Shown here: one piece after another, positions 1-64,000 of the stretch
Layout of the letters: the number at the start of each line of letters is the position of its first letter
Position numbering within the stretch: position 1 is the stretch's first letter
Assembly: GCF_012843435.1 (NCBI RefSeq)
Contig: NZ_JABAFC010000001.1
Coordinates: forward strand, 186,001-250,000
Origin: Psychrobacillus sp. BL-248-WT-3
Lineage (GTDB): Bacteria; Bacillota; Bacilli; Bacillales_A; Planococcaceae
Direction of reading: 5' to 3'
Length of the DNA: 64,000 nt
Notes under the pieces: generated by a model
Databases searched by the model: none
What the model was told of the DNA's origin: nothing
What the model saw: the letters and a program-made list of their open reading frames with translations, nothing else
Made by a program: the position numbers and the translations under genes

Positions 1-536
1 TTGATGGATTAAATATACAAAAAAATGTTGAACTAAATTCTGCTTGTCAGAGATTTAAAAAACTTCCACTTGAATTACGCTTACAATCTCTTTCAACTAT
101 TTTTGAATTTCACGTTCATGTAGAAAAAAATAATTATGTAGCGATAGACTTTTACGATGGAAGCATCTTATATGACTTTAAACAAAATATAACTAAAATA
201 TGTGACGTGGATCTATACCAAGTAAAACCGTTTTATAACCAAGTAGGAAGGCTTTGGGGCTCTTCCAGATTTATGTCACCAGAAGAGTTTACCATTGCAT
301 CCGAAATTGATGGTCGATCCAATGTTTTCAATATGGGAGCCATGGCATTCGCTTTAGTTGGTGGAGCTCTTGACCGTTCCTATGATACGTGGGAAGCAGG
401 GAGAGAATTATATCAGGTCGCTAAGAAAGCAGTGGAAAAGAATAGAAACAATCGTTATGCATCAGTAATAGATTTCTATACTGAATGGAAGTTTTACGTA
501 GAGGAATATGGTACTGATCCTCCCCAAAAAGTGTAA
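1..536 (+). CDS. Protein-kinase-like protein, C-terminal part (5' end outside window)
   Basis: The reading frame is open from base 3 and has no start inside the window, so this is the C-terminal ~177 residues of a longer protein. A DFYDGS segment near the left edge resembles the metal-binding DFG region of protein-kinase folds, followed by GSSRFMSPEE (like an activation-segment APE motif) and IDGRSNVFNMGAMAFAL (like the following helix with the conserved Asp). Together these suggest the C-lobe of a serine/threonine-kinase-like or phosphotransferase-like protein. The N-lobe and catalytic loop cannot be checked. The gene ends just before a strong terminator. An internal GTG at 207 is not a credible start because homologous-looking sequence continues upstream of it. 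Confidence 0.7.
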   Translation, partial: DGLNIQKNVELNSACQRFKKLPLELRLQSLSTIFEFHVHVEKNNYVAIDFYDGSILYDFKQNITKICDVDLYQVKPFYNQVGRLWGSSRFMSPEEFTIASEIDGRSNVFNMGAMAFALVGGALDRSYDTWEAGRELYQVAKKAVEKNRNNRYASVIDFYTEWKFYVEEYGTDPPQKV

Positions 537-568
537 TAGCTGTAACCTGGATTTAAAAGTATAGAGCG

Positions 569-605
569 TGCCTCTTGCATAGTTACTGCAAGAGGCATTT
601 TTGTT
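569..605 (+). terminator. Rho-independent terminator
   Basis: A perfect 11-bp stem (569-579 with 587-597), 7-nt loop, followed by a T-rich tract. It closes the kinase-like gene. Confidence 0.9.
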
Positions 606-966
606 TACACTTTTTCCGTATGATAGAAATGAATCAGTTTCTAGAAAATTATATTTTTGTATCTAAAAGGAATAAGAACTAGCTAGATAGAATAATAAAA
701 GTAGCTTATGCTCATCCAATTAACTTTCTAGGTTAGTTAATGCATAACTTCTAAAAAAGAATATTTGATTAGCAAACTATTTAATGAAATTAATGAGATT
801 ATAAACAAAAAAGAGTCTTTGTAACTGAAGCAAACACCGTGTTTGAAAAAGAGAGAAATCGGGGAAATAGAAAGATGAGACCTTTTGAAACATAAGAAAA
901 AATCAAAGATAATTATCACAACTATTTTATATCTTACCTATACCTGGGAGAAAAGGACAGAGCGCC
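606..966. other. Intergenic stretch without a supported gene
   Basis: About 360 AT-rich bases. Short open frames exist on both strands, but none has a ribosome-binding site or recognisable product. The ribosome-binding site of the next gene (GGAGAAAAGGA) is at its right end. Nothing else stands out. Confidence 0.5.
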
Positions 967-2319
967 ATGGAGAATGCAGTATTATTATTAAAAAATGTTA
1001 ATGTAGTAGATGTAATTACTGGGAAAATTACTTATTCACATCTTCTTATCCAAAATGGCTATATTACTAGAATTTTTTCTGCCCACAAGCAGATTGGTAA
1101 TATTCATAAAAAAGCGGTTATTTATGATTTGAAAAGAAAGTATGTAATACCAGGTTTAATTGATATGCACGTACATATGAAAAAGGATTATGCTCCTATT
1201 TTTACTGCAGCGGGCGTTACAACCGTTCGTAATACGGGCGGAAATGTTGGTGAATTAGAAAACCTAATACATGCGAATGACGGTGCACCAACACCAAGAG
1301 TTATTTCCTCAGATAGAATTATCGATGGACCACCTGGGTTGTGGGGTGAAAATAGTCCATGGAACATAAATGTAAATGATGCACAGAGTGCTAGAGCAGA
1401 GGTTAGAAGGCAGGTTGAAGCTGGTGCTGATTTCATTAAGGTGTATGGGTGGTTATCGAAAGAAATAATGGAAGTAGTCGTCGATGAAGCAAAAAAACAT
1501 CAGAGAGAAGTCAGTTGTGATTTAATACATTCCGTAGATGTAACTGCAACGGATGCTGCTAAAATGGGTATTAAATGGAACGAGCATGCTTCAGGTATTT
1601 TAAAAGATCTTTTCCCAGAATGGACCATGCAAGCAAATGAAGACGTATGGAAGGATATTGACTGGGAGAATCCTGATGAGAAAAAGATTAGAGATGTTTG
1701 TAAAGTATTGGTGGAATATAATGTTGTGCTTTGTCCGACAATGGTTTTGTATGACCAAGCCAATTTAATGCGGAATTACTGGTATTCTGAAGAAAAGATA
1801 ATGGACAAAATTAAAGAGAATTCGGTGTTAATGCAGCATTGGAGACGCTTTATTGAAAATACAAGTTCATTGAGTATATTAGGAATGCAACATACCTTTA
1901 ACAAAGCTATTACCAAAGCTTATTTTGACTTAGGGGGCCTAGTGGTAGCTGGTACTGATACTCCTGCTGGTATTTTCACATTTCCTGGTATGGCGCTTCA
2001 CAGAGAGCTAGAGCTATTCGTTAAAAATGGTCTATCTGAAATAGATGCGATAAGGACAGCTACAATAAATGCAGCAGATGCTCTTAATAGACAAGATATA
2101 GGAGTCATTCAAGAAGGAACAATTGCGGATATGGTAGTACTAGAAAAAAATCCTTTAAAAGACATACGTTGCACAAAAGAAATTCATAGTATTATTAAGG
2201 GAGGGACTGTATATACGCAAGATGAATTACTTGAAAAAGTTCCTGTGGAGGAGAATATTAAAAAATCTGTAGAGGAATTTATGAATAGTTTTCTAGATAC
2301 CAATTACAAATCAGGCTAA
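967..2319 (+). CDS. Amidohydrolase (imidazolonepropionase/prolidase-like metal-dependent hydrolase)
   Basis: A 450-residue TIM-barrel amidohydrolase. The metal-binding HxH is at residues 68-70 in the sequence PGLIDMHVH, after the typical small beta-sandwich N-terminus. FIKVYGW places a Lys at 158 that could be the carboxylated bridging lysine. Candidate metal histidines are H188 and H207, and the late catalytic Asp is D331 in VAGTDTP. The C-terminus again forms the beta-sandwich (GTIADMVVLEKNPL). This arrangement is typical of the imidazolonepropionase-like/Xaa-Pro dipeptidase-related family, whose substrates are peptides or N-acyl compounds. The actual substrate cannot be read from sequence. 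It stands alone between terminators; an ATG with GGAGAAAAGGA upstream supports the start. Confidence 0.85.
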   Translation: MENAVLLLKNVNVVDVITGKITYSHLLIQNGYITRIFSAHKQIGNIHKKAVIYDLKRKYVIPGLIDMHVHMKKDYAPIFTAAGVTTVRNTGGNVGELENLIHANDGAPTPRVISSDRIIDGPPGLWGENSPWNINVNDAQSARAEVRRQVEAGADFIKVYGWLSKEIMEVVVDEAKKHQREVSCDLIHSVDVTATDAAKMGIKWNEHASGILKDLFPEWTMQANEDVWKDIDWENPDEKKIRDVCKVLVEYNVVLCPTMVLYDQANLMRNYWYSEEKIMDKIKENSVLMQHWRRFIENTSSLSILGMQHTFNKAITKAYFDLGGLVVAGTDTPAGIFTFPGMALHRELELFVKNGLSEIDAIRTATINAADALNRQDIGVIQEGTIADMVVLEKNPLKDIRCTKEIHSIIKGGTVYTQDELLEKVPVEENIKKSVEEFMNSFLDTNYKSG

Positions 2320-2345
2320 TCAAAAATAATAAGATAGAATCTTTG

Positions 2346-2384
2346 ACAGGAGCGGCAATTACTAAAGCCTCTCCTGTTTTTATA
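2346..2384 (+). terminator. Rho-independent terminator
   Basis: ACAGGAG (2346-2352) pairs with CTCCTGT (2371-2377), extended by two inner G-C pairs after one mismatch and followed by T residues. It lies just downstream of the amidohydrolase gene. Confidence 0.75.
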
Positions 2385-2525
2385 TGCATTAAAATCTCGT
2401 AAACTCGCATCATAATTGAAATCTATAATTTTTTGTGTACTAATCTCTTAAATTCACACATATATTCATATCTAAGTGATTTATTGGTATGTAATTATTT
2501 TAACTAATGAGTTTGGGGGAATCTA

Positions 2526-5120
2526 ATGAATATCACAGCATACTACCAAAAATCAGTTCAAGAAGTGATGAAAGAGTTTGACGTTACTCAACAAGGGTTA
2601 TCAGATTATGAAGTACGACAAAGACATAAAGAGAATGGCTTCAATGAATTAGAGGAAGGTAAAAGGAAAAATGCCATACAAGTATTTTTAGAGCAGTTTA
2701 ATGATTTTCTAGTCATCATTTTAATAGTTGCTGCTGCTATTTCTGCTTTTTTAGGAGAATTAGAAAGTTCAATAGTTATTGTAATAGTAATTGTATTAAA
2801 TGCAGTTTTAGGGACGGTACAACATATTAAAGCGGAAAAATCATTAGATAGCTTAAAAGAAATGGCCGCTCCTATAGCTAAGGTGCTGAGGAATGGAGAA
2901 GTTATAAAAATTCCATCCCGAGAGGTAGTGGTGGGAGACGTTCTCTATTTAGAAGTGGGAGATTATATTTGTGCAGATGGAAGAATGATGGAAAGCTATA
3001 GATTACAAGTAAATGAGAGTTCATTGACAGGTGAATCCGAAGCAATAGACAAAATTGAAGCTTTAATTGATAAAGAGGAGCTAGCAATTGGTGATAAGCG
3101 TAATATGGTCTTTTCAGGAAGTTTTGTTACGAATGGTAGAGGACGAGCTATTGTAACGTCCATTGGTATGGCGACTGAAATAGGCAAAATAGCTAATCTG
3201 TTACAAAATGCAAAAGAAAAGAAAACCCCCTTACAAATGAATCTGGATCACTTTGGAAAGAGATTGGCTATTGGCATTATCATTATATGCCTAATTATTT
3301 TTGGACTAGACATTCTTAGAGGCCGAGAGCTAGTAGATTCTTTCATGTTTGCGGTATCCTTAGCGGTAGCTGCTATTCCGGAAGCACTAAGTTCAATCGT
3401 CACCATAGTACTTGCATTTGGTACACAGAAAATGGCAAAAGAAAATGCTATTATTCGAAAATTACGAGCAGCTGAAAGTTTAGGGAGTATCTCTGTCATT
3501 TGCACAGACAAAACTGGAACGCTTACACAAAATAAAATGACAGTCCAGCATATGTACGTAAATGAGCAAACTCTAAAAGCTGACAGAGCTAATATCAACA
3601 ACGCACTCCATAAAAATTTAATGAGCATGGCGTTGCTTTGTAATGATTCGATAAGTACTGAAGAAAAAGAAATTGGAGATCCAACAGAAATTGCCCTTTT
3701 GAATTGGAGTAAACTGTATAATTTTGATGAAGGGAACGTACGCCAACAATATTTCCGTGTAGGAGAAATGCCATTTGATTCTAATCGCAAGCTAATGATT
3801 ACGATTCATCGAATAAATAATCGATATATGATGATTACAAAAGGAGCAGTGGATGAGCTATTATCCCGAATAGTAAGAATGGAAACATCTACAGGCATTT
3901 CACCTATTAACATTGGGCAAATCGAAAGGATAAAACAAGCAAACCACCATTTTTCAAGCCAAGGTCTAAGAATCCTTGCGTTTGCTTATAAAGAAGTAGA
4001 TTCCCCGATAGTAAACATGGAAATGGAGCAGGATCTCACGTTCATTGGATTAGTAGCTATGATGGATCCCTTAAGACCAGAAACTAAACAAGCGGTAGAA
4101 GATTGTATTGCTGCAGGTATTAAGCCTGTTATGATTACTGGAGATCATAAGACTACCGCCACTGCTATAGCGAAAGAAATAGGGATAGTAGAAGGTCCTC
4201 AGGAAGTGATGGAAGGGAAGGAAATTGAAAAATTGTCAGATATAGAATTACAAGACATAGTCGAGAATGTCTCTGTATATGCACGAGTATCGCCAGAACA
4301 TAAAATCCGTATAGTAGAAGCTTGGCAAGAAAAAGGTCACGTTGTAGCGATGACTGGTGACGGTGTAAATGATGGACCAGCATTGAAGCAAGCGGACATA
4401 GGGGTTGCAATGGGCATTACAGGTACAGAAGTTGCAAAGGATGCCTCTGCTATGATCTTGACTGATGATAATTTTTCAACCATAGTCAAAGCAGTTTCCA
4501 ATGGGCGAAGTATTTACACGAACATTACCAATTCCATTATGTTTTTGCTATCCGGTAACACTGGGGCTATCCTAGTTGTACTGTATGCAACCATTCTTGC
4601 TTTACCTGCTCCCTTTTTACCGGTTCATCTATTATTCATAAACTTGCTGACGGATAGTTTACCTGCCATTGCAATTGGTTTAGAGCCACACAATAAAAAA
4701 GTAATGAAAGAAAAGCCAAGGGACATTAAGGAACCGCTTCTTAATAAGAAGTTTGCTATACAGGTTGGATTGGAAGGCTTCCTCATCGCAGCAGTAACAA
4801 TTATCGCCTTTCAAATAGGTTTGGCGACTGGCGATACAATGGTCGCGACTACTATGGCGTTTGCAACCTTATGCTTGTCACGATTATTTCATGGCTTCAA
4901 TTGCCGATCAAAAGAGTCCATATTTAAAATTGGATTGTTTTCGAATATAACTGTTTGGATAGCTTTTCTAATTGGTGTCATTCTTTTGAACCTAGTTTTG
5001 ATATTCGAGCTGTTTGATGTTGCCGCAATTAGTCGCTCTCAACTAGCGATGATCTATGGATTGGCTTTCGTACCATTTATAGTTATTCAAATAGATAGAT
5101 TTTTCCTTGCTAAAAAATAA
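2526..5120 (+). CDS. Cation-transporting P-type ATPase, calcium (type II) class
   Basis: An 864-residue P-type ATPase with the full set of landmarks: N-terminal cation-ATPase domain, actuator TGES at 168-171, ion-site helix IPEALSS (285-291), phosphorylated Asp D328 in DKTGTLT, MITGDH, and the hinge TGDGVNDGPALKQADIG, followed by six C-terminal membrane helices. The PEAL variant of the usual PEGL motif plus the SSIVTIVLAFG continuation matches bacterial Ca2+-ATPases of the Listeria LMCA1/B. subtilis YloB group, so calcium export is the best guess. There are no N-terminal heavy-metal CxxC domains. The ATG has a GGGGGAATCTA ribosome-binding site. It is monocistronic by position; no clear terminator follows before the T-box. 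Confidence 0.9.
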   Translation: MNITAYYQKSVQEVMKEFDVTQQGLSDYEVRQRHKENGFNELEEGKRKNAIQVFLEQFNDFLVIILIVAAAISAFLGELESSIVIVIVIVLNAVLGTVQHIKAEKSLDSLKEMAAPIAKVLRNGEVIKIPSREVVVGDVLYLEVGDYICADGRMMESYRLQVNESSLTGESEAIDKIEALIDKEELAIGDKRNMVFSGSFVTNGRGRAIVTSIGMATEIGKIANLLQNAKEKKTPLQMNLDHFGKRLAIGIIIICLIIFGLDILRGRELVDSFMFAVSLAVAAIPEALSSIVTIVLAFGTQKMAKENAIIRKLRAAESLGSISVICTDKTGTLTQNKMTVQHMYVNEQTLKADRANINNALHKNLMSMALLCNDSISTEEKEIGDPTEIALLNWSKLYNFDEGNVRQQYFRVGEMPFDSNRKLMITIHRINNRYMMITKGAVDELLSRIVRMETSTGISPINIGQIERIKQANHHFSSQGLRILAFAYKEVDSPIVNMEMEQDLTFIGLVAMMDPLRPETKQAVEDCIAAGIKPVMITGDHKTTATAIAKEIGIVEGPQEVMEGKEIEKLSDIELQDIVENVSVYARVSPEHKIRIVEAWQEKGHVVAMTGDGVNDGPALKQADIGVAMGITGTEVAKDASAMILTDDNFSTIVKAVSNGRSIYTNITNSIMFLLSGNTGAILVVLYATILALPAPFLPVHLLFINLLTDSLPAIAIGLEPHNKKVMKEKPRDIKEPLLNKKFAIQVGLEGFLIAAVTIIAFQIGLATGDTMVATTMAFATLCLSRLFHGFNCRSKESIFKIGLFSNITVWIAFLIGVILLNLVLIFELFDVAAISRSQLAMIYGLAFVPFIVIQIDRFFLAKK

Positions 5121-5164
5121 ATATTGATTTATGAGTGGAACATTTTGTATAATTCTAATAATAT

Positions 5165-5448
5165 AAAAAGGCGTTGAAGAGGAAAAGTAGAGTGATGATG
5201 TTATATAGAGAGCTTCTGGTGGTGGAAATGAGGCAAGCTAGTCATTCGAACATGATCTCGGAGCTTCGTACTGAACGTTAAACAACTAGTAGGATACGAC
5301 AAGAGTTGGCACTTGTTACCCATGTCAAAGTATAAAGGCTTTTTGCTATGTACTTATGGAGTCAAATGGTGTGAACCATTTGAGTATTAAGGTGGTACCA
5401 CGAGATAACCTCGTCCTTATCGAAATTTCGATATGGATGAGGTTTTTT
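5165..5448 (+). promoter_or_regulatory. T-box riboswitch leader of the methionyl-tRNA synthetase gene, with terminator
   Basis: The leader shows Stem I features (AAGTAGAG, AGAGAG region), a specifier-loop candidate GAAC-ATG-A with the methionine codon at 5252-5254, and the conserved T-box AAGGTGGTACCACG at about 5389-5402. A terminator hairpin follows (5408-5416 with 5435-5443, then a T run). Uncharged tRNA-Met would stabilise the antiterminator through the T-box bulge and allow transcription of the synthetase gene. The agreement of specifier and downstream gene makes the assignment strong; the exact 5' end is uncertain. Confidence 0.9.
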
Positions 5449-5514
5449 ATTTTGGCTGAAGATATTTAAAACTTATTGGCTAAAAAACTTAATGAAGAAA
5501 AGGGGAGAATTAAA

Positions 5515-7173
5515 ATGAACATTTTTATCGGAGGGGCATGGCCATATGCTAATGGATCCTTACATTTGGGTCACATTGCTGCCTTATTACCAGGCGACAT
5601 TTTGGCGAGATATTATAGACAAAAGGGAGAGGAAGTATTGTATGTCTCTGGTAGCGACTGTAACGGTACTCCCATATCCATACGTGCTAATTCTGAAGGC
5701 GTTACAACGAAAGAAATAGCGGATAGATACCATAACGAGTTTAAAGAAACCTTTAATCGTCTGGGCTTTAGTTATGATATGTATACACGAACTGATAGTG
5801 ATCATCATCATAAAGTGGTTAGGCAAATCTTTTTAGAGCTATGGAAGAATGGTTATATTTACGAAAAGGAAATTGAGCAAATCTATTGTGAGTCAGATAA
5901 TCAGTTTTTACCTGACAGGTATGTGGAGGGGAGTTGCCCAAATTGCGGAAGCCGCGCAAGAGGGGACCAGTGTGATGCCTGCTCATTGATTTTAGACCCT
6001 ATGGACTTAACGAATAGAAGCTGCAAGCTATGTGGAAATGAGCCGACAGTTAAAGCTACAAAGCATTTATATTTTCAACTAAGCAGCTTTCAGGAGCAGC
6101 TAGAGAATTATCTTACGTCTGCAAAAGCAAATCATGCGTGGCGAGAAAATGCAGTTCACCTGACCGAGCGATATTTAAATGAAGGCCTTCGAGATCGAGC
6201 GGCTTCAAGGGATCTGCCAAATGGGGTAAGTATACCTATCGAAGGATACGAGGAAAAGAAAGTGTATGTATGGATAGAGGCTGTTTCCGGTTATTACTCA
6301 GCGAGTAAGGAATGGGCGACTCTTAACCAAACGGATGAAAAAGAATTTTGGAATGAACAAACCATTTCCTATTATGTGCATGGTAAAGATAACATCCCAT
6401 TCCATACTGTTATATGGCCAGCGATACTTAAAGGTATTCGTCAAGAAACACTTCCAACTCATATCATTTCCAACGAGTATTTAACGTTGGAAAAGAGAAA
6501 ATTTTCGACTAGTCAAAACTGGGCAGTATGGGCTCCTTATTTTATAGAGAAATATCATCCGGACTCCTTAAGATACTTTTTAACAAGCAATGCGCCCGAA
6601 AACAGAGACTCGGATTTTTCGTGGAGAGAATTTATTCATAGTCATAATGGGGAGCTCCTGGGGGCATATGGAAACTTTATCAATCGCACATTAAAATTCA
6701 TTGAAAAGTCCTTCGAAGGAACAATTCCTGATCGAGCAATAAATACAGAAATAGAAGAATCCACTTTAAACTTATACAGTGTGGTTGGTCAATTAATCGA
6801 AGGGGGTCATTTTAAATTAGCAATAGATTCTATCTTTTCATATATTCGTGAAGCGAATAGATTCTTTGACGTGCAAAAGCCGTGGATACAAGTAAAGGAA
6901 GATAGGGAAAGCTGCCTGGATACACTGGCAAGTTGCGTTTATATCATTGGAAATGTTGCTCAACTATTATCACCGTTCCTTCCTTTCTCAAGTGAGGAAG
7001 TACGAAAAATATTAAAATTAGAAGAATTTCATTGGAAGCCAATAAAAGTGAAAGTAGATAACATAAGCAATATACAACCACTATTTGCAAGAATAGATCC
7101 TAGTACAATTCAAGAGGAAATTGATTATCTGGAAAAACAGTTAAAAAATGTATATGATAAAGGGTTGGGTTAA
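5515..7173 (+). CDS. metS: Methionine--tRNA ligase, T-box-regulated secondary type
   Basis: Charges tRNA-Met with methionine. The 552-residue class I synthetase has a HIGH motif variant HLGH at 17-20 and the KMSKS equivalent KFSTS at 329-333. A zinc knuckle is formed by C141/C144 and C153/C156, with an additional C170-x2-C173 pair. It stops after the anticodon-binding domain without the C-terminal EMAP-like dimerisation domain found in the main Bacillus enzyme. These features fit the second methionyl-tRNA synthetase found in some Bacillales. Start: the ATG at 5515 follows AGGGGAG at proper spacing; an upstream TTG at 5476 lacks a site. Its last few codons lie within the left edge of a dispersed repeat. 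Confidence 0.88.
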
Positions 7174-7505
7174 TTTATGTGCAAAGAAATCTTAAATCAG
7201 AGAGTAGAATTGATTTCCGCGCCAGCCGGACGCTTTCCTCGGGGTGAGCGATAAGCCATCACCCATCGCTTACGCGCGTGGTTGTGATGTCTTATCTGTC
7301 TCCCTCATCCCGTAGGAGTCGCCGTCTGGCGCTCCAATCAATAAATGGAACAGCTTAATCATCGAAACTATCACCAACCCAATTTCGTCATCTATTTAAA
7401 ATTTTAATAGTAATCTGAATGTCCTTTTTATAATATTTACAGTCACTAAGTCACTATAATAAACAATTGTTAGTCAAAATCAACCAATAATTTTAACAAA
7501 GTTTA
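7152..7505 (+). repeat. Dispersed palindromic repeat, copy A (subtype I)
   Basis: Shares long stretches with the copies at 10117, 34811 and 35811. Order in this orientation: a leading GGGTT-ATTTATG segment, CAAAGAAATCTTAAATCAGAG, a GC-rich core bounded by GCGCCAG and CTGGCGC, then CACCAACCC and a tail ending in AATCAACCAATAATTTTAAC. The left edge overlaps the 3' end of the upstream synthetase gene. No open reading frame or transposase is present. Confidence 0.85.
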
Positions 7506-7591
7506 AAAAAATTTAGATACACTAGAAGAAAGGTTTATTTCATATAAGGCAGTCTCCATCTTTTTTTATATGGATATTATGTTAAAATAAA

Positions 7592-7889
7592 AGGCCATGT
7601 TAAAGGCTAGGTTTGATTTATGATGTGTTCTAAGTCGGCAAGTAGATTTGATTTTCGCGCCAACCGGATGCTTTCCGTGGGGTGAGCGATAAGCCATCAC
7701 CCATCGCTTACGCGCGTGGTTGTGATGTCTTATCTGTCTCACTCATCCCACTGGAGTCGCCGTCTGGCGCTCCAATCAATAAATGGAGACCGGCTGCATA
7801 TTTCTATTTATTCACTCCTATAAACAAAGCCGTAATATGACTCCAACACACTTTAAAAATTATTAGAGCAGTCATTTCAATTGTAAAGT
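7592..7889 (+). repeat. Dispersed palindromic repeat, copy B (subtype II)
   Basis: Has the same left segment (TTAAAGGCTAGG-TTGATTTATGATG) and the same GC-rich core as copy A. The tail differs (ATATGACTCCAACACACTT) and matches only the copy at 36176. It lies in the same orientation as copy A, about 90 bp downstream of it. Confidence 0.85.
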
Positions 7890-7983
7890 CGGAATCAAAA
7901 GAACAATAACTTTTACATAGCTAAATAAAAAAATAATTAATTTATAGTAGTTTTTTCCATTTCCTTAAAATAGGGAGGTTAAT

Positions 7984-8457
7984 ATGAAGAAACCAGGTTC
8001 AATTCTGTTGTTATTATTATTTATACTGATGTTAACAGGGTGTAATTACGTAGAAGAAAAGAAAGCTGAAAATATTATTCAAAATTATTATCAAGCAATA
8101 ATAGATGAGGATTATGAGAAAGCATTTAAACAATTACATTTATATGTTACAGAAGAGGGTAAGTTAGCTGGTAAAACTGACTTATCCGAACAGGAAGCAA
8201 AAGCTATATATTTAGAAAAAATCAATCTCTTGGAAGAACAAAAGTATAAACTGAAAGACTTTGAAATTGTAGAGATCGAGTACGAAGACGGGCACTCATT
8301 CTGGCACCATATCAAGCTTGAAGTAGAGCAGGATGGAGAAAAAAGTGAATGGAATGAAGTTGCTTACATTGTTAAAGGAAAGTTATTGATCGGTGAAAAA
8401 GATGACCCATATGCAAAGTATCGAGATGGGAAGATGTTTTTTGAAGAAGAGAAATAA
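7984..8457 (+). CDS. Small lipoprotein, NTF2-like candidate
   Basis: A 157-residue exported lipoprotein. The signal peptide is followed by the lipobox LTGC with lipidated Cys at 20. The mature part is mostly charged and begins with a helix-rich segment (AENIIQNYYQAIIDEDYEKAFKQL) of the kind found in DUF4878/NTF2-like lipoproteins, followed by beta-strand-like stretches. No catalytic motif was recognised. The ATG is preceded by AGGGAGG. It is single, and lies between the repeat pair and the DinB-family gene. Function unknown. Confidence 0.75.
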   Translation: MKKPGSILLLLLFILMLTGCNYVEEKKAENIIQNYYQAIIDEDYEKAFKQLHLYVTEEGKLAGKTDLSEQEAKAIYLEKINLLEEQKYKLKDFEIVEIEYEDGHSFWHHIKLEVEQDGEKSEWNEVAYIVKGKLLIGEKDDPYAKYRDGKMFFEEEK

Positions 8458-8603
8458 CCTGTTGGAAATACATATTCCAGCTAAGTTAAATGATGATACT
8501 ATATTTATATCTTGAATCTGCATTCATATTTAATAAGTCCTTTTACTTGAATAAGACGGCTTATAAATTAAAATGAAAATAGATATAACTAGGAGGTATT
8601 CAT

Positions 8604-9077
8604 ATGTATCGTAAAACAGAAGATTTTATACAAGAATGGGCGATGTCAGCTGATGGTACAGTTAACGTTTTTAAAGCAATGACAGATGATAAGCTGAACC
8701 AAGCAATTGCAGAAAACCATAATACACTAGGATGGTTAGCTTGGCATTTAACGACAGCACCCATTTTTCTAGCTAAGCTAGCAAAAATTGACCTACCATC
8801 TGTTGGGAACCCTAAGGAAGTACCTGGATCAGTTGACACAATTGTCTCTGCTTATGAAACAATGGCAGATGCTTTTAAAGAGGCTGCAGCATCTCTAACG
8901 GATGCAGATTTGGTAGAGCAAGTACCTGCGTTTGGCACTTCTATTCCACGTGGTCAAATATTACGAAAAATCATAGATCATCAAACACATCATCGTGGTC
9001 AAATGACCGTTTTACTTCGCCAAGCAGGATTAGAGGTACCCGGAGTTATGGGACCTACAAAAGAACAACAGATGTAA
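8604..9077 (+). CDS. DinB/YfiT-family metal-dependent protein
   Basis: A 157-residue four-helix-bundle protein of the DinB superfamily. The three metal-binding histidines are visible as H48 (in LAWHLT) and H126/H130 (in DHQTHHRGQ), the last helix being the diagnostic one. Members are often thiol-dependent transferases or hydrolases acting on small molecules, many linked to bacillithiol, but the substrate of this one is not evident. This DinB family is unrelated to DNA polymerase IV, which is encoded elsewhere in the window. AGGAGG lies ahead of the ATG; a terminator follows directly. Confidence 0.88.
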   Translation: MYRKTEDFIQEWAMSADGTVNVFKAMTDDKLNQAIAENHNTLGWLAWHLTTAPIFLAKLAKIDLPSVGNPKEVPGSVDTIVSAYETMADAFKEAAASLTDADLVEQVPAFGTSIPRGQILRKIIDHQTHHRGQMTVLLRQAGLEVPGVMGPTKEQQM

Positions 9078-9083
9078 AGAAGC

Positions 9084-9115
9084 CACCTTCATTTTAAAAA
9101 TGAAGGTGTTTTTTT
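9084..9115 (+). terminator. Rho-independent terminator
   Basis: An 11-bp perfect stem (9084-9094 with 9098-9108), 3-nt loop and a T7 run, directly after the DinB-family gene. Confidence 0.92.
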
Positions 9116-9333
9116 GAGAGAATATATAGAGAGAAAACAGAAACCAGCCAGTTTAAGGTTGGTTTTGAAAATGTGTTATAGGAAACCGCTAAATCTTCTT
9201 GGGGAATATATTTTATATAAAATTTTTAATGTACTGTTAATATAAGTGTTAAAGTTAGAGTAAATTATGAAGTCTAAAAGATGTCGTAATTATAGTATTT
9301 ACTCAAACATTACTTTCTAAGGGAGCTTTTAAA

Positions 9334-9732
9334 TTGAGTATAAAGTTCAAACCCTTTTTAAAAGAAGAGTTAACAGTTGAACACCTGCACTTTGCTTTAC
9401 TCAAAGAAGACATAACTTTATAAGAATTAGTTATGTTTTATATGGATAGAATTGCAAAGTTTGATAAGAATGGTCCTAATCTTAATTTAATTATCGAGAT
9501 AAATCCTCATGCTTTATTTATAGCAGAGGCTTTGCACTATGAAAGAAAGAAACAAGGCGTGAGAGGGTTATTACATGGGATTCCTGTTCTGCTTAAAGAT
9601 AATATTGAAACAAATGATTCTATGCATACAAGCGCTGGGTCACTTGCGCTAGAAAGCTACATTAGTAATCAAGATGCTTTCTTAGTTGATAAAGCTTCAT
9701 CAATCAATGAATTTTTTGGAAATAAATTCTAA
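9334..9732 (+). pseudogene. Amidase-signature enzyme, truncated remnant
   Basis: The frame reads as the N-terminus of an amidase: LTVEHLHFALLKED, an in-frame TAA at 9421-9423, then MDRIAKFDKNGPNLNLIIEINPHA and the family hallmark RGLLHGIPVLLKDNIET with the catalytic-lysine region, then SAGSLALESYISNQDAFLVDK. After that the similarity stops and the frame ends within about 15 codons. Full amidases run to about 480 residues and need the GSS(G)GS signature and catalytic serines, all absent. One internal stop plus loss of the C-terminal three quarters marks it as dead. An AAGGGAG-like site still precedes the TTG at 9334. Confidence 0.8.
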
Positions 9733-9805
9733 TAAATAGCGTATCATAGGCATATGTAGTTCAATTAAGTTTAATAGTAGAACAAAAAGAAAGGAGTAGG
9801 ATATT

Positions 9806-9985
9806 TTGTATCAAATTGCACAATTAGGAGTTTTATATAATCCAATACTAGCTGTAATTATTTGTGTAAACCTAGTTTCTATCTTGCATAAAGTTAGAGA
9901 CAACGAGGATACTTCTGTCAATACGATTGTAATAAGTGTATGTTCAGCGATTATCCTATTTTCAATTACGGCATTAGCTGAATAG
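9806..9985 (+). CDS. Small two-helix membrane protein
   Basis: A 59-residue protein starting at a TTG with AAAGGAGTAGG six bases upstream. Two hydrophobic segments (about residues 8-28 and 39-57) are separated by a short charged loop HKVRDNEDTS. No family was recognised. An overlapping open frame on the other strand lacks a ribosome-binding site, so this strand is preferred. It could be a genuine small membrane protein; it could also be a remnant, given its neighbours (dead amidase, repeats). Confidence 0.5.
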   Translation: MYQIAQLGVLYNPILAVIICVNLVSILHKVRDNEDTSVNTIVISVCSAIILFSITALAE

Positions 9986-10069
9986 CGATTTACCAATCAA
10001 ACACAAAAAACTTCTTTATATGGATTGTAGCTACATGCGGCGATTTAAGTATGAATGTGGAGACAAATA

Positions 10070-10109
10070 AAACCATCACCCCACGGAAAGCGGAAATCAA
10101 CTCTACTTT
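10070..10109 (-). repeat. Short remnant of the palindromic repeat edge
   Basis: About 38 bases (CATCACCCCACGGAAAG then CGGAAATCAACTCTAC) match the outer edge of the repeat core seen in copy C, right beside copy C. Too short to be a full copy. Confidence 0.5.
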
Positions 10110-10116
10110 ATTATAA

Positions 10117-10505
10117 AAGTTTTGTTAAAGTTATTGGTTGATTTTGACTAACAACTCTTTTTTATAGTAACTGTAAACATAAAAAAAGAACGTTCAAATC
10201 GCTATTAAGACTATAAATAGATGATGAAATTGGGGTTGGTGACACTTTTCAACTTTGTTTATGGGAATAAATTTATTAACACTTATCGATACATTAAAGC
10301 TGTTCCCATTTATTGATTGGAGCACCAGACGGCGACTCCTACGGGATGAGTGAGACAGATAAGACCTCACAACCACGCGCGTAAGCGATGGGTGATGGCT
10401 TATCGCTCACCCCGTGGAAAGCGTCCGGCTGGGGCGGAAATCAGTTCTACTCTCTGGTTAAGATTTCTTTGCATCATAAATCAACCCTACCCTCTAACAT
10501 AGCCT
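10117..10505 (-). repeat. Dispersed palindromic repeat, copy C (subtype I, reverse orientation)
   Basis: The reverse complement of copy A over most of its length: TTGTTAAAGTTATTGGTTG end, GGGGTTGGTGACA, the palindromic core between 10318 and 10435, then CTCTGGTTAAGATTTCTTTGC and AATCAACCCTACC. It is the fullest subtype I copy together with the one at 35811. Confidence 0.85.
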
Positions 10506-10708
10506 TATAAAAAAACATATAATACTCTTATTCTCTTTTAATTGTTCAAGTTTTTTCATAAATAATGGAATTATGAAATTGATTTGGAAATAAGATTAAA
10601 CTAATAGCGTTCGTTAAAGAAGGGGAAATTATTGGCATATAAGTTTACCTCAGTCAGAAAATTGCTATTTATATTTACAGCTAGGATAAATAATTTCAAG
10701 GTAAGGAT

Positions 10709-10807
10709 ATTGGAAAGCGGTAACTCCTAGGGGAAAAGCGCGTGGGAGAGGCTACAGGCTGAGGCAACGTGCCCCCAGGAAAGCGTTCGCTGAAATGGAG
10801 AACAACG
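10709..10807. repeat. GC-rich palindromic segment of another type
   Basis: About 100 bases of GC-rich sequence in an AT-rich gap, with GGAAAGCGGTAACTCC at one end and GGAAAGCGTTCGCTG near the other. The wording resembles intergenic repeats spread through Bacillaceae genomes but differs from the main repeat of this window. Confidence 0.5.
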
Positions 10808-10820
10808 ATGATGAAGTAGC

Positions 10821-10866
10821 AAAAAAGCCCTGAAAATTTTACTGTTTGTAAAATTTTCAGGGCTTT
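10821..10866 (-). terminator. Terminator, minus-strand (nearly symmetrical)
   Basis: AAAAGCCCTGAAAATTTTA pairs with TAAAATTTTCAGGGCTTTT across a short loop. The A run at the left is a T run on the minus strand, so it ends the 12903-10904 transcript; it would also work from the other side. Confidence 0.9.
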
Positions 10867-10903
10867 TGAACTTCTAAGATGCGTGTTGTCACAGTGCTGT
10901 AAT

Positions 10904-12112
10904 TTATTGCGTATCGAATACCTTTAAATCATAAGAGTAAATACTTTTTCTTTGAACGCTTGATAATAGTTCGGATAAGCCAGTTATATCAAGGCTACTT
11001 ACACGATTGCCATTGGTTAAATCATATTCCTCTAAATAATATTTTTCTTTCTTATCTTCACTATATCTTAGGACAAAAAGTGAACCATCCTTAAAATAAG
11101 TTTCTTCATTATTTCTTATTTTAGATTCACTAGCATCTTCTAAAGAGAATTTTAGCTGGATTTCTTCTGTATTTGTATCAAAGGTGTAAACTTCCCCTAA
11201 GCCATTGATAAAGTACAGAATGTCATTATATATATAAGCAGAGTTCTTAAAATTATATGGAATGGTTGCCACAAGATCCTTCATATCCTGATATTCTATG
11301 AAATCATACGTTTCCTGCTGAAGAGTATCCTTATTGATTCGATAAAGACTGGTCTTCTCGTTGAAGTCATCTATGGCAGATGACAAGATTAAATAGTAAT
11401 ATGTTTGATCTGATAAGACAGGGGCTAATGCGTTAAAAAACTCACCCTTTGGTGTATCTACTTTTGATAAATGTTCAACCTCTAAGGATGTATCAAATGT
11501 TACTTCCTTTAAATAGAACTCATTTTTATCTACATCCTGAGTAAGAATATTGACTTTATCACTTTCAACGCCAGAGGCTGCGATGTAAAAGGGAATTTTA
11601 TCTGTTTGAAAATTTTTCTCGTTTCCAAACCGAACATCTGAACGATATCCTTTTCCATCCTGTGCAAATCCACTGTTATAAATGCTAAAGAATATTTCCT
11701 CCTCTTGAATATAACCTGAACGTTCTCCTGTGTACTGGTCAGTTTTCATTGGAAATTCCTTATATTCCTCTCCTACTAGGCGAACCATATCTTTTTCCTC
11801 TAAAAAAACGTTGTTGTCATAAACTGCTGTGCTGCCTAACTCCAATCCCTCCATTTTTAATGCTTGAGCTTTACCTGATTTATTAATGAAAACAGCATAA
11901 CTAAATCCTTCCCCATCTATATCCTGATCAGCCGTAGTAGACAGATAAAGAATTGCCTTCTTGTTATGTAGAAAATTTTCCTTTTCGATATCAGCTTTAG
12001 ATAGAAGTAAACTGCTAGTTGCTTGTGTAGGTGTGAAAAAGAATGTGTATGCGAAATAAACAATAACCCCTAGGCCAATGATTCCGATTAGAGAAACTAT
12101 ATTTTTCTTCAT
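10904..12112 (-). CDS. Membrane-anchored extracytoplasmic protein, beta-propeller-like
   Basis: 402 residues with one N-terminal membrane helix (residues 4-26) and a large exterior domain. That domain is rich in alternating beta-strand-like stretches and Tyr/Phe-containing repeats (YYYLILSSAIDDFNEKTSLYRI, YNDILYFINGLGEVYTFD, LFVLRYSEDKKEKYYLEEYDL), which suggests a propeller-like sensor or binding domain. No lipobox or catalytic motif is present. It lies 68 bp downstream of the YycO-like secreted hydrolase gene in the same direction, so the two are probably co-expressed and may act together at the cell surface. Family not recognised. Confidence 0.65.
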   Translation of the reverse strand: MKKNIVSLIGIIGLGVIVYFAYTFFFTPTQATSSLLLSKADIEKENFLHNKKAILYLSTTADQDIDGEGFSYAVFINKSGKAQALKMEGLELGSTAVYDNNVFLEEKDMVRLVGEEYKEFPMKTDQYTGERSGYIQEEEIFFSIYNSGFAQDGKGYRSDVRFGNEKNFQTDKIPFYIAASGVESDKVNILTQDVDKNEFYLKEVTFDTSLEVEHLSKVDTPKGEFFNALAPVLSDQTYYYLILSSAIDDFNEKTSLYRINKDTLQQETYDFIEYQDMKDLVATIPYNFKNSAYIYNDILYFINGLGEVYTFDTNTEEIQLKFSLEDASESKIRNNEETYFKDGSLFVLRYSEDKKEKYYLEEYDLTNGNRVSSLDITGLSELLSSVQRKSIYSYDLKVFDTQ

Positions 12113-12134
12113 ATAAAATTCCCTCCTAAAAGTA

Positions 12135-12175
12135 AAATGACAATAGGCAGTATTTCGACTGTCCTATTGTCATTT
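12135..12175 (-). terminator. Perfect intergenic hairpin between two minus-strand genes (attenuator candidate)
   Basis: AAATGACAATAGG (12135-12147) pairs exactly with CCTATTGTCATTT (12163-12175). On the minus strand the hairpin is followed by a T-rich tract and then the AGGAGGG ribosome-binding site of the downstream gene. It probably reduces readthrough between the two genes or stabilises the upstream mRNA. Confidence 0.65.
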
Positions 12176-12180
12176 GACTG

Positions 12181-12903
12181 TTAAATATTCCTTACTAAGG
12201 TTGTACCTGGCGCGTCCCGCACATCTCTAGGATATACTCCAAGCCCACCATCATCATCTAAATCTAAGTTACCGTTTAATTTATATGCAGACCAAATTAA
12301 CTTCGAACAGTTTTTGGCTCCGTTATGTCCAGTAGATCTGTTAGTTGCAAAATTATACGAATAACTCTGGCCTACTTGTGAATAGGCCCAATTAGCAGCA
12401 TTATTTCTATTAGTTGAAGTGGTGCCCACCGATTTAACTAGAGCACCCGAGCTATCTACCTTTCTAGCAGTGGTAGAAATAGTGCGTACCCCAGAAGAAG
12501 GAACAGATTCTACTATTGTAGTAGAAGTATAATAAAGTCCGACATGACCATGATCAAGATAGGCTGTTTGAGAAGGGGTGTAGTAGAAGTTACCTTTAGT
12601 ACTGTTTCCTACACTAACTGTTCCACCACTTGCGCCTTGAGTTTGATTGGACTTTGCTTCAGCCAATCCTTGAGCTTGATCGTTTTTTAACTCTTTATAG
12701 ATTTGTTCTAAAATCTGTTCTTCCGTTTCTCCAGTGTTTTTTGCAATTTCTTGAACACTGGCCATCATTTCTTCAGTAGAGACATCTGGTTGTAGGGATG
12801 AAATTTCATCAAGATACGAGTAGCTGTTGGCAGAGGCACTAGTAAAGGAAGTCGAGACGAGTAACATAGCTGATAACGATAGAGCAGCGAATGGTTTTTT
12901 CAT
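12181..12903 (-). CDS. Secreted YycO/YiiX-like permuted papain-fold protein
   Basis: 240 residues. A signal peptide ends near ASA at 24-26, followed by a charged helix and a Gln/Ser-rich linker (80-100). The C-terminal domain carries DHGHVGLYY (H118/H120) and, much later, AKNCSKLIWSAY (C199). His before Cys is the reversed order expected of the circularly permuted NlpC/P60-like (YiiX/YycO) group, whose members are thiol hydrolases or lipid/peptide amidases. The residue pair is consistent with an active enzyme. AGGAGTTGTACT (minus strand) supports the ATG. It is the first gene of a two-gene unit ending at 10904. Confidence 0.7.
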   Translation of the reverse strand: MKKPFAALSLSAMLLVSTSFTSASANSYSYLDEISSLQPDVSTEEMMASVQEIAKNTGETEEQILEQIYKELKNDQAQGLAEAKSNQTQGASGGTVSVGNSTKGNFYYTPSQTAYLDHGHVGLYYTSTTIVESVPSSGVRTISTTARKVDSSGALVKSVGTTSTNRNNAANWAYSQVGQSYSYNFATNRSTGHNGAKNCSKLIWSAYKLNGNLDLDDDGGLGVYPRDVRDAPGTTLVRNI

Positions 12904-13266
12904 AGTACAACTCCTTTTTCATATTTTTCCTACATCTATAATTTTAATCATTTAGTACAAATTTACAATTGGGAAAAAAATTCACAAAAACAAAATTTCT
13001 GCAAAACTAATTAAATATTCAGTCTATTAAGCGCTGATTATTTCATTAATTAAATTTCGACTACTGTCGCTCACATTTCTGTGTGGGCGCAAATAATGCC
13101 ACCTAAAGCTATTGCTATTAAGTAGTCGCATAAAATTTTGAATCTTATATTTAGTTGTAGATTTTAAATACAACTATTTTAAATTGGGAAAATAAATAGC
13201 AGTAAAGAAGGAAATGAATTCCTTTATCTAGAAATAAAAAGAGATGGTTAATTAAGGAGGATTAAA
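12904..13266. other. Gap with a structured inverted repeat (13058-13128)
   Basis: 363 bases without a gene. CGACTACT (13058-13065) pairs with AGTAGTCG (13121-13128), and inside it CGCTCACA (13068-13075) pairs with TGTGGGCG (13082-13089), giving a stem with an inner hairpin. The right end holds AAGGAGG for the next gene. This could be a small RNA or leader element; no known family was recognised. Confidence 0.4.
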
Positions 13267-14097
13267 ATGCAGTTAAAAACAATATTAAGAGAATGGCAAA
13301 ATGAAAAAGGAGATTTGGATAATTTAGAGGAAGTTATAAAAGAGATGCTTATTAATATAGGATCAGTGGATGAAGAGCTAAGAGATAGCTTAATTTATTC
13401 TACTTTTTACCAACTTATAGAGAACAACAAATTGTCAAACTCCCTCATGGTGAAAATACTAGACGTCTGTTTATCAGAGGAATATTTATTTAAAGGCATA
13501 GGTGAACAGGACACGGATACTGTGTTTACTAGATCCTTCTCATCTCTAGTCATTGCTTTGATTGTAGAAAAGGATAAAACAAAAGAATTTTTAGATAAGC
13601 AGCAATTAGAAGAAGTCTATAAAAAAACGACAACATACTTACAATCAGAAAAAGATGTGAGAGGTTATGTAGAAGGGAAGGGCTGGGCTCATAGTATTGC
13701 GCATGGCGCAGATCTCTTTGAATCTATTATTAGTCATCCTTCCAACGACATATTACACGCTGAAGAATGGCTAAACGTTATAAAAGCTTGTATTTGGAGG
13801 GATACTGTTCTCCAGGACGATGAGGATGAACGATTAATCTTTGCAGTGGAAGCAATGATTGAAAAAGGTTTACCGGAGGAAATGCTTGTAGAGTGGGTAC
13901 ATAACTTTGAGAGTTTATTGGAAGCAAAATTAAAAGAACAGAATCGCATAGTCTTTTACAAATATCGATCTAATGTTATGAACTTCTTAAAATCTCTTTA
14001 TTTTCGTTTAACATATCTCGATCAAAATATACATACGCAACATCAAATCAAAAAAACATTGAAAAATTTACATGAAGCTATGTACAAGAGAGAGTAA
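13267..14097 (+). CDS. DUF2785 protein
   Basis: A 276-residue, helix-rich cytoplasmic protein. The segment VEGKGWAHSIAHGADLF and the surrounding alpha-helical pattern are characteristic of DUF2785 proteins of Bacillales, whose function is unknown. No membrane or export signal. AAGGAGG lies just ahead of the ATG. The Nudix gene starts 33 bp downstream, so the two may be co-transcribed. Confidence 0.8.
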   Translation: MQLKTILREWQNEKGDLDNLEEVIKEMLINIGSVDEELRDSLIYSTFYQLIENNKLSNSLMVKILDVCLSEEYLFKGIGEQDTDTVFTRSFSSLVIALIVEKDKTKEFLDKQQLEEVYKKTTTYLQSEKDVRGYVEGKGWAHSIAHGADLFESIISHPSNDILHAEEWLNVIKACIWRDTVLQDDEDERLIFAVEAMIEKGLPEEMLVEWVHNFESLLEAKLKEQNRIVFYKYRSNVMNFLKSLYFRLTYLDQNIHTQHQIKKTLKNLHEAMYKRE

Positions 14098-14130
14098 TCA
14101 CAGGGACAGCAAGGAAAAAGGAGCAAATAG

Positions 14131-14631
14131 ATGACTCATCAAACTACAGTCGTATGGGGACAACATCCCGTAAGGTTAAAGTGGCAGCGTTCCAAATTAA
14201 TAGGAAACAAAGACACAGTAACAAGTGTACACGGATGCTGCTTTCACGAAGGAAAAATATTATTAGTTAAAGTGAAAAAGAGGGGATTTAATCTACCTGG
14301 AGGGCATATAGAAGGAAATGAAACTCCAGAAGAAGCATTACACCGAGAGGTCTTCGAAGAGGGCTCTGTAAAAGGTAAGGCTACTTATATAGGGGCTATT
14401 GAGGTAAATCATGAAGAAAATCCTTACTTTGACCCAAATGGAAAGTATCCTATAATTGGTTATCAATTATTCTATCGGCTGGATATAGAAGAATGCCATA
14501 CCTTTCAGCGGAAGCACGAAACGACCACGCGTATTTGGATGGAACCTGAAGAAGTTCCTTATGTTATTGATGATCATGATATAATTCATTCTATTATCGA
14601 AGAAGCAAAGATGGTTAAGTCTGTATACTAA
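14131..14631 (+). CDS. Nudix hydrolase
   Basis: 166 residues with the Nudix box GHIEGNETPEEALHREVFEE at 58-77, carrying the REVxEE metal-binding core; the glycine that usually follows is Ser (EEGSV). Nudix enzymes cleave a nucleoside diphosphate linked to another moiety; substrate not predictable. GGAGCAAATAG precedes the ATG. It is followed by a bidirectional terminator shared with the convergent lipoprotein gene. Confidence 0.88.
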   Translation: MTHQTTVVWGQHPVRLKWQRSKLIGNKDTVTSVHGCCFHEGKILLVKVKKRGFNLPGGHIEGNETPEEALHREVFEEGSVKGKATYIGAIEVNHEENPYFDPNGKYPIIGYQLFYRLDIEECHTFQRKHETTTRIWMEPEEVPYVIDDHDIIHSIIEEAKMVKSVY

Positions 14632-14637
14632 TTGAAA

Positions 14638-14667
14638 AACCTCAAAGCATATATGCTTTGAGGTTTA
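14638..14667. terminator. Bidirectional terminator
   Basis: A 13-bp perfect stem (14638-14650 with 14653-14665) with A and T flanks, between the convergent Nudix and lipoprotein genes. Confidence 0.9.
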
Positions 14668-14673
14668 TGTGTA

Positions 14674-14958
14674 TTAGTTAGCTTCTGTATCACTTTCAAT
14701 ATCTTCTGTCTCAGTACCTTCAGTTTCAGTAGAGGTAGTGTCATCAGTACCATCAGTTCCTGTAGTACTGTCTTGATCATCTTGAGTATCTACTTCGCCT
14801 TCATTTTCAGAATCAATTCCTGTATCATTTTGTCCATCATCTTCAAAAGTCGGATCCTCTACTTCGATATCATTGATATCATCGTCTCCATCACCACATG
14901 CTCCTAATAGTAATGCTGAACTTAAAACTATTGGTAAAGCGAATATTCTTTTCTTCAT
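14674..14958 (-). CDS. Small acidic lipoprotein, low-complexity
   Basis: 94 residues: a short signal peptide with lipobox LGAC (Cys 21), then an almost entirely acidic Asp/Glu/Thr/Ser/Gly tail (DGDDDINDIEVEDPTF onward) with no hydrophobic core. The ATG at 14958 is preferred because GGAGG sits at the right distance; an in-frame ATG five codons upstream overlaps that ribosome-binding site. The mature part is probably disordered and surface-exposed. Function unknown. Confidence 0.75.
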   Translation of the reverse strand: MKKRIFALPIVLSSALLLGACGDGDDDINDIEVEDPTFEDDGQNDTGIDSENEGEVDTQDDQDSTTGTDGTDDTTSTETEGTETEDIESDTEAN

Positions 14959-15148
14959 TTTAAATTCCTCCATTCATAGTTGGTAAAGTTTTTTCTAGGC
15001 CTACTTTATGTCTACCTCATATTTTTAACTTTAAACTTTATTCTTGAATCAATTTGAAAATAGCAAAATTTTAATATGAAAGACTTGGTAATATATATGC
15101 TATAATTTATATTTGTGTATATGGAAGAAGCTCCGAGGAGGACCATCA

Positions 15149-16384
15149 TTGCTGCAAACATTTTTGATCAATATATTATTTATAACTTTACCTGTTCTGC
15201 TATTTGTTATCTTTATAGATAACTATAAGGGTAAAAAAAATTTATTTTATTATATATTTTCTTCTATTGTTTCTATGTTTTTGTGTATGATTTATCCAAT
15301 AAGGTTAGAATTAGGTTTTACAGTAGATTTAAGATATATTCCGTTTATTACTCTGGCTTTATATGGCGGCTATAAGCAACTGTTCCCTTTATACATTACG
15401 TTAAATATTGTACGTTTCTTTGTTGGTGGAGAGGGAATTTTTCAGTCGTTTATTTTTTCAACATTGGCTTTTATTATTATTCCACTGGTGCATAAAAAGT
15501 TTATTAGCCTAGCTCCTAAAAACAGAATAATTACAGGTATAATAGTAGTATTAGTAAACGGTTTGACTTACTTAATTTCGTTATCCACCTATTTTGAAAC
15601 ACTGACGTTAGAATATTGGAATGTTGTTGGTTACGTTATTATTACTTATGCAGTTATTATGCTATTTAATATGATTATGATTGAAAAGATTCTGTCCAAT
15701 ATTAAACAGCGAGATAACTTTCTTCGTTCTGAGCGATTGCATGTGATGAGCGAGCTATCAGCATGTGTATCACATGAAATAAGAAATCCACTTACCGTAA
15801 CAAATGGTTTTTTACAATTGTTAAGTGTTTCAAAGGATATTACACCAAACGACAAAGTTTATATAGAATATTCTCTAAAAGAGTTGAATAGAGCAGAAAG
15901 TATTTTAAATGATTATTTAGCATTTGCTAAGCCACAATCCGTCCATATGGTTCACTCTACTATGGAAGAGGAGCTCGTATATGTAAAAAATATTATGATG
16001 CCATTTGCTAAATTTAACGAAGTGGAAATCATTCTTGAGTTTCAGAACACAGCGAAGATTAAATTTGACTCAAATCAAATGAAACAATGCATTATTAACT
16101 TAATAAAGAATGGTGTTGAAGCGATGAAGGGCAAGGGGGGGATTCTTCTTGTCCAAGCTGTACAACTAGGAAAACACCTTGTTATTACCATTAAAGATCA
16201 AGGGATTGGAATGTCTTCAGAAGAAATAAGTCAGTTAGGGAAGCCTTATTACTCGAATAAAAAAGAAGGAACTGGTCTTGGTATGCTGATGGTTTATGGG
16301 ACAATCTCCAAGCTAAAAGGAAATGTAGAAGTAAAAAGTAAGAAGGGTAAAGGAACGACATTTACTCTGACTATACCAGTTTAA
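15149..16384 (+). CDS. Multi-pass sensor histidine kinase (KinB-like)
   Basis: 411 residues from a TTG at 15149 with GAGGAGGACC upstream; an earlier GTG frame opening at 15113 has no ribosome-binding site. About six N-terminal membrane helices (residues 1-175) resemble the 5TM-LYT sensor region of Bacillus KinB-type kinases. Then come the H-box SHEIRNPLTV (phospho-His about 209), the N-box NLIKNGVEAM, and ATP-lid glycine motifs DQGIGM and GTGLGM. No response regulator lies beside it, as for sporulation phosphorelay kinases, so a role in feeding Spo0F is possible but unproven. Confidence 0.85.
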   Translation: MLQTFLINILFITLPVLLFVIFIDNYKGKKNLFYYIFSSIVSMFLCMIYPIRLELGFTVDLRYIPFITLALYGGYKQLFPLYITLNIVRFFVGGEGIFQSFIFSTLAFIIIPLVHKKFISLAPKNRIITGIIVVLVNGLTYLISLSTYFETLTLEYWNVVGYVIITYAVIMLFNMIMIEKILSNIKQRDNFLRSERLHVMSELSACVSHEIRNPLTVTNGFLQLLSVSKDITPNDKVYIEYSLKELNRAESILNDYLAFAKPQSVHMVHSTMEEELVYVKNIMMPFAKFNEVEIILEFQNTAKIKFDSNQMKQCIINLIKNGVEAMKGKGGILLVQAVQLGKHLVITIKDQGIGMSSEEISQLGKPYYSNKKEGTGLGMLMVYGTISKLKGNVEVKSKKGKGTTFTLTIPV

Positions 16385-16386
16385 AA

Positions 16387-16417
16387 GGAAGTGCTAAATA
16401 TTAGTGCTTCTTTTTTT
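16387..16417 (+). terminator. Rho-independent terminator
   Basis: GAAGTGCTAA pairs with TTAGTGCTTC (with G-T pairs), followed by seven T residues. Confidence 0.85.
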
Positions 16418-16519
16418 AGTATAGAGTCACTTCCCTTTAGGTAAGCTCAACTTTTAGTATCACTATAAGCAGCCTGGAGTTTTAGATGTGCACAATGAAC
16501 AATATAGGGAGGGTATTTT

Positions 16520-17299
16520 ATGGCATTATTAAATCCAACACTATTAGCAGAATGGATCGAACCTCATTCATTCGAATGGTACAACCAGCTTGGGAAACAA
16601 CAAGGAGAATATGCTTATTCATGGAATTCTACTATTTTAAAACCTAATGGAGAAATTCTTTTCGATGAGGAGGTTAAAAAAATGATTGCGTCTAAAATAG
16701 TATTAGATGTTGGTTGTGGTCATGGAGAATTTGCTATCGAATGTAGCCCTATTGCAAAAGAAATAGTAGGATTTGATGTAACTAACCTGTTTATTGAACA
16801 GGGAAAAAGAAAAAAGCCTGAGAATGTCTCGTTCGTACTAGGTAGCACGAAAAAAGAGTTGCCCTTTTCAGAGGATGAATTTGACTGTGCATATATTCGG
16901 AAAGGGCCCACTTCGGGATATCTTGCTTTGACGAAAACCATAAAAAAAGATGGAACTGTACTCGGATTGCATCCTGGTGATGATATGGACAAGGAACTGC
17001 CTATTTTATTTCCAAATCTCTTTCAAGCCAAGTTACCAAGAGATTCAACATTGAAGGCTATACAAGAAAGATTAAAGACAGCGAACTTTGAGAAATGGGA
17101 AATCGAAACGGTTAGCAATATAGAAATACTACACAGTCCTATGGATATCATAAATAAAAGATGTTTTGGACAGCATCCAATCGTGACAGAGAAAATTATA
17201 AATGAAAACTTAAAAGAGATTACGGAGATTTTTGGTTTCCATGAGACGAATGGCTTACCTATAACGAACTCTTACTATATTGTTCGGGCAACTGTTTAA
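16520..17299 (+). CDS. Class I SAM-dependent methyltransferase
   Basis: 259 residues with the SAM-binding motif I VLDVGCGHGEFA at 61-72, an acidic residue ending beta-2 (VGFDVT), and a motif IV-like FDCAYIRKGPTSG. It belongs to the small-molecule Methyltransf_11/25 type. Substrate unknown. AGGGAGGG precedes the ATG. Its last 4 bases overlap the convergent GNAT gene, so the two transcripts run into each other with no terminator between. Confidence 0.85.
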   Translation: MALLNPTLLAEWIEPHSFEWYNQLGKQQGEYAYSWNSTILKPNGEILFDEEVKKMIASKIVLDVGCGHGEFAIECSPIAKEIVGFDVTNLFIEQGKRKKPENVSFVLGSTKKELPFSEDEFDCAYIRKGPTSGYLALTKTIKKDGTVLGLHPGDDMDKELPILFPNLFQAKLPRDSTLKAIQERLKTANFEKWEIETVSNIEILHSPMDIINKRCFGQHPIVTEKIINENLKEITEIFGFHETNGLPITNSYYIVRATV

Positions 17300-17790
17300 T
17301 CGTTACCAGTGAACTTGCTTCTTCGTTCTAAAAGTAAGTTATCTCTCCATTCTCCATTATGCTTTCCAATTCGCTCTCGATATCCCACCACTCTAAATCC
17401 GTTTTTCTTGTGAAGTTCTATACTAGCCTTGTTTTCTGGAAATATACTTGCCTGTAGCATCCAATAGCCTTGTTCTTCTGAACTAGCGATCAATTTTCCA
17501 AGTAACTTATTTCCAATTCCTAGACCGATTGCTTTTGGATGAACGTATATACCTACTTCCCCAACTCCTGCGTAAACAGCCCTGTATGAGACAGGGCTAA
17601 GTCTGCACCAGCCTTTTACTGTGTCATTATGTAACATGACGAAGGTACATAGCTTGTCTGCTGTTGAAATCCATTGTTCATATGAAGATGGGGCACTCAT
17701 CTCAAAGGTTGCGTTACCTGTAGAGATACCTGCTTCATAAATATACTTGATTTGCTCCCAATCTTCTTCATTTGCTAGCCTCATTTCCAT
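17296..17790 (-). CDS. GNAT N-acetyltransferase, phosphinothricin-acetyltransferase-like
   Basis: 164 residues. The N-terminus MRLANEEDWEQIKYIYEAGI and the segment VGEVGIYVHPKAIGLGIGNKLL (acetyl-CoA-binding beta-4/alpha-3 with G-x-G-x-G/N) are typical of the PAT/YwnH-like branch. Members N-acetylate amino-acid analogues such as methionine sulfoximine or phosphinothricin. It is convergent and overlapping with the methyltransferase gene. Confidence 0.85.
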   Translation of the reverse strand: MEMRLANEEDWEQIKYIYEAGISTGNATFEMSAPSSYEQWISTADKLCTFVMLHNDTVKGWCRLSPVSYRAVYAGVGEVGIYVHPKAIGLGIGNKLLGKLIASSEEQGYWMLQASIFPENKASIELHKKNGFRVVGYRERIGKHNGEWRDNLLLERRSKFTGND

Positions 17791-17864
17791 AGATACTCCC
17801 CCCTTATAAAAAATATAATTACTTGAATAATAAATGGCAAGAAATGTTTTCTTTACAAATATAA

Positions 17865-17896
17865 TTTAAACGTTTAAAATTAGTTAGCCTAACTAA
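17865..17896 (+). promoter_or_regulatory. Putative MarR operator region (two palindromes)
   Basis: TTAGTTAG-C-CTAACTAA (17880-17896) is a perfect 17-base inverted repeat, directly preceded by the 14-base palindrome TTTAAACGTTTAAA (17865-17878). Both lie just upstream of the marR ribosome-binding site (AAGGAGG at about 17903), where an autoregulating MarR protein would bind. Confidence 0.7.
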
Positions 17897-17916
17897 CTAA
17901 TTAAGGAGGAATTGAA

Positions 17917-18330
17917 ATGCAACCTTTTTTTACTACTCTAAAATTGATTTCTCGACCATATAGTAGCAAAATGCATGATTTATTGATGCCTCTAGGCTTA
18001 ACAGAAATACAGTGGGGACTGATACGTATTTTGCAAGAAGAGGGACCTTCAACCTTTACGGATGTAGCAGCTTATTGGAGAGTAGAAAAGCCGTCCGTAA
18101 CTCCGATTGCTCAAAAGCTAGTAGATCAAGACCTAATCTACATAGGTACAGGTCAGGATAAGCGACAAAAAGTAATGCATTTAACAAGTCTAGGTGTTTT
18201 GAAATATAAGGAGGCAAAATTAATAGTAGAAGCCTTTCAAATGGATCTATTAAAAGGTATCACGGAAGAAGAAAGAAAAATTACAGAACGAGTATTAGAA
18301 AAGCTACTTGTTAATATAAAGGGAAGATGA
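17917..18330 (+). CDS. MarR-family transcriptional regulator
   Basis: 137 residues with the winged-helix pattern of MarR proteins: helix ...EIQWGLIRILQEEGPSTFTDVAAYWRVEKPSVTPIAQKLVDQDLI, wing GTGQDKRQKVMHLTSLG, then a dimerisation helix. It likely represses itself and the downstream MFS transporter, responding to a small ligand. AAGGAGG precedes the ATG, and the stop overlaps the MFS start by 4 bases (ATGA), a typical co-translated pair. Confidence 0.9.
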   Translation: MQPFFTTLKLISRPYSSKMHDLLMPLGLTEIQWGLIRILQEEGPSTFTDVAAYWRVEKPSVTPIAQKLVDQDLIYIGTGQDKRQKVMHLTSLGVLKYKEAKLIVEAFQMDLLKGITEEERKITERVLEKLLVNIKGR

Positions 18331-19526
18331 TGGCAGTGATAAAAGAAAAATTGTGGACAAAGGAATTTCTTTTCATTTCCTTGATCAATTTTATAATTAC
18401 TTTAATGTTTTACTTATTAATCGTTACGATTGCTTCTTATGCTCAGTCAGAATATGGAGCAACTACTAGCACAGCAGGTCTAGTATCAAGTATTTTCATA
18501 ATAGGGTCTCTAATAGGCAGATTAGGGGCAGGTAGGGTTATAGGTAATATAGGGACTCAAAAAACATTGTGGATAGGATTAATATTTTTTACTATTACAT
18601 CTGCCTTATATTTTGCGACTTTTAATATTGGACTTCTTATTGTTAATAGACTACTTCAAGGGATTGCTGTTGGTATTGCAGGAACAGCTACCGGCACGAT
18701 TATTGCTCAAATCTTACCGAATACTCGTAAGGGAGAAGGCATAGGCTACTACAGTTTAAGTGCCATATTAGCAACAGCAATAGGGCCATTTCTAGGCATT
18801 CTATTATTAAAAATGGACGGTGGGTTCCAATGGATTTTTGCTATGAACGCAGTGCTTTCGGTTGTGTGCTTAGTCATCTACGCGATTGTTAAAATAGATG
18901 TGCCATTACCAAAAGCTCCAAATCAAGATATGGAAAAAAGCTCATTTATATCGAAATTTATAGAGCCTAGAGCTATACCTATCTCTTTTGTGGCATTATT
19001 AATCGGGTTTAGTTATTCTGGTGTCATGTCCTTTTTATCCTTCTATGCGGATGAGATAAATCTAGTATCTGCAGCAAGTTATTTCTTTTTAATTTATGCT
19101 ATAGTCGTTATTTTTTCTCGTCCTTTTACAGGAAAGCTGATGGATACTAGAGGAGCTAATATTGTAACGTATCCTTGTTTAGTTTTGTTTGCTATCGGTA
19201 TGTTTTTATTCAGCCAGGCAACTGCTGGGTGGATGCTTTTACTTGCAGCAGCACTTATTGGGATCGGTTATGGTAACTTTAATTCAATTGCTCAAAGTGT
19301 AGCAGTGAAGGTAACTCCACCACATCGATTTGGTCTTGCTACATCCACTTATTTCATTTTATATGATATTGGATTAGGAGTAGGTCCATTCCTATTAGGC
19401 TTTGTAGTGCCGTATAGCGGTTATCGTCCTATTTTTCTTTCCATGGTCTTTTTGATACTAATTTGTATTCCTATTTATTACTTACTGCATGGTAGAAGAG
19501 ACAAAGAACTATTAAAAATATCCTGA
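18327..19526 (+). CDS. MFS transporter (drug-efflux type)
   Basis: 399 residues with about 12 membrane helices. The loop GSLIGRLGAGRVIGNIG between helices 2 and 3 resembles the MFS signature, and a second copy, FSRPFTGKLMDTRGAN, follows between helices 8 and 9. Being translationally coupled to a MarR regulator suggests inducible export of toxic compounds; substrate unknown. It is ended by a strong terminator. Confidence 0.88.
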   Translation: MMAVIKEKLWTKEFLFISLINFIITLMFYLLIVTIASYAQSEYGATTSTAGLVSSIFIIGSLIGRLGAGRVIGNIGTQKTLWIGLIFFTITSALYFATFNIGLLIVNRLLQGIAVGIAGTATGTIIAQILPNTRKGEGIGYYSLSAILATAIGPFLGILLLKMDGGFQWIFAMNAVLSVVCLVIYAIVKIDVPLPKAPNQDMEKSSFISKFIEPRAIPISFVALLIGFSYSGVMSFLSFYADEINLVSAASYFFLIYAIVVIFSRPFTGKLMDTRGANIVTYPCLVLFAIGMFLFSQATAGWMLLLAAALIGIGYGNFNSIAQSVAVKVTPPHRFGLATSTYFILYDIGLGVGPFLLGFVVPYSGYRPIFLSMVFLILICIPIYYLLHGRRDKELLKIS

Positions 19527-19592
19527 ATGAATTCACTTAAAAGGAACTAATGAGTTTTGTTTATAATAAATGGAATTGAATCGAGTCTAATC

Positions 19593-19632
19593 AACCCTTT
19601 GAAGGTAATACAAAACTTCAAAGGGTTTTATT
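19593..19632 (+). terminator. Rho-independent terminator
   Basis: A 12-bp perfect stem (19593-19604 with 19616-19627) and a T-rich tail, after the MFS gene. Confidence 0.9.
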
Positions 19633-19697
19633 ATGTTAAATAGGAAGGGAAATTTGTCTTTAGAATGGAATTAAAGTAGTTATGGAGGAGTGCCAAA

Positions 19698-20066
19698 ATG
19701 AAAATATTCCGTTTTGATCAACAGGTTGGACAGAAAATCAATCATTACAATTCGAATTTCATCATGTCTAAAGTAACTAAATTAGGAAGTGAGGCCGTAA
19801 TAGGCTGTATGCATTTGGAGGAGAATGGTGTTATCGGATTTCATAAAGCCGTTATGCCCCAGCTATTATTAATTGTTAATGGAGAAGGATGGGTAACCGG
19901 TAAAGAACAAACGAAGATACAAGTAAGAGCTGGAGATGCAGTTTTCTGGGAAAAGGGAGAGGGACACCAAACGATGACAGATACTTTTTTAACTGCCATA
20001 GTAATAGAGGCAAAGGAATTGAAACCAGAGGAATTTATGCCATTGAAAGAGGTAGCTAATCGATGA
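19698..20066 (+). CDS. Cupin-domain protein
   Basis: 122 residues of small beta-barrel cupin pattern: MPQLLLIVNGEGWVTGKEQTKIQVRAGDAVFWEKGEGHQT, which covers both cupin motifs. The first-motif His/Glu ligands are largely missing while H88-region (GEGHQT) is kept, so metal binding is uncertain. GGAGG precedes the ATG. The stop overlaps the start of the nucleotidyltransferase gene by 4 bases, making it the first gene of a three-gene overlapping operon. Confidence 0.8.
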   Translation: MKIFRFDQQVGQKINHYNSNFIMSKVTKLGSEAVIGCMHLEENGVIGFHKAVMPQLLLIVNGEGWVTGKEQTKIQVRAGDAVFWEKGEGHQTMTDTFLTAIVIEAKELKPEEFMPLKEVANR

Positions 20067-20866
20067 AGTGGGATAACGCTACAAATCAAGTCAAAGAATT
20101 TACCATACAAGTAATAGACGAAATTCAAACGGTGATAGGTGATAATAGTGTCGGTTTTTATATACACGGATCTCTAGCTTTAGGAGGATTCAATCCGTTA
20201 AGTAGTGACATAGATTTATTGGTAGTAACAGAAAAAGCCTTATCATTACACGAAAAATTAACATTAACCGAGTTTTTCTTAAAATCGTCTAAAAAACCTT
20301 TCCCAATAGAAATTAGTTTTATGAATAGAAGTCAGCTAGAAAAATGGGAGTATCCATCAGCCTATGATTATCATTATAGTGAATACTGGAGAGAAAGATA
20401 CGAGGAAAATAGAAAACAATGGTTTATTGAAGAGAATAGGGATGCAGATTTGGCTGCCCATATTACTATCATTAACTACAAAGGTATATGTCTTAGAGGT
20501 GAATCAATAGAGCTCGTATTCCCGAATATTCCTATGACCGATTATATCGATTCAATTTTGGGAGACTATAAGGACTGTTTGAGTAACATAGAGAAAAAAC
20601 CAGTTTATTGCATACTAAATATGTTAAGAGTATACCGTTATTTAACTGATGGTACTATTTTCTCTAAAATGGAGGCTGGTAAGTGGGGATTAACATTTTT
20701 ACCTGAAAAGCAAAGCCAGCTAGTGAATCTTGCGATAGATACGTATACAGGGAAGAGGTCTGATTTACAGTTTAAGAGGGAAAATTTAGTAGCATTTAAA
20801 GAGTATATAAAAGAAGAAGTAAACGATTTACTAACCTTAAGGACAGGTAGAATAGATGAAAATTAA
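20063..20866 (+). CDS. Aminoglycoside adenylyltransferase-like nucleotidyltransferase
   Basis: 267 residues. The nucleotidyltransferase signature HGSLALGGFNPLSSDIDLLV puts the Gly-Ser at 36-37 and metal-binding Asp at 49 and 51. The C-terminal helical part (YCILNMLRVYRYLTDGTIFSKMEAGKWGL) is the DUF4111-type domain of ANT(3'')/(9) (AadA-like) enzymes. It may modify aminoglycosides or another hydroxylated compound. It is translationally coupled to the cupin gene (ATGA overlap) and overlaps the next gene by 11 bases. Resistance activity is an inference from fold only. Confidence 0.82.
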   Translation: MKWDNATNQVKEFTIQVIDEIQTVIGDNSVGFYIHGSLALGGFNPLSSDIDLLVVTEKALSLHEKLTLTEFFLKSSKKPFPIEISFMNRSQLEKWEYPSAYDYHYSEYWRERYEENRKQWFIEENRDADLAAHITIINYKGICLRGESIELVFPNIPMTDYIDSILGDYKDCLSNIEKKPVYCILNMLRVYRYLTDGTIFSKMEAGKWGLTFLPEKQSQLVNLAIDTYTGKRSDLQFKRENLVAFKEYIKEEVNDLLTLRTGRIDEN

Positions 20867-21443
20867 AGATAAATACATAGAGCTATGTGTGGAGGATAAT
20901 TTTATTGGTATTGGTTCTACTCGCAAAGTATATAAATATAATAATATAGTGATTAAAAGATTTCTACATCCAATAGGATATAAACAAGGGTTAAACGAGC
21001 AATATATGTATGATTTCTTGGAGAAAGAGGGCTTAGCAGAACACGTAGCAAAGGTTACGTATTTAGATCAACAAATGCTGATACAACCTTATTTTAAACC
21101 TTTACCATTGGAAAATGGGTGTTCGTATGAAATTAATCTTATCCATGATAGTCGTTTAACAGATGACCTGAAGGATGCAATTCATCTTATTGATTCAAAG
21201 TTAGATGGTTTTGATTTTTTGGATAGCGGAAATTACGGATTAGATGATAAAGGCAATCTAATATTAATTGATTATGGGATGACAAAAAAACTGTATGAAA
21301 ACGAATGGGTGCCCTTGGCAGAGTCAGGTATATTACCACAAATTTTTTTAAATAAATGTATAATCTGTGGCTTGGAGAAGGAGCTACGAATGTATGGCGA
21401 TGGGGATTCAGATCATCGCTGTATTGAATGTGGAAAAGAATAA
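20856..21443 (+). CDS. Kinase-like protein with C-terminal zinc ribbon
   Basis: 195 residues with a compact protein-kinase/phosphotransferase fold: glycine-rich loop FIGIGSTRKVYKY (17-29), candidate ATP lysine K34 in VIKRF, catalytic-loop Asn 126 in DFLDSGNYG, and metal-binding DYG at 139-141 in LILIDYG. The usual catalytic Asp position is shifted by one, so activity is not certain. The C-terminus ends in a four-cysteine zinc ribbon (C168/C171 and C189/C192). Its start overlaps the upstream nucleotidyltransferase gene by 11 bases. I do not recognise a named family with this pairing. Confidence 0.7.
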   Translation: MKIKDKYIELCVEDNFIGIGSTRKVYKYNNIVIKRFLHPIGYKQGLNEQYMYDFLEKEGLAEHVAKVTYLDQQMLIQPYFKPLPLENGCSYEINLIHDSRLTDDLKDAIHLIDSKLDGFDFLDSGNYGLDDKGNLILIDYGMTKKLYENEWVPLAESGILPQIFLNKCIICGLEKELRMYGDGDSDHRCIECGKE

Positions 21444-21475
21444 TCCAGTTTATAAACCTTCTATCAAAAGCATTA

Positions 21476-21532
21476 ATAAAAAAACGGACTATAAACAAGC
21501 TTGGATGTACCATGTTTGTTTATAGTCCGTTT
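21476..21532 (-). terminator. Terminator of the manganese catalase gene
   Basis: A 17-bp perfect stem (21482-21498 with 21516-21532), followed on the minus strand by a run of seven T residues. Confidence 0.92.
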
Positions 21533-21536
21533 ATGA

Positions 21537-22394
21537 TTATTTCAAGTCTTCAGCTGGCAATGTATTGTGTAAGGAAGGTGGAGCAGGGCTTAAGACTGGC
21601 TTTTCTCCAAATGCTTTCCCTTGGTCGTACGAGAAAGGATGTCCATCTGGAGCATTTCCTTTTAACCATGGTAATTCTGCACTGTCTTCACTTTCTGAAT
21701 GGTTATATAGCGTATGAGAGAATTCGGTTGCTTCCCATTCCGGTGGAACAGTAGTTGGACAAATAACTCCGCCTTCAGTTGCTTCTAAATCTTTAATAGC
21801 TGCTAACCATTGATTTTGATGCATTGTGTCTCGAGCTAACAGGAAGGATAGCATATCCTTAACTCCCTTATCATCCGTCATGCCGTAGAGACGTGCAACT
21901 TGTAAGCGTCCTTGAGACTCGGCCATTACATTATGACGCATATCTGCTAACAAGTTACCACTTGCAACGATATAGCCTGCATTCCAAGGGACACCTACTG
22001 AGTTAACTGGCATTGCACCTAATCCTGATACAATTGCGTGCTGTGGATTCATACCCTCTACTAATACATCCTTAGGGCTCATCCCACCCATTATAGCACC
22101 AATAAGTGGATTTGCAGCGCCTTTTTCTTGCTCTGTTACTGGTGCACCTTCTAATAATCTAGCTACCATTGTAGCAATCATTTCAATATGTCCTAGCTCT
22201 TCCGTACCTGTATCCATTAGCAAATCTTTATATCTTTCATTTCCTCTAGTATTCCATCCTTGGAATAGGTATTGCATGGCAACACTCATCTCTCCAAATT
22301 GACCGCCAATAATTTCTTGTAAATGTTTTGCTAATACTGGATCTGGCTTATCCGGTACCGCATGGAAACTTAATTCTTTTTTGTTAAAAAACAT
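21537..22394 (-). CDS. Manganese catalase (YdbD-like)
   Basis: Breaks down hydrogen peroxide with a di-manganese centre. 285 residues of ferritin-like four-helix bundle with the expected ligands: E35, E66 and H69 (in TEELGHIEMI), E159 (MAESQGR) and H192 (ARDTMHQNQW). Pro-rich C-terminal tail. Length and motifs match B. subtilis YdbD rather than the shorter CotJC coat protein. A minus-strand sigma-B-type promoter lies 41 bp upstream and AAGGAGG precedes the ATG, which fits a general-stress role. Confidence 0.93.
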   Translation of the reverse strand: MFFNKKELSFHAVPDKPDPVLAKHLQEIIGGQFGEMSVAMQYLFQGWNTRGNERYKDLLMDTGTEELGHIEMIATMVARLLEGAPVTEQEKGAANPLIGAIMGGMSPKDVLVEGMNPQHAIVSGLGAMPVNSVGVPWNAGYIVASGNLLADMRHNVMAESQGRLQVARLYGMTDDKGVKDMLSFLLARDTMHQNQWLAAIKDLEATEGGVICPTTVPPEWEATEFSHTLYNHSESEDSAELPWLKGNAPDGHPFSYDQGKAFGEKPVLSPAPPSLHNTLPAEDLK

Positions 22395-22434
22395 AGATAA
22401 AAACCTCCTTAAGTTTTACTGATTACACTAAAAA

Positions 22435-22459
22435 TTACCCACGCTAATTTAAGTGAAAC
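22435..22459 (-). promoter_or_regulatory. Sigma-B-type promoter of the manganese catalase gene
   Basis: On the minus strand GTTTCA, a 13-base spacer and GGGTAA match the sigma-B consensus GTTTAA-N12-15-GGGTAT closely. It sits about 40 bases ahead of the start codon. Confidence 0.75.
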
Positions 22460-22834
22460 TTCCTTCTACGAAAATAGTAAAAAAATACTATTTAAGAAAT
22501 TCGATATTTAGTTAATGCAGCATATAAAAATCGAAATTTTTAGTGGAAAATATACAGAAAATATATTGAGAGGTTTTTTGATTGTATTATCCGGCATGAT
22601 ACGAGCAGGAGTAAGTCAATATGATAGCATATCACCTAATATCTTTTAAAAAAGCAATTAAGGGTTTACTCAAAAAAAAGGATAAAAAAATTTCTCTTTT
22701 ATTTATTTAATTCATATAAATAATTGAATTGTACTATTATTCTCTATTAAAAATTTAATCAATAATAAGATTAATAATAAGTAGAAAAGGGGAATGTATA
22801 ACTAAATAGAAAGAAAAGAATAGGGGGGACTTTT
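22460..22834. other. AT-rich gap with an inverted repeat
   Basis: About 375 bases with no supported gene. AAATAGTA-N6-TACTATTT (22472-22493) is a perfect 8-bp inverted repeat upstream of the catalase promoter. The remainder is very AT-rich and carries the AGGGGGGA ribosome-binding site of the next gene at its right end. Confidence 0.4.
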
Positions 22835-24832
22835 TTGATATATGTAAAATTAATTGGACAAATAATCTTAATTTCTTTATTTATTTATTATGTGAGCGGC
22901 AAATTAATGGGTTCTCAAATAAACTTTATGAAAAGAGTGCTTTCTGTATTTATAAGCTTAGTATTTACGCTATTTGTTTACTGGTATGCATATTTACAGA
23001 GCGTTGATGTTTTTTCAGAGAACTTTGCTTATTCATTTATGGATGTGAGCACTATTATATGGATTGGTAGCATGCTATTAATATCCATGCTGTTATATTT
23101 GTTTTTTGAGCTATTTAGTCCAATGGATTCAGGAGAGCGAAAAGAAAGTGGAATAAAACCTAGGCCGTTTCTTTTGAGGATAAGAAATCAATGGAGAGGG
23201 CAAAAAAGGATGCGACAAGTCATCCAAATTGCTGTGAAAAATGGTATTTCAAGAGCAATGAAATACTCAAGGTACAGAAATAATGATCATGAAATGGCTA
23301 TTGCTTTTCGGAATACGTTGGAGCAGGCTGGTGGAATATTTATTAAATTTGGTCAGGTGCTTTCCACTCGTCGAGATTTATTTTCTCCAGTATTTATCAA
23401 AGAGTTAGAAAAGCTACAGCAAAACGTAGAACCTTTGAAGGAATCAGAGGTAAAATCTATACTTGAAAAGTCTTTGCCATATAAAATGGAGGATATGTTC
23501 TCGTATTTTGACATGATTCCAGTAGCTTCTGCATCAATTGGTCAAGTACATAAAGCAATCTTAATAGATAATAACCAACAGGTTGTTGTTAAGCTTTTGA
23601 GACCTGATGTTAAAAGTATGATAAGGGATGATTTAAATATATTGCTAGAGTTTGTTCGATGGCTAACAGATAAATCATCTTGGGCTGCGCGACTAGGCCT
23701 TTGTGAACTAGCCTTAGGATTTGCACAAAATTTGAAGGAAGAAGTAAATTTCGAAATTGAAAAAAGAAATGTTTTACAAATTAAAAAAGCGCTAGAGGAG
23801 AGTAAATACGAAGTTAAGATTCCTCATGTTTATGCTGAGCTTAGTAATGACTGTATCATCGTTTTTGAACATGCATATGGTCAAAGTGTCGGAAATGGGG
23901 ATTCTTTGTTTCAATCACTGAATATCGACCGAGAACAATTTGCTCGCACAGTTTTATATTCCTTTTTTGATCAAATATTAAAAGCAGGGATATTCCATGC
24001 CGACCCTCACCCAGGGAATATATTCATCGATAAAGCAGATGGAACGCCAATATTGCTAGATTTTGGTGCTGTTGGTAGGTTGGCAGAGCCCCAACAAGAA
24101 GGTATGAAGATATTTTTAATGGGGATTCAACATAATGATGCCGACATGCTTTATGATGCGATTACTTTACTTGTAGAAGATCACGAGCATATTGATCGGG
24201 TCAAAATGGAACAGGCGCTTTCGCAAATCCTTCTTCGCATATCGTATGTGGAACAAATACCAACAGAAGAACTAATTCAAGCCTTCTTTAAAGTTGTTAG
24301 AGATTTTGGACTATCTTTTTATCCTTCGGTTGGTATAGCTTTACGTTCTATCGTTACACTAGAGGGCACTTTACATTTAGTTCAACCAAATTTTGATATT
24401 TTTACAGAAGCTAAGGAATATTCTTCACATTACTTGAGTTCTCTCTTTAAGAAACCTTTCAGAGATCCAGGTGCTACAAAAGAGCGACTAGAGGAAGAAT
24501 TCGCCTTAATGATTCCTGCTTTACGAAAAATTCCAAGACGAGTCGATAAGCTAGTTCAAAAAGTGGAAAGTGGAAAAATAATATTACACCATGATATCTT
24601 TTCCGACAAAAATAATGCTGAATTCGTAACCAATCTTTTTTCCCGTTTTATATTATTACTAGTTGGAATCACTTTTGGAATTATCTCCTCCTCATTACTA
24701 GCTATTGCTCAATTCATTGATGCTGTTTATGCAGTCTATTTAAATGCTGCTGCCTTTGTAGGATTATTTCTGTGTGCAGTGCTATTAGTGCGACTATCCA
24801 TACAAGCGATTCGTTTAATGAAAAGACGTTAA
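22835..24832 (+). CDS. ABC1/UbiB (AarF)-family atypical kinase
   Basis: 665 residues starting at TTG with AGGGGGGA upstream. The UbiB hallmarks are the KxGQ motif (FIKFGQVLSTRRDLF), the Ala-rich nucleotide loop VASASIGQVHKA, the catalytic HADPHPGN and metal-binding LDFGAVG. Three N-terminal and two C-terminal membrane helices anchor it. Family members are atypical ATPases/kinases linked to isoprenoid lipid or quinone biology. Longer than the classical bacterial UbiB because of the N-terminal membrane part. It is ended by a terminator at 24838. Confidence 0.9.
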   Translation: MIYVKLIGQIILISLFIYYVSGKLMGSQINFMKRVLSVFISLVFTLFVYWYAYLQSVDVFSENFAYSFMDVSTIIWIGSMLLISMLLYLFFELFSPMDSGERKESGIKPRPFLLRIRNQWRGQKRMRQVIQIAVKNGISRAMKYSRYRNNDHEMAIAFRNTLEQAGGIFIKFGQVLSTRRDLFSPVFIKELEKLQQNVEPLKESEVKSILEKSLPYKMEDMFSYFDMIPVASASIGQVHKAILIDNNQQVVVKLLRPDVKSMIRDDLNILLEFVRWLTDKSSWAARLGLCELALGFAQNLKEEVNFEIEKRNVLQIKKALEESKYEVKIPHVYAELSNDCIIVFEHAYGQSVGNGDSLFQSLNIDREQFARTVLYSFFDQILKAGIFHADPHPGNIFIDKADGTPILLDFGAVGRLAEPQQEGMKIFLMGIQHNDADMLYDAITLLVEDHEHIDRVKMEQALSQILLRISYVEQIPTEELIQAFFKVVRDFGLSFYPSVGIALRSIVTLEGTLHLVQPNFDIFTEAKEYSSHYLSSLFKKPFRDPGATKERLEEEFALMIPALRKIPRRVDKLVQKVESGKIILHHDIFSDKNNAEFVTNLFSRFILLLVGITFGIISSSLLAIAQFIDAVYAVYLNAAAFVGLFLCAVLLVRLSIQAIRLMKRR

Positions 24833-24837
24833 TTATT

Positions 24838-24886
24838 GACTGAAGACAAACTCCAAAAATTTTGGAGTTTGCCTACAGTCTTTTTT
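24838..24886 (+). terminator. Rho-independent terminator
   Basis: A long hairpin with AAACTCCAAAA pairing to TTTTGGAGTTT, outer GACTG/CAGTC pairs and a T6 run, after the UbiB-family gene. Confidence 0.88.
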
Positions 24887-24911
24887 CTTTTAAAATAGAA
24901 GTAATGCGAGG

Positions 24912-25055
24912 AAGAGTTGATTTCCGCTACGAACGGACGCTTTTTCGCGGGCACGGCTTAGGCCAACAGGATGTTGGTCAGGAAAACGTTGTCACACGAT
25001 GTGACGTCCTTAGTTTTCCCTCCTTGAAACTCCCTCGCTGCGCTCGATTTCCAAC
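24912..25055. repeat. GC-rich palindromic segment (third repeat type), inserted between duplicated terminator sequence
   Basis: GTTGATTTCCGCTAC and GGACGC-TTTTTCGCGGGCACGG match the edge wording of the segment at 54345. The element holds small hairpins such as GGCCAACAGGATGTTGGTC. It is bracketed by two copies of GACTGAAGACAAACT (24838-24852 and 25074-25088), parts of two consecutive terminators. Confidence 0.6.
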
Positions 25056-25074
25056 CCTTTTGTCTACACTCTGG

Positions 25075-25110
25075 ACTGAAGACAAACTAAAAGTTGTCTT
25101 CAGTTTTTTT
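25075..25110 (+). terminator. Second terminator-like hairpin
   Basis: CTGAAGACAA (25076-25085) pairs with TTGTCTTCAG (25094-25103), followed by T7. Its left part duplicates the start of the terminator at 24838. Confidence 0.85.
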
Positions 25111-25134
25111 TATAAAGTATAAAACCATCAATCC

Positions 25135-26769
25135 TTAATCTAATGGAATATTAGGCTTTACCCATAGTTTAGAATAATCCACAAAACCAAAATGCTTGAT
25201 CTTAATGTTCATTAAGTCTGCAGAAAAAGGGATATGCCGTTTTGAATAGTATAAAGGACAAACTAACGAATCTTCTATTAGCATACGATCTATTTCTTTA
25301 TTAAGAGCTGTCCATTCTTCAAATGGAGTAATGGCGTATTTCTTTAATTTGTTTTGGTATTTCTTTTGTCCCTTTAATACAGTGGCTAATGGAGAATAGC
25401 CATTCATAAGAAAATGAAAAAATGAATAGTTTTGATTCATCTCAAAGATTTCTCCATGTATATATAAGTCAGTTTTAGGGTTTAATTCCCTATTTAATAG
25501 ATTGTCTATGAAGGAGACTGTGATAACATCAACGGGAATGCCATTCTGAGTAAGTATTTCTTTTAACCAGTGTGAAGATTTGTTAGTGTATTTTACTAGT
25601 TTTAGTACAATAGGTTTCTTGAACTTCGGTCGAGGTATGTTATGTAATTCATACGGTGTACTTATTCCAATTAAGCATCCTTCTTCATTAGGTAAAAGTC
25701 TATCATCCGCCATATGTATCTCATGCCGGTATTTTGAAATAATGTAATGAAGATAGTGTCTTTGTTCTATATCTAATTGAGGACTAATCAAAACTACCCC
25801 AAAGCCTGAGTCACTTTCGATGGGAAAATAGGTTTGCTGATTGGAGGACGTGCGATATACATTTTCGAAATCCTCTGGAACTTGAACAAACTCTATTGTA
25901 TCTAAAAGAGGTCTTTCACCGTAAAAGTCTTTAAATGCGACTAATGTAGTAATGGATGGACCATTTTCCTCCACATAGTAGCAGCCTGTCCCATAAACAA
26001 AGTCTAAATGCTCTTTATAAATACTGGCATTCATGCTTCCTAGAAGCTGCAAGCAGTAGCTACAACCTGCAGGATATGTAATATCAACTATCAGGGGAGT
26101 AATTGCTTCTATTTGTTTAATTGGCTCGCAGAGCAAACGAAATTGCGGATCATCTTTTAGTTTCCGAAGGCAATATACTACATCTTCTGCAGTGAGAATG
26201 GATCCGTCATGAAAAGCAATATCTTTTTTTAGGTAAAGACGAAGCTTCGAGTCTGTCATATCCCAGCTATGACAAAGCTCAGGAGATACTACTCCGTTTT
26301 CATCAACAGAAACTAGACGATTGTATACTGTAGCAACAATATTAGCACTATGGGAGTCTGCTGCTTGCAGTGGATGAAGTGTAAGAAAAGGATTTTTCCT
26401 TGGAACAATAAGCTTATCGTTTATTTGTTGCTCAAAGCCAAGTTTGTTTTGGAATTTTTTCATTAGTCTTTGGCGACATTCTGTCGACCAGTCAAACATT
26501 AAGTATTTGCTACTTATTTCTGCACTTTCATTTTCTAAAATCTGCATGACTTGGTCCTCGAAACAAGCCTCTACATTTTTTAACCACGTTAACTGGGAGG
26601 AATTCCCTCTACCTTTACCAGAAATAAATTTTATCCATCCTTCTGAAGACCATCTTTGTAAATATCGCTTTGTTTGCTTAGTACTGAAGCCTATTATAGT
26701 TGCAATTTCTTCCTGCTTTATATTGCCAGAGGGAACAGTGTTCCAAAGGGTTAATAATGAGCAATCCAT
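25135..26769 (-). CDS. SgrR-like regulator: HTH plus substrate-binding (SBP5) domain
   Basis: 544 residues. The N-terminal winged helix (IKQEEIATIIGFSTKQTKRYLQRWSSEGWIKFISGKGRGNSS) is followed by a solute-binding-protein family 5 domain in the cytoplasm (SHSANIVATVYNRLVSVDENGVVSPELCHSWDMTDSKLRLYLKKDI, FHDGS-LTAEDVV), as in SgrR. It lacks a signal peptide. It is divergent from an MFS transporter gene with a shared 100-bp control region. The ATG at 26769 is preferred over GTG 26778 because AGAGGTG lies six bases ahead. It probably senses a small molecule and controls the neighbour. Confidence 0.85.
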   Translation of the reverse strand: MDCSLLTLWNTVPSGNIKQEEIATIIGFSTKQTKRYLQRWSSEGWIKFISGKGRGNSSQLTWLKNVEACFEDQVMQILENESAEISSKYLMFDWSTECRQRLMKKFQNKLGFEQQINDKLIVPRKNPFLTLHPLQAADSHSANIVATVYNRLVSVDENGVVSPELCHSWDMTDSKLRLYLKKDIAFHDGSILTAEDVVYCLRKLKDDPQFRLLCEPIKQIEAITPLIVDITYPAGCSYCLQLLGSMNASIYKEHLDFVYGTGCYYVEENGPSITTLVAFKDFYGERPLLDTIEFVQVPEDFENVYRTSSNQQTYFPIESDSGFGVVLISPQLDIEQRHYLHYIISKYRHEIHMADDRLLPNEEGCLIGISTPYELHNIPRPKFKKPIVLKLVKYTNKSSHWLKEILTQNGIPVDVITVSFIDNLLNRELNPKTDLYIHGEIFEMNQNYSFFHFLMNGYSPLATVLKGQKKYQNKLKKYAITPFEEWTALNKEIDRMLIEDSLVCPLYYSKRHIPFSADLMNIKIKHFGFVDYSKLWVKPNIPLD

Positions 26770-26787
26770 GTCATACACCTCTATAAG

Positions 26788-26812
26788 TGGACAACTTTTA
26801 CCTATTTGTCCA
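26788..26812. promoter_or_regulatory. Putative operator between divergent sgrR-like and MFS genes
   Basis: TGGACAA (26788-26794) and TTGTCCA (26806-26812) form an inverted repeat with an 11-base spacer, centred in the divergent intergenic region. Confidence 0.6.
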
Positions 26813-26866
26813 TTTTTATATTAAAAAGTCTAGTTTAATATACTAAATACAGAGGAGGAGTACAAC

Positions 26867-28096
26867 ATGAAATGGAAAAACTACCCACAAAATATTAAGG
26901 TCCGATTGATTACATCTTTTTTTAATAGGGCAGTTTCATCTGCTGTTATGCCTTTTATGGCATTGTTCTTTGCTCAAGAGATGAGTAAGGTCTGGGCTGG
27001 TTTATTTTTAATAGGTACAGTATGTGTAAGTTTTTTTATCAGTCTAATTGGAGGATATATTTCTGACCGCTTACCAAGAAAGGGGTTATTAGTAATTACA
27101 TCTCTCTTAAGTGGGGGTATGTTCGTTTGCATGACCCTTAGCTTGCTACCTAAATCTAATATCATTTGGATGTTTGCAATCGCTTATACGCTATATATTA
27201 TTACAAGCAGTTTAGGGAGGCCTGCTATGCATGCAATCATCATCGATTCTACTTCTCCTGATAATCGAAAAGAAGTATATGCGCTGGATTACTGGCTTAC
27301 CAATTTGTCAATGGCTATAGGGGCTGCATTAGGGGGATTACTATATTTAAACCATCAGATTGAATTGTTTATGTTACTCTCTTTTACCTCTTTATGCCTT
27401 CCAATCGCATATAAAATTTGGTTGGTGGATGGACATAATAAGCTTTTAGAAAAGCAGCACAAAAACGTTTTTATTGATCTCATACATAATTATAAAATTG
27501 CCTTTCAAGATAAACCGTTCGTCCAGGTAGTCGTTGGATCCATGTTCATTTTTGCTGCCGAGTTTTCTTTAAACAGCTATATAGGTGTAAGGCTAGCGGA
27601 AACTTTTCAGTCGGTCCAAATAGGAGATTTCGAGCTTGCCGGAGTTAGAATGCTAAGTTTACTTAATATAGAAAACATGCTTTTAGTCGTTTGTTTGACT
27701 TTTTTTATCAACAAAATAACGGATCGTTTCAGCAATAAGCGTGTATTGCTAGTGGGGTTAGCATTATATAGTATTGGATACATAACGATAACATCTGCCA
27801 ATACATGGTATATACTTATATTCTTTAATTTAATTGCTACGGTTGGTGAGTTGATATATTCACCTGTAAGAAATGCCGAGCAAGCAAATATGATACCCGC
27901 AGACAAAAGGGGATCTTACTCCGCATTTTCTAACTTCTCATTTAGCGGAGCAGACTTAATCGCTCGCTCCACGATTATTATCGGGGCATTTTTAGTACCA
28001 ACCATGATGTCTGTATATATTGGAATTATCCTTATGATTGGGATCGGTTTATTATACACTGGTTTATTCATGAGGAAGCTAACGGTAGTTGTTTAA
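26867..28096 (+). CDS. MFS transporter controlled with the SgrR-like regulator
   Basis: 409 residues, about 12 membrane helices, with GGYISDRLPRKGLLV as the MFS signature loop between helices 2 and 3. Gene order mirrors sgrR with its sugar-efflux MFS partner, so export of a sugar or peptide-like compound is plausible but unproven. GGAGGAG precedes the ATG; a terminator follows at 28146. Confidence 0.85.
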   Translation: MKWKNYPQNIKVRLITSFFNRAVSSAVMPFMALFFAQEMSKVWAGLFLIGTVCVSFFISLIGGYISDRLPRKGLLVITSLLSGGMFVCMTLSLLPKSNIIWMFAIAYTLYIITSSLGRPAMHAIIIDSTSPDNRKEVYALDYWLTNLSMAIGAALGGLLYLNHQIELFMLLSFTSLCLPIAYKIWLVDGHNKLLEKQHKNVFIDLIHNYKIAFQDKPFVQVVVGSMFIFAAEFSLNSYIGVRLAETFQSVQIGDFELAGVRMLSLLNIENMLLVVCLTFFINKITDRFSNKRVLLVGLALYSIGYITITSANTWYILIFFNLIATVGELIYSPVRNAEQANMIPADKRGSYSAFSNFSFSGADLIARSTIIIGAFLVPTMMSVYIGIILMIGIGLLYTGLFMRKLTVVV

Positions 28097-28145
28097 TCTA
28101 TTTTTCTCCCGTTTGAAATTTGTTTATGAGTCCTTAAAAGTATTT

Positions 28146-28190
28146 AAAGCGAGTAAGCGGACGTTAACTGGTCCAGTTGCTCGCTTTTTT
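28146..28190 (+). terminator. Rho-independent terminator
   Basis: AAAGCGAGTAA pairs with TTGCTCGCTTT, then T residues, after the MFS gene. Confidence 0.82.
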
Positions 28191-28347
28191 AAATTTGAAA
28201 GCTGCTCATTTCTATATCTGGCTGACGCGTTCTGCAATGCAAGCAACTTAAAATAGTATTTTAAAAATTCGATTGTTTCTTAGAATGATATTTTATATAC
28301 TGTAATTAATAATTATCAGAAAATTAAATTTAATGGAGGAGGGAATT

Positions 28348-29397
28348 ATGCTTAGGAATATTATAAATGAATACTTGGTAGCTAAGAAAATACCTGGAGG
28401 CGTCATTCATGTTCAGCAAGGCAATGTAGTGCTATATAGGGACAGCTTTGGCTCATTTGTTACAAATACTGGTGAAGTAAAGGAAATCACTATGGAAACT
28501 GTTTTTGATATCGCATCATTAACCAAAGTAGTTGCAACATTACCAGCCACTCTCGTTCTGCTAGATAAAAAACAGGTATCTCTAAAGGATTCTGTTCAAA
28601 AGTATATTCCACAATTCCAATATCCAAATATTAATATTGAACACCTTCTTTATCATAATAGTGGTCTACCTGCAGATTTATCCCCACCAGTAAAAAGAGG
28701 AGATAATCGGGATGTTTTAGAAGAGATATTTAGTGTCAATCCAATTTTTGAGCCAGGAAAAACTGTAGTTTATAGTGATTTAGGAATGATTTTGTTAGGG
28801 AAAATTATTGAGGAAGTGTCGGGAGAGACTTTCGATCAATTTGTAGAGAGGGAAGTTCTCATACCAATGGGGATGAAAAATACGACATTTAATCCTAAAG
28901 AAGAGGTTAGAAGTCTTATAGCATCAACTGAATATATGAATGGGAGCTATGTCCAAGGAGTAGTACACGATGAAAAAGCATATATGTTAAATGGGGTATC
29001 AGGAAGTGCAGGATTATTCTCGTGTTTGGATGACCTTGTTCAATACGTGCATTACTGGTTACATCCATCTGATCAAACTGTATTTAATCCTGCCTGGTTA
29101 CAAGACTGTCATCAAAAATTTTTTAAACACAGGGGTCTAGGCTTTGAAGTATGGAATGGTAAAGATACTGAAGTTACAATCAGTACAGACTGGTCCATTG
29201 GCTCATTTGGACATACAGGATTTACTGGAACATCTATATGGATAGATCCAAAAGAAAAACTATTTGTGGTGCTGTTAACCAATGCAATACATTACGGGAG
29301 GGATGTTCCAAAAAAAGAGTTTAGACTGGAGATCCATGAAAGCGTTTACGAGACGTTTATAAAAAAGGAGAGTACTAATTATGAAAAGTTGGATTAA
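28348..29397 (+). CDS. Serine hydrolase, class C beta-lactamase-like
   Basis: 349 residues. Catalytic SLTK (S57/K60) in FDIASLTKV; second motif YSDLG (Y142-S-D144); third conserved motif near HTGFTG. No signal peptide, so probably cytoplasmic, unlike secreted penicillin-binding proteins. It opens an operon whose next genes are a sugar ABC importer; it overlaps the binding-protein gene by 17 bases. The ATG at 28348 follows GGAGGAGG; the in-frame ATG at 28333 lies upstream of that site. Substrate unknown; a muropeptide or sugar ester is conceivable. Confidence 0.83.
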   Translation: MLRNIINEYLVAKKIPGGVIHVQQGNVVLYRDSFGSFVTNTGEVKEITMETVFDIASLTKVVATLPATLVLLDKKQVSLKDSVQKYIPQFQYPNINIEHLLYHNSGLPADLSPPVKRGDNRDVLEEIFSVNPIFEPGKTVVYSDLGMILLGKIIEEVSGETFDQFVEREVLIPMGMKNTTFNPKEEVRSLIASTEYMNGSYVQGVVHDEKAYMLNGVSGSAGLFSCLDDLVQYVHYWLHPSDQTVFNPAWLQDCHQKFFKHRGLGFEVWNGKDTEVTISTDWSIGSFGHTGFTGTSIWIDPKEKLFVVLLTNAIHYGRDVPKKEFRLEIHESVYETFIKKESTNYEKLD

Positions 29398-30694
29398 AAA
29401 TGGTCTTACAATTTTTTTGATTATGTTGGTTACCTTCATTATAGGTGCTTGTTCAGATGATAAGGAAAATAGTTCGTCCACAACTGGCTCACAGGGAGAT
29501 GGAGACAAAGTTGCCACATCAGGAGATAAGGAAACAGTAAACTTAACCATTGGAAGCTGGAGAACAGAGGATGTTTCGAAATATGAAAAAGTAATCGCAC
29601 TTTTTAACGAAACACACCCGGAAATACAGGTAGAATTTAACCCGACTAAAAATACAGAATACAATACAGTATTAAATACTGCACTACAAGCAGGAGAGGG
29701 CCCTGACATTTTTCATTTAAGACCTTATGGTGCAGGATTAAAGCTAGTGGATGCTGGATTTGTAGAGCCGATTAGTGATTTAGAAGGGTTAGGCCAGTAT
29801 TCCGATGAATTTCTAGCTGCATCTCGAGGAGCTGACGGAGAGCAATACGGGGTTCCCCTGAATATTAGCTCCACTCAATTCTTCTACAATAAAAAGATAT
29901 TCGCAGACCATGGAATTGAAATCCCTACAACGTGGGATGAGTTTATAGAAGTGAATGAGAAGCTATTAGAAGCCGGAGTTACGCCTATTGCAATGGGAAC
30001 TAAAGAAGGTTGGCTATTGTCGTTAACCCATGGAATAGTTGGAGCAGGGGTTGTTGATGGAAATACCTTTGCAGAAAAGCTGATCAAAGGGGAAACGGAT
30101 TTTACTGATTCGGCATTTAAAGAGTCCATTCAAGTAATGAATGATTTAAAGAAATACTTCCCGAAAAACTCTGAGGGGCTAGGAATGGATGATATTCGCA
30201 CGATGTTTGCTATGGAGCAGGCAGCGATGTTCCCACTTGGGAGCTGGGAAATTCCCGTAGTTAACGATTTAAACGGAGACTTAGATTATGGGTATTTCGC
30301 AATGCCGTCTAAGCAAGGAAATCAAACAGTAACTTCGTGGGTTGACGGTTCATTTGCGATAAATGCAAATTCTAAAAACAAAGAAGCAGCTAAGGTGTTT
30401 CTTCAGTTTTTAACAACAAAGGAATTTGGAGAGCTTTTTGTGAAAGAATTTAATATGATTAGTGCAATTCCTGGGATCAGTTCAGAAGATGAACTTCTTA
30501 GTGAGCTAAGTAAAGCGGTGGAAACAAGTTCAACCCCGTATTATTGGGTTATAAATTTTACAGGTGGAGATCCTACTACAAAAACTGTCCTAGAAACAGA
30601 ATTACAAGGAATGTATCTTGGCGAGGTTACACCAGAGGAAGTAGCCGATAAGGTGCAAAAAAGTGCTGAATCGTGGTTTTCCCCCTTTCAATAA
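29381..30694 (+). CDS. Carbohydrate ABC transporter substrate-binding lipoprotein
   Basis: 437 residues, family-1 solute-binding protein. Lipobox IIGAC with lipid Cys at 24, then a Ser/Gly linker and the type II fold opening LTIGSWRTEDVSKYEKVIALFNETHPEIQVEF. GPDIFHLRPYG and FFYNKKIFADHGIEIPTTWDEF are typical of sugar-binding members. It captures a sugar outside the cell and delivers it to the two permeases downstream. Start overlaps the hydrolase gene; ribosome-binding GGAGAGTACTAATT. Confidence 0.9.
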   Translation: MKSWIKNGLTIFLIMLVTFIIGACSDDKENSSSTTGSQGDGDKVATSGDKETVNLTIGSWRTEDVSKYEKVIALFNETHPEIQVEFNPTKNTEYNTVLNTALQAGEGPDIFHLRPYGAGLKLVDAGFVEPISDLEGLGQYSDEFLAASRGADGEQYGVPLNISSTQFFYNKKIFADHGIEIPTTWDEFIEVNEKLLEAGVTPIAMGTKEGWLLSLTHGIVGAGVVDGNTFAEKLIKGETDFTDSAFKESIQVMNDLKKYFPKNSEGLGMDDIRTMFAMEQAAMFPLGSWEIPVVNDLNGDLDYGYFAMPSKQGNQTVTSWVDGSFAINANSKNKEAAKVFLQFLTTKEFGELFVKEFNMISAIPGISSEDELLSELSKAVETSSTPYYWVINFTGGDPTTKTVLETELQGMYLGEVTPEEVADKVQKSAESWFSPFQ

Positions 30695-30716
30695 ATAAGT
30701 AAGGAGGCTGTGAAAT

Positions 30717-31658
30717 ATGTCAGAAGAAACAGCTCCAGTAAAGCGTTCAAAGAAGGGGAAGGGGTGGACGATCCACCTTTTCCCCGTCCCTATATTAATC
30801 ATTTATGGGATGTTTGTACTCTATCCTATACTAGCAGCATTATCATATAGCTTCTTCTCCTTTAAAGGATTCACAAGAGATGCCTTTGTTGGTTTGGATA
30901 ATTTTGTCACTCTCTTTACTACAGAGCCTTATGGGTCCATGTTTAGGAATGCTTTTTCCCATAATGTCCTTTACTTTTGCATACAAATGGTTGTCATGAA
31001 TGGCCTTGCTTTTCTTTTAGCTTTTATAGTCTATAAAAAAGTAAAAGGTGCTGAATTTTTCAAAGTAGCTTTTTTCTTACCGCGGTTATTATCAGTTATT
31101 GTAGTTGGTTTCTTGTGGAAGCTAATCTTAAATCCTAACTTTGGTACACTCAATCTTATTTTAGGAAAGCTTGGTTTAGAAAATCTACAAAGAGCATGGT
31201 TGGGTGAGCCAGAAACAGCTCTAATTTCCATTATCCTTGTGAACTGTTGGTTCGGCTTGGGGTTTGGTGTACTAATATTTTTAGCTGGTTTCCAAAGCAT
31301 TCCAGGTGAACTCATCGAAGCTGCAAGACTGGATGGAGCAAAGGGAGTTTCCATGTTACGAAAGATATACATCCCATTAATGATTCCATCTATATTGATT
31401 ATGACGGTTTTGACCTTTATTCAATCGTTCGAAGCATTTGAGCTCGTTTATGCTATGCAAGGCTCGATGGGAGAACCATATTACTCAACAGATACAATGG
31501 CAGTATTTTTTTATCGACTTGCCTTTGGTAGCTCCACTGCTTCTAGCTCAACGGCAATTGGACTTGGCTCCGCACTTGCGACTGTTTTATTTTTCTTCAT
31601 ATTAATATGTACAATGATCTTCCTAAAGCTTATGAATAAAAAAGAAGTACAAATGTAA
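30717..31658 (+). CDS. Sugar ABC transporter permease (MalF-like)
   Basis: 313 residues with six membrane helices. The ATPase-coupling EAA loop EAARLDGAKGVSMLRKIYIPLM is clear. A basic N-terminus (KRSKKGKG) precedes helix 1. Forms the channel with the following permease. AAGGAGG precedes the ATG. Confidence 0.9.
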   Translation: MSEETAPVKRSKKGKGWTIHLFPVPILIIYGMFVLYPILAALSYSFFSFKGFTRDAFVGLDNFVTLFTTEPYGSMFRNAFSHNVLYFCIQMVVMNGLAFLLAFIVYKKVKGAEFFKVAFFLPRLLSVIVVGFLWKLILNPNFGTLNLILGKLGLENLQRAWLGEPETALISIILVNCWFGLGFGVLIFLAGFQSIPGELIEAARLDGAKGVSMLRKIYIPLMIPSILIMTVLTFIQSFEAFELVYAMQGSMGEPYYSTDTMAVFFYRLAFGSSTASSSTAIGLGSALATVLFFFILICTMIFLKLMNKKEVQM

Positions 31659-31670
31659 GAGGTGAATAGT

Positions 31671-32498
31671 ATGGAGAAAAATACAATTTGGACCAGGCCA
31701 TTTTATTATATTATTATGTTCGGAGTTGCTACCGTCAGCTTATATCCAATTTTTTTAATGTTTATGTCCTCTTTTAAATCGAGTTCGGAGATATTTAAGA
31801 ATCCCTTAGGATTACCTACAAGCTTTAGTTTAGATACGTACAGAACGTTATTAAATAAGATTCCATTTGACCAATATTTTTATAATAGTGTCATGGTGAG
31901 CGTTACTTCTGTAGTTCTAGTCGTTTTATTTTGTTCTTTGGCAGCATTTTATATTGCTCGATTTAACTTTAGCTGGAATAGTGCCATTTTCTTTGTGTTT
32001 TTGCTAGGAATGATGATTCCGATAAAGCTTGGGATAGTTCCGTTATTTATCTTGATGCGTGATCTGGGCCTCATCAATTCTTTATGGTCTTTAATACTTA
32101 TGAATATAGCTACTGGTGCCCCTATTACAATGCTTATTTTAACAGGCTTTTTCAAGACGTTACCGATGGAACTTGAGGAGGCGGCAAGGATGGATGGGGC
32201 TGGGAATCTTCGTACCCTTTGGCATGTGCTTCTTCCACTTATGCGACCTGCTATAGGAACAGTTGTCATAATAAACTTTATAGCTGCTTGGAATGACTTT
32301 TTCTTCCCGCTCATATTTATAACTGAAAAGGCAAAAATGACGATTCCTGTTGGTATGCTTTCTCTTTTTGGGGAGCATTCAGCCGACTGGGGGTCTTTGT
32401 TTGCAGGGCTAACATTAGCTTCATTGCCTATGATGGTTCTTTTTCTCCTTGCATCGAAGCAGTTTATGGAAGGGCTAACGGCAGGAGCTGTAAAATGA
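31671..32498 (+). CDS. Sugar ABC transporter permease (MalG-like)
   Basis: 275 residues, six membrane helices. EAA loop EEAARMDGAGNLRTLWHVLL. The ATG at 31671 with AAGAGGTG upstream is preferred over the GTG at 31662, which is part of that site. Last gene of the operon; no ATPase gene follows, so a shared ATPase such as an MsmX homologue must energise it. Confidence 0.9.
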   Translation: MEKNTIWTRPFYYIIMFGVATVSLYPIFLMFMSSFKSSSEIFKNPLGLPTSFSLDTYRTLLNKIPFDQYFYNSVMVSVTSVVLVVLFCSLAAFYIARFNFSWNSAIFFVFLLGMMIPIKLGIVPLFILMRDLGLINSLWSLILMNIATGAPITMLILTGFFKTLPMELEEAARMDGAGNLRTLWHVLLPLMRPAIGTVVIINFIAAWNDFFFPLIFITEKAKMTIPVGMLSLFGEHSADWGSLFAGLTLASLPMMVLFLLASKQFMEGLTAGAVK

Positions 32499-32594
32499 GG
32501 GACGTAGATTTAAAAAGGCAGGCAAGGAATGTAGAAGTAAGATGGCATGGCTTTTGGTAAAAGGGATTCTCTTTCATAATAGTGAATCTAACAA

Positions 32595-32610
32595 TAGGAA
32601 ACGTTTCCTA
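32595..32610 (+). promoter_or_regulatory. LacI-type operator-like palindrome
   Basis: TAGGAAACGTTTCCTA is a perfect 16-base palindrome with a central CG, as in LacI-family operators. It lies between the permease gene and its terminator. The first bases differ from the catabolite-responsive cre consensus. Confidence 0.5.
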
Positions 32611-32636
32611 AAGAGTTTCATCATATTACTGAATTT

Positions 32637-32666
32637 CCTCGTGAGTCACATCTCTCGGGGTTTTTT
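32637..32666 (+). terminator. Rho-independent terminator of the sugar ABC operon
   Basis: CCTCGTGAG pairs with CTCTCGGGG (one mismatch), followed by T6. Confidence 0.78.
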
Positions 32667-32871
32667 GGTGATTATAGTAAAGATCGCGTCTTCATATCTA
32701 GACTAATACTTTTCTATACGTAGAAAAATTAGTCATACCGCAATCGACATGCCGAAATTCTAATAATTTTTCCTTTGTATTAACAGTGAGGGAGGTGGCG
32801 AATGTTTTCTAGAAGTTAATCGTATATATAAAGATAAGTATACGATTTTTGTAGATAAGGAAGTGTTAAAG

Positions 32872-33285
32872 GTGAAACTAATTTCTAAATCACCTTCCTC
32901 TAAGAATGGGAAAAATATATTTTTAATACTACTTATTTTTGCAATTGTTCTTAGCATCGTTTGGTTACTTAAAAGTAGCAACAGCACTAATGTCTCGGGA
33001 GATTTAACTGAAAGTATCCATATTGCTGCAAGTTCTCTGCTGAAGGAAGATCCCACTATTTCGGAGTTCACAATTGACAAGATTAAGCTAAGTCATAAAA
33101 ACAAAGAGTCAGAAGAGGTATATATAATAACTTTCTCCATTAAACCTACAGATCCAACAAATTTTATACTGACAGGAGGAGGGGTTAAGGGCGAAAGTGG
33201 TTGGATCAATGAAAAAGTGAATTATGTAACGGTCAAGGATAACGAGACACTAGTATTCAGCACTACACCGATGGAGGGGCATTAA
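32872..33285 (+). CDS. Anchored extracytoplasmic protein, paralog 1
   Basis: 137 residues from GTG 32872, chosen because the paralog at 33415 starts at the matching GTG (MKLIS). One membrane helix (about residues 15-35), then an exterior domain with alternating strands ending YVTVKDNETLVFSTTP. Shares TEFTIDKI/TLDDLELS, FILTGGGVKGE-GW and NYVTV wording with the next gene. No named family recognised; function unknown. Confidence 0.65.
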   Translation: MKLISKSPSSKNGKNIFLILLIFAIVLSIVWLLKSSNSTNVSGDLTESIHIAASSLLKEDPTISEFTIDKIKLSHKNKESEEVYIITFSIKPTDPTNFILTGGGVKGESGWINEKVNYVTVKDNETLVFSTTPMEGH

Positions 33286-33414
33286 AATAGGGAAAGTAAA
33301 AACATTGTGGGTTTCTCGGGTTTATGATTCAGACTAGTAGAGTTATTGCCTCACCAGGATTATCGATGTTATTTATGTAAATTACGTTTACTTTTATGAA
33401 AGGGGGAGCTAGCC

Positions 33415-33837
33415 GTGAAGCTAATCTCAACTACACCATATCAAAAAATTTTAATGCTTAAATTATCTTTTTTGATTCTTTGTTTTCTTTTAGTTATGGC
33501 TGTTCCTTTTTGGTTTTTCTTTTTAAGGGGAGGTTCAGCAGAAGATGAGCTAAGAGAACGAATTACGGATACAGCAACGGAGAATTTGAAAAATGATGAC
33601 ATGGTAACCGAATTTACTTTAGACGATCTAGAGTTAAGCTATACAAATGAAGCTTCGGAAGACGTATATAGATTAGAATTCTCCGTTAAGAGCATAAATC
33701 CAGATAGCTTTATATTAGCTGGAAGAGGTGTAAAAGGAGAAGACGGATGGGTCCATCAGCTTGAAAATTATGTGACAGTCAGAAATGATAAAAGCTTAGT
33801 ATTTAGTACCATTCCCGAAGAGCAAGACCCACACTAA
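33415..33837 (+). CDS. Anchored extracytoplasmic protein, paralog 2
   Basis: 140 residues, GTG start after GGGGGAG. One membrane helix (13-37), exterior domain aligned with the previous gene (FILAGRGVKGEDGWVHQLENYVTVRNDKSLVFSTIP). The two arose by tandem duplication. They face in the same direction with a 129-bp gap. Function unknown. Confidence 0.7.
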   Translation: MKLISTTPYQKILMLKLSFLILCFLLVMAVPFWFFFLRGGSAEDELRERITDTATENLKNDDMVTEFTLDDLELSYTNEASEDVYRLEFSVKSINPDSFILAGRGVKGEDGWVHQLENYVTVRNDKSLVFSTIPEEQDPH

Positions 33838-34020
33838 ATAAATATCGGAAGTTGCCACAGAAGCAGTACTAGTCCTTCTTATTACCTTCTACAGGAACAG
33901 TTTAGATGAGTAGCTAATTGAACTGTAAACTCTTATTTTCTTTTTTACAGCTGTTCATAAATTAAATTAGTAGCAGCCAGCATTAAATTTAATTGTGTAT
34001 TACAAGTTAGCTGTATGTAA

Positions 34021-34746
34021 TTATCGAGTTGAGCCTGAGAAATTAAGCTGATTACTATTTATCTCCTTCACCCATTGACTATTATTCCAAATAGTTGGGT
34101 TGTCAATCGTTTCGTTTTCTCCTCGAACCATAAAATCATAAGTATCCTTCCCACCTGTATACCAATCAACAATGACCAGCTGATCATTTTCATTACGCAC
34201 TAGAAATTCAGTGGCTTCACCAAAGCTACCTTGATTATAATTGATTTCTGCAGGTATGTGTAAATAGAGAAAACCTCCATCCTCATCGTTCGTATACTCC
34301 ACTTCCCAATCTACATCACGAGTGGCAATACCCACACTTTGTACAAAGTCATCTGCAAGCTTAATCGTGAAATACAAGTCAAATTGGGATTGTATCTTCT
34401 TTTGTGTATAATGTACAAGGTTTTCATTATTCATAAAAGCATTCAATTCAATATCCGTACCATTCCATATCGCCTTATAATAGTCGGTCAGCGCTCTTGC
34501 ACACATTTCATAAGCATTTTTTGCATCCTGAATAGATAGCTCTCCTTTGTTTTTTACTTCATAATGAGGAGGGCCATCTACATTCTGTTCTGTGCCGGGT
34601 TTAATAGCAGAGGTTACTTCACTAAGTGTGCTTGTACTATCTGAGACTTCATGTATATTTTTTTCGTTATTTTCATTTGATTTAACTGGACTACACCCTA
34701 CTATTACAAGTCCAGTTACGATGGTTAACACGGAGAATTTCTTCAT
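34021..34746 (-). CDS. Lipoprotein of unknown function
   Basis: 241 residues. Lipobox IVGC with lipid Cys 18, then an acidic Asn/Glu/Ser-rich linker to about residue 60, and a folded domain with helix AKNAYEMCARALTDYYKAIWNGTDIELNAFMNNENLV followed by strands around GGFLYLHIPAEINYN and FLVRNENDQLVIVDWYTGGKDTYDFMVRGE. This is the general outline of Bacillus NTF2-like lipoproteins. No catalytic motif. GGAGTTGTTGTT on the minus strand precedes the ATG. Confidence 0.7.
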   Translation of the reverse strand: MKKFSVLTIVTGLVIVGCSPVKSNENNEKNIHEVSDSTSTLSEVTSAIKPGTEQNVDGPPHYEVKNKGELSIQDAKNAYEMCARALTDYYKAIWNGTDIELNAFMNNENLVHYTQKKIQSQFDLYFTIKLADDFVQSVGIATRDVDWEVEYTNDEDGGFLYLHIPAEINYNQGSFGEATEFLVRNENDQLVIVDWYTGGKDTYDFMVRGENETIDNPTIWNNSQWVKEINSNQLNFSGSTR

Positions 34747-34810
34747 AACAACAACTCCTTTACTATTAGACGATGGTTACTTAACAAAAGTCACATATAT
34801 TTTAAATTTA

Positions 34811-35063
34811 GGCTATGTTGAAGGGTAGGGTTGATTTATGATACAAAGAAATCTTAAATCAGAGAGTAGAATTGATTTTCGCCGCCGCCGGATGCTTTAA
34901 AGCGCTATCAATTTACTCGCATAAACAAAGCTGAAAAACTGTCACCAACCCCAATTTCATCATCTATTTATGTTCTTTATAGCGATTTGAAAGTTCCTTT
35001 GTTTATGTTTACAATCACTATAAAAAAAGAATTGTTAGCCAAAGTCATAATAACTTTAATAAA
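34811..35063 (+). repeat. Dispersed palindromic repeat, copy D (subtype I, core deleted)
   Basis: Keeps the left segment (GGCTATGTTGAAGGGTAGGG), CAAAGAAATCTTAAATC and the right segment (TGTCACCAACCCCAATTTC to the TTAATAAA end). The GC-rich palindrome between GGATGCTTT and AAAGCGCTATCAA is missing. The short CTTT/AAAG match at the joint suggests a deletion. Confidence 0.8.
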
Positions 35064-35083
35064 CCTTAAATTTAATACGATTT

Positions 35084-35710
35084 TCATTTACCTTTAAAAA
35101 GAGGAACAATAAATTCTTTTAAGCTGATTGTACTAATAAGGTAAATAGAAACCCCCATAAAAATCCCTTGGATTCTAGTTGAGACAATCAGGTGTTCCCC
35201 AATCCAAATGAAAGAAATAAAACAAATAGAGAGAGAAAGAAAACAAATCATTAAGCCTATGATTTTCTTTTTATAAAGCAGAAAAAGTGTTGTAAGAGCA
35301 AATCCTTCTGGGATATGATGCAGGACTGTAGAAGCAGTGACGGATAAAGGGAACGAATCATTATGAAGTAACGTGCCAATGGTCAGACTTAAGGGAATCG
35401 TATGTAAAAATAGTCCAATAATCATAGGGCTTATTGTACTCGTTTCATCTTTTGCAGCGTGTCGATGTGGAATTATTAAGCTATTCAAGTAGTAACCGCT
35501 AATGAATCCTAAAAACAACCCTAGCTTTTCAAAGGAGTCGAGAGCTTCTGGAACAATTTCAAATACCAGTAAGCTGATTAATAATAATCCACATAACAAC
35601 CCGAATATTTTTTCATATTTTTGGTGAAGTATCCCATAAACCATATAAGCAGCTATACATCCTATTGAAAGGCTAAGAAATAAAATAAAGCCTAAAAAGA
35701 TTACTGTCAT
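35084..35710 (-). CDS. ZIP-family divalent metal transporter
   Basis: 208 residues, about seven to eight membrane helices. The ZIP metal site is visible as HTIPLSLTIG (H103) and HHIPEGFALT (H131, H132, E135), with an upstream FEIVPEAL. Shorter than typical zinc permeases, but keeps both key helices. Imports zinc or another divalent metal. The gene lies between repeat copies D and E. AGAGGTC precedes the ATG on the minus strand. Confidence 0.85.
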   Translation of the reverse strand: MTVIFLGFILFLSLSIGCIAAYMVYGILHQKYEKIFGLLCGLLLISLLVFEIVPEALDSFEKLGLFLGFISGYYLNSLIIPHRHAAKDETSTISPMIIGLFLHTIPLSLTIGTLLHNDSFPLSVTASTVLHHIPEGFALTTLFLLYKKKIIGLMICFLSLSICFISFIWIGEHLIVSTRIQGIFMGVSIYLISTISLKEFIVPLFKGK

Positions 35711-35810
35711 TTTTGACCTCTTTCGATTTAAAGTTTTACATTAATTTGAGTTAAATTCATAATTAAAAATGTGATATACCTTTTTACATAAACAGATATA
35801 ATTTATTGAC

Positions 35811-36175
35811 GCTTTGTTAAAGTTATTGGTTGATTTTGGACTAACAATTCTTTTTTTATAGTGACTGTAAACATAAACAAAGAAACTTTCAAATGGCTAT
35901 TAAGAACATAAATAGCTGATGAAATTGGGGTTGGTGACAGTTTTTAGCTTTGTTTATGCGAGTAAATTTATTAGCGCTTTATCGATGCTAAAGCTGTTCC
36001 CATTTATTGATTGGAGCGCCAGACGGCGACTCCTACGGGATGAGGGAGACAGATAAGACCTCACAACCACGCGCGTAAGCGATGGGTGATGGCTTATCGC
36101 TCACCCCGAGGAAAGCGTCCGACTGGCGCGGAAATCAATTCTACTCTCTGGTTTAAGATTTCTTTGCATCATAAA
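35811..36175 (-). repeat. Dispersed palindromic repeat, copy E (subtype I, reverse)
   Basis: Nearly the same as copy C: TTTGTTAAAGTTATTGGTTG, GGGGTTGGTGACAG, palindromic core between 36018 and 36140 bounded by GCGCCAG and CTGGCGC, then CTCTGGTTTAAGATTTCTTTGC. It abuts copy F directly. Confidence 0.85.
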
Positions 36176-36484
36176 ACTGTACAATTTAAATGACTATTCA
36201 TAAATAATTTTTGAAGTGTGTTGAATCATTTTTACGGCGTTGTTTATACTAGTGATTTATAAATAGAACTATATAAATTAAAGCCGTTCTCCATTTATTT
36301 ATTGGAGCGCCAGACGGCCACTCCAATGGGATGAGTGAGACAGATAAGACATCACAACCACGCGCTTTCCTCTGGGTGATGGCTTATCGCTCACCCCGAG
36401 GAAAGCGTCCGACTGGCGCGAAAAATCAATTCTACTTGCCGATTTAGAACACATCATAATTAACCCTAGCCTTTAACATAGCAA
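36176..36484 (-). repeat. Dispersed palindromic repeat, copy F (subtype II, reverse)
   Basis: Reverse complement of copy B, sharing the subtype II tail (TTTTTGAAGTGTGTTGAATC), the core, and the edge AACCCTAGCCTTTAACATAG. In the core the GCGTAAGCGATGG stretch is changed to GCGCTTTCCTCTGG. Confidence 0.85.
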
Positions 36485-36691
36485 ATAATTATAAGAATAG
36501 AGAAATGGATTCAAAGATTGTTTTATTTTCAAATTATATGTTCGATTGCTGATACACAGAAGAGAATCGGACTCTTTAGGAAATTATCCTTAATATACTG
36601 ATAAGTCATTAAATCACTTTATTACCTTGAAGCACTCATGTAGAATAGATATATAACAATAATTATATAAGGGGGAAGCGAAAGCGTTCAT

Positions 36692-38338
36692 ATGACTATA
36701 AACGACATGAAGCAAACCAAATTTAATGAAGCAAGCTTTACGGAATGGGAGCAGGCTGCAGTAAAATCATTAAAGGGTAAATCGTTAGAATCTTTAGAAA
36801 CTAAGACGTTAGAAGAAATTATGTTGAAACCGCTTTACACATTAGCGGATTTAAAAAATATCCCCGTCGAACAAACTAAAACTGTAAGAGAAAGTAAAGA
36901 ATCAGCAAGCTGGAAGGTTGCACAGCCATCAGTAGGGTTATCATCAGAGGAAATCCTATCTGATCTGAATGAAAGCCTTTCCAAAGGAAATAATGTCATT
37001 AATTATAAAGTAGAGATTGACCATAAGTGGAATGATTCACAGCTTCAGGAGTTGAAGGAGCTTTTCCAACATTATGAGGTGTTACTTGATGTAAAAAATG
37101 ATCCAAGTTTCTTAAAACACTTTGATCATTTAAATGGTTCTATAATCGGAGCAGAAGAAGAGTTTAAAGGAGCTCGTACATTACATTTAGATGGCTCCAA
37201 GTTACATAAGGCTGGTGGGGATGCAATTAGCGAATTAGCGAGCGTATTAGTGCAAGCGGATACATTTGTGCATCTTCATGGTATCGAGAAAGTAGAAGAA
37301 AATGCTTTTGTACAATTTTCAGTAGACACTAATTTCTTTATGGAAATTGCAAAGCTGAGAGCTTTTAGAATACTTTGGAAGGCGTTTGGAGAAGCATTTG
37401 GTAAAGAAAATGTGAAGGCTATACCGGTTTATGCAGAAACCTCTCTCCGGTCTTTCTCAGCACTTGATGAAACAGTAAACTTATTGCGTGCTGGTAACAG
37501 TACATTGTCTTGCGTATTGGGTGGTGCAGATTTTGTAAGTGCATATCCATATAATTATTTAACTGGCACAACTGCAACTTCTAACCGTATTGCTCGCAAT
37601 ATGCAACTTGTACTAAAGGAAGAAACACATATTCAACGTGTAATCGATGCAGCTGGAGGCTCTTTCTATATTGAGTCATTGACTAAACAGCTTGTTGAGA
37701 AGGCTTGGGCATATTTTATTGAGCTTATGAAAGATAGCTCCCCAGAATCGAGAGAAAGTATGCTGCTTCAACGAGCTCAAGAGAAATGGGAGCTACAGTT
37801 AAAGGCAGTGTCATCTCGAAAAAAATCTCTAATCGGTACGAATAATTATGCTAACCCCGTTGATGTAATAGAAAATCCGGTTAAACATACGGACTATAAA
37901 CGTTTAGCAGAACCTTTTGAAGACCTACGAAAAGCTTTTAAACAGACTCCACTTAAGACTGCCATACTTCCTTATGGTGTTCTAAAGGAGTATAAGCCTA
38001 GACTGGACTATGTTAATGGCTTTTTGAATGCGATCGGAATTACTCCCGTCCTTGCAGAAGCCAATTTAAAGCCATTTGATTTACAGCAGTGGATCGAGAA
38101 TGACAATATTCAATATGCTGTTTTTGTAGGTAATGATGACCAAACAGCTGGACTAGTACCTGCTCTATTGAATGAAAAGCTTTCCGTGCCATTAGATGTA
38201 GCAGGGAAGTTCGAGGAGTATGAGGATTGGTTAGAAGCAGGGCTCTCTGGTTCTATTTATGCAGGACAGTCTCTTCTTATAAAAGGAAAAGAATTACTGG
38301 CACTAGCTCAGAAGGAGGGTTCACATGACAACGCCTAA
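36692..38338 (+). CDS. mutA: Methylmalonyl-CoA mutase small (beta) subunit
   Basis: 548 residues. N-terminal TIM-barrel of the mutase with [32 protein letters not shown], and a degenerate C-terminal domain without the DxHxxG cobalamin motif, as expected of the non-catalytic subunit. Forms a heterodimer with the following gene product to convert methylmalonyl-CoA and succinyl-CoA. AAGGGGGAAG lies 13 bases ahead of the ATG, slightly far; an ATG at 36707 is an alternative. Its last 14 bases overlap the large subunit gene. Confidence 0.92.
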
Positions 38339-40484
38339 TTATGAAGCTGTTTCTATAGAAGAAGTATTAAAAAAAGCTGGAAATAAAGTAGACAGTCAAC
38401 ATGGTTCCTTTATGTCTAATGAGGGAATCGAACTTAAATCACAATACATGATGGAAGATTTAAAGAATGTAAACCATATAAATGATCTGCCAGGAATAGC
38501 TCCCAATACACGTGGACCTTATCCAACGATGTATGTGTCGAAGCCTTGGACTGTTCGACAATATGCAGGGTTTTCTACAGCGGAAGAAAGTAATGCATTT
38601 TATAGAAGAAATCTAGCAATGGGTCAAAAAGGTCTGTCTGTAGCTTTCGATTTGGCAACTCATAGAGGATATGATTCTGATCATGAGCGAGTAACAGGCG
38701 ACGTCGGCAAAGCAGGTGTTGCAATTGACTCGGTGGAGGACATGAAAATCCTTTTTGATGGTATACCGTTAGATCAAATGTCTGTTTCCATGACCATGAA
38801 CGGCGCAGTATTACCTATTATGGCATTTTACATTGTTACAGCAGAAGAGCAAGGTGTTACACCGGAACAGCTTGCAGGAACGATCCAAAATGATATTTTA
38901 AAAGAATATATGGTACGTAACACGTATATTTATACACCGGAAATGTCTATGAAAATAATTGCTGACATTTTTGCATATACAGCGCAGCACATGCCAAAGT
39001 TTAATTCCATTTCTATTTCCGGCTACCATATGCAGGAGGCAGGAGCAACAGCTGACATCGAGTTGGCCTATACACTTGCTGATGGATTAGAATACGTACG
39101 TACAGGCATAAACGCAGGGATTGAAATAGACTCATTTGCTCCTCGACTGTCGTTCTTCTGGGCAATTGGTATGAACTATTTCATGGAAGTAGCAAAAATG
39201 AGAGCGGCACGAAGAATTTGGGCTCAGATGATGAAGAGCTTTGACCCTAAAAACCCTAAGTCTCTAGCTCTACGAACTCACTCGCAAACTTCTGGGTGGA
39301 GCTTAACAGAGCAAGATCCTTTTAACAACGTGACTCGTACTCTTGTAGAGGCAAATGCAGCAGCAATGGGACACACTCAATCCCTGCATACAAACGCTTT
39401 AGATGAAGCGATTGCACTTCCAACAGACTTTTCCGCTAGAATTGCAAGGAATACACAGCTTTTCTTACAGGAAGAAACAAACATGACAAAGGTAATTGAT
39501 CCATGGGGCGGTTCTTATTATGTAGAAACGTTAACAAATGAATTGATGGAGAAGGCTTGGACTTTAATAGAAGAAATTGAAGAATTAGGCGGAATGGCGA
39601 AAGCGATTGAAACAGGGTTACCAAAGATGAAAATCGAGGAAGCCGCTGCTAAAAAACAAGCCCAAATAGATTCTTCAAAAGAGATTATCATTGGGGTGAA
39701 CAAATACCGTCTTGAGCAAGAGGATGCCATCGACATCTTAAATATTGATAATACAGTTGTTCGTCAAAAACAAATGGAACGCTTGGAACGTGTTAAGGCT
39801 AATAGAGATGAAAAAGCTGTTCAAGTAGCCTTATCAGCATTAACTGAGGCTGCTAAAACGGGTAATGAAAATCTTCTAGCTGCAGCAGTAAATGCCGCTC
39901 GCCAAAGAGCGACTATTGGGGAAATATCAGATGCGATAGAGGTTGTGGCAGGTAGACATAAGGCGGTGATTCGCTCAGTGAGTGGAGTATATAGTGCTAA
40001 TTTTAGTGACGCAGAAGAAATTGATTCTGTGAAGCAAATGGCAGAGGATTTTAAAGAAAACGAGGGTAGACGACCTCGAATTTTAATCGCAAAAATGGGC
40101 CAGGATGGACATGACCGTGGCGCAAAAGTAATTGCTACTGCATTTGCTGACTTAGGCTTTGACGTTGATATTAGTCCACTATTCCAAACTCCTGCAGAAA
40201 CAGCTCAGCAGGCAGTTGAAAATGATGTCCATGTAATTGGAGTTAGCTCGCTTGCAGCGGGACACATGACCCTTGTACCAGCATTGAAAGAAGAACTTGC
40301 GAAACTTGGTCGTGAGGATATTTTAATCGTTGTTGGTGGTGTTATTCCAGCACAGGATTATGCTTTCTTACGCGAAAATGGAGCTTCTGCTATATTTGGT
40401 CCTGGTACTGTTATTCCGGTCGCAGCTCAAAAAGTTATCGAGGAAATTTATAAGCGACTTGGCTACGAGGAAGTGGAAGGATAA
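38325..40484 (+). CDS. mutB: Methylmalonyl-CoA mutase large (alpha) subunit
   Basis: 719 residues. Catalytic TIM-barrel with [27 protein letters not shown] and the substrate/radical-site wording. The C-terminal B12 domain carries [13 protein letters not shown] with the cobalt-binding His at about 596 (DxHxxG). Works with the upstream subunit in coenzyme-B12-dependent isomerisation. Stop codon overlaps the MeaB start by one base, so the three genes are translationally coupled. Confidence 0.96.
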
Positions 40485-41575
40485 TGGCAGATGAGGAAAA
40501 GGTAACCTCTTCTTTACATGTCAAGAGCGGTGTAACATCTCAGCACGACGGTATGGGTAGGTCTTCGGTTAAAAAGTTTTCAAAGAAGACTACTCTTTCT
40601 ATAGATACTAAAGCGTATAGTGATGAGATTAAACAGGGCTCTCGACTTCATTTGGCCAAAGCGATTACTTTTATTGAAAGCACTACCTCTGAGCAACAAA
40701 CGATAGGTCAACAGCTTCTGAAACGATTGTTACCTCACACTGGTAATAGTATTCGCATAGGCATAACTGGGGTGCCTGGAGTAGGAAAAAGTACGTTCAT
40801 TGAGGCCTTTGGAAAAATGCTATGTAATTCCGGTCATAAAGTAGCCGTACTGGCAATTGATCCAAGTTCATCCCTAACCGGCGGAAGCATATTAGGGGAT
40901 AAGACTAGGATGGAAGAGCTGGCAAAGCATCCAAACGCTTTTATACGTCCGTCACCTTCTGCAGGTACACTGGGAGGCGTGCATAAAAAGTCTAGGGAGA
41001 CCATGCTGCTATGTGAGGCTGCTGGATATGACGTCATATTAGTAGAAACAGTAGGAGTCGGTCAAAGTGAGACTATCGTTAGGGGAATGGTAGACTTTTT
41101 CTTACTTCTTGCCTTGACGGGTGCAGGTGATGAATTACAAGGAATGAAAAAAGGTATTATGGAGCTAGCAGACGCAATCGTCGTCAACAAGGCAGATGGC
41201 GCTAATGAAGCCTTAGCCAAAAAAACGGTAGCTGAATATAAACAAATATTACATTTTCTGGCTCCCTCTGCTCCCAATTGGACAACCCCAGCGCTTGCGG
41301 TTTCCTCCTTACATGACCGAGGTCTAGATAAGGTGTGGGCGACAATTAAGAGCTTCGAGGAAAAAATGAATTACCAGCATTTTTGGCAAAAGAGAAGAAA
41401 AGAACAAACGATTGATTGGTTTAAATCAATGATTGTAGATCGATTGTATGATGACTTTTTTGCCTCAATTGAAAGAAAGCAGACGATGAAACAGTTAGAA
41501 CAACAAGTAAGAGAAGAAAAAATCACTGTTTCTGATGCTATTCAGGAGTTATTTTCCTCGAATTCATATAAATAA
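40484..41575 (+). CDS. meaB: Methylmalonyl-CoA mutase-associated GTPase (MeaB/ArgK family)
   Basis: 363 residues. P-loop GVPGVGKS at 96-103, then LAIDPSSSLTGGSILGDKTRM, a switch region GVGQSE, VDFFLLLALTGAGDELQGMKKGIMELADAIVVNKADG with NKAD specificity loop. It loads and protects the B12 cofactor in the mutase. It has about 45 extra N-terminal residues beyond the usual family start. Coupled to mutB by a one-base overlap. Confidence 0.93.
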   Translation: MADEEKVTSSLHVKSGVTSQHDGMGRSSVKKFSKKTTLSIDTKAYSDEIKQGSRLHLAKAITFIESTTSEQQTIGQQLLKRLLPHTGNSIRIGITGVPGVGKSTFIEAFGKMLCNSGHKVAVLAIDPSSSLTGGSILGDKTRMEELAKHPNAFIRPSPSAGTLGGVHKKSRETMLLCEAAGYDVILVETVGVGQSETIVRGMVDFFLLLALTGAGDELQGMKKGIMELADAIVVNKADGANEALAKKTVAEYKQILHFLAPSAPNWTTPALAVSSLHDRGLDKVWATIKSFEEKMNYQHFWQKRRKEQTIDWFKSMIVDRLYDDFFASIERKQTMKQLEQQVREEKITVSDAIQELFSSNSYK

Positions 41576-41616
41576 TCTGATAAACTTAGTTTGAATTGAA
41601 AAAGGAGAGCTGTCAA

Positions 41617-42057
41617 ATGAATATGGATTTTAACTTATTAATGAACGATATGATTATACAAGCGCGTAGTGAAATGGAAAACAGTGGCTATGAACAATTA
41701 ACTACTCCGGAAGAAGTAGAAGCTGCTTTCGCTAGAAAAGGTACAACTCTAGTAATGATCAACTCTGTTTGTGGATGTGCTGGCGGCATCGCTCGTCCTG
41801 CAGCTGCAAATGCTGTGCATTATGACAAACGTCCTGATCATTTAGTCACTGTATTTGCTGGTCAAGACAAATTAGCTACACAACAAGCCCGTAATATGTT
41901 CGGAGATGATCATTTGCCTTCATCCCCATCATTTGTAATGTTAAAAGATGGACAAGTAGTAGCAGAAATAGGTCGTCATGAAATTGAAGGGCATGCCCCA
42001 ACCTCAGTCATTACACATCTTCAAGGTTTATTCGAAGAGTATTGCGAGGAAGTATAG
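41617..42057 (+). CDS. brxB: Bacilliredoxin BrxB/YqiW
   Basis: 146 residues with the characteristic CGC motif (C52-G-C54) in [16 protein letters not shown]. Bacilliredoxins remove bacillithiol from bacillithiolated proteins. ATG at 41617 follows AAAGGAGAG at good spacing; an upstream frame extension lacks a site. It is next to the mutase operon and close to other redox genes. Confidence 0.93.
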
Positions 42058-42066
42058 TCTACAAAA

Positions 42067-42102
42067 AAACAGCGGAAGCATAAATTGCTACCCGCTGTTT
42101 TT
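42067..42102. terminator. Bidirectional terminator
   Basis: AAACAGCGG pairs with CCGCTGTTT, flanked by A and T runs, between convergent brxB and prli42. Confidence 0.85.
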
Positions 42103-42117
42103 ACATTCATTTATTTC

Positions 42118-42213
42118 CTATAATACGAAGCTTAGACCGAACAATAATGTGGACATTACCATGACAAATATCATGAGATATACAATAATCTTACGAAATG
42201 TTTGATTGCGCAT
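42118..42213 (-). CDS. prli42: Stressosome-associated membrane miniprotein Prli42 (DUF4044)
   Basis: 31 residues, MRNQTFRKIIVYLMIFVM then a hydrophobic tail: a short basic N-terminus (RNQTFRK) and one membrane helix. This is the pattern of Prli42, which tethers the stressosome (RsbR proteins) to the membrane in Listeria and related Firmicutes. AAGGAGAG lies seven bases ahead of the ATG on the minus strand. The longer open frame reading in from 42303 is not needed. Confidence 0.88.
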   Translation of the reverse strand: MRNQTFRKIIVYLMIFVMVMSTLLFGLSFVL

Positions 42214-42343
42214 TAAATTCTCTCCTTTTGCTTGTACTCCTATTTTATCAAAATTGAAAAAATGCACAAGAGGTAGAGATTTTTTTTTGTAATATATGTA
42301 CAATAGTATAGTGAATAGTCAAACAATAGAGGATGTGCAAACA

Positions 42344-42754
42344 ATGGAAAAGGTAGACCATATCGGAATTGCTGTAAAAAGCTTAGAAAACTCTTTACCA
42401 TACTATACTGAAATTTTAGGCTTGAAACTTATACATATTGAGGAAGTAGAATCCGAAAAAGTAAGAGTAGCTTTTATCGACAGCGGAAATGTCAAACTAG
42501 AGTTACTGGAACCAATTGATGAGACTAGTACCATTCACGCCTTCATCGAAAAAAAGGGTGAAGGAATTCATCATGTCGCATTCGGAGTGAAAAACATTCA
42601 GGAGCGACTAGATGAGTTAAAGGAAAAGGGAGTTCGTTTAATACAAGAGACTCCTAAAATTGGGGCAGGAGGGGCTGAGGTTGCTTTCATTCACCCTAAA
42701 TCTTCTGGTGGAGTTTTATATGAACTATGCGATAAATCAAGGGGAGCGAAATAA
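42344..42754 (+). CDS. mce: Methylmalonyl-CoA epimerase
   Basis: 136 residues of the vicinal-oxygen-chelate fold. Likely metal ligands H6 (VDHIGIAV), H76/H77 (IHHVAFGV) and E127 (VLYELCD). It interconverts the S and R forms of methylmalonyl-CoA, linking carboxylase and mutase. ATG at 42344 is preferred over an upstream start at 42296; GAGG lies ten bases ahead. It is 3 bp from the carboxylase gene. Confidence 0.94.
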   Translation: MEKVDHIGIAVKSLENSLPYYTEILGLKLIHIEEVESEKVRVAFIDSGNVKLELLEPIDETSTIHAFIEKKGEGIHHVAFGVKNIQERLDELKEKGVRLIQETPKIGAGGAEVAFIHPKSSGGVLYELCDKSRGAK

Positions 42755-42757
42755 CTA

Positions 42758-44305
42758 ATGGATATCTACGAAAAAATTAATGATCTATATGACCGTAAAC
42801 GTAAAGTGGAATTAGGTGGAGGAGACGAAAGAATAGAAAAACAGCATGAAAAAGGGAAGCTGACTGCTAGAGAAAGAATTGAACTGCTAGTAGATGAAGG
42901 ATCTTTTGTTGAGTTGAATCCATTTATAAAACATCGTACGGTTGACTTTGGCATGGACAAGCAAGAGGGGCCAGGAGATGGTGTTGTTACAGGATACGGA
43001 AAAGTAAATGGTCGAGCTATATACCTATTTTCACAAGACTTTACTGTTTTCGGCGGGGCTCTAGGAGAGATGCACGCACTTAAAATTTCCAACGTGATGG
43101 ACTTGGCTGCTAAAAACGGTGCTCCGTTTATAGGTTTAAATGATTCAGGCGGTGCACGTATTCAAGAAGGCGTTGTTTCTTTAGATGGATATGGACAAAT
43201 TTTCTACCGTAATGCTATCTACTCCGGTGTTATTCCACAAATATCTGTAATTCTCGGACCTTGTGCGGGTGGAGCGGTTTACTCCCCAGCTATTACAGAC
43301 TTTGTGTTTATGACAGATGAAACAAGCCAAATGTTTATTACAGGACCTAAGGTAATTGAAACAGTTACAGGAGAGAAGATATCTTCAGAAGATCTTGGAG
43401 GTTCTAAAGTACATAATACGATTAGTGGTAATGCACACTTCCGCGGTAAAACAGAAGAAGAAGTTTTACAAAGTGTAAGACAGCTATTGAGCTACCTTCC
43501 ACAAAGCTTTGAGGAAAAACCACCAGTTCTAGAGCCATTAGAAGAAGATGATGACCGCCCAGATTTAGCAGACATCGTACCTTTTGAAGCAATTCGTCCA
43601 TATGATATTCGTAAAGTAATCGATCAGGTCGTTGACAAGGATTCATTTATGGAGGTTCATAAAGAGTTTGCAAAGAATATAGTAGTAGGCTTGGCTCGTA
43701 TTAAAGGAGAGGTTGTAGGATTAATCTGTAACCAACCGAAAGTTATGGCTGGTGGACTCGATATCGACTCGTCTGATAAGGCAGCTAGGTTCATTCGCTT
43801 CTGTGATTCCTTCAATATTCCCTTAATCACGTTTGAAGATGTGACTGGCTTCTTCCCAGGGATAAAACAAGAGCATGGTGGTATTATACGACACGGTGCA
43901 AAGATTTTATTCGCTTATTCGGAAGCTACAGTTCCAAAGATGACTGTTATTTTACGTAAAGCATATGGTGGAGCATATGTGGCACTTAACTCTAAATCTA
44001 TCGGGGCAGATCTAGTTTTTGCTTGGCCAAATGCCGAAATTGCGGTTATGGGGCCACAGGGAGCAGCAAATATTATTTTTGCTCGAGAAATTGCCTCTAG
44101 CGATAATCCTGAACAGGTTCGTGCTGAAAAGATTGAAGAGTATCGTGAAAAATTTGCGAATCCATATGTAGCAGCTTCCATGGGGATGGTAGATGATGTT
44201 ATTGATCCGAGAGAGACTCGCATCAAGTTAATCCAAGGACTAGAGATGATGCGTAACAAGAAAGAAACTAGACCTAAGAAAAAGCATGGGAATATCCCAT
44301 TATAA
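42758..44305 (+). CDS. Acyl-CoA carboxylase beta subunit (propionyl-CoA type)
   Basis: 515 residues of carboxyltransferase. LTARERIELLVDEGSFVE, the CoA-binding GGALGEMHALKISNVMDLA, the first oxyanion-hole glycines SGGARIQEGV, and in the second domain GFFPGIKQEHGGIIRHGAKILFAYSEATVPK. It matches PccB/YqjD-type subunits, also called methylmalonyl-CoA decarboxylase alpha. The biotin carboxylase and carrier are not in the window. Located 3 bp after the epimerase, 16 bp before YqjE-like gene. Confidence 0.92.
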   Translation: MDIYEKINDLYDRKRKVELGGGDERIEKQHEKGKLTARERIELLVDEGSFVELNPFIKHRTVDFGMDKQEGPGDGVVTGYGKVNGRAIYLFSQDFTVFGGALGEMHALKISNVMDLAAKNGAPFIGLNDSGGARIQEGVVSLDGYGQIFYRNAIYSGVIPQISVILGPCAGGAVYSPAITDFVFMTDETSQMFITGPKVIETVTGEKISSEDLGGSKVHNTISGNAHFRGKTEEEVLQSVRQLLSYLPQSFEEKPPVLEPLEEDDDRPDLADIVPFEAIRPYDIRKVIDQVVDKDSFMEVHKEFAKNIVVGLARIKGEVVGLICNQPKVMAGGLDIDSSDKAARFIRFCDSFNIPLITFEDVTGFFPGIKQEHGGIIRHGAKILFAYSEATVPKMTVILRKAYGGAYVALNSKSIGADLVFAWPNAEIAVMGPQGAANIIFAREIASSDNPEQVRAEKIEEYREKFANPYVAASMGMVDDVIDPRETRIKLIQGLEMMRNKKETRPKKKHGNIPL

Positions 44306-44321
44306 AGGAGTCTTTTACAAG

Positions 44322-45434
44322 ATGAATCGTTTAATAGAAGAATTTTTTGAATTAGTGAAGATAGATTCTGAAACAAAGCATGAGCAAGTTATTGCACCAA
44401 TTTTAAAGAATAAGCTCGAGCAGCTCGGTTTTTCAGTTCTGGAAGATGACTCAGCACAGAGAACTGGACATGGAGCTGGTAATTTAATCGCTACCTTGAA
44501 GGGAAATAAGTCTTCGGCAGATAGCATCTACTTTACTACCCACATGGATACGGTTGTGCCAGGTAAGGGAATCCAACCAGTTATTAAAGAGGATGGCTAT
44601 ATTTACTCAGATGGTACCACTATACTAGGTGCTGATGATAAAGCAGGGATTGCAGCATTATTCGAAGCAATACGTCGTTTAAAAGAGCAGTCCATCGAGC
44701 ATGGAGATATACAAGTGGTCATAACTGCTGGAGAAGAAAGTGGCCTAGTTGGAGCTAAGGAAATGGACCCTTCCTTGCTAACTGCAACTTACGGTTATGC
44801 TATAGACAGTGATGGAGAAGTAGGCGGTATTGTTACTGCAGCACCTTATCAAGCAAAGCTTTGGACTACCATTACTGGAAAAACTGCGCATGCCGGTGTT
44901 GCTCCTGAAAAAGGTGTTTCAGCGATTACATTAGCTGCTAAAGGAATCGCAGCTATGAAATTAGGTAGAATAGATTATGAAACAACTGCTAATATAGGTC
45001 GCTTCGAGGGTGGTCAGGCAACAAATATTGTTTGCGATACTGTTCATATTTTATCAGAGGCTCGTTCTATCGATAAAGAAAAGCTAGATGCACAGGTTGA
45101 GCATATGGTAAATACATTTGCAGAAAAAGCAGAGCAATTCGGTGGAACAGCTACTACGGAAACTAAATTAATGTATCCAGGCTTCCGTTTTGAAGAAAAT
45201 CATCAAGTCGTACAGGTTGCAAAGCGTGCGGTTGAAAATATAGGAAGAAAAGCCGATATAAAAACAAGCGGTGGTGGTAGCGATGCCAATGTAATAGCTG
45301 GCTTTGGTGTACCAACAGTAATTCTTTCAGTCGGTTATGAGGAAATCCATACCACAAATGAAAGAATGCCAGTGGAGGAACTTGAAAAACTAGCAGATTT
45401 ACTTGTAGAAATCGTAAAGGTTGCCGCAGAATAA
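44322..45434 (+). CDS. yqjE: M20-family dipeptidase/tripeptidase-like (YqjE)
   Basis: 370 residues, PepT-like metallopeptidase. Metal-site wording FTTHMDTVVPGKG, LGADDKAGIAAL, VITAGEESGLVGAKEM, and a late GGGSDANVIAGFGVPTVILSVGYEEIHTTNE. The length equals B. subtilis YqjE and the order after the PccB-like gene is conserved. ATG 44322 follows AAAGGAG. It probably cleaves small peptides. Confidence 0.9.
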   Translation: MNRLIEEFFELVKIDSETKHEQVIAPILKNKLEQLGFSVLEDDSAQRTGHGAGNLIATLKGNKSSADSIYFTTHMDTVVPGKGIQPVIKEDGYIYSDGTTILGADDKAGIAALFEAIRRLKEQSIEHGDIQVVITAGEESGLVGAKEMDPSLLTATYGYAIDSDGEVGGIVTAAPYQAKLWTTITGKTAHAGVAPEKGVSAITLAAKGIAAMKLGRIDYETTANIGRFEGGQATNIVCDTVHILSEARSIDKEKLDAQVEHMVNTFAEKAEQFGGTATTETKLMYPGFRFEENHQVVQVAKRAVENIGRKADIKTSGGGSDANVIAGFGVPTVILSVGYEEIHTTNERMPVEELEKLADLLVEIVKVAAE

Positions 45435-45455
45435 TGCACCAGGAGGTTTTAATCC

Positions 45456-45944
45456 ATGTCTTCTCAAAAGGTAGTTGTGTTTCAATCCGGAAATGAAGAA
45501 TATGCAGTATCTATTGATCATGTAGTTTCTATCGAAAAGCTAGAAAAAGTTAATCCTATCCCTCATTTACCGACTTATTTGATAGGATTGATGAAAATTA
45601 GAGGAGAGCTTGTGCCTATAATTGATTTTGAACAGATTCTATATAATCAAAGTGGTCTTATGAATGCTAATGCCCGTGTTGTTACGATGCATACGGAAGA
45701 AATGTCAGTTGGTATTCTTGTAAAAGAGGCAAAGGAGATTTTAGATATCCCTTCTGAATCTTTAAAACAGCTGGGTATTATGAATTATTCTAAGACAAAA
45801 TATTTCACGAATATTGCTAATCTTGAAGATAGAATGATTACAATTATAGACCCTTCTATTTTAGTCCGTTCATTAGAAGGCATACAAGATATACAATCTT
45901 ATTTAGAAGACAATAAAGGAAACCTTGAAGTAAGTAGTATATAA
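45456..45944 (+). CDS. CheW-domain chemotaxis coupling protein
   Basis: 162 residues with the CheW fold: VVVFQSGNEEYAVSIDHVVSIEKLEKVNPIPHLPTYLIGLMKIRGELVPIIDF. CheW links chemoreceptors to CheA. It sits outside a chemotaxis operon, between a peptidase and a DNA polymerase, so could be a second, specialised coupling protein. AGGAGG precedes the ATG. Confidence 0.88.
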   Translation: MSSQKVVVFQSGNEEYAVSIDHVVSIEKLEKVNPIPHLPTYLIGLMKIRGELVPIIDFEQILYNQSGLMNANARVVTMHTEEMSVGILVKEAKEILDIPSESLKQLGIMNYSKTKYFTNIANLEDRMITIIDPSILVRSLEGIQDIQSYLEDNKGNLEVSSI

Positions 45945-45985
45945 TATTAGACATGGGTAAGTTCTGTTTTACGATTGGACAGTGG

Positions 45986-46016
45986 AAGGTAGCTATTAAA
46001 TGGCTACCTTTTTTCC
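45986..46016 (+). terminator. Rho-independent terminator
   Basis: AAGGTAGC pairs with GCTACCTT, followed by T residues. Confidence 0.82.
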
Positions 46017-46061
46017 CTTTTTATATTGAAGGAGTTAAAGATGTAGAAGAGGTGAAGAGAC

Positions 46062-47303
46062 TTGACTAAACGAAACAGAATCATTTTTCACTTAGACATG
46101 AATAGCTTTTATGCATCTGTAGAACAAGCACATAACCCTTCTTTAAAAGGTAAGCCAATCGCAGTCGCTGGGAATCCGAAGGAACGTAGAGGAATATTAG
46201 TAACATGCTCCTACGAGGCAAGAGCAAGGGGCATTTATACAACCATGTCAGTATGGGAGGCTAAAAGAAAATGCCCGGAACTAATTTTATTGCCTCCTAA
46301 TTTTGAAAGTTATAGAGCCGCCTCAAAAGCAATGTTTGATATTTTACGGTCTTATACTCCAATGGTAGAGCCTGTCTCTATTGATGAAGGCTATATAGAT
46401 TTAACCGATGTTGATATACAAAATGATGCAGTAGGATTTGCAAAATCCATTCAACAAAGAATATTGCGAGAGTTAGATTTACCTTGCTCTATTGGCATTG
46501 CTCCTAATAAATTCTTAGCTAAGACAGCCTCCAATATGAAAAAGCCGATGGGTATTACTGTGCTGAGAAAACGAGAGGTCTCACAACAACTATGGCACTT
46601 ACCAGTAATCGAAATGCATGGCGTTGGGGAAAGCACCTCTAAAAAACTAGAATCATTGGGTATTATAACCATTGGAAATATAGCTAGTGCCAATCCTGAA
46701 ATTTTAAAATCAAAGCTAGGTAAAGCTGGTGCTAGGTTATATAATCGTTCTCATGGCATAGACGATCGTGAAGTAAATCCAGAATCTATTTTTGAAACAA
46801 AAAGCGTAGGTAATTCTACTACATTACCATATGATGAAACAAATATGGATGAGCTTCAAAAAGTACTCAGAAGACTATCTGGGAAAGTCGCATCACGGTT
46901 AGAATCTAAAAACCTCGCTGGACGTTCTATCACAATACATATTCGGGATGCTAGTTGGAAAAATAAAACGAGAAGTAAGACTGTAACTAATCGCCTCTTT
47001 AAAGAGGATGAAATATTTCAGCTAGCCTTTCAATTATTTGAATCAGCTTGGAATAGCGAGCCTATTCGACTGCTTGGCGTCACAGTTAACAATGTATTTG
47101 ATAAGGGAGAATCAGTAGAGCAATTATCTATTTTTAACTATGAAGAGCATGCAAAAGAGGAGCCAATATTAAAGCTTGTGGAACAGCTTCAAACAAAATT
47201 TGGAGCAGGGATTATTAAAAGAGGTATTAAGTTGGATAAAAAGCCTTCTTTTGAATCTAAAACAAGTTTTAGTAAAGACTTTTTAGATGACCACGAAAGA
47301 TAA
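46062..47303 (+). CDS. dinB: DNA polymerase IV (Y family)
   Basis: 413 residues from a TTG with AGAGGTGAAGAG upstream. Catalytic FHLDMNSFYASVE (D12) and VSIDEGYIDLT (acidic residues), HhH motifs (GVGESTSKKLESLGI), and a C-terminal clamp-binding QLSIFNYE. A low-fidelity lesion-bypass polymerase corresponding to B. subtilis YqjH (PolY1) and its neighbourhood. Confidence 0.92.
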   Translation: MTKRNRIIFHLDMNSFYASVEQAHNPSLKGKPIAVAGNPKERRGILVTCSYEARARGIYTTMSVWEAKRKCPELILLPPNFESYRAASKAMFDILRSYTPMVEPVSIDEGYIDLTDVDIQNDAVGFAKSIQQRILRELDLPCSIGIAPNKFLAKTASNMKKPMGITVLRKREVSQQLWHLPVIEMHGVGESTSKKLESLGIITIGNIASANPEILKSKLGKAGARLYNRSHGIDDREVNPESIFETKSVGNSTTLPYDETNMDELQKVLRRLSGKVASRLESKNLAGRSITIHIRDASWKNKTRSKTVTNRLFKEDEIFQLAFQLFESAWNSEPIRLLGVTVNNVFDKGESVEQLSIFNYEEHAKEEPILKLVEQLQTKFGAGIIKRGIKLDKKPSFESKTSFSKDFLDDHER

Positions 47304-47340
47304 AAAATCAATTTAATAAGAACAGGGGTTTTACGAGTAG

Positions 47341-48201
47341 ATGAAGAAAACAAAAACACCAGAAACGATAGGTCGAATTATTATGATAATTATAGGCGCT
47401 GTGATTGCTGCCTATGCACTAGAAGCTGTATTAATCCCAAACTCTGTAATTGACGGCGGAGTGACAGGTGTCAGTATCATGGGGAATTATTTATTTGAAA
47501 TCCCATTAGGAATCCTACTATTTGTCTTAAACATTCCTTTTATTTATTTAGGTTATAAACAGGTTGGTAAGACGTTTGCTTTATTTAGTATCATTGGTAT
47601 CGCTGCATTATCAGTCTCCACTGTTTTGTTACATCATATTAATCCGATTTTAAGTGCGGAAGACCCGTTACTTGTAGTATTATCCGGTGGTGTAATGCTT
47701 GGGGTAGGTATTGGTATTGTACTTCGTAACGGTGGTGCACTTGATGGAGCAGAGGTACTCGCCGTTCTAGTTTCACGTAAAGTACCATTTTCAGTGGGGG
47801 ATATTATATTATTTATAAATGCATTTATCTTTGTTGGTGCAGGGTTCATATATGGTCTAGAGAGTGCACTGTATTCGGCTACTACTTATTATATTGCTAA
47901 AATAGTCATTGACGTTATTCAAGTAGGTCTTGAAAAATCCAAATCTGCTAGGATTGTTAGTAAGCATTCAGAGGAAATTGGAGCAGCTATTCAGGATAGA
48001 CTTGGTCGAGGGGTAACCTATTCGAATGGAAGAGGCGGATTTACCAACGAAACAATTGACATTGTTACGTGTGTCATTACTCGAATGGAAGAAAACAAAC
48101 TAATTACAATTATTAAAGAAAAGGATCCAAGTGCATTTGTAGTAATTACCGATGTAGCTGAGGTTCGCGGTGGCAGTTTCAAAAAGCGTGACATTCATTA
48201 A
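47341..48201 (+). CDS. YitT-family membrane protein (DUF2179 type)
   Basis: 286 residues. Six membrane helices (YitT domain) and a C-terminal cytoplasmic DUF2179 domain (LGRGVTYSNGRGGFTNETIDIVTCVITRMEENKLITIIKEKDPSAFVVI). Function not established; proposed transporters or efflux proteins. It is one of two copies here; the other is at 63128. AGGGGTTT lies 13 bases ahead of the ATG. Confidence 0.9.
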   Translation: MKKTKTPETIGRIIMIIIGAVIAAYALEAVLIPNSVIDGGVTGVSIMGNYLFEIPLGILLFVLNIPFIYLGYKQVGKTFALFSIIGIAALSVSTVLLHHINPILSAEDPLLVVLSGGVMLGVGIGIVLRNGGALDGAEVLAVLVSRKVPFSVGDIILFINAFIFVGAGFIYGLESALYSATTYYIAKIVIDVIQVGLEKSKSARIVSKHSEEIGAAIQDRLGRGVTYSNGRGGFTNETIDIVTCVITRMEENKLITIIKEKDPSAFVVITDVAEVRGGSFKKRDIH

Positions 48202-48205
48202 GCAT

Positions 48206-48246
48206 AAACCGTTAAATGAGTTTAAAACTCATTTAACGGTTTTTTA
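48206..48246 (+). terminator. Rho-independent terminator (palindrome)
   Basis: AAACCGTTAAATGAGTTT pairs with AAACTCATTTAACGGTTT, followed by T residues. Confidence 0.9.
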
Positions 48247-48381
48247 GGTTACGATAAATATTTCAGGAAACAATAGCATGTTTGTATAAGTGCTAATCAT
48301 GAACATACTATTGTCCCAAGCGCTCATAATGTTAAAATGATATATAACGAAGATTATATAAAATAAGGAAGTTGGATATAT

Positions 48382-49326
48382 ATGCAAATTTTGTTTTTAG
48401 GTACCGGAGCAGGTATGCCCTCTAAGCAACGTAACACAAGCTCAATGATTTTAAAGCTACTGGAGGAAAGAGGGACTTATTGGATGTTTGATTGTGGGGA
48501 AGCAACCCAGCATCAAATTCTTCGAACAACTATTAAACCGAGAAAACTAGAAAAAATATTTATCACTCATTTGCATGGAGATCACATTTATGGTTTGCCA
48601 GGGCTGCTAGGCTCTAGGTCTTTTCTAGCTGGCGACGAGCAGCTAACTATATACGGTCCAAAGGGTGTAAAAGATTGGTTAGAAGTTACTTTATCTACGT
48701 CCCAAACTCGATTAAAATATCCTCTTCAAATCGTAGAGATAGAAGAGGGAATAATCTTTGAGGATGAACAGTTTATTGTAGAAGCAAGAATGCTTGAGCA
48801 TGTTATTCCTTGTTATGGGTATCGTGTAACCCAAAAGCAACTTCCTCCTGAGTTACTAATCGAGAAGGCGGATGCTCTAGGGGTTCCAAGAGGTCCATTA
48901 TTAAGGCTATTAAAATCCGGTGAGGATGTTATATTACCAGATGGGAAAACAGTCAAGAGCTCTGATGTAACAGGACAACCCAAAAATGGGTTTAAGGTTA
49001 CCATTTTAGGTGACACGAGACATTGCGAAAATTCTATTCTTTTAGCAAAGGACTCAGATATATTAATACATGAGGGTACCTTCGACACTGGGACGGAGGA
49101 GCTTGCCAGAGAATATGGGCATTCGACAATTACTGATGCTGCAAATGTCTGTGAAAGTGCTGGAGCTAAGCATTTAATAGTCAACCATATAAGTGCTCGT
49201 TTCATGGCAGAGGATTTAAAAACCTTGCTAAATCAAGTTTCTTCCTATAATTTCCCTATTTATATTGCAGATGATTTTAATGAGTTCAATTATATAAACG
49301 GTCAATTAGAAAAATTGGAAAACTAA
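48382..49326 (+). CDS. rnz: Ribonuclease Z
   Basis: 314 residues. Metallo-beta-lactamase tRNA 3' endonuclease: MQILFLGTGAGMPSKQRNTSS, active-site THLHGDHIYGLPGLL (H63, H65, D67, H68), an exosite-like insertion after ARMLEHVIPCYGYR, and TILGDTRH later. Removes the 3' trailer from tRNA precursors. Located as in B. subtilis, two genes before proI (yqjK-yqjO order). AAGGAAG precedes the ATG. Confidence 0.95.
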   Translation: MQILFLGTGAGMPSKQRNTSSMILKLLEERGTYWMFDCGEATQHQILRTTIKPRKLEKIFITHLHGDHIYGLPGLLGSRSFLAGDEQLTIYGPKGVKDWLEVTLSTSQTRLKYPLQIVEIEEGIIFEDEQFIVEARMLEHVIPCYGYRVTQKQLPPELLIEKADALGVPRGPLLRLLKSGEDVILPDGKTVKSSDVTGQPKNGFKVTILGDTRHCENSILLAKDSDILIHEGTFDTGTEELAREYGHSTITDAANVCESAGAKHLIVNHISARFMAEDLKTLLNQVSSYNFPIYIADDFNEFNYINGQLEKLEN

Positions 49327-49434
49327 ATGGCGGGTCAGAATTCCCGTTACAATAATAGCTAGGAGGTACTGCCTCAAACAATTAGAATGGTTAGATGTCG
49401 TCTTACGAAAATTCAGCAGGATTCATATAGAAAT

Positions 49435-49472
49435 AAAACAGTGAAATCAAATTGAGGATTTCACTGTTTTAT
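49435..49472. terminator. Bidirectional terminator
   Basis: A 14-bp perfect stem (49435-49448 with 49457-49470) flanked by A and T runs, between convergent rnz and proI. Confidence 0.9.
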
Positions 49473-49550
49473 ATTTATGAACTAGTTTTTCCAAGTTTTG
49501 TTCTAATATAGGATTTAGGGATGGTTTCTTACAGATATTCGTCTGATTGC

Positions 49551-50363
49551 CTATTCATACTGTTTCCCAAGTATACGTGATTTTTGCTGAGCAGCATCTA
49601 TGCATGCAAAAATAGCCTCGTCGACCTTGTGTGACATGAGCTGCTCAATGCCTGCCTCTGTTGTACCTCCTGGACTCGTAACCTTTCTTCTAAGCTCAGC
49701 AGGCTCCACACTGCCGTTCATAAGCATATGCGCTGCCCCCTTCATCGTTTGAAAGAACAATTGACGGGCATCTTCCTTACTTAGCCCGTGCAAAACAGCC
49801 GCTGCTTCAAATTGTTCAGCAAAATAGTATAGATACGCTGGTCCGCTTCCGGACAGGGCAGTTACTACATGCATATCCTCCTCTTCTACTAGCATGACAG
49901 TTCCTATTGATTCTAATAAGTTTATTATTACCTTTTTAGATAAATCATTTATTTTGTCATTACAGCAAAGGGCAGAAGCACTCAAACCAACAGAGGCAGA
50001 GGTGTTAGGCATAACACGTGCAATTGGTCGCTCTCCAAGGTACGACTCTATTGTTTGGATGGAAACACCCGCAATGACAGATACAATTGTAGCCGTCTTA
50101 TTTATATATAAAGAGATATCTTTGCAAGCGTCTATGGCATCTTTTGGTTTCATAGCAAGAAATACAATGTCAGCTTTTTGCAGAGCAAGCTTTTCTGAGC
50201 ACATAATATCGATTTGGTACTTAGATTGTAAATACTGAAGGTGTTTCTGATCTGATTTATTCATCACACAAATGGAATCCGGAGAAACTTTATTTTCCTC
50301 CAATAAGCCGTGGATAATAGCTTCAGCCATGGAGCCAGCCCCTACAAAAACTATATTAGTCAT
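49551..50363 (-). CDS. proI: Pyrroline-5-carboxylate reductase (ProI)
   Basis: 270 residues, last step of proline synthesis. Rossmann fold FVGAGSMAEAI at the N-terminus, then MPNTSASVG, and the active-site helices ALSGSGPAYLYYF and RRKVTSPGGTTEAGI. ATG at 50363 follows AAGGAGG on the minus strand; an upstream start at 50426 is not needed. A T-box leader with a proline specifier candidate controls it. Confidence 0.94.
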   Translation of the reverse strand: MTNIVFVGAGSMAEAIIHGLLEENKVSPDSICVMNKSDQKHLQYLQSKYQIDIMCSEKLALQKADIVFLAMKPKDAIDACKDISLYINKTATIVSVIAGVSIQTIESYLGERPIARVMPNTSASVGLSASALCCNDKINDLSKKVIINLLESIGTVMLVEEEDMHVVTALSGSGPAYLYYFAEQFEAAAVLHGLSKEDARQLFFQTMKGAAHMLMNGSVEPAELRRKVTSPGGTTEAGIEQLMSHKVDEAIFACIDAAQQKSRILGKQYE

Positions 50364-50603
50364 ACGTTTATCCTCCTTCAAGTAAGTTTTATCTATAATT
50401 TTCTTTTCGTAATAATAAGCAAACATTAGATAACATTAAATTATCATCTAAATATCCTTTCAATGATCAACAACGAGTTATATCATATGGGGAGTAAGAG
50501 GATAAAAAAGAATCCTTCTTATTGCTTTGAATAGGGAATTCCATATCCAGTACATGTATCATATTTTGGAAGTCTTCCATCAACTCACCCCTAGTTTTGA
50601 ATA

Positions 50604-50850
50604 TAAAAAAACGCTCCCGTCCCTATATTAAATAAGGACGAAAACGTTTGATTTCCGCGGTACCACCTAAGTTTGCTATAAAATAGCACATCTTTTTCCT
50701 TCTTATCGCGAAGGTCACGACTATGTTTACATAGTTGCTCCGAAGCAGGTTCCTTATATGAGAGGGAGATGAAATTTTCAGCAGGCATTTCACTCTCTTT
50801 ACTCCATCATATATGTACTAGTCTTCTTCATAGCAAGAATTATCTGAATT
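50604..50850 (-). promoter_or_regulatory. T-box riboswitch leader of proI, with terminator
   Basis: On the minus strand: Stem I with specifier-loop candidate GGAA-CCT-G (proline codon; plus 50747-50749), T-box GGTGGTACCGCGGA (plus 50654-50667) and a terminator (about 50604-50649) with AACG-TTTTCGTCC against GGGACGGGAGCGTT and a T run. Uncharged tRNA-Pro would let transcription through to proI. Confidence 0.9.
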
Positions 50851-50856
50851 AATGAA

Positions 50857-50885
50857 ATTATAGAGGTCATTTTATAAAAAGTCAA
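50857..50885 (-). promoter_or_regulatory. Sigma-A promoter of the proI T-box leader
   Basis: On the minus strand TTGACT, a 17-base spacer and TATAAT. It lies just before the T-box leader. Confidence 0.85.
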
Positions 50886-50960
50886 TCTAATTTAGTGACT
50901 CCTAACTTATTAACCTGTAAAATAAATGAATAGTCATTCATGTAAAGGAGAAACACAAAG

Positions 50961-51905
50961 ATGATACATAAGATAATTATTCCGACGCCTTTTGCTGTAG
51001 GGGATGTTAATGCATACCTTATAAAAGGAGACGTACTTACTCTAGTAGATGCAGGACCAAAAACAGAACAAGCACTAGTAGCTTTAAAAAATGGTATAAA
51101 CGAAGCAGGTTATGAACTCGATGATATAGAACAAGTCATCCTTAGTCATCATCATCCTGATCATTCGGGTTGGATCGAGGCGTTTGAAAAAGCCCGGATT
51201 CTAGGACATGAATATAACCAAGTGTGGCTAAGAAAAGACCAAGCATTTTTATCTTATCATGATGAATTTTATTATAAATGTCTGGTCGAGGAAGGTGTTC
51301 CTAAACAATACTTAAAATGGATTGAAAAAATGAGAAGACCATTAAACTTCATCGGTAATCGTTCATTAGATGCGGTGTTGAAGGAAGGAGATGCCATACC
51401 AGGTCATCCAGATATGCAGGTTTTAGAAACTTTGGGTCATGCGCAGAGTCATATTTCCTTATGGGACGAACAAAATGGGGTGTTAATTGGTGGGGATTTA
51501 ATCCTTGAAAAAATTTCTTCTAATCCATTAATAGAACCACCGTTGGACAAATCCGCACCTCGCCCAAAATCGATGCTTCAGTATAATGAAGCGTTAAAAA
51601 GAGTGCAAGCATTGGGCATTCAAAAGGTATACAGTGGCCATGGAAATGAGGTATTTGGAGTCGCTGATTTAATATCTTCTCGTTTAGTAAGACAACGGGA
51701 GAGAGCATTACATGTTCTTGAAATGATGAAGGATGGGGAAAAGACTATTTTTGAACTAACTCAGAGGTTGTTTCCAAAGGTCTACGAAAAAGAGCTTGGT
51801 TTGACATTATCTGAAACAATCGGTCAAATAGATTATTTAATGGACGAAGATCTCATTCAAGAAAAGCGGACAGATGAAGGGATTCTTTTATATGAACAAG
51901 CGTAA
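50961..51905 (+). CDS. yqjP: Metallo-beta-lactamase fold hydrolase (YqjP)
   Basis: 314 residues with ILSHHHPDHSGWIEAF (H63, H65, D67, H68) and later LGHAQSHISLWDEQNGVLIGGDLILEK, typical of glyoxalase-II-like proteins with a C-terminal winged-helix-like part. Same position relative to proI as yqjP in B. subtilis. Overlaps the SDR gene by 14 bases. Substrate unknown. Confidence 0.88.
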   Translation: MIHKIIIPTPFAVGDVNAYLIKGDVLTLVDAGPKTEQALVALKNGINEAGYELDDIEQVILSHHHPDHSGWIEAFEKARILGHEYNQVWLRKDQAFLSYHDEFYYKCLVEEGVPKQYLKWIEKMRRPLNFIGNRSLDAVLKEGDAIPGHPDMQVLETLGHAQSHISLWDEQNGVLIGGDLILEKISSNPLIEPPLDKSAPRPKSMLQYNEALKRVQALGIQKVYSGHGNEVFGVADLISSRLVRQRERALHVLEMMKDGEKTIFELTQRLFPKVYEKELGLTLSETIGQIDYLMDEDLIQEKRTDEGILLYEQA

Positions 51906-52644
51906 GAGGATTCTCATTACTGGTGCCACAAGTGGTATAGGATTTATGCTGGCGCTACAACTGCATAAGGATGGTCATCAGGTTTATGCAACAGGGAGAA
52001 ATATTAATGCCCTAGGTCAGCTGGAAAAGCAAGGAGTCCATGTCCTTGTTGCTGATTTAACGAAAGAAACGGCTTATGAAAATCTCTTTGAGAAGGTGGA
52101 AACTCCAGATGTTGTCATATTAAACGCAGGAGTGGGTACCTTTGCTTATCTAACAGATTTAACGGAAGAACAGATAGATCAAATGCTGAGTGTGAATGTA
52201 AAAGCACCTATTATGCTCACCAACTATTTTGCTAAGCTGATGAAAGAGAGAAATACAGGACATTTTATTTTTGTAGCATCACAGGCAGGTAAGGTTGCCA
52301 CACCTAAGGCTTCTGCTTATGCAGCATCTAAGCATGCAATCATTGGGTTTGCAAATGCAGCTCGAATGGAATTAAAGGAATATGGTATTCAAGTGAGCAC
52401 TATTAATCCTGGTCCGATAGATACTCCATTTTTAGATTTAGCAGACCAAACAGGGGGCTACCGTGAGAAAATGAGCAAACATTTGCTTTCTCCTCAAAAT
52501 GTCGTAGATGCTATTAAGAAAGTCATTGATAAGCCTGTTAGAGAGGTAGATTTACCTTTTTATATGAGTTTCACTAGTAAGTTATATGCTGTTTTTCCCA
52601 AAACCGTTGAATTACTAGGTAAAAGCTTTTTCAATAAAAAATAA
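51892..52644 (+). CDS. yqjQ: Short-chain dehydrogenase/reductase (YqjQ)
   Basis: 250 residues, classical SDR. NAD(P)-binding TGATSGIG at 10-17, NAG 78-80, catalytic S130, Y143 and K147 (ASAYAASKHA). ATG at 51892 overlaps the yqjP end. A terminator follows. Substrate unknown. Confidence 0.9.
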   Translation: MNKRKRILITGATSGIGFMLALQLHKDGHQVYATGRNINALGQLEKQGVHVLVADLTKETAYENLFEKVETPDVVILNAGVGTFAYLTDLTEEQIDQMLSVNVKAPIMLTNYFAKLMKERNTGHFIFVASQAGKVATPKASAYAASKHAIIGFANAARMELKEYGIQVSTINPGPIDTPFLDLADQTGGYREKMSKHLLSPQNVVDAIKKVIDKPVREVDLPFYMSFTSKLYAVFPKTVELLGKSFFNKK

Positions 52645-52646
52645 CG

Positions 52647-52688
52647 AAAAAACCAATCAATGCTTAGCAATAGTTGATTGGTTTTTTG
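52647..52688. terminator. Bidirectional terminator
   Basis: AAAAAACCAATCAA pairs with TTGATTGGTTTTTT, between yqjQ and the convergent Spo0E-like gene. Confidence 0.9.
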
Positions 52689-52693
52689 TATGA

Positions 52694-52858
52694 TCAAGAT
52701 ACATTTTCTTGATAAACATTCAATAGTTGATCGAGCTCTTGGCTACATGCTACTACAACAGGATGAGTAAACCCGAGACTTTTTGCTTTTTTGTACATAT
52801 CATTTCTTTTACTAGTTATTAAGATCAATAAAGATGTTTCATGCCACTTGGTTTCCAC
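52694..52858 (-). CDS. Spo0E-family aspartyl-phosphate phosphatase (small)
   Basis: 54 residues starting at a GTG with GGAGGAAA seven bases ahead. The sequence LLILITSKRNDMYKKAKSLG and ACSQELDQLLNVYQ fits the Spo0E family, whose SQELD helix-loop binds and dephosphorylates phosphorylated Spo0A. It would act as a brake on sporulation initiation. It lies between yqjQ and peptidase E in a stretch with no other gene. The identification rests on the SQELD motif and length. Confidence 0.75.
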   Translation of the reverse strand: METKWHETSLLILITSKRNDMYKKAKSLGFTHPVVVACSQELDQLLNVYQENVS

Positions 52859-53090
52859 TGATAATTTCCTCCGTTTAACAGATTTTTACTGTAATGGTTT
52901 CTTGGTATAATGATGAACTTTTTTTATTGTAAAGTATCATTAATGAAAAATTTGTCAAACTGTGGAGGAAACTAAAATATTTTTTATTTTTTTATTGTAT
53001 TTATGCATCTATGTAGTAGAAATGTTGCTTCCTTCAACTCTATTAAAGAGAATTTGACTAGTATTTTAAAATTCAAGTATAAGGATATTA

Positions 53091-53786
53091 TTAACCTAGG
53101 TACTTAGTACTTATTTCAAGTTCTTCAACTGCATACTCCATGCTATTGACAAAATACGCTTTACGGTCTATACGAGAACTGACGGATATATGTAATTGCT
53201 CATCCACGAAATGTAAAGCAACTCCATCTTCTACTGCATAACCAGGCTTCATTTTGTTTTCAGCAATCATTTCTTTATAAGCTGGTCTTCTTTTACTTTC
53301 TCCATCGTAGTGGGGACAATTACTTCCTTTTAAAATTCCAAGACAGTCAAGCTTATATAACGGACCGTTTAATGGATCAGTCAGTCCTTCCTCAAACCAG
53401 CAGATAGAACCTGCACTAAGACCTGCTAAAATAATTTCTTTTTTATATGCTTTTAAAAGAATAGAATCTAGTCCCCATTCCTGCCAAAGCACTAACATAT
53501 TTCGAGTATTTCCTCCACCGACATACAGAATATCTTGCTCCAAAATAAACGCTTCCAAGTCACTAAAGTTGGGCTCGAACAAGGAAAGATGAGAAGTCGA
53601 GCACTCTAGCTTATTAAAAGATTCGTAAAACCTGTTTGTGTAGTTATCTTGATCCCCACTTGCAGTTGGTATAAAGCAAACCTTAGGTGATTGCTTCTTT
53701 GCTTGCTCTAGTATGTATTGGTCTAACAGTGGATTGTCGGGCTCCATGGAGAAACCACCACCGCCCATTGCAATAATTTGTCTCAT
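53091..53786 (-). CDS. Peptidase E-like (family S51) dipeptidase
   Basis: 231 residues. Nucleophile elbow GLSAGSICW (Ser 124) and a conserved NCPHYDGE segment; FIPTASGDQDNY at the start. S51 enzymes hydrolyse Asp-X dipeptides or are cyanophycinase-like. GGAGTG precedes the ATG on the minus strand. Confidence 0.85.
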   Translation of the reverse strand: MRQIIAMGGGGFSMEPDNPLLDQYILEQAKKQSPKVCFIPTASGDQDNYTNRFYESFNKLECSTSHLSLFEPNFSDLEAFILEQDILYVGGGNTRNMLVLWQEWGLDSILLKAYKKEIILAGLSAGSICWFEEGLTDPLNGPLYKLDCLGILKGSNCPHYDGESKRRPAYKEMIAENKMKPGYAVEDGVALHFVDEQLHISVSSRIDRKAYFVNSMEYAVEELEISTKYLG

Positions 53787-53897
53787 TTAAACACTCCTTC
53801 TATGGTTAATAGTTATTGTTCTACATAAGTTCATTCTAATGGTGGAAGTAAGGATTTTATATTACATGATACAATTTATGGAAAAGGGGACAGTGCG

Positions 53898-54302
53898 ATT
53901 AATCATTGGCAAAATAGCATAGCTCAAATTAGAATTGCAAGACCTACTGATAAGTTAAGTCAGGTTGTTGATTTTTACCATAAAGGCTTAGGATTAAAAA
54001 TAATTGGAAGCTTCAAGGATCATGACGGCTACAATGGGGTGATGATTGGTTTGCCAAACAAGTTGTACCACTTAGAATTTACTGCTCATAAGGACGGTTC
54101 TCCATGTCCTAGTCCGTCTAAGGATAATCTTCTCGTTTTTTATATACCTCAAAAACTCGTTCTAGACACTCTAGTTAATCAATTAATTGATATGGGATAC
54201 CCTACTGTCTCATCAGAAAATCCATATTGGGAGAAGAATGGGGTTACATTTGAAGATCCAGACGGGTGGAGAGTGGTCCTCATGAACGATTCAGGAATCT
54301 GA
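53898..54302 (+). CDS. VOC-family (glyoxalase/bleomycin-resistance fold) protein with an ATT start candidate
   Basis: 134 residues reading from ATT 53898: INHWQNSIAQIRIARPTDKL, VVDFYHKGLGLKIIGSFKDHDGYNGVMIGLPNKLYHLEFT, ending VTFEDPDGWRVVLMN. The N-terminal strand and the metal-loop pattern of vicinal-oxygen-chelate proteins are complete only from here. AAAGGGGA lies seven bases ahead. No ATG, GTG or TTG opens at this point; the first in-frame ATG (54039) would remove the first 47 residues. Either ATT is used, as in infC, or the start was mutated. Confidence 0.75.
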   Translation: MNHWQNSIAQIRIARPTDKLSQVVDFYHKGLGLKIIGSFKDHDGYNGVMIGLPNKLYHLEFTAHKDGSPCPSPSKDNLLVFYIPQKLVLDTLVNQLIDMGYPTVSSENPYWEKNGVTFEDPDGWRVVLMNDSGI

Positions 54303-54344
54303 CATATTAAAAAGATTGCAAATGAAGAAGCTGGGAAATAAAGC

Positions 54345-54472
54345 ATAGTTGTTTTCCGTTCCAGCGGACGCTTTCCGGGGGCACGGCTTCAATCTCCTCG
54401 TCGCTTTGCTCCTGCGGGGCTTTCAGCTCGTGCTGTTCCCCCAGGAGTCGCCGCCTTCTCTCCAAACAACAA
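54345..54472. repeat. GC-rich palindromic segment (third repeat type)
   Basis: GTTCCAGCGGACGCTTTCC, GGGGCACGGCTTC and the later CCAGGAGTCGCCGCC resemble the segment at 24912. The arms are GTTGTTTTCC on the left and CCAAACAAC on the right. GC-rich in an AT-rich setting; no gene. Confidence 0.65.
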
Positions 54473-54514
54473 TAATAGAGAATTTTTATTAAAAAATATG
54501 TTACCGAAAATAAT

Positions 54515-54552
54515 AAAGACGTGAAATCAAGTTGCTTATTTGACGTCTTTTA
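54515..54552 (+). terminator. Terminator-like hairpin
   Basis: AAAGACGTGAAAT pairs with ATTTGACGTCTTT with one mismatch, then T residues. It could end the VOC transcript. Confidence 0.55.
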
Positions 54553-54834
54553 ATTTATTGATTAGGTATGTCCCAGCCTCTTCAATTTTATATACAACAG
54601 GACGCCCCTACTAACACCGCACATCTTTGAGACGAATGTATTTTTATTTAAGAATGCCAGTCGTGTAATTAGAATTTTTAGATAATGAAATATTATCATA
54701 GTATTTAAACAATGTGAACAGCGTATGACGACTACTGGTCTTGGGGAATTCATTATATATATAAGTTATGTTGGTTTAGTATTGCTGTACAATCATCTAT
54801 GAGCAATAGATTCTATTTAAAGAATAGTTTTTTG

Positions 54835-54863
54835 TTGACATTATACCTATAGGGGTATAATGT
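54835..54863 (+). promoter_or_regulatory. Promoter with embedded CstR-type operator 1
   Basis: TTGACA (54835-54840), then TATACCTATAGGGGTATA (54842-54859), an inverted-repeat CstR-type site filling the spacer, and TAATGT or TATAAT as the -10 element. It precedes the CoA-disulfide reductase gene by about 200 bases. Confidence 0.85.
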
Positions 54864-55069
54864 AAATGATGAAAGTAAGTGAAATTAAACCTGATAATTA
54901 ATCTTATCAAGAACATTTTCATGTATGGATTGTAGTCGCAGAAGTTATTATAACTGGCTTAAGTAAGCAATGCGTGATGACCAGAGCAGAATATAAACAT
55001 CGTGTGTTTGAAATTAAGGTTCTTGATAATGTAGCTAATGATATAAATAATCATATGGAGGTAATATGG

Positions 55070-56761
55070 ATGAAGAAAATAGTGGTTATTGGTGGTGTGG
55101 CTGGCGGAGCTTCGGCAGCTGCCAGAATTCGACGTTTAGATGAGCAAGCACATATTGTTATGTTTGAAAAAGGTCCGCATGTATCTTTTTCAAATTGTTC
55201 ATTACCATTTCATTTAAGTGGGATCGTAGAAGATAGTAAACGTCTACTTATGATGACACCAGATTCCTTTGAATCGAAATACAATATTGATGCACGTGTT
55301 AACAATGAAGTCGTTTCAATTAACCGTGATGAAAAAACTGTAACCATTAAAAATGTGGAAACAGGTGAGCTGTCTAATGAATCATACGATAAGTTAATCT
55401 TATCGCCAGGAGCAAGCCCAATTATACCAAAGCTACCTGGAACAGATTTACCACACGTATTTACTGTGCGAAATGTAGTAGATATTGAAAAATTACAAGA
55501 TGCGATTGTCAAAAAAGACGCAAGAAATATTGCGATTATTGGTGGTGGGTTTATAGGTGTAGAGGTAGCTGAAAACCTTCGCTTAGCTGGGCGTGATGTA
55601 GCATTGGTCGAACATGCACCTCAGATTCTCACACCATTCGATGGAGATATGGTACAAATATTGCATAAGGAAATGATGGATCAAGGTATTCAGTTGGTGG
55701 TAGACGATGGCTTAGCTGAGATTAATATGTCCTCGATTACTTTAAGCTCAGGTAAAGTACTCGAAGCGGATATCGTAGTATTGGCAATTGGTGTTCGTCC
55801 AGAGACATCACTTGCAGTGGAAGCAGGACTGGAGATTGGTGAAACAGGTGCCATTAAAGTAAATCAAAATTACCAAACAAATGATACAAATATATATGCG
55901 GTGGGAGATGCAATCGAAGTATATCACCGCCTAATGAATAAACCAACACGTTTAGCATTAGCTGGGCCAGCACAGCGCCAAGCACGTGCAGCTGCAGATC
56001 ATATTTATGGTATTCCTAATGCAAATAAGGGTGTAATCGGCTCTTCAAGTATTCAAGTGTTTGATTATGCAGCTGCCGCTACAGGATTAAATGAACGTAC
56101 TGCGAAAGAAATTGGTATACCAGTGGATGCGGTATACGTAATTGCTCCAGATAAAGTTGGGCTGATGCCATCCAGCAATCCATTACATTTTAAATTGATT
56201 TATGAAGTTCCTACTGGACGTATTGTTGGTGCACAAGCTATCGGAAAAGGTAATGCAGATAAGCGTATCGATGTGATAGCAACTCTAATTACAATGAATG
56301 GAACAATTGAAGATTTAAAAGACTTAGAGCTTTCTTATTCCCCAATGTTTTCTACTGCTAAAGATGTTGTGAATTTAGCGGCACTGGTGGCAACGAATAT
56401 GATGGCAGGTCGTTTTAAACAAGTACGTGTAAGTGAAGTACGTTCATTAGTTGAATCGGGAGCTTTTATTGTAGATGTGCGTGAGCCTAATGAATTTGCA
56501 AATGGAGCAGTGAAGGGTGCAAAGAATATTCCTTTAAGTCAGTTACGTGAGCGTATGCATGAGATTCCAAAGGATATCCCTGTATATGTTCATTGTCGTT
56601 CAGCACAGCGGAGTTATAATGCTGTCATGGCATTAGAACATAGCGGTTATGATAAAGTTTTTAATATTTCGGGTTCATTTTTGGGAATAAGCTTATACGA
56701 ATATTTTAATGACCAACAGCAACATCGTGAACCAATCGTGACGAAATATAATTTTAAATAA
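55070..56761 (+). CDS. CoA-disulfide reductase with C-terminal rhodanese domain
   Basis: 563 residues. FAD-binding GGVAGGASAAARIRR at the N-terminus, single active-site Cys 43 in SFSNCSLPF, a second NAD(P)H-binding region (GGGFIGVEVAENL), a C-terminal dimerisation domain and a rhodanese domain with active Cys 509 (VHCRSAQRS). This is the CoA-persulfide/disulfide reductase (Npsr-like) fusion, which reduces CoA persulfide or polysulfide. ATG at 55070 follows GGAGG. First gene of the sulfur island. Confidence 0.9.
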   Translation: MKKIVVIGGVAGGASAAARIRRLDEQAHIVMFEKGPHVSFSNCSLPFHLSGIVEDSKRLLMMTPDSFESKYNIDARVNNEVVSINRDEKTVTIKNVETGELSNESYDKLILSPGASPIIPKLPGTDLPHVFTVRNVVDIEKLQDAIVKKDARNIAIIGGGFIGVEVAENLRLAGRDVALVEHAPQILTPFDGDMVQILHKEMMDQGIQLVVDDGLAEINMSSITLSSGKVLEADIVVLAIGVRPETSLAVEAGLEIGETGAIKVNQNYQTNDTNIYAVGDAIEVYHRLMNKPTRLALAGPAQRQARAAADHIYGIPNANKGVIGSSSIQVFDYAAAATGLNERTAKEIGIPVDAVYVIAPDKVGLMPSSNPLHFKLIYEVPTGRIVGAQAIGKGNADKRIDVIATLITMNGTIEDLKDLELSYSPMFSTAKDVVNLAALVATNMMAGRFKQVRVSEVRSLVESGAFIVDVREPNEFANGAVKGAKNIPLSQLRERMHEIPKDIPVYVHCRSAQRSYNAVMALEHSGYDKVFNISGSFLGISLYEYFNDQQQHREPIVTKYNFK

Positions 56762-56813
56762 TGATTTCACCATTTGCGGATTGGGCTACCTTTTTACATG
56801 AAGGGAGATGTTT

Positions 56814-57845
56814 ATGACTTATATAACTGTGGGGCAATTTTCAATACCCATTGCATGGATTGCATTTTTTATCGCTATTCTCTACAGCGATTTTAGAAAC
56901 AAAAATAAAGATAATCGTACTGACAAAATAATTAGTCGTCTTTTTTGGTTTTACGTTTTAATCTGGAAATTAAGTTATATCCTATTTTCCTGGGAAAGCT
57001 TTGTCCAAGCACCTATGTCAATACTATATTTTGATGGAGGTTTAAAAGGAAATATATTAGCCTTCATGGTGATGATAATTGTACTTGTGAAGCATCGAGC
57101 GGGAATTGAGTGGGAGGTGCTATGGCAATATTGGATCCGCTTTGTAGCAGCCCACCAATTCGTAAACTATATCTTAATGGAGCAATGGGTCATTGCAATT
57201 ATATGGTTAGCACTATTAGTTTTACTCGAAATGAAAGAGAAACAGTGGTTAATAATTGTTCAGTGGCCAATTATTTTATGGATAAGTGGATGGATGAACG
57301 CACTAGTCATAGCACATTTAATGGTCATTTTGTCTTTAATTTTAAAAAAGAAAAGCTATCAGCAAATTGCTTTAATTGGTGTACTTAGCTTAATGGCTAT
57401 GACAGTGACTGATTTACAATCGACCGTTTCCACAACTGACAGAGTTGTAATCGATTTAAATACTACCTCAAATGATAGATATATTTTGTCGGAGAAAGAC
57501 CAGAAGCTCACAGTGGTGAATTTCTTTGCGACTTGGTGTCCACCATGTCAGGCAGAGATGCCACATTTACAAAATTTTGCTGAAGATTTACCAGATCAAG
57601 TGGAATTGATTGGGATCAATTTGACTGACCGTGATAATGGTCCGAAGGCATTAGCAGAGTTTATGGAAACATATGAAGTGACATATCCCATGTTGTTAGA
57701 TGAAAAGGATCGGTTTGGTAAGTCCTATAATATTGTTTCTATACCCACTACGGTAGTTCTAAATAAGGATGGGCAAGAGCTAGAACGGATTATAGGGCCG
57801 GTAAGTGAAGAGGTTTTACGAAATTTAACGAACAAGTATAAATGA
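56814..57845 (+). CDS. Multi-pass membrane protein with TlpA-like thioredoxin domain
   Basis: 343 residues. About six to seven N-terminal membrane helices (residues 8 to 199) of unrecognised family, then a thioredoxin-like domain with WCPPC (C242 and C245) in VVNFFATWCPPCQAEMP, and the cis-Pro SIPTTVV, which make it a TlpA/ResA-type redoxin. The domain is probably outside the cell. It would exchange electrons with thiols/disulfides, perhaps for persulfide handling. ATG at 56814 with AAGGGAG at the right distance; the ATG at 56808 abuts the site. Confidence 0.85.
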   Translation: MTYITVGQFSIPIAWIAFFIAILYSDFRNKNKDNRTDKIISRLFWFYVLIWKLSYILFSWESFVQAPMSILYFDGGLKGNILAFMVMIIVLVKHRAGIEWEVLWQYWIRFVAAHQFVNYILMEQWVIAIIWLALLVLLEMKEKQWLIIVQWPIILWISGWMNALVIAHLMVILSLILKKKSYQQIALIGVLSLMAMTVTDLQSTVSTTDRVVIDLNTTSNDRYILSEKDQKLTVVNFFATWCPPCQAEMPHLQNFAEDLPDQVELIGINLTDRDNGPKALAEFMETYEVTYPMLLDEKDRFGKSYNIVSIPTTVVLNKDGQELERIIGPVSEEVLRNLTNKYK

Positions 57846-57945
57846 TTTATATCTTTAAATTATGGGATGTGGCCCTCTACATCCTATAATGACTTTAATA
57901 TTCTTGTCTCTCGCAATTGAGGTCCAAAGCTTCTATTCTTTTGTG

Positions 57946-57974
57946 TTGACATATACCCTATGGGGTAGTAATAT
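57946..57974 (+). promoter_or_regulatory. Promoter with embedded CstR-type operator 2 (cstR promoter)
   Basis: TTGACA, 17 bases, TAATAT; the spacer holds ATACCCTATGGGGTA, a CstR-type inverted repeat. The repressor therefore covers its own promoter. Confidence 0.9.
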
Positions 57975-58011
57975 GTGTTTAGAACAAATATTGATTAAAT
58001 GAGGTGAGATG

Positions 58012-58272
58012 ATGCAATATGATGCGAAGGTTACAGCAAGGATGAAAAAAGTAGAAGGCCAGCTTAGAGGTATACTACGTATGATGGAAGAAGAAAAAGA
58101 TTGTAAAGATGTGATTACACAACTAAGTGCTGTTCGTTCTGCTGTAGATCGTACAATTGGTGTTATTGTCACAGATAATTTAGTTGAGTGTTTATCTAAA
58201 GAAAATGTAGAAACTCTTGATAAAAATGCAATGGTTAAGCAAGCAGTTGATCTATTAGTAAAAAGTCGATAA
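58012..58272 (+). CDS. cstR: Persulfide-sensing repressor of the CsoR/CstR family
   Basis: 86 residues from ATG 58012 (GAGGTGAG ahead). The two conserved cysteines fall at 31 (KDCKDV) and 60 (LVECL), the positions of CstR in Staphylococcus aureus; the copper-binding His of CsoR is replaced by Asn 56. It is thus a sulfane-sulfur sensor rather than a copper sensor. Persulfide/polysulfide linking of the cysteines should release it from the nearby operators. Equivalent to B. subtilis YrkD. Confidence 0.9.
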   Translation: MQYDAKVTARMKKVEGQLRGILRMMEEEKDCKDVITQLSAVRSAVDRTIGVIVTDNLVECLSKENVETLDKNAMVKQAVDLLVKSR

Positions 58273-58294
58273 GACTTTTTATTTTTACAATAAG

Positions 58295-58311
58295 ATATAC
58301 CTATACGGGTA
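58295..58311 (+). promoter_or_regulatory. CstR-type operator 3
   Basis: ATATACCTATACGGGTA just upstream of the DsrE2-like gene ribosome-binding site (AAGGAG). No strong promoter was found at this point. Confidence 0.65.
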
Positions 58312-58322
58312 AGGAGATAATT

Positions 58323-58799
58323 ATGGAAAAGAAAAGAACAACAATCGTTTTGTTTAGTGGTGATTATGACAAGGCAATGGCTGCCTATATTATTGCGAAT
58401 GGTGCAGCAGCTTATGACCACGAAGTTACTATTTTTCACACGTTCTGGGGAATTAATGCGTTACGTAAGCAAGAATCAGTTCCAGTAAAAAAAGGATTTT
58501 TAGAAAAAATGTTTGCTAAGATGATGCCACGAGGTGCTGAAAAGCTTGGTTTATCAAAAATGCAAATGCTTGGGATGGGTCCCAAAATGATTAAACATGT
58601 AATGAATAAGCACAATGCATTAACGCTAACACAGCTTGTGGAGATGGCTCAAGAACAAGACATTAAATTAGTAACTTGTACGATGACAATGGATTTACTA
58701 GGACTTCAAAAAGAAGAGCTATTAGATGGTATTCAATATGCAGGTGTTGCAGCTTATTTAGCAGATGCAGAAAATGGCAATGTAAACTTATTCATATAA
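58323..58799 (+). CDS. DsrE/DsrF-like sulfur-relay protein (YrkE-like)
   Basis: 158 residues, DsrE2-type. IVLFSGDYDKAMAAYIIANGAAAYDHEVTIFHTFWGI at the N-terminus, a Met-rich middle (KMFAKMMPRG, KMQMLGMGPKMIKHVM) and a single conserved Cys 119 in LVTCTMTMDLLG that would carry persulfide. B. subtilis yrkE lies in the same position. Three-gene-scale spacing of 11 bp to the next gene suggests operon. Confidence 0.85.
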   Translation: MEKKRTTIVLFSGDYDKAMAAYIIANGAAAYDHEVTIFHTFWGINALRKQESVPVKKGFLEKMFAKMMPRGAEKLGLSKMQMLGMGPKMIKHVMNKHNALTLTQLVEMAQEQDIKLVTCTMTMDLLGLQKEELLDGIQYAGVAAYLADAENGNVNLFI

Positions 58800-58809
58800 G
58801 AGGTGACAT

Positions 58810-59151
58810 ATGGAAACAATAATTATTATAGCGGTCGTAGCAGTGTTTTTAATGTGGCGCTTTAAACCGACAAAAGGGATTCAAAATATATCTACCGGAC
58901 AGTTAAAACAAATTATTAACGATAAGGATAAAGTATTTGTCGATGTAAGAACAAAAGGTGAATTCAAATCACGAAATATACCCCAATTTAAAAATATACC
59001 ACTTGGTTCTGATCTTTCGAAGTTACCAAAAGACAAGGAAATCATTGTAATCTGTCAAAGTGGTATGCGCTCAAGTCAAGCGTGTAAGCAATTAACGAAA
59101 TTGGGATTTACTAAAGTAACGAATGTCCGTGGCGGCATGAGTGCATATTAG
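58810..59151 (+). CDS. Membrane-anchored rhodanese
   Basis: 113 residues. One N-terminal membrane helix (residues 3-15), then a rhodanese domain with Cys 82 (ICQSGMRSS), so the enzyme sits on the inner face of the membrane. It transfers sulfane sulfur. AGAGGTG precedes the ATG. Confidence 0.88.
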   Translation: METIIIIAVVAVFLMWRFKPTKGIQNISTGQLKQIINDKDKVFVDVRTKGEFKSRNIPQFKNIPLGSDLSKLPKDKEIIVICQSGMRSSQACKQLTKLGFTKVTNVRGGMSAY

Positions 59152-59163
59152 GAGGATATTAAA

Positions 59164-59460
59164 ATGAAAACAATCTTACCAGAGCAAGTACAACAAAAGC
59201 TACAAGCAGGGGAAAATCTAAATTTAATTGACGTGCGTGAGGTTTCTGAAGTTGAGGCAGGTCATATACCGGGTATCATCCATATACCATTAAACTTGTT
59301 AGAATTTCGTTTACACGAATTAGATAAGACTAAACCGTACATTATGGTTTGCCGTTCAGGTGGTCGCAGTGGCCAAGCAACAACGTTTTTAGAAGCTCAA
59401 GGTTTTGATGTGACGAATATGTCTGGCGGGATGCTTGAATGGAATGGAGAAGTTAAATAA
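59164..59460 (+). CDS. Rhodanese-like sulfurtransferase
   Basis: 98 residues, single rhodanese domain with active Cys 63 in VCRSGGRSG, no membrane helix. AGGAGG precedes the ATG; 12 bp after the preceding rhodanese gene. Confidence 0.9.
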   Translation: MKTILPEQVQQKLQAGENLNLIDVREVSEVEAGHIPGIIHIPLNLLEFRLHELDKTKPYIMVCRSGGRSGQATTFLEAQGFDVTNMSGGMLEWNGEVK

Positions 59461-59481
59461 ATTACATTTTTTCAAAAAAAT

Positions 59482-59499
59482 TATACCCTAACCGGTATA
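59482..59499 (+). promoter_or_regulatory. CstR-type operator 4
   Basis: TATACCCTAACCGGTATA, inverted-repeat site next to the ribosome-binding site of the TusA-rhodanese gene (GGAGG). Confidence 0.75.
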
Positions 59500-59513
59500 G
59501 GTGGAGGTAACAA

Positions 59514-60074
59514 ATGGTTAAATCAGATGTGCAATTAAATGCAAAGGGCTTAGCTTGCCCAATGCCAATAGTGAAAACTAAAAAAGCAATGAATGAAGTG
59601 GAAGAAGGTCAAGTTTTAGAAATCCAAGCAACAGATAAAGGTTCTGTCGCGGATTTAGCAGCTTGGTCAAAAACAGTAGGGCACCAATACATCGGTTCTC
59701 ATGAAGAAAATGGTGTATTTTATCATTATATACGAAAATGCAATCCAGAAATTAGCGAGCAACAAGAAAAGTCATTTAAACAAACGGTTTCAAATGAAGA
59801 AGCAATCGCTGGTGATGGCTTAATCTTAGATGTGCGTGAAGCAGCAGAGTATGGATTCGGCCATATCCCCGGTGCGAAATCGATCCCAATGGGTGAGTTA
59901 GAAAATCGTTTATCTGAATTAGATCAAGAGCAAACCATTTATGTCATTTGCCGTACTGGTACTCGCTCGGATATGGCTGCACAGCAATTGACAAAAGCAG
60001 GTTATAAAAAAATATATAATGTCTTACCTGGTATGTCAGGGTATGAAGGCGAATTACAGAAAGAGGTTGAATAA
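59514..60074 (+). CDS. TusA-rhodanese fusion (YrkF-like)
   Basis: 186 residues. N-terminal TusA domain with the GLACPMP motif (Cys 15) and C-terminal rhodanese domain with Cys 146 (VICRTGTRS). It joins a persulfide carrier with a sulfurtransferase. Same arrangement as B. subtilis YrkF. GGAGGTAAC precedes the ATG. Confidence 0.92.
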   Translation: MVKSDVQLNAKGLACPMPIVKTKKAMNEVEEGQVLEIQATDKGSVADLAAWSKTVGHQYIGSHEENGVFYHYIRKCNPEISEQQEKSFKQTVSNEEAIAGDGLILDVREAAEYGFGHIPGAKSIPMGELENRLSELDQEQTIYVICRTGTRSDMAAQQLTKAGYKKIYNVLPGMSGYEGELQKEVE

Positions 60075-60075
60075 T

Positions 60076-60471
60076 ATGTCAAACAAAGTAGCAATAATTG
60101 CATCTAACGGCGGTTTATTTGATGCATATAAAGTATTTAACATTGCAACAGCAGCGGCAGCTTCTGATAAGGAAGTAGCAATTTTCTTTACTTTTGAAGG
60201 CTTGAACCTTATCCATAAGCAAGGTATGCACGCACTTGAAATGCCAGCAGGCAAAGAGCATTTTGCAGAAGGCTTCGCTCAGGCACAAGTCCCAGCAATT
60301 CCGCAATTGGTTGAGATGGCTCAGGAGCTAGGTGTAAAATTTATTGCTTGCCAAATGACAATGGATGTTATGGGCTTAACAAAAAATGATTTTGTAGACG
60401 GTATTGATGTAGGCGGAGCAGTTACGTTCCTAGAATTCGCGAAAGACGCATCACCAACATTAACATTTTAA
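60076..60471 (+). CDS. DsrE-family small sulfur-relay protein
   Basis: 131 residues with the DsrE fold (VAIIASNGGLFDAYKVFNIATAAAASDKEVAIFFTFEGL) and persulfide-carrying candidate Cys 92 in IACQMTMDVMGL. A paralog of the DsrE2-like gene at 58323, lacking its Met-rich insert. ATG at 60076 is 2 bp from the end of the TusA-rhodanese gene; AAAGAGG is ahead of it. Confidence 0.85.
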   Translation: MSNKVAIIASNGGLFDAYKVFNIATAAAASDKEVAIFFTFEGLNLIHKQGMHALEMPAGKEHFAEGFAQAQVPAIPQLVEMAQELGVKFIACQMTMDVMGLTKNDFVDGIDVGGAVTFLEFAKDASPTLTF

Positions 60472-60517
60472 TTAGGTAATGGGAGGGGAGTTCCCTTCCG
60501 ACCTAAAAATTTTTAAT
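60472..60517 (+). terminator. Strong hairpin, probable terminator/attenuator
   Basis: TTAGGT pairs with ACCTAA, inner GGAGGGG with CCCTTCC; then AAAAATTTTT. Lies before operator 5, separating two transcription units. Confidence 0.6.
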
Positions 60518-60523
60518 AAAAAA

Positions 60524-60540
60524 TATACCTATGGGGGTAC
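60524..60540 (+). promoter_or_regulatory. CstR-type operator 5
   Basis: TATACCTATGGGGGTAC immediately upstream of the rhodanese-dioxygenase gene, overlapping its GGGGG ribosome-binding site. Confidence 0.75.
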
Positions 60541-60546
60541 TTGTTT

Positions 60547-61674
60547 ATGACAGTAAATATATGGACAGCTGCTGATGTAGCTCGAAAAGTAATTGATAAT
60601 AAAGAATTATTTATATTAGACGTCCGAAATGCAGATGCATTTGAGGATTGGAAGATTGAAGGTCATAAATTTGAGTATTTAAATATTCCATATTTTGATC
60701 TTTTAGATGGTGTAGAAGAGATACTAGAGCAAATTCCTACCGACAAAGATGTTTTAGTAGTATGTGCTAAGGAAGGCTCTTCTATTATGATTGCTGAAAT
60801 GTTGTCGGATGCTGGTCGTGAAGTTGCTTATTTAGCCGGTGGGATGAAATCCTGGTCTATGTATTTAGAGCCAATTAAAGTAGGAAATCTTGCAAATGGT
60901 GGCGAGCTATACCAATTCGTACGTTTAGGAAAAGGCTGCTTATCCTACATGGCAATTTCTGAAGGTGAGGCAGCGCTTATAGATGCAGTCCGTTTCACAG
61001 AAGTATTTACAAATTTTGCACAGGAAAAAGGTGTAGAAATCAAGCATGTATTTGATACTCACTTACACGCCGACCATATTTCAGGAGGACGTCATATCGC
61101 TGCTGAAACAGGAGCAACCTATTATTTACCACCGAAAGATGCAGAAGAGGTTGTGTTTGACTACACAGCCCTTACAGACGGTTTAACTGTACAGCTTGGG
61201 TCAACAAAAATTGATGTAGGTGCGCTTTACTCACCAGGTCATACAATTGGTTCAACTTCATTTGTGATTGATGAAAAGTACTTATTAACAGGAGATATTT
61301 TATTCATCGATTCGATTGGGCGTCCTGATTTAGCCGGTCTGGCAGAGGATTGGGTAGCAGATTTACGCGAAACATTATACTCTCGCTATCGTTCATTAGC
61401 TGAAGATCTAATCGTATTACCAGCACACTTTATGATTATTGAAGAGCTAAACGAAAATGGTACTGTAGCAAAACGTTTAGGAGATCTATTTGCAGAAAAT
61501 CATGGCTTAAATGTAGAGGACGAGGAAGTATTCCGTTCAATGGTAACAGACAACTTGCCTCCTCAACCAAATGCCTATCAAGAAATTCGCCACGTGAACA
61601 TGGGCAAAATTACACCAAGTAATGAAGAACAAACGGAAATGGAAATCGGACCAAACCGTTGTGCAGTACGTTAA
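60547..61674 (+). CDS. Rhodanese fused to persulfide dioxygenase-like MBL (YrkH-like)
   Basis: 375 residues. N-terminal rhodanese domain (Cys 73, VVCAKEGSS), then an MBL domain of the ETHE1 type: [10 protein letters not shown] (H172, H174, D176, H177), H232 in SPGHTIG, D250 in TGDILFID. Fe-binding equivalents of ETHE1 are H172, H232 and D250. It would oxidise glutathione/bacillithiol/CoA-type persulfides to sulfite. The rhodanese is N-terminal, the reverse of CstB. ATG at 60547; TTG at 60541 is an alternative. Confidence 0.87.
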
Positions 61675-61764
61675 TTTTCATAACAAAGGAAATATTATTC
61701 ATACACTTGTCTCTTGGAGAGAAGTTTATACTGACAACAAATAATACGAGAAGAGGAATATAAC

Positions 61765-61992
61765 ATGAACATTACTAAAACATTAGATGCAAAAGGATTA
61801 GCATGTCCAATGCCAATCGTTCGTACGAAAAAAACAATTGATACGATTAATTCTGGAGAAATACTAGAAGTATTAGTTACTGATAAAGGTGCGTTAAATG
61901 ACTTTACAGCGTGGGCAGCAGCTGGTGGGCATACAATTGTTGAACAAAAAGAGGAAGACGGCGTGTTATTCTTTTATATTCAAAAAGCTTAA
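61765..61992 (+). CDS. TusA-family sulfur carrier (YrkI-like)
   Basis: 75 residues, GLACPMPIVRTKKTI with persulfide Cys 14. A free TusA domain next to the dioxygenase gene. GAAGAGGAA precedes the ATG. Followed by a terminator. Confidence 0.93.
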   Translation: MNITKTLDAKGLACPMPIVRTKKTIDTINSGEILEVLVTDKGALNDFTAWAAAGGHTIVEQKEEDGVLFFYIQKA

Positions 61993-62004
61993 CAGTATAA
62001 ATTG

Positions 62005-62035
62005 CGAGTAGAATATTCTTCTACTCGTTTTTTTT
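62005..62035 (+). terminator. Rho-independent terminator
   Basis: CGAGTAGAA pairs with TTCTACTCG, followed by T8, between tusA and the tauE-type gene. Confidence 0.9.
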
Positions 62036-62057
62036 ACAGAAAGAAGGGACAGACATT

Positions 62058-62837
62058 ATGGATCTTTCCATTACATTTATAGTTGTTATTTTTGCCCTTG
62101 GATTTATAGGGTCATTTGTTTCGGGCATGTTAGGAGTTGGGGGCTCCATCATTAAATACCCCTTGCTATTATACGTTCCACCACTATTTGGACTGGTGGC
62201 ATTTTCTGCCCATGAAGTATCAGGAATTAGTGCGATTCAAGTATTCTTCGCTTCTATTGCAGGTGTGTGGGCATACCGAAAAAGTGGGCTGCTCCATAAG
62301 GAATTGATTATTTATATGGGTGGGGCAATTTTACTTGGAAGCTTTATTGGTAGTTACGGTTCAGGATTTTTATCGGAGGACGCTGTTAATATTGTGTACG
62401 GAATACTCGCTATAATTGCTGCGGTTATGATGTTTATTCCACGTAAAACTATAGAGGAAAACGCTAAAATTTCATTCAATAAAGTTCTTGCAAGTAGCCT
62501 AGCGCTCATTGTTGGAGTTGGATCTGGGATCGTCGGAGCAGCGGGTGGCTTTTTACTCGTCCCGATTATGCTTACCGTTTTAAAAATTCCAACACGTGTT
62601 ACAATTGCGACCAGTTTAGCAATCACCTTTATTTCTTCTATTGGTGGTAGTGTAGGTAAAATTATTACTGGTCAAATTGAGTACTGGCCTGCGTTCATTA
62701 TGATTATCGCAAGTATCATCGCAGCACCTTTAGGAGCAAAAATTGGTCAAAAAATGAATGTGAAAATTCTACAATGGTTGTTAGCTATTATGATTGGTGC
62801 AACAGCTATTAAAATTTGGATCGATATTTTACAGTAA
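62058..62837 (+). CDS. TauE/SafE sulfite-exporter family membrane protein (YrkJ-like)
   Basis: 259 residues with about eight membrane helices and the TauE glycine-rich motifs [25 protein letters not shown] and [20 protein letters not shown]. Expected to export sulfite or another sulfur oxyanion made by the dioxygenase. AAGAAGGGA precedes the ATG. Same place as yrkJ in B. subtilis. Confidence 0.9.
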
Positions 62838-63127
62838 TACACAAAGAAAAGAATTTAAAGATGTATCTCGTGAATCAAGGTTTTTGTTTTGGATTAACGT
62901 TTCAATTTAGCTAAGATTTCTATGAATCTCTATTATAAATCTATATCCTAATTAGTTCCTAGATAATCCAGTTCCATCAAATACAGTAATAATTTTATGG
63001 AAAGATGGTTATTAATGAAACAACCCATGAAATTTTAAATTGACTCAATAAACTATTTTTTGTTAAATATACGTTTTTTTAATAAAATGATGTATAGTTA
63101 AGTTCGATTAAATTTAAGGAGCAAGAC

Positions 63128-63937
63128 ATGAAAAATATTATTGTTATTACTTTGGGTTCGTTATTAATGGCTGTTGCACTGAACTTATTCTTAGTGCCTC
63201 ATGAAGTTATTCTAGGTGGGTTTTCTGGTATTGGGATGATAATAGGTATTCTAACCGGATGGAATATTGGTTGGATAATTTTCCTTTTGAACATCCCCGT
63301 GTTTATTCTTGGCTTTATAAGTATTGGGAAAAAATTTGTAGCATATAGTATGTATTCTGTTTTCCTTACGAGTTTAGCAATGCAATATATTCCGGTTTAT
63401 CAAATTACAGAAGATATTTTATTGTCCTCTGTTTTTGGAGCAGTAATAGGTGGTGCCGCTACCGGAATGATCATTAAATTCAATGGTTCTACTGGTGGAA
63501 TAGATATTATTGGGCTTGTTATTACCAAAAAGAAGGATTTCTCCTTAGGTACTTTAATGCTGGTCATGAACAGTGTTATTGTATTAGCTTCTGGTTACTT
63601 CATAGGCTGGGAGCAAACAATGTATACATTATTAGTTCTATATGTATTTGGAAAAGTAGTAGATGTCATTCATACCAAACATGTAAAAGTAACACTTATG
63701 ATCATCACTGAAAAAGGTGAGGAAGTTCAAGATAAGATGCTTAAAAGCTTAGTCCGAGGGATTACTGTTTTGGACGGAGAGGGAGCATATACTAAGCAAC
63801 CAAGAAAAGTGCTATTTACCGTCATTACGAGATATGAACTAGGGGAAGTAAAGAAAATGATTAAGGAAGTAGACAGTAATGCGTTTGTAAATATTACTGA
63901 AACGATTGAGGTTATGGGAGCATTTAATAAAAATTGA
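63128..63937 (+). CDS. YitT-family membrane protein (second copy)
   Basis: 269 residues: membrane helices (YitT domain) followed by a cytoplasmic DUF2179 domain (KSLVRGITVLDGEGAYTKQPRKVLFTVITRYELGEVKKMIKEVDSNAFV). Paralogous to the gene at 47341. AAGGAGC precedes the ATG. A terminator follows. Confidence 0.9.
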   Translation: MKNIIVITLGSLLMAVALNLFLVPHEVILGGFSGIGMIIGILTGWNIGWIIFLLNIPVFILGFISIGKKFVAYSMYSVFLTSLAMQYIPVYQITEDILLSSVFGAVIGGAATGMIIKFNGSTGGIDIIGLVITKKKDFSLGTLMLVMNSVIVLASGYFIGWEQTMYTLLVLYVFGKVVDVIHTKHVKVTLMIITEKGEEVQDKMLKSLVRGITVLDGEGAYTKQPRKVLFTVITRYELGEVKKMIKEVDSNAFVNITETIEVMGAFNKN

Positions 63938-63943
63938 TTTTAT

Positions 63944-63970
63944 AAAGTCCAGAAAACTCTGGGCTTTTTA
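63944..63970 (+). terminator. Rho-independent terminator
   Basis: AAAGTCCAGA pairs with TCTGGGCTTT (one G-T pair), then T residues. Confidence 0.82.
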
Positions 63971-64000
63971 ATTTGCATTTTTATTAAAAATGATATTTAT

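Follow-up and report, generated by a model that had tools for sequence, protein, structure and literature searches.

Genes and operators of the cluster

The window, a stretch of 64,000 nucleotides of Psychrobacillus sp. BL-248-WT-3, contains a cluster of persulfide genes between 54.8 and 62.9 kb, in which the following are encoded:

55070..56761, + strand: CoA-disulfide reductase-rhodanese (CoADR/CoAPR-like; Pfam Pyr_redox_2 and Rhodanese, TIGR03385 below cut-off)
56814..57845, + strand: TlpA/ResA/StoA-like thioredoxin domain; the N-terminal part is long and hydrophobic (Pfam AhpC-TSA/Redoxin; NCBIfam StoA below cut-off)
58009..58272, + strand: CstR/YrkD-type repressor (Pfam PF02583, DUF156, CsoR/CstR, 4.3e-23; alignment)
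58323..58799, + strand: DsrE2-type sulfur carrier a, YrkE-like (Pfam PF13686)
58810..59151, + strand: single rhodanese with an N-terminal hydrophobic segment (Pfam PF00581)
59164..59460, + strand: second single rhodanese (Pfam PF00581)
59514..60074, + strand: TusA-rhodanese fusion, YrkF-like (Pfam PF01206 and PF00581)
60076..60471, + strand: DsrE2-type sulfur carrier b (Pfam PF13686/PF02635)
60547..61674, + strand: rhodanese-MBL fusion, YrkH-like, putative persulfide dioxygenase (Pfam PF00753 and PF00581)
61765..61992, + strand: TusA, YrkI-like (Pfam PF01206)
62058..62837, + strand: TauE-like exporter, YrkJ-like (open reading frame only; the position matches an annotated TauE in L237)

Pfam recovered the five rhodanese and two TusA domains of the initial annotation, and the sulfur genes listed there are supported by Pfam or NCBIfam, TauE by its open reading frame; the TlpA/ResA-like thioredoxin was missing from that list. 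Both sensing cysteines of the CstR-type repressor, C32 and C61, are invariant in an alignment of 14 sequences, and N57 is what we take to be the residue at the CsoR His position. The two DsrE2 copies share 33% identity and the two TusA domains 50%, values that rule out recent duplication of the TusA/DsrE sets.

Nor is there support for the proposal that the locus is an expanded version, since the gene set is common in Bacillales: on a Lysinibacillus fusiformis plasmid the order cstR-Rhd-Rhd-TusA family-DsrE-MBL-TusA-TauE is that of the window, and B. licheniformis has a yrkD cluster whose 11 genes are carried on one mRNA (PMC9918477). The latter resembles the window cluster in its CstR-like repressor sensing sulfane sulfur, in its DsrE, TusA, rhodanese, putative PDO and TauE genes, in the single mRNA, and in the binding of YrkD before and after yrkD. 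It differs in that CoADR and TlpA-like genes stand in the window in place of sqr, nreB and nreC, none of which turned up between 54.8 and 62.9 kb of the window. The staphylococcal cst locus (cstR-tauE / cstA-cstB; plasmids L234 and L235) likewise has CstR, TauE, sulfurtransferase and persulfide dioxygenase genes, and in the cst-like operon of Enterococcus faecalis CstR controls a CoA persulfide reductase-rhodanese (CoAPR) together with rhodaneses (PMC9405070).

No exact match to the motif originally proposed for the operators, TACC-N4-GGGTA, exists in the window; with one mismatch the motif occurs 7 times against 7.03 expected, and never inside the cluster. With a spacer of 5 nt, five operator-like sites do exist, within 1-3 nt of where the initial annotation had placed them, starting at 54844, 57954, 58298, 59484 and 60526, the fourth being an exact match in reverse orientation. 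The 3.8-Mb assembly (91 contigs) contains the longer form TATACC-N5-GGGTA without mismatch exactly five times, always inside this cluster. The shorter TACC-N5-GGGTA is also found elsewhere, at 57742 within the coding sequence of the TlpA-like gene and at two or more further positions of the genome (L017, L024), and two of the single-mismatch sites outside the cluster (L006, L007) have, by eye, no promoter or gene-start context. The same pseudopalindrome recurs in relatives and on the two staphylococcal plasmids. CstR would bind all five sites; the earlier idea of one repressor serving several operators is supported by the invariant cysteines and by the confinement of the five TATACC-N5-GGGTA sites to the cluster.

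Promoter-type and T-tract-type sites

The five sites fall in the following contexts:

54835..54863, + strand: promoter P1 (TTGACA 54835-54840, -10-like TAATGT 54858-54863, 17-nt spacer; same architecture at the promoter-type sites of relatives)
54844..54857, + strand: operator 1, TACCTATAGGGGTA, in the P1 spacer (motif search)
57946..57974, + strand: promoter P2 (TTGACA ... TAATAT; sequence and promoter scan)
57954..57967, + strand: operator 2, TACCCTATGGGGTA, in the P2 spacer (motif search)
58257..58286, + strand: hairpin 58257-58283 into the T-rich tract 58276-58286 (one A), after cstR (fold -10.2 kcal/mol, z -5.8)
58298..58311, + strand: operator 3, TACCTATACGGGTA, 11 nt before the DsrE2a start and adjoining its SD; T-tract type
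59467..59472, + strand: T6 tract, 12-17 nt upstream of operator 4 (sequence)
59484..59497, + strand: operator 4, TACCCTAACCGGTA, 16 nt before the TusA-rhodanese start; T-tract type
60482..60499, + strand: hairpin upstream of the operator 5 T-tract (fold -12.5 kcal/mol, z -1.7)
60510..60514, + strand: T5 tract upstream of operator 5 (sequence)
60526..60539, + strand: operator 5, TACCTATGGGGGTA, 7 nt before the rhodanese-MBL start; T-tract type

P1 is absent from the consensus -35/-10 promoter scan of the window, and an alternative -10, TATAAT at 54856, would give a 15-nt spacer. In that scan no sigma-A -35/-10 pair at 16-18 nt overlaps sites 3-5; the sequence bears out the multi-promoter organisation suggested before at sites 1 and 2 only. 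What the three internal sites share is a T-tract (at least 5/6 T at -17..-12; 3/3 sites of the window, with 5/6 T upstream of operator 3), while the hairpins obtained by folding are strong at site 3, moderate at 5 and weak at 4. The G-run of operator 5 is the sole SD-like sequence before the rhodanese-MBL start. On the staphylococcal plasmids the layout is divergent, with TACC-N5-GGGTA-type sites only in the gap before cstR (within 12 kb around each cstR), and none of these operators has a 5/6 T-tract; internal operators beyond IR2, the region after yrkD, and a T-tract are likewise not mentioned for B. licheniformis in the accessible text of PMC9918477.

The T-tract across relatives

The comparison drew on a CstR scan in which the best 80 of 579 confirmed stretches were kept, and covered 141 CstR loci with 168 operators lying at most 45 nt from a gene start (21/189 lay farther and were left out). 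Gene starts were dropped if their 72-nt context was identical, if fewer than 140 nt lay before them or if they stood too close to the end of the locus, which also cleared repeats from contigs fetched twice. Sites with at least a 5/6 match to TTGACA near -9 were called promoter-type.

A coding-strand T-tract (≥5/6 T, -17..-12) precedes 117/168 gene-start operators against a background of 2%; an A-tract occupies the same position at 7 and a T-tract the mirror position at 10 of the 168. A first distance estimate of 17.3 ± 1.0 nt from the operator was discarded as biased because its sites had been preselected for the tract, and a free search from -66 to -6 was used instead: it returned a T window at 141/168 sites, 105 of the 141 in one 4-nt bin, with column T frequency falling sharply from 0.82 at -12 to 0.12 at -11. 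Strand polarity and fixed distance are directly legible in these sequences. At the level of clusters (49 CstR clusters) the tract is present in 50/77 cluster-by-family cases against the 2.0% background, and 4/18 MBLRhd groups carry an A-tract in its place. It is missing at 51/168 gene-start sites, including 6/6 CstR, 5/5 Rhd and 2/2 TlpA, and 13/79 promoter-type starts have it as well.

A NusG-dependent pause in the mRNA leader acting alone, for example synchronising ribosome loading while the operator acts separately, would suit the coding-strand position of the tract, and B. subtilis NusG is reported to pause at T at -12, -11, -8, -7 and -6 from the RNA end (PMC8060035). This is nevertheless improbable, as the tract keeps its distance to the operator and not to the start codon (IQR 2 vs 16.5 nt, 141 sites) and operator-less starts of the same loci carry it in 2.0% of windows. 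We give slightly less credence again to T/A tracts acting as phased bends that aid CstR binding at operators outside promoters. The centre of the T-tract does lie about one helical turn from the A-rich stretch adjoining the operator, but a palindromic operator plus bend does not account for T on the coding strand (117 vs 7), and leaves the restriction to the upstream side (117 vs 10) unexplained, though SD constraints limit the downstream side.

T-tract plus A-tract resembles the UP element consensus, and the tract could accordingly serve weak internal promoters that lack a -35 box, either as UP element or as a feature of the spacer, in line with the initial annotation; each internal unit would therefore be initiated and repressed separately. 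A promoter is indeed present at some T-type sites behind cstR, 11/13 at TusA and 3/3 at TusARhd (DsrE2a 3/20, RhdTM 0/5) having a TTGAC at promoter spacing and the T-tract inside that spacer, and IR2, which YrkD binds, drives a reporter in E. coli, its promoter activity being weak (PMC9918477). Against this, a -35 excess is lacking (0 at p ≤ 0.05) both among 27 MBLRhd T-type sites and among 34 TusARhd ones that do not lie behind cstR, and the -10 matches of 27 MBLRhd and 37 TusARhd sites do not exceed those of shuffled sequence; in the sequences of these tested internal classes a -35 box is lacking. Almost no room for a leader is left at MBLRhd, where 24/27 starts lie 5-9 nt past the operator, and promoter activity in E. 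coli was reported for 3/10 B. licheniformis intergenic regions, the other 7 giving no reporter expression (PMC9918477). We rejected promoters at sites 4 and 5, given the missing -35/-10 pairs in the scan and the -10 result in relatives, and regard internal promoters in general as unlikely.

It is hardly credible that the tracts are simply the ends of ordinary intrinsic terminators that serve the genes before them. A clear hairpin follows cstR in the window (z -5.8) and hairpins precede the DsrE2a and RhdTM sites of relatives (mean z -1.77 and -1.89), but no hairpin excess was found before the T-tract at TusARhd (mean z -0.33) or MBLRhd (mean z -0.32), and in B. licheniformis the cluster is transcribed as a single polycistronic mRNA (PMC9918477). 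As a general account, plain intrinsic terminators were set aside on the TusARhd and MBLRhd result, the hairpin test being positive after cstR.

Judged by gene layout, the internal sites would lie in transcribed DNA downstream of a promoter: a codirectional gene is found at most 300 nt upstream of 106/119 T-type sites vs 36/69 promoter-type sites, upstream genes being taken as the longest ORF, so that some antisense shadows (L214 is one, by sequence) count as genes. Among the 13 T-type exceptions, L176, L188 and L200 were looked at further; a promoter-like pair is weak in L188 and absent from L176. In L211 and L212, whose upstream neighbour is a divergent gene, a separate CstR promoter has its -35 box 84-85 nt before the T-type site of the first gene, and the order of promoter, then gate is legible in the sequence of these two relatives.

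In a genome-wide pattern search the T module was present in 136/200 genomes against 36/200 for an A-tract control, and the reversed T pattern, itself a control, matched in about 83/200 (hand count), so that presence per genome is a weak test; these order-level searches returned genomes labelled with one family only. Thirty loci drawn by the DNA pattern alone lay before TusA-rhodanese (17), DsrE2b (7), cstR (1) or no known gene (5).

Possible gating of elongation by CstR

The T-tract module at sites 3-5 fits a block of elongation better than internal initiation, and the conserved T-run before internal operators suggests switchable transcription stop points and not extra promoters. We lean, with modest confidence, towards CstR controlling two promoters and also blocking elongating polymerase at the internal T-tract operators. 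In a first layer, CstR between -35 and -10 of P1 (CoADR) and P2 (cstR) would block initiation; in a second, CstR lying across the ribosome-binding region of the next gene at three internal positions would block polymerases arriving from upstream. The tract, ending 12 nt before the internal operator, would be the place of the RNA 3' end in a CstR-halted polymerase, so that backtracking or release would be favoured by the weak rU:dA hybrid there. Polysulfide would take CstR off and open all gates together, giving a single long transcript, and a plausible purpose would be to keep cstR transcription, which is leaky and autoregulated, from running on into the enzyme genes; stalling, release and purpose are what we infer from the arrangement.

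Repressors bound downstream of a start site are known to block elongation in bacteria (PurR, GalR, CcpA, CodY, LacI), and a conserved T-tract module is not described in the accessible text of the review (PMC10310618). The geometry matches, by analogy, that of eukaryotic Pol I terminators (Reb1, Nsi1, TTF1), in which the polymerase stalls within a T-rich stretch of the non-template strand, 15 bp before it reaches a bound roadblock protein (PMC12366685); the coding-strand tract of the relatives, at -17..-12 with its edge at -12, falls at the ~15 bp before the bound site seen for Reb1/TTF1. Pol I terminators differ in standing at gene ends, in serving another polymerase and in requiring an RNA hairpin, fast release in vitro needing the hairpin besides T-tract and roadblock (PMC12366685), whereas the window has an inducible repressor inside an operon and a hairpin that is not general. 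No bacterial repressor-plus-T-tract element was found in the open literature searched, judged by titles and abstract openings, and 'roadblock' is not used in the CsoR/CstR literature among the matches listed. More tentatively, Bacillales CstR regulons might contain switchable roadblock terminators, in which a fixed 12-17-nt T-tract turns repressor binding into polymerase release, as a persulfide-inducible bacterial counterpart of Reb1/TTF1 arranged in series within one operon.

While bacterial repressor roadblocks are known already, it is less clear what makes a stalled polymerase release, and a conserved sequence module tied to the operator would give a natural, testable element for this step. 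It would also alter the annotation of internal operators, which need not mark internal promoters, and would account for the presence of an autoregulated repressor gene in one operon with enzymes that are tightly silenced.

Genes and operators of the sulfur cluster

The gene list of the initial annotation is borne out by open reading frames and domains, which identify a CoA-disulfide reductase-rhodanese (CoADR), a repressor of the CsoR/CstR family, DsrE2a, two single rhodaneses, a TusA-rhodanese (TusARhd), DsrE2b, a rhodanese-MBL (MBLRhd), a TusA and a TlpA/ResA-like protein absent from that list; the TauE-like exporter was recognized from its open reading frame alone. Five TACC-N4-GGGTA operators had also been reported. 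With this 4-nt spacer the window holds no exact match, and near matches occur at chance number, but with a 5-nt spacer each of the five matches exactly in one orientation or both, so that the observation, right in substance and wrong in its spacer, is partly confirmed. TATACC-N5-GGGTA has exactly five exact matches in the assembly, all within the cluster; dropping the leading TA adds matches at window position 57742 and in at least two other places of this genome (L017, L024). The sites are:

Site 1, start 54844: operator flanked by TTGACA and a -10-like hexamer, where a repressor ordinarily sits
Site 2, start 57954: same arrangement, in the cstR promoter (P2)
Site 3, start 58298: 11 nt before the DsrE2a start
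Site 4, start 59484: 16 nt before TusA-rhodanese
Site 5, start 60526: 7 nt before rhodanese-MBL

The match at 57742-57755 (minus strand, TACCGTAGTGGGTA) falls within the coding sequence of the TlpA-like protein, some 200 nt upstream of P2, and could be a chance match or an auxiliary site.

Relatives were represented by 60 regions and 80 named loci (the best 80 of 579 CstR matches), which with the window make 141 loci and 2.28 Mb, a few contigs being present in both sets. The named loci come from genera including Solibacillus, Lysinibacillus, Peribacillus, Metabacillus, Neobacillus, Paenibacillus and Clostridium; close relatives among these best 80 of 579 are Solibacillus faecavium (CstR 91%) and S. 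palustris (84%). The operator pattern matches 343 times in the 141 loci vs. 36 times for the reversed pattern, and both promoter and gene-start sites recur. The island had been called expanded, but its gene set is ordinary, with nearly identical order on a Lysinibacillus fusiformis plasmid; among 129 loci of at least 14 kb, 41 have four or five sites and 27 have none. Two staphylococcal cst loci differ in that their operators are confined to the divergent gap and lack a T-tract there, unlike the internal T-type sites of the window.

A Cytobacillus oceanisediminis plasmid (L236) carries two rhodanese/TusA/DsrE/glutaredoxin/MBL/TusA/TauE sets (1592-5391 and 8001-13141); genes for cytochrome c oxidase assembly and cstR lie between the sets or next to them. 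Two plasmids named Stenotrophomonas rhizophila (CP065518.1, CP031730.1) encode a CstR 61.6% identical to that of the window, an identity equal to that of the Lysinibacillus plasmid CstR; they may be wrongly named or mis-assigned.

A T-tract beside gene-start operators

Sites with at least 5/6 matches to TTGACA near -9 were classed as promoter-type. A further 189 sites lie upstream of identified genes, 168 of them at most 45 nt from the start (gene-start sites), and a coding-strand T run became visible once these were aligned on the operator. At least five T in the six positions -17 to -12 (T-type sites) are found at 117 of the 168, while at the same sites five or more A occur in 7, the downstream mirror image in 10 and downstream T in 1. 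A free search of -66 to -6 finds a best T window at 141 of the 168 sites, 105 of which share one 4-nt bin. The frequency of T in the aligned columns is 0.82 at -12 and drops to 0.12 at -11. The distance from the T window to the start codon is far less constant (interquartile range 46-62.5 nt) than that to the operator (an interquartile spread of 2 nt). Where starts of these gene families lack an operator, 2.0% have such a window. Counted by CstR cluster (49 clusters) and gene family, 50 of 77 cases have the tract, and as a sequence module the pairing of T-tract and operator is well supported.

T-tract at gene-start operators by gene family, counted by CstR cluster (RhdTM, rhodanese with hydrophobic segment)
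TusARhd: 16/18
DsrE2a: 11/12
MBLRhd: 11/18
TusA: 5/5
RhdTM: 4/5
CoADR: 1/3
TauE: 1/2
DsrE2b: 1/1
Rhd: 0/5
CstR: 0/6
TlpA: 0/2

In 200 whole genomes picked regardless of CstR, T5-N9..12-TACCC-N5-GGTA was found in 136 and its A5 version in 36; presence per genome is by itself a weak test, since the reversed T pattern has matches in about 83 of the 200 (hand count). The gene downstream says more: in 30 loci of this search it was TusA-rhodanese 17 times and DsrE2b 7 times.

Search for promoters at internal sites

Weak promoters at the internal sites are a main rival explanation, in keeping with the multi-promoter organization first proposed. The initial interpretation is partly supported. By sequence, sites 1 and 2 do sit in promoters, but among relatives a -35/-10 pair beating shuffled upstream sequence at p ≤ 0.05 was found at 0/34 TusARhd T-type sites (not behind cstR) and 0/27 MBLRhd T-type sites, which argues against promoters there. 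Nor were -10 matches above shuffled sequence (4.49 vs. 4.62 at 37 TusARhd sites, 4.33 vs. 4.59 at 27 MBLRhd sites). A codirectional gene lies within 300 nt upstream of 106/119 T-type and 36/69 promoter-type sites. Of the 13 T-type sites without such a gene, three were inspected. L200 shows a promoter-like pair, TTGACG-17-TATAGT, at a distance of 105 nt upstream and a further operator adjoining it; L188 has just a weak promoter pair (9/12), and L176 no promoter-like pair upstream. In L211 and L212, found by DNA pattern, TusA-rhodanese comes first after a divergent gene, and the T-type site is preceded by a complete CstR promoter made up of TTGACA, operator and -10-like sequence, whose -35 box stands 84-85 nt before that site.

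Sites behind cstR are mixed in promoter character: TTGAC at promoter spacing with a T-tract in the spacer occurs before TusA in 11/13, TusARhd in 3/3, DsrE2a in 3/20 and RhdTM in 0/5. Tandem operators about 40-50 nt apart follow cstR in L095 and L106 (in both between cstR and DsrE2a) and in L236 (8307, 8353). The first adjoins promoter-like sequence in L095 and L236, and the second is of the T-tract type; on the L236 plasmid, a site with TTGAC and a T-tract in the spacer is followed 46 nt on by the second T-type site. At post-cstR TusA sites (e.g., L126, L156, L189) the promoter TTGACA lies, by eye, in the apparent loop of a terminator-like hairpin (GGGTTGACACCC), with a spacing to the -10 in these three that looks like 20 nt; promoter and terminator seem to use the same bases.

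A B. licheniformis study (PMC9918477) describes a yrkD cluster with all 11 genes on one mRNA, a YrkD-bound IR2 after yrkD with promoter activity thought weak by its authors, and 3/10 intergenic regions driving a reporter in E. coli.

A candidate roadblock mechanism

The operator is palindromic but the T run beside it is on one strand only, a polarity indicative of a feature read by polymerase. The tract has its midpoint 14.5 nt upstream of the operator, and polymerase covers about 13-14 nt of RNA. At an EcoRI E111Q roadblock, RNA is exposed up to 26-27 nt before the site (PMC4027176). This exposure, with the covered length, would place the RNA 3′ end at a distance similar to that of the T-tract. 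In Pol I termination (PMC12366685), polymerase colliding with a bound protein pauses where the non-template strand is T-rich, 15 bp before the binding site; roadblock and T-tract together make it backtrack, and release is completed by an RNA hairpin. From this geometry and the EcoRI distance, sites 3-5 can be read as roadblock operators, each with a T-tract that would promote release. Hairpins in the window are strong at site 3 (z -5.8), moderate at site 5 (-12.5 kcal/mol, z -1.7) and weak at site 4 (-3.2 kcal/mol, z -1.8); among relatives a hairpin excess is present before DsrE2a and RhdTM sites and absent before TusARhd and MBLRhd sites. NusG-dependent pausing, the other main rival, is known at T-rich tracts (PMC8060035) and may contribute.

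The repressor-roadblock mechanism, built on these analogies, is unproven. Going by titles and the beginnings of abstracts, the T-tract-operator module is undescribed in the literature searched; roadblocking by repressors is known, and the module is the new part.
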